Shown here: positions 1 through 44,668 of the stretch, piece by piece | Layout: the number at the start of each line of letters is the position of its first letter | Numbering within the stretch: the first letter of the stretch is position 1 | Assembly (NCBI GenBank): GCA_022925895.1 | Contig: JAKSYS010000519.1 | Coordinates: 1-44,668 of the forward strand | Direction: 5' to 3' | Source of the DNA: Fragilaria crotonensis | Taxonomy: Eukaryota > Bacillariophyta > Fragilariophyceae > Fragilariales > Fragilariaceae | Length of the DNA stretch: 44,668 nt | Notes under the pieces: generated by a model | The model's input: only the letters and a program-made list of their open reading frames with translations | Told to the model about the DNA's origin: nothing | The model's database searches: none | Translations under genes and position numbers: made by a program

Positions 1-1
1 C

Positions 2-1051
2 TCCACTGCAAATGTCGGGGGGACGAATACCTCAGAAATCCACTTGACGTACGAAATTTCGAACCATTTCCCCGCAGTCCGCGTGTTTAAAGCCGACTGC
101 ATAACACCAGCCACGGGCGTGATGGCATTGCTCCAGACTCCTATTGCCATCCAAGGCTCAACACACCTCGCGTTCGACATAAATCTTGATCTTGATGAAA
201 CTCGAGTCTCCACAAGCAACATTTGGACTACTGTCGAGAGCACTACGGCGATGATCGAGGTGTGTGTTCGTGTCGACTTGCTTGACAGCAAGGGCATAAG
301 CTACAATTTCAACGAGAGAAAGCTGTACGTGACGATTGATCTCACTCAAGGCTTTACGGTTTCCGGGGTTGACGTGAATCGTGCTGCTGCCAGTGTAGAC
401 AGCACTATCGCTCAGACCGATTACGGCCTCACTGTCTGCCAGTGCAACCAAACATCTGTTTGTTCCAACAAGCCGCTATCGCAAGGAGATGCCGCGTTCC
501 TTTGCATCAAGACGACGGCTGGCAGCGGCGTCGCGGTCTCTGCCATCCAGCAACTGACTTATAACCAGACTGGAGTGGTTGAGATCCCTGCAATCGCCAA
601 CGGCTTAGGGAATGGATTGACTGATGTGGTGAACCAAGGAACAAGTGCACGCATTCAATCGCAGCTTCCGAGTGTTCTGTTTGACCCTGCTAACGTCGGC
701 ATTCCTCTTGTCGGAAGTGGGACAGTAGTTGTACGCTTCGGCAGCGGCAGAACCCGCAATCTCCGCTTTGCAATTGGCAGTGATGTTGACCAAACTGGAG
801 GAAGCGCCTCTCGGGTGATGCAAGAGCAGGGGACCGAATCGCAGACTGGATTTTCGGTCCGCATGGCATTAGCTCCCCGCCAATCAGAGGAACCTCCAAA
901 AGCGACGTTGACGACTGTCCTCATGATTGGTGGAATAGCCGGAGCTGTTGCTGGTGTCACAATCGTCGCTGCGTTGGTGCTCGTAGGCCGCAGGAAGAAG
1001 GAAGACGACAATGAAGAAGATACCAAGGCTGGTTCGATTGATTGTGTCTGA
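2..1051 (+). CDS. Type I membrane protein, 3' part only (5' end outside window)
   Basis: The frame is open from base 2 with no stop, so the gene starts left of the window; 349 residues are visible. A hydrophobic segment (about residues 307-331, VLMIGGIAGAVAGVTIVAAL) is followed by GRRKK and a short acidic tail, which fits a C-terminal single-pass anchor with an outside N-terminal part and a short cytosolic end. The ectodomain has four cysteines clustered in the stretch CQCNQTSVC...FLC and several N-x-S/T sites. I recognise no named domain. Stop is TGA at 1049-1051. The first in-frame ATG (around 122) is well inside the open frame, and nothing marks it as the true start. The gene converges on the HSF gene at 1494-3263. 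Confidence 0.75.
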   Translation, partial: STANVGGTNTSEIHLTYEISNHFPAVRVFKADCITPATGVMALLQTPIAIQGSTHLAFDINLDLDETRVSTSNIWTTVESTTAMIEVCVRVDLLDSKGISYNFNERKLYVTIDLTQGFTVSGVDVNRAAASVDSTIAQTDYGLTVCQCNQTSVCSNKPLSQGDAAFLCIKTTAGSGVAVSAIQQLTYNQTGVVEIPAIANGLGNGLTDVVNQGTSARIQSQLPSVLFDPANVGIPLVGSGTVVVRFGSGRTRNLRFAIGSDVDQTGGSASRVMQEQGTESQTGFSVRMALAPRQSEEPPKATLTTVLMIGGIAGAVAGVTIVAALVLVGRRKKEDDNEEDTKAGSIDCV

Positions 1052-1493
1052 TCTCGCTTTGCTTTATGCTAATATTGGAGCAGCATGACGGCAAGGAATT
1101 CGTAATGACGCCAGTTAGCAGGTCCGAGGACCATGTCAACCAGGATATGGTACGGCTTGTCATCACAAGTATCGTCTAGTATCGTGCTGGATGCTTTATT
1201 ACGCCAGTCCGCAGGTCCAATACTGGTGCTAACAAAGGAAGAACGCGGTTGGATATTGCTGGCGTATAAGGGGAGTCATCGCAACCGCCGGTCATTGACA
1301 ATAGATTTTTCACGATCGGCATTTAAAACATTCTGGTCTACAGTGAAGGAAGAATTCTAGTGGGATGATGTCACCGTGAGGACACGACAACGTCAACAGG
1401 ACCATTGGTAGCAATAATTCCAAAGAACAATTACTTTAACGATACTATGAGTGAGAATAACAAAAACGACCGCCCCCCTGCTTACGATGCAGC
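1052..1493. other. Convergent spacer without a gene
   Basis: This 442-bp spacer lies between two convergent genes and should hold both 3' UTRs. An imperfect direct repeat of the form ACGCCAGT..GCAGGTCC occurs near 1109 and again near 1201. The short open frames here show no recognisable protein features. Confidence 0.5.
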
Positions 1494-3263
1494 TTATGCT
1501 GCTGATAATGACTTTGTCTTGATTCTCCGCATCCCCATGCAGAGTTCTGGTCGATCACGATCAAATCGATTGTGAAAGTAGTACGATCCCTTGGCGTTGC
1601 CGCCTTTTTTGTTGGAACCACCGCCATCTTGCTGTTCTTGTTTCCCACCTCCCAAACGTACACTGACACGTTGAAAGTCATACAGATTGAGTTGTCGTTG
1701 AAACGAGGCCAAGTGCTTCATTCTTGGGAAGTAGACTGGCAAAATGTCATTCTCAAATCGAGTAGGATTGTGAATTGCAAACGATTTGCCATCGGCTGAA
1801 AATGAGGCGATTTCTTGTCCGGCATGTGTCTTGGTTAGTTCTATCAAGAGACGATGCAATTTCATTGGAAAATGATGTTGTTGTTGATTTTGGGCAATCG
1901 AAAAAAGATCTCCGACAACTACTCGTTCCGAGATCATACCACTGTTGCTGCCGGTATTGACATTGACATTGGAGGCTGAGGTAGAAGTCGATGCGGCAGT
2001 GTCAGGGTTAGAATAATTGCTCTGCTGCGGCTGCTGTGATTGTTGTTGAAAAAGGAGCTGTGCCTGTGCCTGTGCCTGCTGCTGTTGTAAAAGAAGGAGC
2101 TGCGGGAGTTGCAAAGTTGAGGCTCCTCCAAAACTGTTGTTGTCGCCACCACCTGTATCGGTCCCACCAGAAAAATTGTCAACAGGAGAGTTGAACAACT
2201 CCAAGAGACCGGCCATGGAGTTCCGTCGTTGTTGTTGCTGCTGGTGGAGGTGTTGCTGCTGTTGATGCAATTGTGGAAGGTCTAAAAATGCAGCATCCAG
2301 CATGGAATTCACATCCGTTGATGGTTGTATTGCTGTTGGTGCTGCATTCCACGGTTGATCCTTCATCGACATCATCATTGTCCGCATCATGGAAGAAGGC
2401 GACGTAGTAGAATGCGATGGTATTGTTGGCAGGTTCAATGGCTGCTGTTGCAAATGTTGTTGTTGTTGTTGTTGTTGTGGCGTTTGCCCGAACTGAAGCT
2501 GCTGCTGTTGCTGCTGCTGCCTCTGCTGTTGTAGTACCATTAACTGACGCTTCTGTTGATGCAAGTACATCTCCAATTTGGAGTTTTCGATTTGTAATAG
2601 CAGCGTTTTCTGTCGAAGTTGGACATTTGCGTAATCGTCATCGTCGTTATTGTTGTTGTTGCTGTCATTGTTGACTGGTATTGTTGTTGAAGAAGAAGGA
2701 AACGAAAGTGGCCCAATGTTGTTGTTGCTGGCGGTTTGCATCATGCTGTTCATGTTCATATTCACGTTGTGCATCATTGACATGTGATTTTGTGAAGGGA
2801 AACCACTTGACCCAACGCCCATGGAACCAACGCTACCAGCACCAGTACCCGAGCCGGTACCAGTACCAGTACCAAGATTACCGTAGCTTGTGAGGGATGA
2901 CTGCAGTGCTGACTGTGAAACTTGTGGCCTCTGCAAGTGCTCCAACAAGGCCAAGTTTGATTGGTGCTGCTGCGCATGCAGTCCCCCACTACCACCAATT
3001 GCTGGTACTTGTAATCCGGATGATGGTTGAGCATTGGCAAACCATGAGGCCAGAAGGTCAGATGACTGTGAGCCAGCACTGGATGCAAGCATCCAGGCGT
3101 TATCATCAGCATTTGACGGTGCATTCAAGCGCTGATGCTGCTGCAGTAGCGACTGCATGTTTGATCGAACATCGTGCTGGCCGTCGGATGTGGAATGTGC
3201 CAGATCACCGGAAGCATCCACCATGTAGGCTTTTTCAAAACGGTTCTTGTTGTCGTAGCTCAT
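1494..3263 (-). CDS. HSF-domain transcription factor, glutamine-rich, DNA-binding domain at C-terminus
   Basis: The predicted protein has 589 residues. The start is the ATG at 3263 (MSYDNKNRFEK); the frame remains open slightly upstream but only with a non-ATG codon. Residues about 30-460 are low complexity: Gln runs, a GTGTGSGTG stretch, Asn/Asp runs. The HSF winged-helix domain is at about 463-585 (FPMKLHRLL ... YFPRMKHLASFQRQLNLYDFQRV). SFQRQLNLY matches the conserved recognition-helix signature (SFxRQLNxYxF). The wing carries an inserted Gly/Lys/Gln-rich loop (GGGKQEQQDGGGSNKKGG) before the final FHNRF...MRRIK block. I see no HR-A/B leucine-heptad oligomerisation region after the domain, where animal and fungal HSFs carry it. 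It should act in the nucleus as a sequence-specific regulator; its targets cannot be read from the sequence. It is not closely related to the three tandem HSFs further right. Confidence 0.9.
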   Translation of the reverse strand: MSYDNKNRFEKAYMVDASGDLAHSTSDGQHDVRSNMQSLLQQHQRLNAPSNADDNAWMLASSAGSQSSDLLASWFANAQPSSGLQVPAIGGSGGLHAQQHQSNLALLEHLQRPQVSQSALQSSLTSYGNLGTGTGTGSGTGAGSVGSMGVGSSGFPSQNHMSMMHNVNMNMNSMMQTASNNNIGPLSFPSSSTTIPVNNDSNNNNNDDDDYANVQLRQKTLLLQIENSKLEMYLHQQKRQLMVLQQQRQQQQQQQLQFGQTPQQQQQQQHLQQQPLNLPTIPSHSTTSPSSMMRTMMMSMKDQPWNAAPTAIQPSTDVNSMLDAAFLDLPQLHQQQQHLHQQQQQRRNSMAGLLELFNSPVDNFSGGTDTGGGDNNSFGGASTLQLPQLLLLQQQQAQAQAQLLFQQQSQQPQQSNYSNPDTAASTSTSASNVNVNTGSNSGMISERVVVGDLFSIAQNQQQHHFPMKLHRLLIELTKTHAGQEIASFSADGKSFAIHNPTRFENDILPVYFPRMKHLASFQRQLNLYDFQRVSVRLGGGKQEQQDGGGSNKKGGNAKGSYYFHNRFDRDRPELCMGMRRIKTKSLSAA

Positions 3264-3856
3264 GATTGATTTTTGTGGATTGTCACAGGCTCTCAACTGT
3301 CGTCAGTATTTCTCTCGCACATGTTCACATTTATGTCGGAGCAGATCACAGAATGGACTTCGCTTTCTTAGAGATGTCTGGGCTAGGCAAAAGTTATTGG
3401 TACATGATTCGAAGTATGAAGCAAAGTTCGGTCACGGTGATGAATGACTGCATACAGGTAGCGTACATAAGGGGTGAGCATGTAGCATCGTAGTATCTAC
3501 TCCCTCAGTACTGGGGAAACATATACAAATATTGCCGTTAAACGTCAGGGTTATACAAATCTGGTATATGTTTCCATTTCTACTTCGAGTAGCAATTGCT
3601 AGCTTGAACCGCGTAAAAGTTCCTCTACCGACTTGTAGTACTTGAAAGTTATACCCCTCTTGTATAAGATTCTAAGTACAGGAGTCCTGTACGTCCTACG
3701 GTTCGTCTAGTACATTATGTAATGACGTACTGCGCGTACAAATTTTCTACGAGAATTGTTCTCAATTCTCGGATGATACGGTGTCACGACGTCACGACTC
3801 ACGACTCAATGCAGTGTTGAGCAATGGTGAACTGTCGACTGTCGATGCGACCTCTA

Positions 3857-4012
3857 CAGTACTCGAAGTACAGTACTAGGTACTTCAGTACTTAAGCCCT
3901 CCGAGTACAATGTTACTCGGAGTACTAGTACTTGTACCAGTACTGTACTTGTACTCAAGTAATCAAGTACGATGTACTTGTACCCAAGTACTACGGTACG
4001 CAAGTACATTGC
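3857..4012. repeat. GTAC-dense palindromic block
   Basis: The tetranucleotide GTAC occurs 18 times by my count within about 155 bp, mostly as AGTACT, AAGTAC, TTGTAC or CAGTAC, so the block is full of short palindromes. Milder clusters of the same words occur in other intergenic spacers (about 8010-8040, 11340-11480, 22780-22870, 35340-35400, 40310-40440), while the coding regions look poor in them. Confidence 0.7.
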
Positions 4013-4037
4013 ACTCCGCATTCATACTACAGTAGTA

Positions 4038-4624
4038 GGCCTCGGCAGGCCACGTTAAATGAACACCTTTAAAAACCTTTAACTTCAACCCACACTTTAA
4101 CTCTTACCATTAAGATAATATTCTACCTTTACCTGTAACTTTGAAGAAATGCACTACCTTGTTTATCTTCAAACCTTTTAACATGCAAAAGTATGCTAAA
4201 TGGTAATAACCATTCAAGAGGGTTGAATAGTTATCTCAGGGATAATTTACTGTGAACCATACTAATGTTCAAAAGGAACATTGCCTAGTAAGTAATGTTA
4301 TGGGAAGACTTTTCCAATTTAATGGTATGGGGAGACTTTTTTCCATCTTATCACCAATCACGCCAACTTCATATCTTTGTGCACTTTTGAACTTGAATCA
4401 AGTGCTGCTGCAATACACGGTATCACTGTTGTACACCAATCTTTCTTCTCAAAGGGCAAAATTAAAGGTTAAAAGGTTATTTCTACCTGCAAGTCATTCA
4501 TATTGTTGTCTTTAACCTAACCTTTAAGTTAACATCTAGCAATTGCTCTCCTACCTTTAAATAAAGGTTTTTAGCTCAGCCTCCTCTTCTTGTTCAAGGG
4601 TAAAACACTAAACCTGCCAAGGCC
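4038..4624. mobile_element. Possible short MITE-like element with TA target duplication
   Basis: The left end GGCCTCGGCAGG (4038-4049) is matched by an inverted right end CCTGCCAAGGCC (4613-4624), with one mismatch over 12 bp. TA dinucleotides flank it on both sides (4036-4037 and 4625-4626). The interior is clearly AT-richer than the flanks and repeats CCTTTAA-type words. It has no coding capacity. This fits a Tc1/mariner-like MITE, but 12-bp ends could also arise by chance. Confidence 0.4.
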
Positions 4625-4986
4625 TAACTCACACTCAAATCAACTTGGGTGGAGTACAAGTACAAGTACACCAGAGGTGTCCAAATAAAAAAACCAAAAT
4701 CTAATTTAACATGCACGTTAAGTTAGAGGTGGTAGGAGCTATGCTGCCAATTAAATGCTTTCTCCAATGATGGTTAAATGCTGACCCCACCTGCAAGAGT
4801 AGAATGCAAACAAGATAAAAAATTAAATGGTGGACACAAAAAGCACAAGGTTTGCAATCTCAGGCAGATTTTATGTTGTTACAAATACTTGGAATACCAT
4901 ATATATTCATACAATATAACTAATTATAGAGGTTTGGACAGCTACTTGGACTGCATTAGTACTGTAGCTAAAACGTACTGGGTACA

Positions 4987-5009
4987 GGTACCGGTACCGG
5001 TACCGGTAC
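4987..5009. repeat. ACCGGT hexamer microsatellite
   Basis: GGTACC/ACCGGT units repeat nearly perfectly about four times inside the GTAC-rich spacer. Confidence 0.8.
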
Positions 5010-5629
5010 TTGTACTACCATGACACATATGCGGCTGTACAATTGTACCGGAAGAGTTTTATGATTCGTCTCTGAGTTGGCCTGTCTCGTACTCGAGTAA
5101 TTTCTTGTTCCCAATGCCCGTCTTGATGTCCGACTCATGACTGAAACCTGTCTGATCATGTTGTATAACTTTTTGTATAACTTTCACGCTCACTATACAG
5201 TAGTTCGGGACTACGGTATGTCGCGGCCATACTTAACGGACATGATGACAAAATGTTTTATTCAATGCATACTTAATTCATTCATTTATAGTTGTACGTT
5301 AAAAGCCTGCTGCACACAAACACATACAAAACGGCGATTCGAATCGGCAACAATCAAACGACAACTTAGATCAGATTGCTAAGGTTCTCGATTCTTGTCC
5401 GTTAAGAAATTAATTCACGGTTTCAGAATCAAACACGTACTGGGATATCTGTGCGTGTACCTCACTTTCACAGTACTGGAGTACCAGACAAAGTGGCATT
5501 TCCGAATGTGCCCAGGAAGACTGCGCAAGCTAGTAGAGACATTGCTTGACGCCTCCTTCCAGTAAAAGACTTTTTTAATATTCCATTTATTGTAGTTGCG
5601 AGTCGAATGTCGCAAAAAGGCCGGCATCA

Positions 5630-5695
5630 CAGGTGGCAGGTGGCAGGTGGCAGGTGGCAGGCGGTAGGTGGTAGGTGGCAGGTGGCAGGTGGTGC
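5630..5695. repeat. Minisatellite of 7-bp unit GGTGGCA
   Basis: About nine tandem units of GGTGGCA and its variants (GGCGGTA, GGTGGTA) are visible. Confidence 0.85.
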
Positions 5696-5991
5696 AGCGC
5701 CTTGAAGAGACACATTTCGAAATTTCAATTTTAAACGCTCCTCCCATCTTTTCGAACATCGGTAGAGACCTACCGGTAGTCTAGCCTACATCTATGGCAC
5801 TATGTATGGCCCATTTCTGGACTTGCATGAAAAACGATCTTACGTTAACAAGACGAATAGATTTGACCAAAATGCAAATGTGTGTATTCATTCAAGTCAG
5901 AATCCGTGATCCCCGTCACGACTAATGACCGTATGGTAAGCGTATTTTTTCATTCAAAACGACCAGGGTGAGCAGTTTCCTAGTGACTCAG

Positions 5992-7458
5992 CTATCGAGC
6001 CCTTGGATCATGACCCTGAGAAGGAGTTTGAGGATTTTGCTGTTGTCGCCGATACCGCCGTTTCTCGGGGGGCACCTTGAAGAGTCCCTTGATTTTGGTT
6101 CTGCGCATCTGCTTGACTAGACCCGGATTGTCGCGGATGAATTTAGCGTGGCAGTATTCCGTCTGAGACGGCCCGGTCCCTCCAACACGGGAAAAATTGT
6201 ACAGGTTGAGTTGACGTTGGAAGGATGCGAAGCGTTTCATCCGTGGAAAGTATAAGGGCATGATTTCGGACTCGAACCGCTGAATATTCTTAACAATGAA
6301 CGATCTCCCGAGAGGCAAAATGAACTTGATAATGTCTTTCTTTTTGTCATCATTTTCGACATCCATTAATAGACGATGCAATGTCATAGGAAAGAACTCG
6401 GGAGCATCACAAAAATTGCGGTCCCTATCAACGACGTTTTCAGCAACAGCAGGTGCCTCGTCAAGGTCGGTTTCGGCATCAGCAGATTTTACTGGTAGTA
6501 ACTGGGAGCTGAGAAAATCAAGAACTGATACCCCTTGTGGGATCTCTTTTATGTTATGAGGCCTTTCTGCAGGCGCATTTGTGCTTTTCCCCGTTGTCGC
6601 AACGAACATGTGGCCGTCTTCCCTGAAATGGCCTGAATTGTCGTTTTGTTTCTCTTGTAAAGACCTTGAGAGCATGTTTATGATCTGCAAATCACGATAA
6701 CGATCTGCGCGAGACCAATCCGCCATTTGTGTCATGTGAAAGCCATCAGAAGTAGCGTTAATTAGATTGTTTGCGCGTGGCGTTTCGGTGATGGGATAAC
6801 TGTTGATCGCACTTTGGAACATGCTGATAATCTGCATATCACGAGAAAGATCTGAACGTGACCAGTTTGTCATGAGGGGGTTATTGGTCGCCATGTCAAA
6901 GTCACCGGAAGAATTGCCCATGTGAAATTTGTGCATCGAATCATGCATGTACCCAGGTGATGTATGAGTATATTCCGTGTTTGTGATAGTGTCTGCACAT
7001 GGCGACTCAGTGGTGGGAGGACTGTTGATCACACCATGGAAATCAGTAGAAGAGTAAAGATCGTCGTTCGCCGCATCAAATACTGCCCGCTCATCAGTTG
7101 ATATGTCAAAGAACCCTTCATCTAGGTCAGGCATTTCCCATGCTGGCAATGGATGTTCTTGAGGAACCGAATCAAATAGTTCGGTGAAACTCGCAGCAAC
7201 TGGCAAGGAGGCAGCCAGGATGCTTCGTCGCATTTGACTTGGATCTGGCTGTCTCGAGATGTAATGCAATACAGATGCCACTTCCTGGTCGAGAATGCGT
7301 GAGCGTGCTGATTCGGAGCTGGGCATTCTCTCGCTATCACTAGTGCCTTGTTGGGGGCCAGTCACCATATGTGAGGTGTTGATACCTCTCCATCTTTCTT
7401 TCAATGCTCGTTCTGAATCTGTTTCGGCAGACTCGTCGTTGAAAGCTGGTCGTCGCAT
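5992..7458 (-). CDS. HSF-domain transcription factor with C-terminal DNA-binding domain and basic tail
   Basis: The predicted protein has 488 residues, starting at the ATG at 7458 (MRRPAFNDESAETDSE); the open frame begins only four codons earlier with TTG. The N-terminal three quarters are Ser/Asp/Asn-rich with no recognised domain. They contain two similar blocks: WSRSDLSRDMQIISMFQSA near residue 200 and WSRADRYRDLQIINMLSRS near residue 245, so a module was probably duplicated. The HSF domain lies at about 355-458 (FPMTLHRLLMD ... YFPRMKRFASFQRQLNLYNFSRV), followed by a basic tail (PPEKRRYRRQQQ) that could help nuclear import or DNA contact. No clear HR-A/B coiled coil follows. Same strand as the previous HSF gene but a different subtype, since similarity is confined to the DNA-binding domain. 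Confidence 0.9.
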   Translation of the reverse strand: MRRPAFNDESAETDSERALKERWRGINTSHMVTGPQQGTSDSERMPSSESARSRILDQEVASVLHYISRQPDPSQMRRSILAASLPVAASFTELFDSVPQEHPLPAWEMPDLDEGFFDISTDERAVFDAANDDLYSSTDFHGVINSPPTTESPCADTITNTEYTHTSPGYMHDSMHKFHMGNSSGDFDMATNNPLMTNWSRSDLSRDMQIISMFQSAINSYPITETPRANNLINATSDGFHMTQMADWSRADRYRDLQIINMLSRSLQEKQNDNSGHFREDGHMFVATTGKSTNAPAERPHNIKEIPQGVSVLDFLSSQLLPVKSADAETDLDEAPAVAENVVDRDRNFCDAPEFFPMTLHRLLMDVENDDKKKDIIKFILPLGRSFIVKNIQRFESEIMPLYFPRMKRFASFQRQLNLYNFSRVGGTGPSQTEYCHAKFIRDNPGLVKQMRRTKIKGLFKVPPEKRRYRRQQQNPQTPSQGHDPRAR

Positions 7459-9030
7459 CTTTCTGGCCAAAGTTTATGTGACCTCCTTCGTGCTTCCCCA
7501 ACAAACTGACGAAACTTTCTGTCTTGCGTCTTGACGATTGTTCTTCACAAGTTTTCGAACGCGGAGCATATGGTCTATGGTACGTAGACAATCGCACGAA
7601 GAAGGTAAAGAATAGTCGCACCTAGCGTGTAATCTTATCATTTTTGCTATTAAATTTTTAAGAGTGATTTCATCAATGGGAATGAGAATCAATGACCCCA
7701 TGAAATCGACATTGGTGATCTGTACTGAAAGGACGTGGCGGCTTCACTGTTGTGGCGGCTCTGACGAAACGAGACTACCGGTAGCCATACCACGAGGTAA
7801 TTTTTTGTATGCAGTCTTTGGTGACGTATGAAGACATATTTCATGCCTACTGTACAATAATTGAAAATTGGAAAACCTCACTGAATATTGCAAAAAAGAA
7901 ATCCGCATTCGAGGAGAAATACACTGTCATCGATGACCCCATGGCACATGGACACAAGCAGCTATCGACAGATGCGAGACAATGACTTTGTAAGTACATA
8001 GCCAAGATACGGGTACGGAACCTGGTACCCGGTACTGGATTATCAGTAGGTGGTAATGCGCGGTTATCAGTCTGAGGGTCTATGGGACATCTCGGCTGAC
8101 CTATGTATGCGCTGTGCAACGTTATAAAGCAACGTACTGTACGCCCGTGGCTTGTGGTACCAGGTATCTTTTAACCACCCGACAGGGTTAACAATAAATC
8201 CCTTCGGGGTTAATTCACCATCCTGTTTTTGCCGACGTCCGTTATCCCTACCTGGTATCATACCATCTGTTTGTCATTCCTATGGTACTGCATACTGGAT
8301 CACTCCGCTCGTACGCTCAAACTTGACTGGTAAACAGTGCCACCATCCACCATGCCATCGCCTCATCACATGATGCATCGTTCGTGTTTCCATTGTGTCA
8401 ATAGAGAGGTTTTGCTCAGTCTACACTGGTCTGGATGACTTGGGGTATCTTGTCTATGTGCACCATAATAGTACGACAACAAGGATGAAAGAGGAGCCTT
8501 GTCCCGAACCCTCTCGTTCCAATTCAAACTGACAAAAAACCTGATGAAAAAAAGTATAAGGACAAGTTTGGATGACCAATTTTCATCAACATCGTTCGAT
8601 TCCTACACCCATACACACGCCTGGTATTCTGCCGACAAACCCCATGCACCTGTCCAGAGGGATGCTCCGTGTGGAAAAGGTCGAAAACCTGACAACTGTG
8701 AATGACCCAACCGTGACAATGGAGGCCCGCCGTGACCTGACTAACTACTGTGAGCCAATTGTGAGATGGACGTGCCACATGAATTGGCCTTCCGCACATC
8801 GATCTACCGTGTACTAATGTATTGAACATATGCAAAGGTGACTGGTGTTGTTGGGATGTGATTAGTAACCTGCTGTCCTGCTTTCACTGTTTGCTCAATA
8901 GGCAGCGCTGTTCTCATAACTTGCTAAATCATCGGCCAAGAGAACACGCTCATGCTAACCGACCCAATTTGTCCGATCCAGACCTTAACTGAATTTCGTA
9001 GCGCACTATAAATCTATTCCAACCTTATCT
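7459..9030. other. Spacer upstream of the HSF gene and downstream of the sigma factor gene
   Basis: This 1.57-kb stretch has only short overlapping open frames on both strands and no recognisable protein. It should hold the promoter of the HSF gene (near 7459-7700) and the 3' end of the sigma factor transcript. A small GTAC/GGTACC cluster lies at about 8010-8040. Confidence 0.5.
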
Positions 9031-11123
9031 CTATTCTACAACTCGTTCAAAATCTCGCCACTCGCTTCCCATTGAGAACTTGAGGTCCTTCAAACTCTTG
9101 AGAATACGTCGTCGTACTTTATCTGGCTTCATACCTACCAACTGGCTAACTTGGGCAATAGTGAGTGGGCCCTCATATCCCTGAGGCAAAATGTGCGGAT
9201 CCACAAGTCCGAAGCGCAGCATGATGATGAGAGCCGATTCCCGATCGAGAGATCGGTAGAGAGATTCGGTCAAGGCTTCTCGCAAAAAGTGGCGTTGGTT
9301 GACATCGCCACCACCGTCATCGGACTTGCTCTCGAGCACATCGTACAGAGAATCTTCACGCTGATTCGAATTTGGTTTGTTGCGATTCGTAATCTGTTGA
9401 TCCAGGGAGAAGCACCGTTGTTCCATTGCCTTGAGACATCGTCCGAGTTGTACTTCTGACATGCTGACAGCGCGTGCCAGTTCTTGATTCGTTGGCAACC
9501 GCCCCAAGGCTTGTGACATTTCCTTTTGTACCAGCATAACTCGCTTATGATTCGCATGTAAACGTTGCGGAATGGTGATGACTCTGGATTGGAATGTTTG
9601 AGATCGTTTTACCGCTGATCGGATCCAGTACATGGCATACGTTGAGAAGCGAAAGCCTCGCTGCGGTTCAAACTTTTCAGCAGCACGAATGAGGGCCTGT
9701 GAAACGCACAGTATTCGTCAGTTCAATGAAATAGAGAAATCCAGTAAAGGAACGGACGGCAAAATCAACTCACCATGACACCCTCTTGCATCATGTCGCC
9801 AGCATTGTACTGTCCACTGAGCCCATTTCGAATGTAAACGTTGACAACACCCTGGACCAATCGAAGATTGGATGTCACTAGCTTATTCTTGGCTTCAATT
9901 CCTTGTTCTAGTGCTTGTCGAATGGCCTCCATATTGATCTTTCCAGATGCGGCACACCATTCCTCATCCGTTGGTTCTCGTTGTAACTTTGTTACCATAT
10001 CATCGTACAGTGTTTGTAGCTGTATCGCTTCTTGTGTTAATCGTCCGAGTTGGATTTCTTCACTGGGAGATATGCGTTCTTCCTGTGGTCATGTAAAAGA
10101 GAAGTGAGGTACATGAGTGAGCATGAGAAGGAAGGTTGTACGAGGTGGGGGAACATAACCACGAACAAGTAATAATAATAACAAACGTACTTGATGCAAT
10201 TCCTTGGCAAATTGCATTAAACTCTCTGGAACACTGGAACTGGATTGATACATGGCATCACCTGCCGTCGTTTGGCGTTGTCTCGTTTGCAACGCAACAG
10301 ATGGCTTGGTGGGACCATGATCCTGGGTTGGATCTTCGATACGACGCAACATGCGAACCTGCGATTGTTGTCGTTGTGACGGTATCGAAAATCCTGGCAT
10401 GGTACTACTGCGAGAAGTGCGAGTCGTCATATTAGGCAATTTCGATGTCGTCGATGTTGTTGTCGTCTTTCTCTTGATTGCTTGCTTTTTCAGTCGCGTC
10501 TTGGTTGACATTGCTGTTGCTGTGGTAACTCTCTTTGTAGTAAATTTGGTTGTCGTGTCTGTTGTTGATGTTGTTGATGCAGTCGCGGGAGTTATTGTTG
10601 AGTCGGTTGGCATGGACGGGATTGGTGCTATTGAAGCGAATCCCAGGAAACGTTCTCTTGCTTGATCAATGTCATCCAATTTGCCAACACGTCGTGGTGC
10701 GACGACAAGTGCGGTATCCTCCACTGTATTTGTTGTTGTTGCAGCTGCAGCTGTTGTTGTTGTCGCCATCATCACGTTCATGTGAGGCTTGTGATTGTCA
10801 TGTTGATACTTGTGTTGAGTCAACCGTGTAGTTTGCGACAACGATGGCACAGTAAAGGCTGCCAATGGTGGAACGAGCAGTATCATCGACAACACCATGT
10901 ACACAGTTGTACGACGAGCCAGATGGATGGAACGACTGCTGCTCAAGAGAGAAGCAACTCCAATTGTATTCACGTCCGTATTCAAGTTTCTCATTCTGTG
11001 GAGACTGTCGTGTCTCTGTCGCGACATTATCATGATAATCAGTAACAAGGATTCTCTCGTTCGCGTTATTGGTAGAGTTGTTATTGTCGTTTTCGTCGTT
11101 GTGTGCTTTGGTAATGTTGACAA
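9031..11123 (-). CDS. Nuclear-encoded plastid sigma-70 factor, three exons
   Basis: Exons are 11123-10191, 10082-9774 and 9696-9031. The introns (108 and 77 bp) begin GTACGT and GTGAGT, end in AG, and keep the frame; the spliced protein has 635 residues. Exon 2 carries region 1.2 (SPSEEIQLGRLTQEA) and starts region 2 (NKLVTSNLRLVQGVV ... GDMMQEGVM). Exon 3 completes region 2 (ALIRAAEKFEP..GFRFSTYAMYWIRSAVKRS), region 3 (IPQRLHANHKR) and region 4 (SLDRESALIIMLRFGL ... TIAQVSQLVGMKPDKVRRR). This is a primary-type sigma that would direct the bacterial-type plastid RNA polymerase. The N-terminus has a hydrophobic stretch ending LLVPPLAA-FTVP (Phe90), an ASAFAP-like cleavage motif of diatom bipartite presequences. 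The signal sequence sits 75-90 residues in, so the true start may be Met44 or Met76. Residues about 100-290 are a Thr/Ser-rich linker. Confidence 0.93.
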
Positions 11124-12113
11124 AAGAACTCAGTCAGAACTCATGACCAGCTGACAGTGTTCTATAATCTGTCTGCTCTAGTAGTAGCTAGCTGAGTAAC
11201 TTGTATACTCGCATCGATCTCTCTCTTTTCCCAGAGGCAAGAGGCCGAGCAGCAGGTTTCTCTTCTTTCCTCTTTTTTTCGGATGAGTTGGTATAATTCT
11301 GGATGAGAGGATGAGTGTGCGTCACACACCTCTATCATGTACTCGTATACTCGTACTGTAGCATATACGACTCCCTACTACTACCGTAGTAGCATAGTAA
11401 ATCAAGTACGAGTACCAGTACTCGCATCAGTACAGTACAGTACCACATGGTACTCCAGTGCTAGTACTATCTACAGTAGCACTCCCAGTAGGATATGGTT
11501 GTGCATATCTAATTGACATGTATCGCCGATTGCCGTTCGTGCTTCGACGGTACACCAGTACTGAGTACTACTACGAGTGATGCGAGGTGGGAGGTGGGAG
11601 CGACGTGGAAGGGGTGGTGATGCTGCTGACGCCTGACACGATGAAACATTAAAATGTGATGCTGACGCGCGTATGGCATCAGAAACACATGTACTTCCGA
11701 GTGCGCGCAGTCGTACACTGGGTTCAAGACCAAAAGTGTACTTCGAGTACATGTATACATACTACAGAAACTGCAAGTACCTGGCAGACTCGGAGTCCAT
11801 GTGGTTTTCGAATTCGAACCACCTTATCATGACCCACGCGTCTGTCATTTCGTGCTTACGCAAGTTCCTTGGAATCAAGAGAGACATCAGAACAATCACT
11901 CCCAAGGTTCATAATCATCAGGCCCAGGGCGATCGTTCACGATCGTCGAATTTCCGGTCCGGCAAGGCTGAAAAAGCCCTTTTTTGTTATGTAAACACAG
12001 AATACAGAGGATACATGTCGATTTCTACTTAAAAAGTAACAGGCATTAAATGGATTATAACATACGTTTACATAATAGAACAAATGATCGCATCAGAACA
12101 ATCGAATCAGATC
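11124..12113. other. Spacer between divergent sigma factor and HSF genes
   Basis: This roughly 1-kb divergent spacer should carry the sigma factor promoter on its left side. A GTAC-rich cluster lies at about 11340-11480. A 119-codon open frame at 11673-12032 (+) has no recognisable feature and I do not call it a gene. Confidence 0.5.
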
Positions 12114-12120
12114 TATTTAA
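12114..12120 (+). promoter_or_regulatory. TATA-like core promoter element of first tandem HSF gene
   Basis: TATTTAA lies 144 bp upstream of the ATG and aligns with TATTTAACAG at 27359 and TATATTTAACAG at 29238 upstream of the two paralogues. The alignment continues in the following GT-rich block (GTTGTnAG...GTTGTGTA in the two right-hand copies). Confidence 0.45.
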
Positions 12121-12263
12121 GAGCCGTTGTGAGCGGGTTTGTAGCACTCTGTAACAAGAATTGCAGTGGTTCATAGTGTGTACTATTGAAAGTGTAGCGG
12201 ACTTTCCATACCCATCTTTCGGAACACAACAATTGCAACAGCAAACGAAACGGGCGAAAATCG

Positions 12264-13202
12264 ATGCAGAAAGTAAGCAGAACAACCGAACTGATCCAAG
12301 CTGCCAGCAACGGCAACTTTGGACCCACCATTCTCAATGTGAGACCTCATGGTCCAATGCCATTGATGGGAATTACATCTCTACACCCATTTATGACCCA
12401 TTCTACCCAAGTCTTTCCTGCAGCATCTGCCATTCAGAATCTTCGAACCATGCGTCAGCAGTATTCCAGCGTCAATACGTCGAGAATCAATGCTATTCAA
12501 CAGGCAATCAATCATGCCTTGAGACGACCACACCTTGTCCCCGATTTCAACTGGTCGCCATCGTCTCATCTCACCTCATCGGCCGTTGGACTATACGCCG
12601 ACGCTAACGTTGCCTTTTCAAACGCTGCACGTTTGACTTCTCCCGTCATCAACTCAATCGATGCCATGAGCCAAATGATGATCTCACAAGCAAGGATTGG
12701 ATCTCATTTCAATCTTCCACTTGATGATGATCACAGGCTCTTGTCCGGCACACCACCAGCATCACCAACACCACTACTTCTGGTAGATCCTCCTACAACG
12801 CCAGCACCGACCTTACCAACAACAACAACGATGATCTCAAGACGTTCGTTGCCTACTATGGAGGGGTATGACAAGCGATCCTTTCCCATCATACTTCACA
12901 GAGCCCTTCAAGAACTCGATCGACTTCCTGGAGGTAGCGATGCTGCTGCGTTTCACCCAGATGGTCGTTCCTTTTTCATCACTGATCAGCAAAAGTTTGC
13001 AGATTTAGTGCTTCCCGTCTTTTTCCCCAAGATGAAGGGCTTTGCTAGTTTTCAGCGGCAGCTGAATCTGTACGACTTTCGACGTGTTGGAGGAATGGGA
13101 CCCGATCGAGGCTCCTATCGCCACGGTCTGTTCCATCGAGACTTTCCAAGTTATTTGGTTTTCATGAAACGACGAAAGATTAAAAGACCTTCAAGGGTTT
13201 GA
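12264..13202 (+). CDS. HSF-domain transcription factor, tandem family copy 1
   Basis: The protein has 312 residues. The HSF domain fills the C-terminal third (about 205-312: RSFPIILHRAL ... VFFPKMKGFASFQRQLNLYDFRRV ... LFHRDFPSYLVFMKRRKIK). The N-terminal two thirds align with the copies at 27481 and 29352 (AIQSLR-type block, LNWSPSS, SIDAMSQM), so all three are paralogues; this is the most diverged. No leucine-heptad oligomerisation region follows the domain. The ATG used here corresponds to the internal second Met of the paralogues. Their first ATG is TTG here (12233-12235), and the stretch between the two positions differs by one base, so the first ten residues of the family are lost. The next ~380 bp downstream also align with the flank of copy 2, so the duplicated unit included 3' flanking DNA. 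Confidence 0.92.
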   Translation: MQKVSRTTELIQAASNGNFGPTILNVRPHGPMPLMGITSLHPFMTHSTQVFPAASAIQNLRTMRQQYSSVNTSRINAIQQAINHALRRPHLVPDFNWSPSSHLTSSAVGLYADANVAFSNAARLTSPVINSIDAMSQMMISQARIGSHFNLPLDDDHRLLSGTPPASPTPLLLVDPPTTPAPTLPTTTTMISRRSLPTMEGYDKRSFPIILHRALQELDRLPGGSDAAAFHPDGRSFFITDQQKFADLVLPVFFPKMKGFASFQRQLNLYDFRRVGGMGPDRGSYRHGLFHRDFPSYLVFMKRRKIKRPSRV

Positions 13203-13580
13203 ATGCAAGCATTACTTCGGAGTGGGAGGGACATGTCGTTTTGATTGGGACGTGCCATTCAGCAACAAATTCGGAGTTACTGCTACCGTTAGTAGGTTCT
13301 CTGATCCTGAAAGGCGTCCGAGAGATTGATCCTCAACAATTACTGCATACTTGTCATTGTACGGGGCTTTAAGATAAACTTCAGTGATGGATCCAAATAA
13401 CGTGGTACTTGTACTCTGAGCACTGCTAGTACTTGTAGTTGATAAGCTGCATGCTGGTGCACTCACGACATGAGGCTTCTGCCTAATTGATCGATGCTTT
13501 CAAATGAGTAGTGGCTGCTGTGAATTACCAGGTACTTGTACGTGGTACCACTAGGAGTGAACTTTTTTCAATGATTCATT
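13203..13580. repeat. Duplicated 3' flank of HSF copy 1
   Basis: This stretch is homologous to 28369-28722 downstream of HSF copy 2. Shared landmarks include TTGTACGGGGCTTTAAGATAA (13356 on, in shortened form), GGATCCAAAT and the AACTTTTTTCAATGAT word just before the transposon boundary. It has no gene of its own. Confidence 0.75.
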
Positions 13581-13583
13581 TTA
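13581..13583. repeat. Target site duplication TTA, left
   Basis: TTA directly precedes the left terminal inverted repeat and is matched by TTA at 22654-22656. A 3-bp TWA duplication is the hallmark of PIF/Harbinger insertion, and the paralogous empty site at about 28723-28725 has a single TTA. Confidence 0.9.
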
Positions 13584-13634
13584 GGTGGTGTCCATTGGCT
13601 GCAAGACTTCGATCCAAGTTTCCAAGTTTCGAAG
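13584..13634 (+). repeat. Left terminal inverted repeat of the Harbinger element
   Basis: It begins GGTGGTGTCCATTGGCTG, which is identical in the first 18 bp to the reverse complement of the right end (22604-22653). Similarity continues through CTTCGATCCAAGTTTC with one indel and one mismatch. Subterminal CCAAGTTT-type words follow on both sides. Confidence 0.93.
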
Positions 13635-14239
13635 CGGCACATAACCCATTATTTATAGGTTCGATTTTCTTTCTCCCAAGTAGTGTCCATTGGACAAAAC
13701 AGAAAGTAAAGTATCCAAGTTCTAAACTCCCAAGTTTCCTTTGAGAGGTCGAAGGTGAGTGCCACTTAGATGCAAGTCTCGTCCTAATCCATAGGTGCGT
13801 ACTTCACATTCATGATTGCTATGACAATGATGACTACCACCAAGAGGAGGCAAAAGGTGCACTATGCCCAGGACTTTGAGAACTCGACAGGTGTCGCAAA
13901 CGTCATTGCGAATGTGGCAGCTGTTGTAGTTGATGTCGTAGTACGACGCCGTCGATTGCGACAACGAAGAAGAAGAACTCACGGCGGATCTATGCCTGGA
14001 CGACGATCATTTAGAGTACGCACCCGAAGGTCAGTTGAAGACATTTACAAGCAACTTGCCAAAGTCTACTTTCAAAGGGCGTATCGAATGAAATACAGGA
14101 CATTTAAGCGTCTTGCCGCTGAGCTTGGTCCGCATATAATTGCAGCTTCTGGTCAGAAAGGAGGTCAATCAGGATCCACCATTCGGAATGGACCAATTTC
14201 ATCTGATGTCTGCCTTGCTTGTGCAATTCGCTGGTTTGC

Positions 14240-14254
14240 AGGTGGCTCAGTATA
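14240..14254. repeat. Retroelement target duplication, copy 1
   Basis: AGGTGGCTCAGTATA is part of the Harbinger transposase frame (coding GGSVY) and marks the left junction of the first retroelement. Exact copies are at 15739-15753 and 19489-19503. Confidence 0.95.
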
Positions 14255-15738
14255 TTGACACCAATTCATCAACTCGGAGTGAGCTCGGTGGCTGCGCGTC
14301 TTCCCTTCTTTTTCTATCATCTCTCTCGGCCTTCTGGGGAATTCGCCACCGTTGCTCCATTCGATGGTACACAGATAGTACCTCAGCGATTAGCCGTTTC
14401 AATAAGTTCTGCGGTCGAGGGCAGCGTTCCAGTCGGATGCCACCAGATTCCGATCTCCTGTCAATTATCACATCATGCCGACGCAAACTCAGAAGACCCT
14501 TCACACCCTATTGGGTTCGGGCCCATCAAGATAACTCCTCGGCATATGATAAGCTGCCTTTGGCAGCTCGTCTCAATATCGATGCTGATTTTCTGGCCAC
14601 ACGTTATCGCCAACATGGAAGACTGAGGGCAATAGTGTCCATCGATCACCATGTTGATCAACAGGTATCGGTCTACATCAACGGCATTCCAGTTACTGGC
14701 CAATACGACGAAAGCGTTCGTTTCCATATCAATGGATACCATCACCGCAACTATGTTCAGCAAAGCAACGGTTGGGACAACAAAACATGGGGGGACATTG
14801 ACTTCTACACTTTTGGGACACATTTCAAACGGCTGAGACCATCCCATCGAGGACAACACTTCAAATTTGTTCACGAATACCTACCCCTTGGTGATCGTCG
14901 TTTTCGCGAGGCTCCCATCCCCGATATATCTCTGAAACTGTGCCCTTGTTGTCGGAAGGAGGACGAATCACCGTTACACTTTGTTCAGTGCCAATCAAAC
15001 AAAGTGTTTCACTCAAGCATTGAAACTCTACGATCAGATATTCTCACAAGCGATATCCATCCGGTACGATATCTGCTGTGCGAGGGGTTTTGCAATGCAA
15101 TCAAGGCTGAAACGCCGTACTCTCCGTCCACTTTTCAATACCCTCGCCACTTCCAGGATGCGATCTCCCAGGCTTTACAGTCCCAATTGGCCATAGGCTG
15201 GCACCAAGCTCTCAAAGGATACTTCACCAAGGAATGGGGCAAGATGGCACAAATTGACATGCACAATGGTACCCGTGATACACGCAGGGGCGAGATGCGA
15301 ATGCGCCAAATCATAAGCGCCCTCAGCAGACACACTCGACGACTCTGGCTATCGCGGAACGAATCCCTTCGCTCCCCAAACAACAAAACTCTTGACAGCA
15401 TTCGTTCAGCTGAGACGGCAGAAATCAAGTTTTACCATAGCCGACCTCACCTCTTACGCACAGGGGACCAACATTACTGCCGTCGATCACTGACTAAGCT
15501 ATTGGCAGGTACGCCCGCGACTAGGAGACGCTGGCTACGGAAAGTGAAACAGTCCACAGCAGACTTGACCAAAGACGGCACACGACAGACACTTCTCACA
15601 TCTTTTTTCCGTACGAATTGACAAATCGCTCTTATCTAAATCTCTCGCGGTACACCGCCCGAGCAGAGGGTACACAAGTATGGCCTACCGGCCATACTAT
15701 GGTGAAAACCTTTATAATTAGTTCACGTTTTCCGTTTT
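14255..15738 (+). mobile_element. 5'-truncated non-LTR retroelement A (3' third)
   Basis: This 1,484-bp insertion on the + strand is bounded by 15-bp duplications. It begins inside the RNase H region and keeps the rest of the ORF plus a 117-bp 3' tail ending TTTTCCGTTTT. It has no long poly(A) and no LTR. Truncation at the 5' end with a target duplication of this length is the usual outcome of target-primed reverse transcription. Confidence 0.85.
14257..15621 (+). CDS. Retroelement A polyprotein fragment: RNase H and C-terminal zinc-knuckle region
   Basis: About 454 residues are open with no stop. The fragment starts just before the RNase H acidic block (STRSELGGCAS) and continues with IRWYTDSTSAIS and PYWVRAHQDNS, so the Glu, second Asp and His positions of RNase H are present while the first Asp block and all of the reverse transcriptase are missing. 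Downstream are a conserved FHINGYHHRNYVQ block and a Cys/His motif (LCPCCRKEDESPLHFVQC) of the kind found near the C-terminus of LINE proteins. It aligns along its length with retroelement B (for example NKTWGDIDFYTFG against NKTWDRIDFELFG) but is clearly a different subfamily. It cannot be functional by itself. Confidence 0.85.
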   Translation, partial: DTNSSTRSELGGCASSLLFLSSLSAFWGIRHRCSIRWYTDSTSAISRFNKFCGRGQRSSRMPPDSDLLSIITSCRRKLRRPFTPYWVRAHQDNSSAYDKLPLAARLNIDADFLATRYRQHGRLRAIVSIDHHVDQQVSVYINGIPVTGQYDESVRFHINGYHHRNYVQQSNGWDNKTWGDIDFYTFGTHFKRLRPSHRGQHFKFVHEYLPLGDRRFREAPIPDISLKLCPCCRKEDESPLHFVQCQSNKVFHSSIETLRSDILTSDIHPVRYLLCEGFCNAIKAETPYSPSTFQYPRHFQDAISQALQSQLAIGWHQALKGYFTKEWGKMAQIDMHNGTRDTRRGEMRMRQIISALSRHTRRLWLSRNESLRSPNNKTLDSIRSAETAEIKFYHSRPHLLRTGDQHYCRRSLTKLLAGTPATRRRWLRKVKQSTADLTKDGTRQTLLTSFFRTN

Positions 15739-15753
15739 AGGTGGCTCAGTATA
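15739..15753. repeat. Retroelement target duplication, copy 2 (between the two elements)
   Basis: AGGTGGCTCAGTATA lies between the 3' end of element A and the 3' end of element B. With one upstream T and one downstream C it matches copy 3 over 17 bp. A third copy in the middle means that two separate insertion events used this site. Confidence 0.95.
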
Positions 15754-18700
15754 CATATATATACAAAACTAATTATTGGGTTATCACCGTCTTCAATCTT
15801 TGTCCAAGACCAAAGTGTGTACACCCCGGGCCATACCATATTGCAGGTTGGCGACGGTGCATTTATCCCTAACCCTAATGTTCCTGTCCAGTCGTTGATG
15901 CGCTTGCCATTGGGACAGTATCCGCTGGACGGAAAAATTGTGTCAACAGTAACTGCCTTTGCCCATCTTTAAGCATCCTTGCCCGTGACATGCGAGTATA
16001 TTGCAGCCACCGTCGCCGAGTCGCGGGGCTTTTCTTTAGAATGGATTCGATTGGTTGATCGCAATTGTGACGGTCCCCTGCTTGTAGCCGCTCGGGATGG
16101 TCATACATGTCCCTAATTTCTCTAGTTTCCGAGTCTCTGATATCTTTGAGAGCCTGATCGTCCGATTTATGTAGATCCTCATTCCTGCTTTTCCACAAGC
16201 GTTGAGTGAGATGATGTACATGGCAAAGTATGCTGTTCAATGTTGAAAATCCCACTCCGAGTGGTTTTTCTTTGACGTTGTCGTATGTGTCCAACTCAGC
16301 CAGATACCTCCATTCGACGCTGAGGTACCCTTTGACCGCATTACCCCATCCGATGATGGCTTGATCGCATAGTGCCGTATGAATCGTGTCCCTCATTTTC
16401 CTAGGGAAAACCGTTTGATCGGGTTCGTATTCGTGATCCTCAAACCACGCCACGATCCCTTCCTTCAATAACGTGAAGATTGGGTGATATTCGGTGGGCG
16501 TCATTTTCATCCGAAACTCCCGTAGCGCTAGATCGCGATCCGGATTCATTCGACAGTGAAGTACATGAGCAGATGTCTCCACCTCGGTGCGACAACAGGG
16601 ACACTGGGCCATAGTTGCATCCTTTACGGACGATACACGCTCTCGTTTCTTGCCTGTATGCCATTGGTCGTAGATAAATTTGGTGTGCGCTACTTGCGCT
16701 CTTGTGTTCAATTTTCGGTAGAATCTGCCGAACAATTCAAAGTCGATGCGATCCCAAGTTTTGTTGGACCAACGTTGGCGAGATTGTATGTATTGTCTGA
16801 GATGGTATCCATTAATATGGAACCGGAGTGTCGCTTCCACTTGGCTAACGATTCGTACACCATTAACAGATATCGATACTTTTGATTCGGGTGAATGGTC
16901 CGTGTGCTCCACTGATTGCCGATAATTTTGTTGGTTCCGATACCACGTTGCCAGTGAATCTGCTCTGTTGTTCAGCTTGGAGTCGATACTTTGACCCATG
17001 CTCTTGTTCTGATGGCCCTTTACCCAGACCGGTGTAATCCGACGACGGAGGTTGGTGGTCTCCGATTGTATGATTCCCAAATAATCCGCATTGCTCGGTT
17101 GTCGTTTCTTCCTGTATGTTCGCTCTTGAACCTTCGAGACGTTTGTGATGGCAGTTCTGCTGTCCGTTACCCACCGAAATTTGCATTTGTAACGGACGCC
17201 CCAGAGCGTGTGAAGAAGTGATAAGAATATCAACGATGCCGCGTAGCCTCCGAGTTCGCAACGAGTTGAGTTTGCTGAATCGTATGGACCGTCCACCGGC
17301 CCTGCTCCCTCCGCAAGAATACCATTGGCTTTTGTGCTTATGACCCATCCGCAAGTTCCCTGGCAACCCTTTAGGCCCCCATCAGATGCAATAATAACGG
17401 TCTGCTTCCGTTGGCTCTCTTCCCAAAGCTGGTCAAGATTTGTCGCCTGTCCAATGTGTGCTAGTAGGCGTCGTCGAGCACGAGGTAATGTTTTGATTGC
17501 TTTGGCTAAATCTGGTCCTGACTCCGGATGTCCGACCGGTGGTTTGGCGTTCACGAGATCTGCTAGCGATGCCCTCGGAGATGCTCTCCACACCCTATCG
17601 TATCGAAGGTATTGCGACGTGATATAACGTCTCCAAAGCCGACGTTGTTGGCTGGTCACGGAGACTTGACGTGGCCATGCTGTATTGCCTTTAAAATGTA
17701 TTGGGCGACGGGCCTCCAATGCCCACGTTGCAATTTTTCTGCTCTCTGACGGGTCGACGAGGTCCGCAAGCGTTGAAACCTGTAAGTGAATTCGAACGAG
17801 GTTCAAATCTTGTTGTTGTCTGAGGGTATAGCCTTTCAGGCGCTGTAGGTCCATGATGTAAAGATCGTGTCGACCCTGGAGGGGAATGATGAAAGTGTCT
17901 GTCAGCGTGATTCTTACATTGTGATTTGACATGAATTGTCGCATGGACAAAATCCATGTTGGTGTCAAGTATGGGATATGAATATCGGGTTCCTCCAACA
18001 AAATATGTGGTAGACCGGATTCCAATTGGGATGCCTGAACTTGTAGTAGCAGTAGCTGTCCCACCTTTGTATTCCCGTAGACTTCGTGTCTAAAATATTT
18101 GATCATTTCGATACCACACTCCGTCCTCAAATCAAGTAGATCAAGTCCACCCATTGACACTGGGCCATACCTTACTGCGGTTGCCAATTTGGACGAGAAG
18201 CCCAATCTCTGTACTATCGTGGGAATGATCTTGGACTGGATCTTTTCGAGTTCTTCTTCGTCTACAGCTATGGCCGGTAGAGAATATAGCATAGCTGGCT
18301 TGTAAATGGATCGATGAAAGACTTTGAGGTCGGATTTGGTGAGTCGAGGCGATCGTATGTAACCTGCGAATCTATCTGCCTTAGCTTTTAAGACAGTAAT
18401 ATGATCCGAGAAGTCACCGAGCGGAGTTTGGTGAACTCCTAAGATCCGTGATGATTCATGCAATTGCTGTCGGCGAATAGTAGACACCGATCTTGGCTGG
18501 CCAGATCCTTGATACAATTGAACGGTTGGGTCATCCGCCTTGATTTCGCGAAGTCCTGGTCTACCTTGACGCCAGTCCCAGTACATAACGTACCAAGAAC
18601 ACTTTTGCAAATTTAGCCCACCTCCCGAAAAATGTAAAAGTTGTTCCCATGTTTGAGCGACTGATGCGAGAGCCGCCACCAGTTCCGAGAGTGAGCGTTC

Positions 18701-19488
18701 TCCGGTATCAGTCAAACCTATTGCTGTGTCATCGACAAACGCGTCAACAAGACGTTGATGGTGTATCTTTCCATCGGCGGACGTGAAGCTGATTCTCTCA
18801 TGTACTACGCGTTCCAATGTGTTTAGTAAAATAACGACAAGGGAGAGCCATACAGCTGGAGACGCCCCACTGCCTTGTCCCGTACCAAACAGTGGCTCCA
18901 GTGCTGTCCCTTTGTATGATTCTTCCGAGACCCCATAAATGGTTTTCACCATATATTGCATAAGTTCAAGAGCCTTGGCGTGTGTGCGAACGGCCTCCAC
19001 TGGCATTCCGCATCGTCGTGCTGCCATCATACCGAGTGCCACTATGATGCGATCAAAACACGCCGAAGCATCATTATCGAAGCGTGCGTAATTTACCTTC
19101 AAAACTCGACATAGGTCTGTGGTCAACTGATTAAGCATCACGGGATCCATAGTTGTCCTTCCTGGCACCGAACCATGTTGGCCTTCGTTAAGAAGATTGA
19201 GCTGTACTGAGCGGTTGACAAGGCGAGATCCCCACATGATCTTGAGAAACAAATTGTAGTCCGCTTCAAATAAATGGATGATACGAAGTCGGTTGATGCG
19301 AGGTCTGCCAGGATCCTTTTCGATCATAACATTAACGGCTTTGCACCATCGTGGTGGAGCAATCCCTCTGGAAATGGTGATATTAAGAAACTTGCATAGG
19401 CATTTGATGAGCACTGGATCCGTGATCAATGCCTTGTAGTGTCCCAAGTGCCTTCCCGACGGTGACGTAGTAGTAGTCTCGCGCCAAT
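15754..19488 (-). mobile_element. 5'-truncated non-LTR retroelement B with reverse transcriptase and RNase H
   Basis: This 3,735-bp insertion is on the minus strand. Its 3' end (low coordinate) carries a TATATATA-type tail; its 5' end (19488) breaks inside the start of the reverse transcriptase domain. It has no LTRs. It inserted at the same 15-bp site as element A but in the opposite orientation. The order of the two insertions cannot be decided, because either order gives the same pattern of three site copies. Confidence 0.88.
15875..19488 (-). CDS. Retroelement B polyprotein: reverse transcriptase, RNase H, zinc-knuckle (5'-truncated)
   Basis: An uninterrupted frame of about 1,200 codons runs from the truncation point to TGA at 15875-15877. 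It enters at SPSGRHLGHYKAL, a motif I associate with diatom reverse transcriptases, and there is no natural ATG. Reverse transcriptase landmarks are ARFDNDASACFDRI, GTGQGSGASP and the catalytic box AFVDDTAIG (Asp-Asp codons at 18728-18733). RNase H follows with all four acidic/His blocks: IIASDGGLKG, STRCELGGYA, RWVTDSRTAI and WVKGHQNKS. A FHINGYHLRQYIQ block and a Cys/His motif (QCPCCRTEVETSAHVLHC) lie towards the C-terminus. No endonuclease domain is present; it would lie upstream of the truncation if it existed. The open frame implies a young insertion. Confidence 0.9.
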
Positions 19489-19503
19489 AGGTGGCTCAGT
19501 ATA
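19489..19503. repeat. Retroelement target duplication, copy 3
   Basis: AGGTGGCTCAGTATA marks the right end of the nested insertions; the Harbinger transposase frame resumes immediately after it. Confidence 0.95.
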
Positions 19504-20513
19504 CGACCTCATGACCACATACGGTATCAGTCACACCGATACAGTCAACAGCTTTTGGTTTGTCGTGGAGGCTATAAACAGGAATCCAAACTTCAACATT
19601 GAGTACCCAACTGATCACGAAGAACAGAAACGTTTTGCCCAAGGCTTTCACGCAGTCTCAAGTGCTGGTTTCAAGTCCTGTGCAGGGGCATAGATGGAAT
19701 ACTGGTGTGGATTCACAAGCCAGCTCCAAAAGATTGTATCGACTCTGGGTGTAGCTCTGGTAAGTTTATGTGCGCGAGAAAGAAGAAGTTTGGACTAAAC
19801 TGCCAAGCAGTGAGCGATTTTCGGGGTCGGATCCTGGACATCTCAATTCTATATCCCGGATCGACATCAGATATTCTAGCCTTCGAAGGTATGTCACTGT
19901 TCCAGAAGTTGGAAGAGGGCATATTGGCTCCAGGCTTGCGTATCTTTGGTGACAATGCATATCTGAACACACCATACATGGCGACCCCGTACTCCGCTGT
20001 TTCCGGCGGGACAAAAGATTCTTACAATTTCTACCACTCTCAGTTGAGAATTTGGGTTGAATGCACGTTTGGGATGCTGACACATCGATGGGCAATCCTT
20101 AGAAGCGCAATACCGATGAATGTAACGGTACAGAAGACTGTCGCGCTGGTACTTGCACTTGCCAAGCTCCACAATTACTGTATCGATGCTCAAGATGACA
20201 GTAGGGATGTTTAACACACCGCAAGCGACGAGTGGGTCTCAGAAATAAATGGTGGCGTGCCCTTGGTTCCAGTAGCAGCTGAGTTTCAGTCTGGGAACAA
20301 TGATGTCGTACCAGAACAGTTACTACATGGAGGACATCATTTCGATGATATCGGCGGCGCAGTGGGTCGACGAAACAGGCAGCGGCGGTATGTGTACGAA
20401 GCTGACGGAGTACAACTCCCAAGAGAAGCACTTCATTCAGTCTATTGGTGTTACGAGGCCAATACCACGACCGTAGAGACAATAATAGTAGTAGACAAAG
20501 ACTAGTAGTAGTA

Positions 20514-21997
20514 CTACACACTGTTGCTATCATTACATTCCAATTGTCGAATCTCCTCCTCTATAAGTTGTCCTTCTTTAATGTAGAATTCTGACATTCG
20601 TCGACTGTTCTCGTCACCTGCATTTCCCAATTCGGCATTGAGTCTTCGGTAGTACTTGCGTGCGAGGTCCTGCAGTTCCACTCGACGTTCAAAAGTACGT
20701 TTGCGACAGTTCTCTGTTACTTCGGAGCGAATCCCTTTGGTCTTGTACTTCTCTTTCGAAGCGAAGCCTTTGCTCTTCCAAATTCTCTTTCATGTTGTCG
20801 ATCCTCAGAACGAGCATTCAGCATATCACGTTGACAATCTGCAAGGTCTTTAATGGAATGAACGAGAGGAACAAACAAACGTTCTTCTCGTCGTTCGTCA
20901 TCGTCCGTGGCGAAGCGTCCTCGTTGGCCACGGCGAGTACCGCCACTGCTTGAAACACTCCTCGGAGCAGACAAAGCACTTGGTGCTGAAGAGGCGTCAG
21001 TAGCACCTGTTCTGCTGCTCAGGCGTTGCAAGGATGACACCAACAGCTGGTGGGCATCCGCAACGTCCCAGAAATAAAGCAGATACGATGGCCTTCCATT
21101 TAGAAAGGCCGCACGAGATTGCAAGGCACGACTTGGTCTTCCAGAGAGGCTACCAATGTTTGCACCGGCAGCACGCGGCGATGCTTCGTTTGATGCTATG
21201 GATGAGGACGCCATTGACATCATGTTGTCCTGACATTCTTGCTCTTGCTCGTTATCCATTCCTCCTTCACCCTGTCCACTCTGTTCCCATCGCGAGATGA
21301 TTCGCAGGAGGTCAGACCTCATTGATGTGAACACATCTTCAATCTTCTGAGGTGTTGCTGGAGCAAGTCCAGCAACAACCTCGTACGAACAATCGACAGC
21401 GGTTTGATAGTCACTGTGGCAGTCGGACGCTGGAGCTGTCGGGTTGAAACTTGAGTCATTCCATAGCTGGGCTACGAGTTCAAAAACAGTTTGAGGTCTG
21501 TAAAAGAGTAGATGTGTCAGTAAAGGCAGTTAAAAGAATCAGAAGGAGCGAAGGACAAAGCAATCACCGCAACACCACAAGCATGAGCGCAGCATGTTAG
21601 TCACGTACCTAGTATCAGAATTACGGGCATCTAACTCAGCTTGTGACATCGTATTTGCTCTGGTTAGAAAAAGGCACTTTACATCATCTCGGGTCAAGCA
21701 CATAATTATTCGAAGGTAAGGCACACATCCACGTCAGTGACCTCGTCCTCCTCTTCCAGTATTTGCCTGCTGCTGCTCCTCTTGTTCACGAGCCCTTCGT
21801 AGTAAAACGTCGCGAAGCCTGAGCACTTCGTTTGTCAGGAATTCAACATCAGCATCAGTTGTAAATGGATTTCGCTCCAGCCATTCCATTGTTTGTAGCC
21901 TATTCCAGTTACTGGGCCTTGGTAAAGGATTCATGTTCATGTCCTTTGCACGACGTAGTACTTCATTGACGAAGTCACTATTGCGAGGACGCAACAC
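20514..21997 (-). pseudogene. Harbinger accessory gene (Myb/trihelix-type partner), broken
   Basis: Convergent with the transposase gene. The first block reads NSDFVNEVLRRAKDMNMNPL and NWNRLQTMEWLERNPF and ends in a basic RGGRG tract. An in-frame TGA at 21734-21736 (probably from CGA, since RGCVPYLRIIMCLTRDDVK continues in the same frame) breaks it. The second block ends at a GTACGT donor and is joined across a 111-bp intron (21498-21608) to PQTVFELVAQLWNDSSFNP ... MRSDLLRIISRWEQSGQGEGG. From about 20790 downwards the coiled-coil-like tail (LEEQRLRFEREVQDQ, FERRVELQDLARKYYRRLN) is spread over changing frames, to a stop at 20514-20516. Harbinger accessory proteins typically bind the element ends and help the transposase into the nucleus; that role is inferred from family and position. 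The start is uncertain: there is no ATG in frame before a stop near 22030. Confidence 0.75.
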
Positions 21998-22454
21998 AGT
22001 CTTGGGCAGTGTCGACCATGGCTCATCATCGACCGAAAAAGAGGTTGATCATTGAACCTCAATCCAATAGACAGCATGAACAAAACCTTCTTATCGTTGC
22101 CTGAGTCGACGTATATTTGTTTACTTCGGCAGACGCCCACATCTTCGGGTACTCCTGCTCCTAGAGAAAAAGCAACAAGAACGTCATCATCCTCCCCTTC
22201 AAAAGTACGATCAACAACGTTTTGGCTTGTCATTCTCACCTCGTCAATCTTGCTTTGCAGCAACCAACAAGCTTTCAATGCTTGCGGCGCTGCGATGGAG
22301 GCGTCAAGAACGATCAAACAAATTGCTGTTGTGAGCGAATAAGCAGCTGAACGAGAATGGGAGAATACAACAAAACGATGACACACCAAAAATTGATGCG
22401 TGTGCATTCGCATACGAACGAGACAGAATCTTGGAATTCCTTGACTCAACATGC

Positions 22455-22485
22455 TCATATCCACCAGAATGAGTGGTGGATATGA
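22455..22485. repeat. Perfect 11-bp hairpin inside the right arm of the Harbinger element
   Basis: TCATATCCACC (22455-22465) and GGTGGATATGA (22475-22485) are exact inverted copies separated by 9 bp. The hairpin lies about 170 bp inside the right end and could form a stem in DNA or RNA. Its role is unknown. Confidence 0.8.
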
Positions 22486-22603
22486 AACTTGGATTTACCA
22501 ACTTGGCTAAAAAAGTTTCGGCAACTTCGACTCAAAGGTTGACGAAAGATCAGTCCCACTAACTCAGAAATCGAAGTTGAATCACGAGTCGATTAATTCG
22601 AGC

Positions 22604-22653
22604 ACTTGGAAACTTCGAAACTTGGATCGAAGTTACAGCCAATGGACACCACC
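22604..22653 (-). repeat. Right terminal inverted repeat of the Harbinger element
   Basis: Its reverse complement begins GGTGGTGTCCATTGGCTG, identical to the left end over 18 bp, and similarity continues for about 20 bp more. Confidence 0.93.
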
Positions 22654-22656
22654 TTA
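22654..22656. repeat. Target site duplication TTA, right
   Basis: TTA follows the right inverted repeat and matches 13581-13583. The DNA after it (CACGGCGGTGTCGCC, then AGAGAATGGAATGTGC) continues the duplicated HSF flank seen at 28726 onward. Confidence 0.9.
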
Positions 22657-22896
22657 CACGGCGGTGTCGCCATCCAGAGAATGGAATGTGCATTGGTCAC
22701 GACTATATACACTGTGCAGCAACGGGTATCGTTGTGTTCAGTGCAATCTGAAATTTCGAAGTTGGATTGAGTACACTCCGAGTACTGAGTACTTGTACTG
22801 TACAACTGTATGCTTTACCGTCATACAGTACAACTTTGTATTGTATTCAGCACCCGTGGACAGTACTTAGTGCTTTGTGATGGTGTACTACTGCCT

Positions 22897-23342
22897 AGTA
22901 GTAGCACTAGTAGTAGCACTAGTAGTAGCACTAGTAGTAGCACTAGTAGTAGCACTAGTAGTAGCACTAGTAGTAGCACTAGTAGTAGCAGTAGTAGCAC
23001 TAGTAGTAGCAGCAGGCGTTAGTAGTAGCACCAGTAGCAGCACTAGTAGCAGCACCAGTAGTAGCACCAGCAGGTTACCAGCAAGAACCAGCAGCTAACT
23101 AGCAGCGCTACTAGCAGCAGCACTAGCAGTGTTAACCAGTAGCAGCACCAGTAGCAGCACTAGCAGCAGCACCAGCAGCAAGCGCTAGTAGCAGCACCAG
23201 TGGTAGCACCAGTAGTAGTTAAATAGCAGTAGTAGCACTAGCAGTAGCACCAGTAGTAGCACTAGTAGTAACTAGTAGTAGCACCAGTAGCAGCACTAGT
23301 AGTAGCACTAGTAGTAGCACTAGTAGTAGCACCAGTAGTAGA
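22897..23342. repeat. Satellite-like array of 12-bp unit AGTAGTAGCACT
   Basis: Seven perfect copies of AGTAGTAGCACT run from 22897 to 22980. Diverged units built from AGTAGC, AGCACC and ACTAGT follow to about 23342, with a few interruptions. The open frames across it (Ser/Thr-rich or Val/Ala-rich) are products of the repeat and not genes. Confidence 0.92.
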
Positions 23343-23479
23343 CACTAGATACATACATAGTACTATCACTACAAACTACACTCGCATACCGTACTCCAGT
23401 ACTCCGTATACAATGCACTCATGGTGAGATGAAAGTGGTACAGTGTTCATCCCAAATGATGCAATATTGCTAGGATTAA

Positions 23480-24330
23480 GGGATGCTCATACATCTGCAC
23501 ATGGCAACGATTGACATCATGAACACCATTCATCACCCAACAACTGGCGTCACTGTCCAAATTTTTGGCATAGAATTCAACAGTCATGGTCATTCATGTC
23601 ATCAGCAGGACATTCGCGGCGCCTATGTTGAGGACAAAGATGTAGTTCTGAGGCTTGGAAAGGTGCAAATCCTCAACTGTGTTTTGTTGGGAAGAGACTG
23701 CAATCACAGCATAGCTAGTACCACCACAAATATGATGATGGTAGCTAGCTATTGACCAGTGTTTTGTTGGATTCTTGGAGCATCACTTGTTTGATGCTCA
23801 TGCCAAAACATTGATGGTGTTTTGGCACAAGTGCAAGAGGTTTATCCTGCTGGACGTGGTAACAGTCCAATCATGTGAAAGAAGTGGGAACACAACATGG
23901 GATGTTGTCTTGCAGCTCTTATCAGCAAAAGCCACCACTGCTTTCCTCTTGTCTTCATCTGCATCAGGCAGGAGATGGAGATGGTGCAGAAGAAGATGGT
24001 TTTGTGTATTGCCGGTTAAGTTGGAACTGGGAAAACGGTCAAGATGTCCTTGATCCAACATCATCAACAGCACCTCCTCCTGCTTTCTGCAGCGGTTACA
24101 AGGGAAATGAAGGGGAAACAGAAATTTGATTTTCTGGACAACAAAAAAGCCATTGGAGTAACTAGTAGAAGTCCAATACGCAAAGTTTGGAGCAATGCTG
24201 GTATACATGAGCTTTTGTGATCGTGCATGGTAGTGATGATGAAGATTTCATTGCTGATGATGACCTCCTCGATTGTCAAGTGAAAGAGTGGTCCCTTGTA
24301 AACCTTCGTGCTCTTCATACTACTTCATGT
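23480..24330 (+). pseudogene. Frame-shifted remains of an unidentified protein gene
   Basis: Protein-like segments on the + strand appear one after another in different frames. They are: VTVQIFGIEFNSHGHSCHQQ and DIRGAYVEDKDVVLRLGKVQ (23540-23690); VGFLEHHLFDAHAK (about 23768-23810); DGVLAQVQEVYPAGRGNSP (about 23814-23872); KKWEHNMGCCLAALISKS (about 23882-23935); and DNKKAIGVTSRSPIRKVWSN with FIADDDLLDCQVKEW further on (24139-24290). The order and spacing suggest one ancestral gene broken by small indels and stops. I cannot assign a family; the pattern resembles repeat-associated hypothetical proteins in diatoms, but that is memory-based and weak. Confidence 0.4.
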
Positions 24331-26900
24331 CTTTGCTGTCTGCATCAATTTCCTCATCTTCTCCTTCCTCAATTATACATCAGGACAAAACAATAGCAGG
24401 TGCTGCTCCCTTGCCAGAATGCCTTTGTTGTGGTAGTTCTGCTGCAGTAGCTAGCCTGTAGAAATCAGGCATACTGGCAATGCCTCCATGCATGTTTATC
24501 ATTTGTGCGGGCAAGCTGTTTGGTGTAATTCAAGTCCATGCATTAATGTACTGCCGCTAACAAGGTGGAGACGTAGTACCATTTCCTGTTCCCTCTGCAA
24601 TCATCCACTCTTCTGAGTGCTGTCTAATCTGGTTCTTAAAGGGCTTGTTCACTCCAATCTTGACAAGTTGTTGGCACAATGTACACCCCCTAGAAGGTGT
24701 CCACCCTCAACTCCTAAATCTTGGATTTTCTGACTACCAATATCATGTGACAGCACCTTGACCAGGCAAACAACGGATTCAAGAGAATGGTCTGCTGTGA
24801 TGACATTTTCTGCCATCGTCCCATTGAGTAAGGTAAATGGGAACTGGATGTATTGAAACAATGCTTGCTCTGCATTGTCACTATCAGCAAAGGTGTGGGG
24901 GAAGTGCAGTCAGCCAATGCTCTGCTGTCAAAGGCAGCTGATGGATCCATCCCGGGAAGGATGTCACCAGTTATGGTATGCATGCTGGCAAAAGAGCTCT
25001 TCGATCTCGTTACCGGCATGAAGATGTGACATCACCCCTCGATATCAGATGGAATTGTCTAGGATGGAGTATTTGCATTGTACCGCCGGTTGGGCTTGGC
25101 ATCAAAGTAGATTGCTGAAGTCACGGAGGGACCAGATGTGAGGGAAGTGGAGGGAACCATGCCAATCATCATCCAGCACACAACCACGTGGAATCATGAG
25201 GTCGCACCTTCTTGTGTCAAGTCTCAGCACATCATAGCTTTCTACCTCCTCGCTCATAGAATACGCTGCTCTCCGTGAACCAACAAGAGGAGGGTTATGA
25301 AGTCAAAGATGGGGTGATGTGGCTAACGCATTATTCTGTTTATTACCGTTGATATCTTTGATGGACTGCTGGCCGGATGGAATTCCACTGGTTGTTGAAT
25401 GGTGTCTTTTTGCCCGTATCATGGCTGTTATTATATTGGAGCGATTGAATATAAACAATATTGAGAAGCTAGGTCTGGATGGTTTGGTTGTCAATTCACC
25501 ACCAGGCTAAGTACATCCAAGACATTAGCCACATTGTTCTCAGCAGACATATTCTTGTCAGCAATCCAGAGTCGCGCTGTAGCGGAGATTAGAACATCAA
25601 CAATGCTGGATGCCCTCCAAATTTGCAACCTGCTGTTGAGTTGTCCAGCCCCTTTGATGAAAACCTCTTTGAGGTGCATTTTGTATGTTCCATCCAAATA
25701 TCACTGGTGTGAAACTCAGATAGAGGAACGGGCCGATCAATTCTAGCTCTTTGTTGTTTGATGTCAATAGCTTTCACCACAATTCTCCATGTACTGGGAA
25801 TCTTGAAAATCTTGAAAGCTTTTCGCACCTATCTTGTATTATGGCATAGTAGACAGTGATTTATGGAAAAATGTTATGGATTGAATTTTGAAAACTAGAA
25901 ATGGTGGTGAGGATGAAGACATTTTGTGTTCTGAACACTGCACCTTTCAGATCAGGTATCAGATTATGTGTTGCCTTCTTGCATGTTCCTTCTTGTAAAT
26001 ATTTGTTTAAGAGTCAAGGAATACAACGGTGTGGAATTGGCGGCAACAAACTACGCTCTCCTTGGGTGCTTCAAAAGCTAAAAAATACTTAACATCGATT
26101 TAGCGTGCTGCTGCCGCTTCACCCGCTACGAGGTGGTCGACCCACACAACTGAGTGCTTCAAAAGCTAGTACTACTATCTAGTTCGTTCATTGGTGACCA
26201 CTGCTGGCAAGGGAGCACAGACAATCGGCCTGTAGCCAAGAACCAAGGCGCCTTTTCAAATCACCTGCACCTGAAAGTTGGTAGCCTCAATTCTTTATCA
26301 AGTATCTTGATCACCATGCAATGGATGCTTTCAAGCAAGAAACGAAGAGTGAGCATTCTCAAAGAGTTATTGGTTGAAAGAATTCATACAAATGTGATGA
26401 AAACGTTGATTCCAAAATGATGGCATGTGTAGAGCACGACATCAAGAAGATTGATAATTTACAAAAATGAGCATTTAACAGCCACCTTCTGTGATGCCAT
26501 CTCAAGAGGCAAAGGACTTCTTTCAAATCCTTTTTTGTCTAAGGTTACTGTTGCAATTGTGGTGTAGAGCAATCATTATTTTATTGATGGATGCAAGAAG
26601 GCAGAAACACTTGCCCATTCACAGTTTACTACAAAGAAGTACTCCACTATATCTCTCATGAAGTTCAGGCTCATTGTTGGGTTCAGCTGTATCCTGTAGC
26701 TTCTACAACACAAGAGGGAAGAGAATTCCATGGCAGTTATTATATCTGTTACTCGGTTGAAGTCCTTTGTATTGCATGCAATTGAAAATTTGCAAACATG
26801 CGTGGCAATGAATTCTTGCTGACAATGCCATTGCACCCATTGGGCAGGTTAGTGCTGAAATACAGCAAGACTACTCCAGGTATGATGGTTCTGTTGCATA
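24331..26900. other. AT-rich degenerate DNA, possible coding relics
   Basis: Short open frames on both strands (for example SANALLSKAADGSIPGRMSP near 24912 and DGLLAGWNS/DCWPDGIPLVVEW around 25360) read like eroded protein sequence, but none holds together for more than about 60 codons. The only defined structure is a 73-bp insert flanked by 15-bp direct repeats at 26066-26168. Confidence 0.35.
26066..26168. mobile_element. Short insert flanked by 15-bp direct repeats
   Basis: GTGCTTCAAAAGCTA occurs at 26066-26080 and 26154-26168 with 73 bp between. The insert is more GC-rich than its surroundings and has AAAAA next to the left repeat, so its minus strand ends in TTTTT. It looks like a small insertion with a target duplication the same length as that of the retroelements. 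It may be a SINE fragment or a very truncated LINE end, but this is a tentative reading. Confidence 0.4.
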
Positions 26901-27304
26901 GGAGAAACTGCTTAGGGATTTCAACTCGTACATCGATGCGTATATAGACTTCATGAATCCAAACAATATATATGATTAGAAAGCTGGATCCATTAGCTGA
27001 AAAGCAACCTGTGCATAATTCTACGCCAGAACAAAAGCAGCAGCTACTAAGTCCCGCGTGGGGCTACCTCGTGCACCAGAATACTGCATCCAACCGTCGT
27101 GCGGACAACCATGGAAAATACCATTTGGTGGCCAAAACGATATTTCTTATTTTGTGTATGCAATACATACAATATGTATAGTACTAGTAGTAGTAGTAGC
27201 AGACTAGTTGTACCGTAGGCGTCGTACGTAAATTTCTGATCCAGCCTGTAATACATATCAGCATATCAGGCATACTCGTTGTACACTCGAAGGAAAAAGA
27301 TTGC

Positions 27305-27314
27305 CTTCTCGAAA
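27305..27314. promoter_or_regulatory. Possible heat-shock element upstream of HSF copy 2
   Basis: cTTCtcGAAa matches the nTTCnnGAAn arrangement bound by HSF dimers or trimers. It lies about 50 bp upstream of the TATA-like box and about 175 bp upstream of the ATG; a loose CGAAGGAAA precedes it. One inverted pair can occur by chance, and copies 1 and 3 do not show it at the same place. Confidence 0.3.
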
Positions 27315-27358
27315 AATCGAATGATAATATGTTCTATGCTGAACCATGGTACCACTTC

Positions 27359-27365
27359 TATTTAA
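27359..27365 (+). promoter_or_regulatory. TATA-like core promoter element of HSF copy 2
   Basis: TATTTAACAG followed by GGTTGTCAGCTGTTGTGTA is shared almost base for base with the region at 29238-29270 upstream of copy 3. The distance to the ATG is 116 bp here and about 105 bp there. Confidence 0.5.
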
Positions 27366-27480
27366 CAGAGGTTGTCAGCTGTTGTGTACTCTAGTACCAG
27401 GTATGGCTGTGGTACATATAATGGATACTATTCAAGTGTAGCGGACTCGCCATGTAGCCATTATTCGGAACAAAACAAGC

Positions 27481-28368
27481 ATGGAGAAAGCACAAGGAAC
27501 GGGCGAATCGATGGAGAAGGTAACCAGAGTGACCGAATTGATCCAAATAGCCGACAGTGACAACTTACGAAGCCGCAATCAAAGTGTGAGACTCCATGGC
27601 TCACTGTCATTGATGGGAATACCTACCTTCCATCCATTCATGACCCAGCATTCTACCCGCGCCTTCCCTGCGGCATCTGCCATTCAGAGTCTTCGTACCA
27701 ATACGTTGAATATCAATGCTATACAACAGGCAGTCCATGCCTTGAGACGAGCAGACCTTGTCCACAATTTGAACTGGTCGCCTCCTTCGAATCTCGTTTC
27801 GTCCACAGGACTATACGCAGACACTGCCGTGTCAAACGGCCATTGGTTATCTCCCCTCAACTCGATCGATGTCATGAGCCAAATGCTGATCTTACAGACA
27901 ACGAGAAGCCCACATTTCCATCCTCCCCACGAGCACACGCTTTTATCAGCATCCGAAGCACCACCAACAGCATCTGCTCTTCGACAACCGGCCTTGCCAA
28001 CATCGATCTCGAGAGGATTGACGACCGGGGGGATTGAAAAACGATCATTTCCCATCATTCTTCACAGAGCCCTTCACGAACTCGATAGACTTCCCGGAGG
28101 TAGCGATGTTGCTGCATTTCTCCCAGATGGTCGTTCCTTTTGCATCAGGGATCATCAAGAGTTCACTGACTTAGTGCTTCCCGTCTTTTTCCCCAAGATG
28201 AAGGGGTTTGCAAGTTTTCAGCGGCAGCTGAATTTGTACGACTTTAAACGTGTTGGAGGAATGGGACCCGATCGAGGCTGCTACCGGCACAGTCTATTTC
28301 ATCGAGACTTTCCAGGTTATTTGATTTTCGTGAAACGACGAAAGATTAAAGGACACTCGAGAGTTTGA
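27481..28368 (+). CDS. HSF-domain transcription factor, tandem family copy 2
   Basis: The protein has 295 residues and starts at ATG 27481 (MEKAQGTGES). The DNA-binding domain is at about 188-295 (KRSFPIILHRALHELD ... VFFPKMKGFASFQRQLNLYDFKRV ... SLFHRDFPGYLIFVKRRKIK). No oligomerisation heptads follow. The N-terminal region (AIQSLR, VHALRRADLVHNLNWSPPS, NSIDVMSQM, SEAPPTASALRQP) is shared with copies 1 and 3 and with nothing else in the window, so it defines this subfamily. Identity with copy 3 is 261 of 295 residues by my count, with a 241-bp stretch without any difference. The upstream region shares GTGTAGCGGACT and CGGAACA words with copy 1, so promoter DNA was duplicated too. Confidence 0.93.
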   Translation: MEKAQGTGESMEKVTRVTELIQIADSDNLRSRNQSVRLHGSLSLMGIPTFHPFMTQHSTRAFPAASAIQSLRTNTLNINAIQQAVHALRRADLVHNLNWSPPSNLVSSTGLYADTAVSNGHWLSPLNSIDVMSQMLILQTTRSPHFHPPHEHTLLSASEAPPTASALRQPALPTSISRGLTTGGIEKRSFPIILHRALHELDRLPGGSDVAAFLPDGRSFCIRDHQEFTDLVLPVFFPKMKGFASFQRQLNLYDFKRVGGMGPDRGCYRHSLFHRDFPGYLIFVKRRKIKGHSRV

Positions 28369-29237
28369 ATCCACGAACTACTTGGGGTGGAGCGACGTTT
28401 CATTGATGGGGACGACGTGCCATCAAGCAACTGATTTTGAGTCGCGACTGGTACATTCTCTGGTCTTTCGGGGCATCCGAGAGGTTGAACCCCACGATTA
28501 CTATATACTTGCAATTGTACGGGGCTTTAAGATAACCTTCAGAGAGGGATCCAAATGACAGGGTACTCGGAGTACTGCGTCGCACAAATAATTTTTGAGC
28601 TGCATGCTGTTGCACTAATGACTTTGGGCTTCTGCGTGATTGATCGATACATGCAGGTGCTTCAGCAGACGATTACCAGGTACGTGGTACCTCTAGGATT
28701 GAACTTTTTTCAATGATGCATTTTACATTGCGGTGTCGGCATCGAGAGAATGGAATATGCGTTGGTGCATGTGCGGCATGATTTCATTTACTAGCTAGGC
28801 CTATCAAACAATGGGAAAGTCTGAATGAGTTTCCCTTAGACCGAAAGTATGGTGGTCGTCCAGTATGCTTGCACCCGGAGTAAATCGGGGTGTGGTAGGT
28901 TGTAGTACATGGTACCCCTGGTACTGAGTACCGATACGTTGCATTGAAGTTAGCTTTCGGCACTTGATTTCTAAATTTTTCGTATACACTTGAACATTAC
29001 GTCAAGATGTGACGCAGATTAGACGAACGAATTGCAGAGAGTTCCTAAACAGCAAGATGACTGTGACGATAGTTGAAACTCAAGCTCAGTAAAAGGCGCG
29101 AAATTCGACGCTACTGTTACTATTTGAGCATATGTAGAGATGCACTACGCAGGCAACATCTCTAGTAGTAGTTCGGTGATAAACATCCGTGGACAAAATC
29201 GAATAAGTGTTCTCTTCTGAACCATCATATCACTTGC
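28369..29237. other. Spacer between HSF copies 2 and 3, with the paralogous Harbinger empty site
   Basis: 28369-28722 aligns with the flank of HSF copy 1 (13203-13580). 28701-28775 holds the unoccupied Harbinger target: CAATGATGCATTTTA runs straight into CATTGCGGTGTCGGC, whereas in copy 1 a 9-kb element splits these two halves. The rest (28780-29237) has no recognisable gene. Confidence 0.75.
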
Positions 29238-29246
29238 TATATTTAA
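29238..29246 (+). promoter_or_regulatory. TATA-like core promoter element of HSF copy 3
   Basis: TATATTTAACAG lies about 105 bp before the ATG. It matches the equivalent element of copy 2, including the preceding CTGAACCAT word and the following GGTCGTCAGTTGTTGTGTA. Confidence 0.5.
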
Positions 29247-29351
29247 CAGCGGTCGTCAGTTGTTGTGTAGCTCGACATACCATGCGTGGAAGTGGTACAT
29301 AATTAACGCACACAAGAATAACAAAACTCTTCATCGTTAACGAAACAAACA

Positions 29352-30239
29352 ATGGAGAAAGCACAAGGAACGGGCGAATCGATGCAGACGGTAACCAGAG
29401 TATCCGAATTGATCCAAATAGCTGACAATGGCAACTTACAAAGCAGCAATCAAAGTGTGAGACCCCATGGCTCACTGTCATTGATGGGGATACCACCACT
29501 CCATCCATTCATGACCCAGCATTCTACCCACGCCTTCCCTGCGGCATCTGCCATTCAGAGTCTTCGTCCCAATACGTTGAGTGTCAATGCTATACAGCAG
29601 GCAGTCCATGCCTTGAGACGAGCAGACCTTGTCCACAATTTGAACTGGTCGCCTCCCTCGAATCTCGCCTCGTCCGCAGGACTCTACGCAGACATTGCCG
29701 TGCGAAACGGCCATTCGTTATCTCCCCTCAACTCGATCGATGTCATGAGCCAAGTGCTGATCTCACAGACAAGACGTAGCCCACGTTTCCATCTTCCCCA
29801 CGAGCACACGCTTTTATCAGCATCCGAAGCACCACCAACAGCATCTGCTCTTCGACAACCGGCCTTGCCAACATCGATCTCGAGAGGATTGACGACCGGG
29901 GGGATTGAAAAACGATCATTTCCCATCATTCTTCACAGAGCCCTTCACGAACTCGATAGACTTCCCGGAGGTAGCGATGTTGCTGCATTTCTCCCAGATG
30001 GTCGTTCCTTTTGCATCAGGGATCATCAAGAGTTCGCTGACTTGGTGCTTCCCGTCTTTTTCCCCAAGATGAAGGGGTATGCAAGTTTTCAGCGGCAGCT
30101 GAATTTGTACGACTTCAAACGTGTTGGAGGAATGGGACCCGATCGAGGCTGCTACCAGCACAGTCTGTTTCATCGAGACTATCCAGATTATTTGACCGTC
30201 ATGAAACGACGAAAGATTAAGGGACCTTCGAGCGTTTGA
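29352..30239 (+). CDS. HSF-domain transcription factor, tandem family copy 3
   Basis: The protein has 295 residues and the same length and layout as copy 2, 1,871 bp upstream, with no indels between them. The DNA-binding domain is at about 188-295, with FASFQRQLNLYDF changed to YASFQRQLNLYDF and the C-terminal strand changed to HRDYPDYLTVMKRRKIK. Most differences lie outside residues 149-228, where the two genes are identical at DNA level. No stops or frameshifts are present, so it should be functional. Like its paralogues it is intronless and lacks a visible HR-A/B region, so how it oligomerises, if at all, is unclear. Confidence 0.93.
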   Translation: MEKAQGTGESMQTVTRVSELIQIADNGNLQSSNQSVRPHGSLSLMGIPPLHPFMTQHSTHAFPAASAIQSLRPNTLSVNAIQQAVHALRRADLVHNLNWSPPSNLASSAGLYADIAVRNGHSLSPLNSIDVMSQVLISQTRRSPRFHLPHEHTLLSASEAPPTASALRQPALPTSISRGLTTGGIEKRSFPIILHRALHELDRLPGGSDVAAFLPDGRSFCIRDHQEFADLVLPVFFPKMKGYASFQRQLNLYDFKRVGGMGPDRGCYQHSLFHRDYPDYLTVMKRRKIKGPSSV

Positions 30240-31741
30240 GTTCAAGTATTTCTTGGAATGGGAGTGACATAAACTAAGTTTCATTGATTGCTAATGGTTC
30301 CCGAGGGATTGGTCTTCATCACTTCGAATACGTGTTGTTATACAATTAACATCTTCGTACAGAAGCGACCGCTACACTTTTTCAATGATTCAATTTACGC
30401 GTTGTAACGGCGCACGCCTTGGTTCTGCAGAAAGCAACGATTTTCAACTCGTTATTTCGATCTTCTTTGGGTTTTCTGCGGATGATGTGGACTCCCGTCC
30501 ATCACCTCGCAGAATGCTAGATCCTTTGCTCTTTCTACTCTTTATTTCTACAATCCCACCATCTCTGGTCGCTAATCCAGCACGAGGGGTAGTAACTAGT
30601 GGTGTGAGAAGATCGATTGTAGTTGGAGAAGCTGCAGCATATCTAATTCATACTACTAGTTTTTTTATGATCCCCTTGGTACCTACCTGCGACGAAAAAG
30701 GAGACATGGAAATGCAGTTCGTGAATCAAGTGATTCATTTGCATAGTAGTGCTACAACACTCCATACAAGCAGAAATGCAGAGCAAAAGGCGAGAGGACT
30801 ACGGCTGCAACGGGGGATGAGATGTTCGTTGTTGTGCTGTTGCATAAACGATGGGGGGGAGTACTCCAATACGTTGTTTAAAATAGCAAGGCGAATCATA
30901 GATTTCTTCGCACTTTCGTCGAATCATAGATTTCTTCGCACTTTCGTCGAATCCAAGGTCATAGGTTGCCATCAGGCGTTTCGACCTGGTTCCATCTGTT
31001 CGGTGGTCTTCTGTCGAATTCTGTTTCTTACAGAAGAGTGTACGTATCTCTGCTGAGTACTCATAAATATCTATGTACTAAAGTGCACCAGTTTCTCGGA
31101 CTTCGTCAAATAACGAATTCTTATTATAGCCAACACACTTGGTCTTTCTACATATTTACTCGTATGACACGACGCGCGTTCGTGTCCGTGGGATTTGGTC
31201 CCAAAAACCGATTGCGCTGGCGTCGTCTTGCATTCAAAACATATTAGAACCTACAGAGGATTCTGATACAATACAATACTAGACACTACTAGACAGTAGA
31301 CAGTACATGGCCTGAAAGTACGCGAGTAACTATTTATGGAACGCGTAGCTCGTGTGGCAGTGTCTACTTTCGCCACACGGAATCTCGACTTTCAACTCTC
31401 AACCACGCGCATTGCGTCTGTGGGAGGTCCGGCAACGGAGTTTCCTATGAATACTCTTAACTCCTACATGCAAAGAATACACTACGAGAGGTGCGTTGCC
31501 GGACCTTTCCTAGGGCGACATCCTGGAAATGTCCTCCACATACACCACAGGTGCACAGTCGATGGAGGTCCAAAAAGTTCCAAGCTTCGCAGCGAACTTT
31601 GGTGCGTACGGATCAATTCCGACGGTACAATACTTATTTTGTCGCAGCAAACCCGAACACAATACGTTCCATTCAAAACGATTGATTTGTTGATTCACGG
31701 TATTCCAAGAGCATCTACAACATCTCTGTAGCCTTGTAACC
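30240..31741. other. Spacer without a convincing gene
   Basis: A possible weak relic of the shared HSF flank (TTTTTCAATGATTCAATTTAC) is at about 30378. A 28-bp direct tandem duplication is at 30893-30948. Open frames of 223 codons (30385-31056) and 131 codons (31336-31731) exist on the + strand, but neither shows recognisable domains or biased composition. The second ends 10 bp before the next gene and may simply be promoter sequence; I do not call either. Confidence 0.45.
30893..30948. repeat. 28-bp perfect tandem duplication
   Basis: The unit beginning GAATCATAGATTTCTTCG and ending TTTCGTC occurs twice head to tail with no mismatch (30893-30920, 30921-30948). Confidence 0.95.
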
Positions 31742-32756
31742 ATGGTCTTTCGAAAGCTACAACGCAAACGTCAAAAGAAAGTCGACCGACATGAGGAAAG
31801 CCGGCGACGTCGGAGAGAAGGAATGTTGGGAAATACCGGCCGCAGGCCCAGCATTATGCGCGTTGCCAGTTTGGAGGACTCCTTACATAGACAGGGCCTG
31901 GCATCTTCCCAGAGTGGGTCGGACGGATCGCAAAGGCGACGGGTCGAGTTTGGAGAGATTTGTATTCGTGATTTTGAACGTATAGCCACAGACAACCCCT
32001 CGGTTAGTCGGGGTGTGCCCATTGGGTAAGTTCGATCATTGTGGTCCTACCGAGGACATTTCGTCAGTAATGCCCCCAAGTATGCACGATGCGCGACTCA
32101 CCGTGTTATTTTTTTCGCGATCAAAATTTATCTGCTTGACACCCGAACGTGTTATCAAATCCTCTTCTTCGTCGGATCATACACGCAACAGTATTGGATG
32201 GCAATATATTCAGTATGAGCAAATTCGCATTGATGACTATGAAAACAATCGACAGAAAAGGACTAAAGCTGAAATGGTCATGTCAGCTGATGATCGCCAA
32301 TGGATACTACGGAAAGAGTGGGAAATAAGTCAAAAAGAAATTGCTGCGGCTGTGCGGCAAGCGATCAAGGTCAAGAATCAAAGGCGACAAACTATTATCA
32401 TGGAAGGAGATGTGTTCTGGAGTCGAATTAGGAGAGCCATGGAGGTGTTTGAAGACTGTGTCAAACCTATTACCAATGCTTGGAAGACTGACGATGAACA
32501 GCTAGATTGGATGGACGTTGCACCAGAACACGCACAGACCAGCTCGTTGGATGCTACAAGGCACAGAGGTGCGACTTTTATTATTGACGATGAACAAGCG
32601 GACGGATCACCCGATGTGGCGAAAAGTAATGATTCGGACTTTGGACCTATCCCTGATGGGGACCCATCCTTGCGCAAACAGGAATCAGCCATTCATGACC
32701 GTGAAGAGGAACAAGAGGATACTGTTGACACGTCAATGTCCTCTTGTGTGGGATAA
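31742..32756 (+). CDS. Conserved protein of a diatom/stramenopile family, function unknown (two exons)
   Basis: Exons are 31742-32025 and 32192-32756. The 166-bp intron starts GTAAGT, ends CAACAG and joins in phase 2 to give GVPIG-IGWQYIQYE; the spliced protein has 282 residues. The start ATG lies in CCATGG. The N-terminus is very basic (FRKLQRKRQKKVDRHEESRRRRREG), possibly nuclear. The core VEFGEICIRDFERIATDNPS, then GVPI.IGWQY, DDYENNRQKR and an arginine/lysine-rich helix (WEISQKEIAAAVRQAIKVKN) matches a pattern I recall from many uncharacterised diatom proteins (a short strand-rich block, then a D-Y/E-E box and a basic helix). The C-terminal 90 residues are acidic and probably disordered. 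No function is known to me. The family resemblance is from memory and unverified. Confidence 0.8.
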
Positions 32757-33952
32757 AGTGGATGCCTCAGTTTTGATCTTTTAACGATGATGGCTGCTCG
32801 GTGCAGGGCATATGCCATCCGCTCGCTGCACGTGCATATTCTTATGGATTTAGGTGAGGCTGTGCTTGCGACACATGCGTGTATACTCGTACGCTCGGCA
32901 AACAATTTTGGTACATCATGGAAATCAGATGGTTTTGAACTGATTCCCAGTTTTGGACAAGTGCAAATTTCGATGACAAACGCGCTAATCATGTTGTTAA
33001 TTACAAAACCGCCAACTTGAATCGCACTACTGTACGTCACATTATTTCGACTTTCGATAAGTAGTCGTAATTCGCTAGATTCTACTGGAGTATATCAGAA
33101 CATTTCTATTCGGATGGGCCAATTTGCGTATCATAGAGTCCTCGCATGAGTGCAGTGCAATGTCCCCAGTGTCATCGTCGAATCCTCAAAAAGACCTCGT
33201 GATCCTGTACTGAAGCAAATGACTACTATGAGTTCTGCTGTATTTAGGGTTCGGACTGCAAGGATAGCATCCCGTCATGTCAGTGCCGTCCAGGGACAAG
33301 AACCAAGCAGAGGGTACCCTCCACACGGAGGCGTGGCGACGCTGGTATGTTCCAATTCTAACAAGTGCAATCCATGCAACAAAATGATAACAACGTCTCC
33401 GTCACCTCTGGAGCAACTTTTCGCACCATACACCCTCAGCTTGGGTAGGATGTCCTCCATAATGTAAATGCTAATCCAAGAGATATCTATCAACACTTGT
33501 CGCGACGGCTGTCTTCCCAGACCTTCTAAGAATAGGCGTACCATGATGCTCTTGATGAGCTTCAGTAAGTACGTATAATCCTTCCAGCACTATTGCACTC
33601 GAAGTAGTACCACGTACCTCACATCACCATGTGCTTGTTACGGAAAGATTTAGCGTAGACTTAAAGTAGTAGTACTCCGTTGTCAATACTCCATGCAGAT
33701 GTTGGACTTGGCATCTGCGCCATAACATGGAATCGTCTAAGCTGTACACATGTGGATACACGTATTTGATACCTCTATACTATGGAGTAATGCGCTATAG
33801 GTACCGACTGCGACTGTCAGAAACAGACGATTATTGAAGCTTCGTCATGATATCAACAGAATTCCAGGTGCGTCCGGTGTCTGTCTACTCGAGTACTAGT
33901 AGTATATGTGAAAGTTCACTAACGCTTAAACCTACCTGAATATGCGGACATA
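32757..33952. other. Spacer between convergent genes, nothing recognised
   Basis: This 1.2-kb stretch has only short overlapping open frames. It should contain the 3' UTRs of the genes on both sides. Confidence 0.5.
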
Positions 33953-34648
33953 CTAGCTTCTCAAGTAGTCACGGCCAGCATTCGCTGCGCTCTTCAATTC
34001 TTGTTGAACCAGATAATCTGTAAATCCCCCCAATCGACGGGACGGCGACCCATTCAACAATCCGACCTGAAGTCTCCAAGAGAGTAGAGACATTTCTGCA
34101 GGAGAGGCGATGGGAAGGCTTTGCGATGCTGCCACGTGTCCCAACAAAGAGTCCTCAGAGCACATTGCACCCATGACAGGGTAGAGTTCCATGGATGGTC
34201 TTGTGAAGGCGGAACCTTGATGCAGTGATCGCCTCGACAACAGATGGGCAATCATCTCGCGAAGTTCCCGGATTTCGTCACGCAGTTGGGAGTTCTCAGC
34301 CTCAATCGCAGTGGATCGCGACGATTGGTCCCTAACTGTGGCTTGCAACTCGGAAATCATCTTCTTGCGCCGTAGATAAGACGCTCTCGCAGCTTCTCGA
34401 TTGGCAAGAATCCTTTGCAACTTCTTCTGGCGCATAGTCACTTGCGGAGTATCATCCGGGACATCAAATGTCCCATTGTCGTCGTCGCCGTCGTCTGAAA
34501 TGCGAATGACAAGTGAGGGAGTGGCATTCGTCGCCTCCAAATCCATGCTCGTTTGTGGCATATTTGTGGGCGTGTATCCGTTCACGGCACCTTGTTGCCT
34601 CTTTGTGTTGTCGTCCTGCGTGTTGCTAACTTTGGTTTGCAAATCCAT
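33953..34648 (-). CDS. bZIP transcription factor
   Basis: The protein has 231 residues from ATG 34648 (MDLQTKVSNTQDD); the frame stays open about 30 codons upstream but without an ATG. The basic region is RQKKLQRILANREAARASYLRRKK with the invariant N-x7-R spacing (NREAARASYLR) at about residues 82-92. The zipper follows, with hydrophobic heptad positions (LQATVRD, AIEAENSQLRDEIRELREMI). Asn in the zipper (AENSQL) may favour homodimers. The N-terminus contains an acidic patch (ISDDGDDDNGTFDVPDD) that could activate transcription. The C-terminal ~90 residues have no recognised domain, so there is no LOV/PAS photoreceptor module as in aureochromes. It would act in the nucleus as a dimer; its targets are unknown. 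It is divergent from the methyltransferase-like gene at 35443. Confidence 0.92.
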   Translation of the reverse strand: MDLQTKVSNTQDDNTKRQQGAVNGYTPTNMPQTSMDLEATNATPSLVIRISDDGDDDNGTFDVPDDTPQVTMRQKKLQRILANREAARASYLRRKKMISELQATVRDQSSRSTAIEAENSQLRDEIRELREMIAHLLSRRSLHQGSAFTRPSMELYPVMGAMCSEDSLLGHVAASQSLPIASPAEMSLLSWRLQVGLLNGSPSRRLGGFTDYLVQQELKSAANAGRDYLRS

Positions 34649-35442
34649 GCTTGAGAAGAGAACTGTATTATTTTGTTCTGCAAGGTTTCGTGCCAAGGTG
34701 TAATACGTGTGAACAGTCTGTTGTCGTTGCAACGACACTTCAAGTTTCTCAAGTGCGTATCATTTGAAGTAGCCCTGCCAAACGGCGTTTGTTCTTCGAA
34801 TGTCAGCGTTGACATTGTGGTCATTCTTGTCCCACGTAACTCGTGCGTATTGATACGATTAGAACAATTTTGACGTTTCATTGTTTCACATAAATGTTCT
34901 TGACACTATTCTAAGAACGTTCTCGACAAGATTCTGAGTTAGGCAAAGTTTATTTGCAGAACAGCACTTTCAGAATACAAAGGCAAGGTTGTTCCTCGCC
35001 TTCTTGACATGATTCGTGTTTTAACATTTTTTATGTTGGATTGTAGGTGAAGCTTACCTGGTTGTCTATCGTGACATGACACATGACACAAACGTTTTCA
35101 TCGTAAGTGTTTATTATAGACATATTATATTGTATATATATACACGAGGAAGTCAACTCGTCTCAAGGCTCCGGTGTTAGATATGGAATTATTGGTGACA
35201 CGTGGTGGAGTGTTAATGGTGGAGTTCGACGGCGTTCTCGTTTCTGCCGGACCTCCAGCCATTGACAAATAGTCTGTGTATGCATACATCATACTGTGTA
35301 TGATAGAATGTAGACCCACAGGCGAACCAGTACGCCGAGTAAACTTAGTACTTAGCTACAGTACTCAAGTGAAGTACTGGTACCAGGGTACAGTATTTCC
35401 CTGCAGTGATGGAAAGACTTACGACACGATGTCAGAATCACC
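34649..35442. other. Divergent promoter region
   Basis: This 0.8-kb spacer lies between the bZIP gene (-) and the methyltransferase-like gene (+) and should hold both promoters. A GTAC/AGTAC cluster is at 35340-35400 and an AT-rich run with ATATATATA is at about 35135. Confidence 0.5.
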
Positions 35443-36219
35443 ATGGAAGAAATGCAGCAAGAAAACAAACGAACAACTGAGTTGAAACAACACAAAGAAG
35501 AAGCAGAAGAAGAACAAGTGCACCGAGGAGATGAAGAAGTACCAGAAATTGCTACTACGAGTAGTACCCGTCATGGGGCTCGGAATCAGCACCGTCACAA
35601 GCATTTTTGCAAGTGGATCATGGACAGGTTTCCCTGGTTGACCGAGGGTGATTTGGTGATGGATGTGGCCGGGGGCAAGGGAGAACTCGCGGCGAGACTT
35701 GCCATTTGTCACCGCTTGAACGTACTGTTGGTGGATCCGAGGCGTGCCAATGTCTTGCAAACATTCCAATCCTTGGTATTTCCGAAACTGCCCAAGAAAC
35801 ACCAGCAACGCATCGAGGAGAAATGTCGGGAGGATCCAGCCTTTTTAGTACAAGTGTTTCATGAGAGATTTGGACAGTTGGAAATATGCTTTGATGAGTC
35901 GACCCTGCAATCAAATCATCAGCTACGCGATGCTCTGCAACGATGCAAGCTTATTATTGGCATGCACTCGGACGGGGCTACGGAATATATTGTCAATGCG
36001 GCCCTGCACTACGGCAAACCCTTTGTTGTTGTGCCATGCTGTGTTTTTCCGAATCTCTTTAATCAGCGTTTCTTAATTAATAATAATGGGGAAAAGATTC
36101 CAGTACGAACTCATGCACAATTTTGCGAGTTCTTACTGGAGAAGGACAAACGGCTTCGTCGAGAAATTCTTCCCTTTCAAGGTCGCAATGTTGCCATAGT
36201 GTGGAACGGCCAAACTTGA
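35443..36219 (+). CDS. Methyltransferase-like protein with SAM-binding motif
   Basis: The protein has 258 residues, starting at ATG in CCATGG. The first ~45 residues are Glu/Gln/Lys-rich and probably disordered. Motif I of a Rossmann-type methyltransferase is clear (LVMDVAGGKGELAARLA, about 71-87), followed by the acidic strand end LLVDPRR. Further on, LIIGMHSDGATEYIVNAAL and PFVVVPCCVFPNLF form a conserved pair of strands in a family of eukaryotic methyltransferase-like proteins, where the Cys-Cys pair after VVVP is typical. Substrate is unknown; RNA or protein is possible. No transit peptide is evident, so a cytosolic or nuclear place is likely. It is intronless and converges on the histidine kinase gene. 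Confidence 0.8.
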   Translation: MEEMQQENKRTTELKQHKEEAEEEQVHRGDEEVPEIATTSSTRHGARNQHRHKHFCKWIMDRFPWLTEGDLVMDVAGGKGELAARLAICHRLNVLLVDPRRANVLQTFQSLVFPKLPKKHQQRIEEKCREDPAFLVQVFHERFGQLEICFDESTLQSNHQLRDALQRCKLIIGMHSDGATEYIVNAALHYGKPFVVVPCCVFPNLFNQRFLINNNGEKIPVRTHAQFCEFLLEKDKRLRREILPFQGRNVAIVWNGQT

Positions 36220-36648
36220 GAATTCGAAAGGAAGGGATGCCTTCGAGATGATGCAAAGAAACTAACATGATACTGGGGGGCTCTGCGAAGCTTTCGTAGC
36301 ATTCCTTCGTTTCACACATTTATTTTGCGTGTCGGATTGGGATCTCCTGCATGGCACCACTGGAGGAGGCCTGGTTGATGATCCGTACATCGATATTGCT
36401 TTGACAGGAAAGTCGTGTCCTTCAGTTGCGGAGTGGGGGTTTGTGGGGGGGGCGCCTCCAATCATGAGGAATATGTTCGTCAATGTTGCTGGCCTCGTCG
36501 AATAAATCGACCATATCGTCAATCAGGACCAGGAGAAAAGAAGTTTCCTTTCCAGGCGTGGATTCTGGCGATGAGGTTTCAAATTGATCGGAGGCCTCCT
36601 TTTGTACAAATGATAAACCAAGTTCTTATATTATGATACAGAAAAAGG
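36220..36648. other. Convergent spacer
   Basis: This 429-bp stretch holds the 3' UTRs of the methyltransferase-like and histidine kinase genes. No gene is seen. Confidence 0.5.
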
Positions 36649-39093
36649 TTACAGATTATGTTTCCCCGCCTGCGCTGACCGCAGCTCGTTAATGATTTCA
36701 GCGTTGGCAGGGATAGGTTTCTGCCATGTCCAGTCGGCACCGGCCTCTATGAATTGAGAATTCAGTTCGTTTCCAGAGCTTCCAATGATAATGGCATCAT
36801 TCTTCAAGCGCCGCATCTCTCGAACCACTTGGGTGCCATGCATGACGCCACCGGCTTCTTCCATGTACTGGTCAACAACTATGACATCAAAATTACTGTT
36901 GGCGCAAATCTCCAACGCTTCTTCTCCAGTGCAAGCCTCAGTGATTGTACAATTCGGAGCAATTTTCTGCGACAAACGACGCTTCAGCATTCTTCGATTT
37001 ATACTCAAATCGTCGACAATCAAGAATGACAATGCTTCTTCAATAACTTCTGCCTCCGCTGAAGCTTTCTCTCCAGCATCATCTGGTTCAATGCAGGCGG
37101 TTAATGGCAACAGGACGACGCAATTGGTCCCCGGTTGGACAGTGGGATCGCTCTCAAAGTGAATTGTCCCATTCATGAGCGTAACAATGTGCTTCACGAT
37201 TGCGAGACCAAGCCCACTACCGGGGGCTGATCCTCGTTGGACAAATCTCTCAAACATCATCTCTTGCTGATCCTTAGGAATGCCCGGACCAGTATCGATG
37301 CATTCAATCTTGACCATGTCCTCTTCCCAACCAACGGAAAGTGTTATAGAACCCACCGATGTGTACTTCATGGCATTTGTAACAACATTAGTCAGCACTT
37401 GTTGAAGTCTGTGCATGTCAGCGAGGACCCAGTCCCGATCCGTAGTCCTTAGATCGACTAGAAATGCAACTCCCTCCTTGACCCCTGGTAGCAGCATCGT
37501 ATGAACGCTCAACACGAACGCACTGAGTGACATTGGTTTTGGATTTAGCTGCATTTTCCCTTCTTCCATCTTGCGAACATCCAAAAGGTTGTTCATTATC
37601 GATGCCATAAAGTCTGTACAGAGCTGCATACCAGCAATAAGATCGCGAGCTGATTCTGGAACATCGTCAGGCATGGTCCGGAGTGCGCTGTCGATCGCAC
37701 CCAGGGGATTGCGGAGTTCGTGAGCAAAATATGCCGTCATATTTCGCTCAGTTTCCACAGATGCTTCTTGAGCTAGTGAGGATGCTACCATCTCGAGCTG
37801 CTTCTGTCTCTGAACAAGAGTCACATAGACAAGAATAGAGATGCAAAGTGAGAGCGTGACGCAGACCGTGATAATGACTGCCTTCACAATGTGCACCTGG
37901 GCATCATTGTACACCACAGTGATTTCCCATTCATTGTTTGTTGTCTGAAGAGCTTTCGACACCACGTGCCCACCTTCGTTTCTGGAGCAGAAGTACTTCG
38001 TCTCGGCAAGAACGACAACGGTTTCATCGTACGCATTGGATGTTGCGTTGAAATTTCGATCCGTGCGTGTCAACTGGAACTCCATCCCTCGATCCGCAAA
38101 GCTTTGATAAATGTCACTGCGAGTAACCAGCGCTTCCCAGTTGATGAGGGCCGTTGCGAATCCCCATTTGTTGTGCGTGATCCCGTCGACTTGAATCGTA
38201 TTGTTCGGATCTGCAATGGGCAGCCGTGCGATAAAGGCCTTCTCCACAGCAGCATCACACGTGACGTCTCGACACTGCCTGAGTTTCAATGGACCAGCAA
38301 TCGACACTGTATCCTTTGCAAACGTCGACTTGGCAATAAAGCTATTGGCTGGGTCCACAAAGAGGTCGAGACCACGTACGGGGGTATTGTTCAAGACAAT
38401 GCCATTTTGAAAATCTTCCGTGTTAACAAGTGGATAGAGCAAACAAATGACAGCGGCGGGGGCGAGTTGCAGGTTGACCAATACTCCTTCCATTTTGGCA
38501 TTAGCCTTGATTCTTGCAGCAATATGATCGAATCCCCGCATCAAGGCAGGATTATCGCAAACACCAGTAATGTTTCGATGAGTGTAAGGACCGCCAGGCT
38601 GACTTGGTGGGTTGAACGGCAGAGCCCCTTCCGTTCCAGCAATTCCAACTTTTTTAGGCAGGTTGTGAAAGAGCGAGAGCTCCACAGCAAACTGTGCGAT
38701 GGAGAAGAGAGGCAGGATTGCAAGATTGAGCTGATTCGAAAACCATTCTCCCGTTTCAGTTGCGAGATCCAGCGCTTGGCTTTCTTCCTCTCGTTCTTGA
38801 GCACTGGAGAGGACCACGCTAACAGCAATACTTGCTGCCAATAGGACGCTAAAGATAAAGATCGAAATTCCCAGTATAAACTTGTGCTTGTACATGTGAC
38901 TCCATACGTTGCGGCAACCACAGATGCGACATTGGCATGACCGTGACAGTAATGGCCCCCAAAATGTAGCAGTCTTCTGTCGTTTGTTGCCTTTGAAGCC
39001 CCTCGGAATTGAGAATGCTGCAACCTTTCTTGCTGAATGTCCTGTGGCGCATCCCTGTTCGAGATCATCTGTCATGCTGTCTGTTGTGGTCAT
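36649..39093 (-). CDS. Membrane hybrid histidine kinase with CHASE-like sensor and receiver domain
   Basis: The protein has 814 residues from ATG 39093 (MTTTDSMTDDLEQG); eight upstream codons are open but start with TTG. Order: cytosolic N-terminus with a Cys cluster (CQCRICGC); TM1 (about 73-96); an extracellular or lumenal domain (97-402) that fits a CHASE sensor (APAAVICLLYPLVN ... RGLDLFVDPANSFIA ... FIARLPI); TM2 (about 403-427); HisKA with phospho-acceptor His458 (FAHELRNPLGAID); an HATPase with N box (NVVTNAMKYTS), G1 (DTGPGIP) and G2 (GSGLGLAIVKHI); and a C-terminal receiver (SFLIVDDLSINRRML) with phospho-acceptor Asp741 (VVDQYM) and WQKP lysine. All catalytic residues are present. 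CHASE domains in other organisms sense small ligands such as cytokinins; the ligand here is unknown. Signal would pass His to Asp and then to a phosphotransfer protein. Confidence 0.95.
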   Translation of the reverse strand: MTTTDSMTDDLEQGCATGHSARKVAAFSIPRGFKGNKRQKTATFWGPLLSRSCQCRICGCRNVWSHMYKHKFILGISIFIFSVLLAASIAVSVVLSSAQEREEESQALDLATETGEWFSNQLNLAILPLFSIAQFAVELSLFHNLPKKVGIAGTEGALPFNPPSQPGGPYTHRNITGVCDNPALMRGFDHIAARIKANAKMEGVLVNLQLAPAAVICLLYPLVNTEDFQNGIVLNNTPVRGLDLFVDPANSFIAKSTFAKDTVSIAGPLKLRQCRDVTCDAAVEKAFIARLPIADPNNTIQVDGITHNKWGFATALINWEALVTRSDIYQSFADRGMEFQLTRTDRNFNATSNAYDETVVVLAETKYFCSRNEGGHVVSKALQTTNNEWEITVVYNDAQVHIVKAVIITVCVTLSLCISILVYVTLVQRQKQLEMVASSLAQEASVETERNMTAYFAHELRNPLGAIDSALRTMPDDVPESARDLIAGMQLCTDFMASIMNNLLDVRKMEEGKMQLNPKPMSLSAFVLSVHTMLLPGVKEGVAFLVDLRTTDRDWVLADMHRLQQVLTNVVTNAMKYTSVGSITLSVGWEEDMVKIECIDTGPGIPKDQQEMMFERFVQRGSAPGSGLGLAIVKHIVTLMNGTIHFESDPTVQPGTNCVVLLPLTACIEPDDAGEKASAEAEVIEEALSFLIVDDLSINRRMLKRRLSQKIAPNCTITEACTGEEALEICANSNFDVIVVDQYMEEAGGVMHGTQVVREMRRLKNDAIIIGSSGNELNSQFIEAGADWTWQKPIPANAEIINELRSAQAGKHNL

Positions 39094-41031
39094 GGACTGA
39101 CAAAAGAAGTGAGTCAAGTGTGTCAGTCCGTATTCTTCGAAACAATGGTTGCATTGTTCACACGGAGTCTACTAGTAGTGGTTCGCAACAAACTTGTCGA
39201 GTACTTCTGGCACAGATGCTAGTGGCACATGCCAGGTCCCAGATGACGGGTAGCTTTACCAGGCATTCCATGTCAAAGAACGACTCCAGTAGACTACGCC
39301 AAAACACAGCGTTGTGTTGATGGTGGATGGCAAGACTAATGAACAGCGTGCACCATGCCACCGCAACAAGATCAAAATGCCATTGAATCGTTTCATTGTC
39401 ACATCTCAGCTTCAAATGACCGTGTGCAGCAATCAAACCATCTTTCATACTCCATGCGCCATGTCATTTGTCGTACCTTATCGTGCTCTCGTAAACCACA
39501 TCTGAAAGTTCGTATTTTGTGCTGCTTCCACGGCATTCACGACCGTCAGAGTGTGATTTCGATCGTATCGCTCGTGTAGAGTTTGAGAGTATTTTGCAGA
39601 CATCAGAGTTTGCTACTACATACTCGCCGTACCATGTACTATACATACAGTCTTACTATGTACATACTCCGATACACATTAGTTTGTGAACGTATGTGCA
39701 CAGTCACTGTGAACCTCTAACAACTGGTGTCGTTCCCCCTAATCCGATACTATGCATGTTCGTGTGTACCTGTGGCTCGACAGCATGGACCAAGTGGGAA
39801 GTCTATATGTATTTATGTATGCATACGTCATAGGTACTGCAGTCTGCAGTATGTGACCATGTGCCATCTGACTCATTACATGATAGTCGAGCTCGCTGCC
39901 GTACAGGATAGTACTAGCGTTTCGCAATCCACACAGACTCTCCATTCCACTTATGTGCTCATACTCGGAAAATGTGTTTTTGCTTGGTCGTGCGTCGTGC
40001 GTCATTCTGTATCGGACCTAAAAGAATGTTGTAAGTTGTAACTACTGTAGCATGTGATCGTTGAGAAATACCATTCGGAAGGAAGCGTCGGGTCCCTCAG
40101 GACGCGATGAAATGACTAACGACACTCAATGAGAACCATGATCAGAATCACCTTGTCATACCAATGTACATGAGACATAGGGAGGGATTGATGTTGAAGG
40201 GAGATTCGCAAAGGTCATTCAGTTAATTATGCCCCGATTGACTTGTGCAAAGCTAGCTGCGTACGTGGCGGTTGGACGCAGGTTCGTACTGGTATGATAT
40301 TAGGCCAATAATCTTACTGCGTACTGTAGTACCAGGTAGTGTTGTATGCATACGTGTTCATGACCCCAACTTAAGAATCGCTGCCGGAGGCTGTACTCTA
40401 ATCGTTGCTACTGGTATTCGGTACCGTACCGTAGGACGATGAATTCGCGAAGGTTTCTCTACACTAACAGTAAGTGCTTGGGAGAGCCTTTCACAAATAG
40501 TAGGTCCTAAAATTATAAACTAAAATGTAGCAAACGAAGTGAGCTTTGAAATGACTCAAGAGACATGCCAGGTAGGTCATGCCAAAGTGAATTCACCTCA
40601 TTGGATGAGGTAAGATGAGCACCATTTCATATCTTGTCCAAATTTAGAATCGTGCATTGTTCTGTTTCACATGTATGACCCTTACAGTACGATGACGTAC
40701 GCTGCGGAGCAGCACAATACGGTCGTTACAGTCGTCAGGTTCAACTCCCCACTACCGGTACATTGAAACAATAGCCTATGCCGCATTCACTGTTGATGTG
40801 GGTAATGGGAAAGAGGTTTGCAGTAGATAATTGCACATGATGGCGGTACTTGCACACGACACGAAGTTGACTAATCGATGTCGGGAATCCTCGCAAGTAT
40901 CCACGGATATCTTTGATGCGCTTTAAATTAAAGATAATAATAGTAGTAGTAGCAGCCAAGCCACTCAAAGTTTATAGCAAACGACTTGATGCCTTTGCCT
41001 CCGTTTCAAATCCCCGACCCCATACACGTTG
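39094..41031. other. Gene-free spacer
   Basis: This 1.9-kb stretch has only short open frames on both strands. The part just right of 39093 should be the histidine kinase promoter. GTAC words cluster around 40310-40440. I looked for tRNA-like B boxes and found only one weak match (near 40738) without a matching stem. Confidence 0.5.
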
Positions 41032-44000
41032 TCATTCACAGTCACCGCGGGATTCATTTTGTTTCTCTAGCGAGACAGCCTTTGCAACGGCGCCCCAACT
41101 CCTATACAATGCAGCTGCCCTTTTCAAATATAGCGCTCGCTTCATTGCATTTGGCTCGTCACTAAGATAGAGCCTTGCAAGTCTTTCGTTTGATAGTGCC
41201 TCGAAAAACCTACATCGTCCGACAGCGCAGGCAGACGCTGCTTTCTCAAACATAACTTCAACTTGCTCTACTGGCGCTCGTTTGACGCACAGACTCTCCA
41301 TAGCGTGCAAGAAGGTGTTGACGCCAACAAGCATTTCTGTTCCAGTAGTGGCCCACTTGTCAACCTTGCGATGGGCTCGCCGGGCTTGCCTTTTGTGCAT
41401 GCTGACCCCGCTAGTGCGATAAAGATCATAATGACTGGCTGCACTCCAGGTAAGAAGGAACCCAATGGTGAAGTAGCCGTCCATCTCTGCTCTGTATTTT
41501 CCAAGAATTGGCAGGTTTCTCTTGGCAGATTCCCAATCTTCGTACACAAAGGCAAGGATCACTCTGCAAAGACTAACATTGAGTTGCCCAACTTTTGAAC
41601 CAACTTCTTCCACGGACGAAATGAACTCGTCGTCGACAGCTTCGCCACGTAAACTTGAAGGATTTGCATTGCTTACGTCGCCACATATATTTGAAAACTA
41701 AATGAACCAAAATGTTAGTAATGCCCTTCACAAGGAGGAGCGACATGCAGAGAATTAGAACTTACAACTTGCCAAATAGGAAGAACGAACATCAAAGTGC
41801 TCTTGGATTGAAACTCCCGCATTTCCGGGACCACACGCCTTGTGATGGTGATCACTTCCGACAAAGAATCGTCAAGGTATAAACCGGCTGCTAACCACCC
41901 AATGAACCCAGTTTGCGCAACAAACACTTGCCCATAACTCAATGCAGCGTAACTTGCGGCAAACATCTCGTGACGAGAGTTTGAATCCAGCATATTTCTC
42001 CAAAAGTGATTCATGCCATAATTGTAGACTACCATGGAGGCCCTTTCAGACTCTACGCCATACTTGTTTATGATGTTGAAAGCAAGGATCTCAGCCTGGT
42101 GAGAGGTTTCAAAATCGCCCGCAAATGAGTGCACGGACCCCCACGCGAAAAATGTAGCTGGGGAATAGAGTGGAGACATGCCAAACTTAAGCGTGAGCCG
42201 AAGCATCCGCAAACTGATCACAGCATATGTTGCTTTCAATGAACCGCCGAGAATGTAGCAATTGATGGCCATGGCATTCATGACGCCAAAGGCCAAAATC
42301 ATCGTAGTATCAGTCATTTCAGGTAGAAGCAATAACTCAGAAAGTGGCCTTCTACCCATTGCTGCCTTCGCCATGCACAGCTCCTTCGCGACGACTAACA
42401 TATTGATCTTTCGAGGAACCTTGACTCCCAATTGTTGAAGCACTTTCATCCCAAGTAGGACAGAACCCTTGAGGTCGCCTTGGAGTGTTAAGGAGGCCAT
42501 TTCTACGGCATGTGCGGCAGCGTGGTGACGAAGTGAGGTTGCTCGCGCATGGATCTCCTTCAAGATGGCATAGCTTTGTGAGAACATGCCTCTGTTCATC
42601 TCAGTTTCAGCGGCAGTAATCAAGACATCCATACATAGGTCATAACGAGTGTCCCACAACAAACTATCCCCCCGAAGCAACGCCAATGCAATTTGAAGAT
42701 AATCGGATGCGGTACCGAACGCTGCCTTTTCAATCGCCCTTTTCGCGCTTGTCAGGTTCAGTTCGATCAGATCGAACCTTGTACCCGAATAATCAACGAG
42801 GCCAATAGCACGATTCAGGTTATCTGCCGCCAAGAAGATATACCAATCGTCAATCTGCGATATCGGCATCCCTCTCACAGAGTCCCATATCAGGCTACCG
42901 ATTCGCTGATGCAGCAATTGTCGCTCCATTGCGTCAGGCATGAGAGTCTCATACAATACTTCTTGAATCTTGGCGTGAGCAAATTTGAAATGGTCCGGTT
43001 CCGGCATGGTCTCCAACAGTCCTGCCGCAACGGCCATCTGCAAGGCCGCAACTATGCGTTTGCGAATCACGTCCTTCGAATGCCGTTCGAACGTGTACTC
43101 CGCTTGCAGCATATCTTGCTCTTCGTGTACAATCATCACCAAGGCAGCAGCAGGGAAGTCGTGCCCAATGAAGGCTGCAATTTGTAGGATCGATCGTACC
43201 TGCTCAGGAAGATCCCGCATTCTTGACGCCAGGATATCAACAAGATTCTCAGCCACATTCGTTGCTCGCAAGATGAGATCTTTGTCCCACGTCCAGGTGC
43301 CGTCACTATCTTTCGATAGCATACCCTTGCGAACCAGCATGTCGAGAAAATTTAGGGCATGGAACGGGTTCCCATTCGTCTTGTTCCATAGAAGTGTACT
43401 TAGCGATTGAGTCAAAAGAGCATCAATTCCAAGTGTAGTAGAAAGAAGCGTATTCAAGGAATCGCAGTCGAAGCAATCAACACAGATGTCAGTGATTTGA
43501 GAGTTGTGGGTAGAACCATTCAAGTCGTCCGGAAGGGGAGACTGCTTTCTCTCAGCAAGACCGTATTGCCTCAATCGATCTGCGGTTATTTCACCCTCTC
43601 GGTACGAACACACGAGCATGATACAATGCGATTGGCCATCGGTAAGGATCGTTTTCAGAACCTCCATCGACGCATCATCCGCCCATTGCAAGTCGTCTAG
43701 GAAGAAGACAATAGGACTTTCTTGAGATGCCACACATCGTAGGAGTGCTCGAAACAAAAGCTTGAATCGTGTGAACAATTGCGCGCCGCTGCGTCCAGTG
43801 TGTTGGTCTGTGTTTCCATCTTCTGTAGTCATTTCGGCCAAGGTTGGAACCAAATTTCCCAAAAGACTCACATCGGACCAAGAACAGCTCTAATTCTGTT
43901 GCGTAGCTCAGTGCTATTCTCATGTCGCATGATTTGTCGACAGAATTGATCTGATGCGGCTGCAAGTGCAACGTACGGAGCACGCGATTGAAGCTGATTA

Positions 44001-44359
44001 AACCTTCCTTCCATATGGAATACACCTTCCGGAAGTGTATCGAAGAAGGATCTCACGAGAGCACTCTTTCCAGCCCCTGATGGACCATGAATCGTAACTA
44101 CTTCCGTGACCTTCATTGTCACAACTCGATTGTAACAGTCACGAAGCATTAGAAGCTCCTTGTCTCTCCCCACAAGGTCTTTGTGCTTGGTAAAAACGGC
44201 ATCATTCTGAACTCGAGCTTTGCGCAATGATTGTGTCTCCGTGCCATCGTACCATGCTCCTGAACCTGGACGCCGCTGTTGCAAGTTTCTCACGTAGCTT
44301 GTCAATACTGACCGGGTCGTTTTGCTTTGTTCCATCATGCTCTTGTAGCCATCTCTCAT
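41032..44359 (-). CDS. AAA_16/TPR signalling ATPase, frameshifted near its Walker B region
   Basis: Exon 1 starts at ATG 44359 and runs to 41766; a 68-bp GTAAGT...TTTAG intron (41698-41765) leads in phase 0 to exon 2 (41697-41032). Total about 1,085 residues. DLVGRDKELLMLRDCYNRV opens an AAA_16-type NTPase with Walker A GPSGAGKS (residues 92-99). The Walker B block VFFLDDLQWAD is near residue 222. The remaining two thirds are helical TPR-like repeats. Diatoms have many genes of this type, often with an added protein kinase, cyclase or histidine kinase domain; none is present here. The frame shifts by one base at about 43877: GPM-stop in the first frame is followed immediately by VSLLGNLVPTLAEM in the next, where the family would read on through LG.DVSLLGN. 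Either this copy is a recent pseudogene or the sequence has a one-base error. An additional 5' exon cannot be excluded. Confidence 0.8.
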
Positions 44360-44668
44360 TTTTGGCAGACGGAGTGCTTCTGCTCCGAATTTATCGCAAT
44401 CTGCTTATGACCGCTTGTTTCCTCCCGTACCGAGACTAAAATGCACAGAGGAACAGGAAGCAGGAAACACAATGACCACAGAAATATAAAGCCACAGAGA
44501 ATGTACTCGGAATATAAGGTAAATGACTGATTCGTTTTCTACTTATGTATATAATGAAAGGGCAGCGATACTTTCGTTCCTTCTTCATCGGCACTGGAAG
44601 ACTTTTTGCTCTAGTAGAATACGTAGAAACGTATTGCAAAGGATGTTTGGAAATGCATCCTCGGTTTG
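44360..44668. other. Upstream region of the AAA ATPase gene, to the window edge
   Basis: This 309-bp stretch probably carries the promoter, or an intron and earlier exon if the gene extends right. The reading frame stays open for about 15 codons upstream of the ATG (KFGAEALRLPK) before a TAA. No other gene is seen. Confidence 0.4.

Follow-up and report, generated by a model that had tools for sequence, protein, structure and literature searches.

Two predicted LINEs inserted tail to tail with overlapping target duplications in a Harbinger-type transposase gene of Fragilaria crotonensis

Two retroelements of opposite orientation lie side by side within a Harbinger-type transposase gene of Fragilaria crotonensis, and one 15-bp sequence stands before, between and behind them. 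The locus raises the question of whether both were led there by an endonuclease with a preference for conserved sequence within Harbinger transposase genes, as the original prediction from this DNA proposed, or whether two insertions came to overlap in some other way. The window, that is the whole 44.7-kb stretch of DNA analysed, contains three exact copies of AGGTGGCTCAGTATA (14240-14254, 15739-15753 and 19489-19503), which confirms the predicted presence of the 15-mer at the left junction, between the elements and at the right junction. When up to two mismatches were allowed, the window still gave three matches against 0.08 expected, a number reached in none of 100 shuffles. The whole assembly (62,107,879 bases in 881 contigs scanned) contained the 15-mer three times in forward and never in reverse orientation, all three being the window copies. 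The F. crotonensis SAG 28.96 assembly is given in its source as 61.85 Mb in 879 contigs, based on Nanopore (read N50 17.8 kb) and Illumina data (PMC9476933). The region is organized as follows.

13788 to 14254, plus strand: 5′ part of a Harbinger-type transposase ORF including the left target copy (ORF 13788-14258; DNA similarity to Harbinger paralogs continues into the DDE part)
14240 to 14254, plus strand: left copy of the 15-bp duplication, the upstream duplication of element A (exact repeat)
14255 to 15738, plus strand: element A, predicted LINE, 5′-truncated in the RNase H-like region (ORF end at 15621; 3′ module and tail ending in CCGTTTT)
15739 to 15753, plus strand: middle copy of the 15-mer; together with T 15738 and C 15754, left copy of the 17-bp repeat of element B (repeat extension)
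15754 to 19488, minus strand: element B, predicted LINE, 5′-truncated at the start of the reverse transcriptase (RT), with RT, RNase H-like and CCHC-type parts (sequence and protein matches)
19489 to 19503, plus strand: right copy of the 15-mer; together with T 19488 and C 19504, right copy of the 17-bp repeat (repeat extension)
19504 to 20214, plus strand: 3′ part of the transposase gene, DDE_Tnp_4 (Pfam match; frame continuing from the site)

The insertion site is coding sequence, as had been predicted: the transposase frame GGSVYDLMTTYGISH continues past the insertions, and the downstream ORF (19615-20214) matches DDE_Tnp_4 with E = 4.3e-23. In the 5′ part (13788-14254) Pfam recognised no transposase domain. 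The frame continuing from the site (19490-19720, plus strand) meets a stop after SAGFKSCAGA, and by this stop the Harbinger copy is broken independently of the two insertions. Elsewhere the window encodes five ORFs with a heat-shock-factor DNA-binding domain (1494-3302 and 5992-7473 on the minus strand, 12198-13202, 27442-28368 and 29322-30239 on the plus strand), the last three being alike and representing a local expansion, a Sigma-70 type factor with regions 2 and 3 (9031-9717, minus strand) that presumably serves the plastid, and a hybrid histidine kinase with a receiver domain (36649-39168, minus strand).

Elements A and B are arranged tail to tail on opposite strands and carry open, related reading frames without internal stops that are 39% identical over 455 columns. 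Each has its own 3′ end, and the 5′ truncations differ, in the RNase H-like region for A and at the RT start for B, which agrees with the earlier view of separate events by different subfamilies in opposite orientation. The nearest genomic copy of B lies on contig C218, with 98.7% identity across 2097 bp and 98.5% across a further 412 bp; A has its nearest copies at about 70% identity across roughly 545 bp and, for a 155-bp piece, at 82%. Proteins matching B numbered 621 at E ≤ 0.001, and the best 120 of these included several of full length (~1.9 kaa), the best full-length relative among the matches listed being P0003 (75% identical). Nineteen of the best 120 were aligned and scanned with Pfam (E ≤ 0.01), giving Exo_endo_phos in 5/19 (best match E = 9.5e-08), RVT_1 in 3/19 and RNase_H in 1/19; a CCHC-type motif (CPCC...H...C) is legible in the alignment. 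Because of these domain matches in some full-length relatives, the family is predicted to consist of LINEs with an APE endonuclease, RT and RNase H, which answers the earlier question about the endonuclease of full-length copies in favour of the APE type; A and B would have lost this domain through 5′ truncation. RT motifs were recognised in the sequence of B itself. B alone gave no Pfam match and a single PDB match at E = 0.45, and the profile of the 19 relatives gave no match in PDB; the domains are therefore divergent. A genome search with PF03372 returned 91 matches, LINE and host genes together. As in LINEs, the RT (RVT_1 in 3/19) goes with short flanking duplications (repeats of 15 and 17 bp) and no LTRs, and family copies combine a fixed 3′ end with variable 5′ truncation and duplications of variable length.

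Family copies end in a common 3′ module composed of GGGTACAC, a hairpin, GGTGAxAACC, ATAATTAG and a tail. In 22 hand-chosen modules (21 of 38 and one more, the 17 left out being mostly of unusual length or near-duplicates) 89.8% of the hairpin cells were paired versus 60.6% after shuffling, and the covariation score was 0.808 versus 0.277, with 0/500 shuffles reaching either value; a two-sided change was seen in 8/9 pairs, a figure that does not discriminate since 156/500 shuffles matched it. These 22 modules thus display the conserved 3′ stem-loop of stringent-type LINEs; an Rfam scan of 14200-19600 gave no match. In the stringent-type LINE ZfL2 a conserved 3′ stem-loop is likewise followed by a short tail, although ZfL2 belongs to another clade and host (PMC4176376).

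Five insertions consist of the 3′ hairpin module and tail only (68-74 bp; L024, L045 at about 2733-2805, L055, L092 and L103 at 684-751) and have their own duplications of 13-18 bp, that of L092 with mismatches. All five start 0-3 nt before GGGTAC, L103 at 0 if an ambiguous G is assigned to its duplication. When 17 truncation points were drawn uniformly over 1500 nt, five fell within 4 nt in 0/200,000 runs, and the over-representation of short copies in the sample does not explain the common start. Possibly reverse transcription stops at a fixed point at the module edge, or the template is a short RNA or an ultra-short SINE-like unit. L045 is inserted in the coding sequence of a related LINE, a further case of nesting, at an unrelated site. 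The near-identical copies L094-L100 and L006 share a longer sequence (GGGGCCGCGACACTGTACTAGTACAGTGACGCC) upstream of the module and possibly form a separate SINE-like family with the same 3′ end.

The junctions do not bear out one identical cut for both elements. The repeat shared by the left and middle copies, and by the left and right copies, extends over 15 bp, and that shared by the middle and right copies over 17 bp (TAGGTGGCTCAGTATAC). The claim of exactly the same 15-bp site therefore stands for the 15-mer common to all three copies and fails for the repeats (15 bp for A versus 17 bp around B), and with it falls the claim of the same staggered cut; what the elements have in common is the stretch where a 15-bp duplication overlaps one of 16-17 bp. 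The opposite orientation of the elements, formerly held against strict site specificity, is by itself no argument against one shared cut site, because an element can enter either way round by the same pair of nicks, made in reverse order.

The order of the insertions can be read at the 5′ junction of B, where the window has CACCT-A-TTGGCGCGAG and the C218 copy AAATC-TTGGCGCGAG. The extra A appears foreign to B because it is missing from the C218 copy, which is 98.5% identical, and it equals, on the other strand, the last T of the tail of A. Since this base matches the end of the A tail and seems not to be B's own, A was most likely inserted first and B later across the downstream duplication of A, about 1 nt off; we infer this order mainly from the one base. 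Against it, the single diagnostic base may have been added without a template, since in the C218 copy, too, the tail and the 16-bp duplication of that copy are separated by one additional base. The duplication of B may include the two outer bases of the element (15754 and 19488), which, given that extra base of C218, is less sure for the C on the other side of B. Relatives around the truncation point of A often have A at the position corresponding to 14254; this base may thus belong to element A, so that the duplication of A is 14 or 15 bp long.

We consider a sequential, rare double hit, A followed by B, to be the probable origin of the pair. RNA of subfamily A would have been inserted by target-primed reverse transcription into the Harbinger transposase gene with a 15-bp duplication. 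RNA of subfamily B would later have been inserted in the opposite orientation, at a staggered cut of 16-17 bp that took in the downstream duplication of A, the final base of the A tail and possibly one further base. The outcome would be three copies of the 15-mer and two 3′ ends facing each other. A strict 3′-end pattern found 110 + 110 copies in the genome (reversed control 0 + 0), hence at least 220 family 3′ ends. If copies were inserted uniformly, 220 of them should give 0.0003 opposite pairs whose edges both agree to within 1 nt, and 5000 of them 0.15; because of these low values pure chance is a strained account. Mild site preference or reuse of a nick may have helped the double hit, and a single context of insertion does not allow chance to be told from mild preference.

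The specificity of the endonuclease was assessed on other insertions of the family and on related Harbinger loci. The sampled loci contained 65 distinct 3′ ends, which yielded 20 candidates with flanking repeats; A itself (3), repeats (2; L013 = L011, L027 = L016) and weak or non-family cases (3; L057, L061, L086) were removed, leaving 12 independent insertions besides A. Together with the C218 copy and L103 these make 14 insertions, with duplications of 13-20 bp, none resembling AGGTGGCTCAGTATA or one another, in a survey biased toward short copies and covering 1.5 kb on each side of most loci. A target common to most copies, the mark of site-specific LINEs, was thus not found. The first nick, compared in 15 contexts (those of A, of B, of C218 and of the 12 others, L103 being left out), carried 2.46 bits, random positions averaging 1.88 (p = 0.112), and these values point to at most a weak sequence preference of the endonuclease family. 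Twenty-nine Harbinger paralogous loci (L063-L091) make up the empty-site count, further paralog matches being left out; 25 of them, representing 22 distinct places, could be aligned over the rejoined flanks, all being empty at the site with gaps of no more than 3 nt, and 4/29 have no alignment there.

These results weigh against the idea that the local sequence or chromatin offers a good endonuclease target on both strands, which then received two independent insertions. Such a double use has a precedent in human NF1, where different Alu subfamilies reused one L1-endonuclease site, once on opposite strands (PMC3219598), although those insertions are from different people and not nested in one chromosome, and the L1 endonuclease has a known consensus (PMC3219598). 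Precise parallel SINE insertions in toothed whales (0.18-0.29%) are similarly independent, shifted by at most 1 nt and in one pair opposite, but occurred in different lineages (PMC10531181). In the present genome two near-identical copies on contig C157 (L060, L061) lie in the same orientation and contain internal 60-bp tandem repeats; the 15-bp duplication of the second starts 26 bp past the tail of the first, and this proximity favours a hotspot, while the duplications are distinct and the sites near but different. With no significant preference in the 15 nick contexts and all 22 paralogous places empty, we regard a hotspot as unlikely.

Slightly less likely still is that the insertion of A itself supplied the primer, an unsealed 3′ end left by its second-strand completion at the far edge of its downstream duplication having primed the RNA of B. 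This would predict exactly the observed geometry, with opposite elements whose 3′ ends face each other across one duplication. If the G at the 3′ end of B is counted as tail (C218 has such an extra base), the primer of B would end exactly at the second cut of A; on the 17-bp reading it would sit 1 nt beyond it, and a second cut of the other strand would be required in either case. A genome search with a strict tail-to-tail pattern (gap 18-48) found the A/B pair and one other match, no better than the 1 + 1 of the reversed control, and hence no further convincing pair, the pattern requiring exact matches and being able to miss pairs.

Preferential insertion into a conserved part of the Harbinger transposase genes, suggested by two insertions within one transposase codon block, is rejected as highly improbable: the 15-mer is unique to the window, the 14 other duplications are unrelated (the very finding named beforehand as refuting it), the paralogous places are empty and the nicks have no consensus. 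No more credible is a merger of an A-bearing with a B-bearing allele by the assembler, conceivable in a diploid genome from which redundant contigs were removed with Redundans (PMC9476933), since the read N50 of 17.8 kb (PMC9476933) exceeds the 5.3-kb cluster, the 17-bp repeat contains the last base of A, as would be anticipated only for insertion of B into a chromosome already carrying A, and a merger would still need two insertions at one site. The last point holds also for unequal exchange between alleles; a single event in which both 3′ ends of a staggered break served as primers would place the 3′ ends outside and the 5′ ends centrally, the reverse of what is observed, so that two events are required, and twin priming is ruled out, since A and B represent different subfamilies and both possess a 3′ end of their own.

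The sequential double hit, which we prefer, resembles the R1 tandem arrays of Drosophila 28S genes, where a further element is inferred to have been inserted into the duplication of an earlier one and the copies are separated by one target duplication (PMC2718515). R1 is, however, site-specific, its arrays run in one direction and the duplication lies at the 5′ end (PMC2718515), whereas A and B are opposite, share the duplication at their 3′ ends and belong to a family in which no site specificity was seen. No description of a tail-to-tail LINE pair sharing a duplication was found in the open-licence papers searched, mostly through titles and the openings of abstracts.

Each component of this arrangement is known already, and the new detail is the tail-to-tail nesting of LINEs that appear to lack site specificity; the locus represents a coincidence that is rare and of a familiar type, and does not speak for an element aiming at transposase genes. 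It records cleanly, in a lineage where LINEs seem to lack site specificity, an overlap of two LINE insertions to within about 1 nt, and offers an example of how the order of nested insertions may be read from single junction bases. Should a nick left by one insertion have been reused, one LINE integration would be a priming site for another LINE RNA and would give rise to tail-to-tail pairs sharing one duplication. If such pairs prove recurrent, they would provide a test of whether an unfinished LINE insertion primes another.
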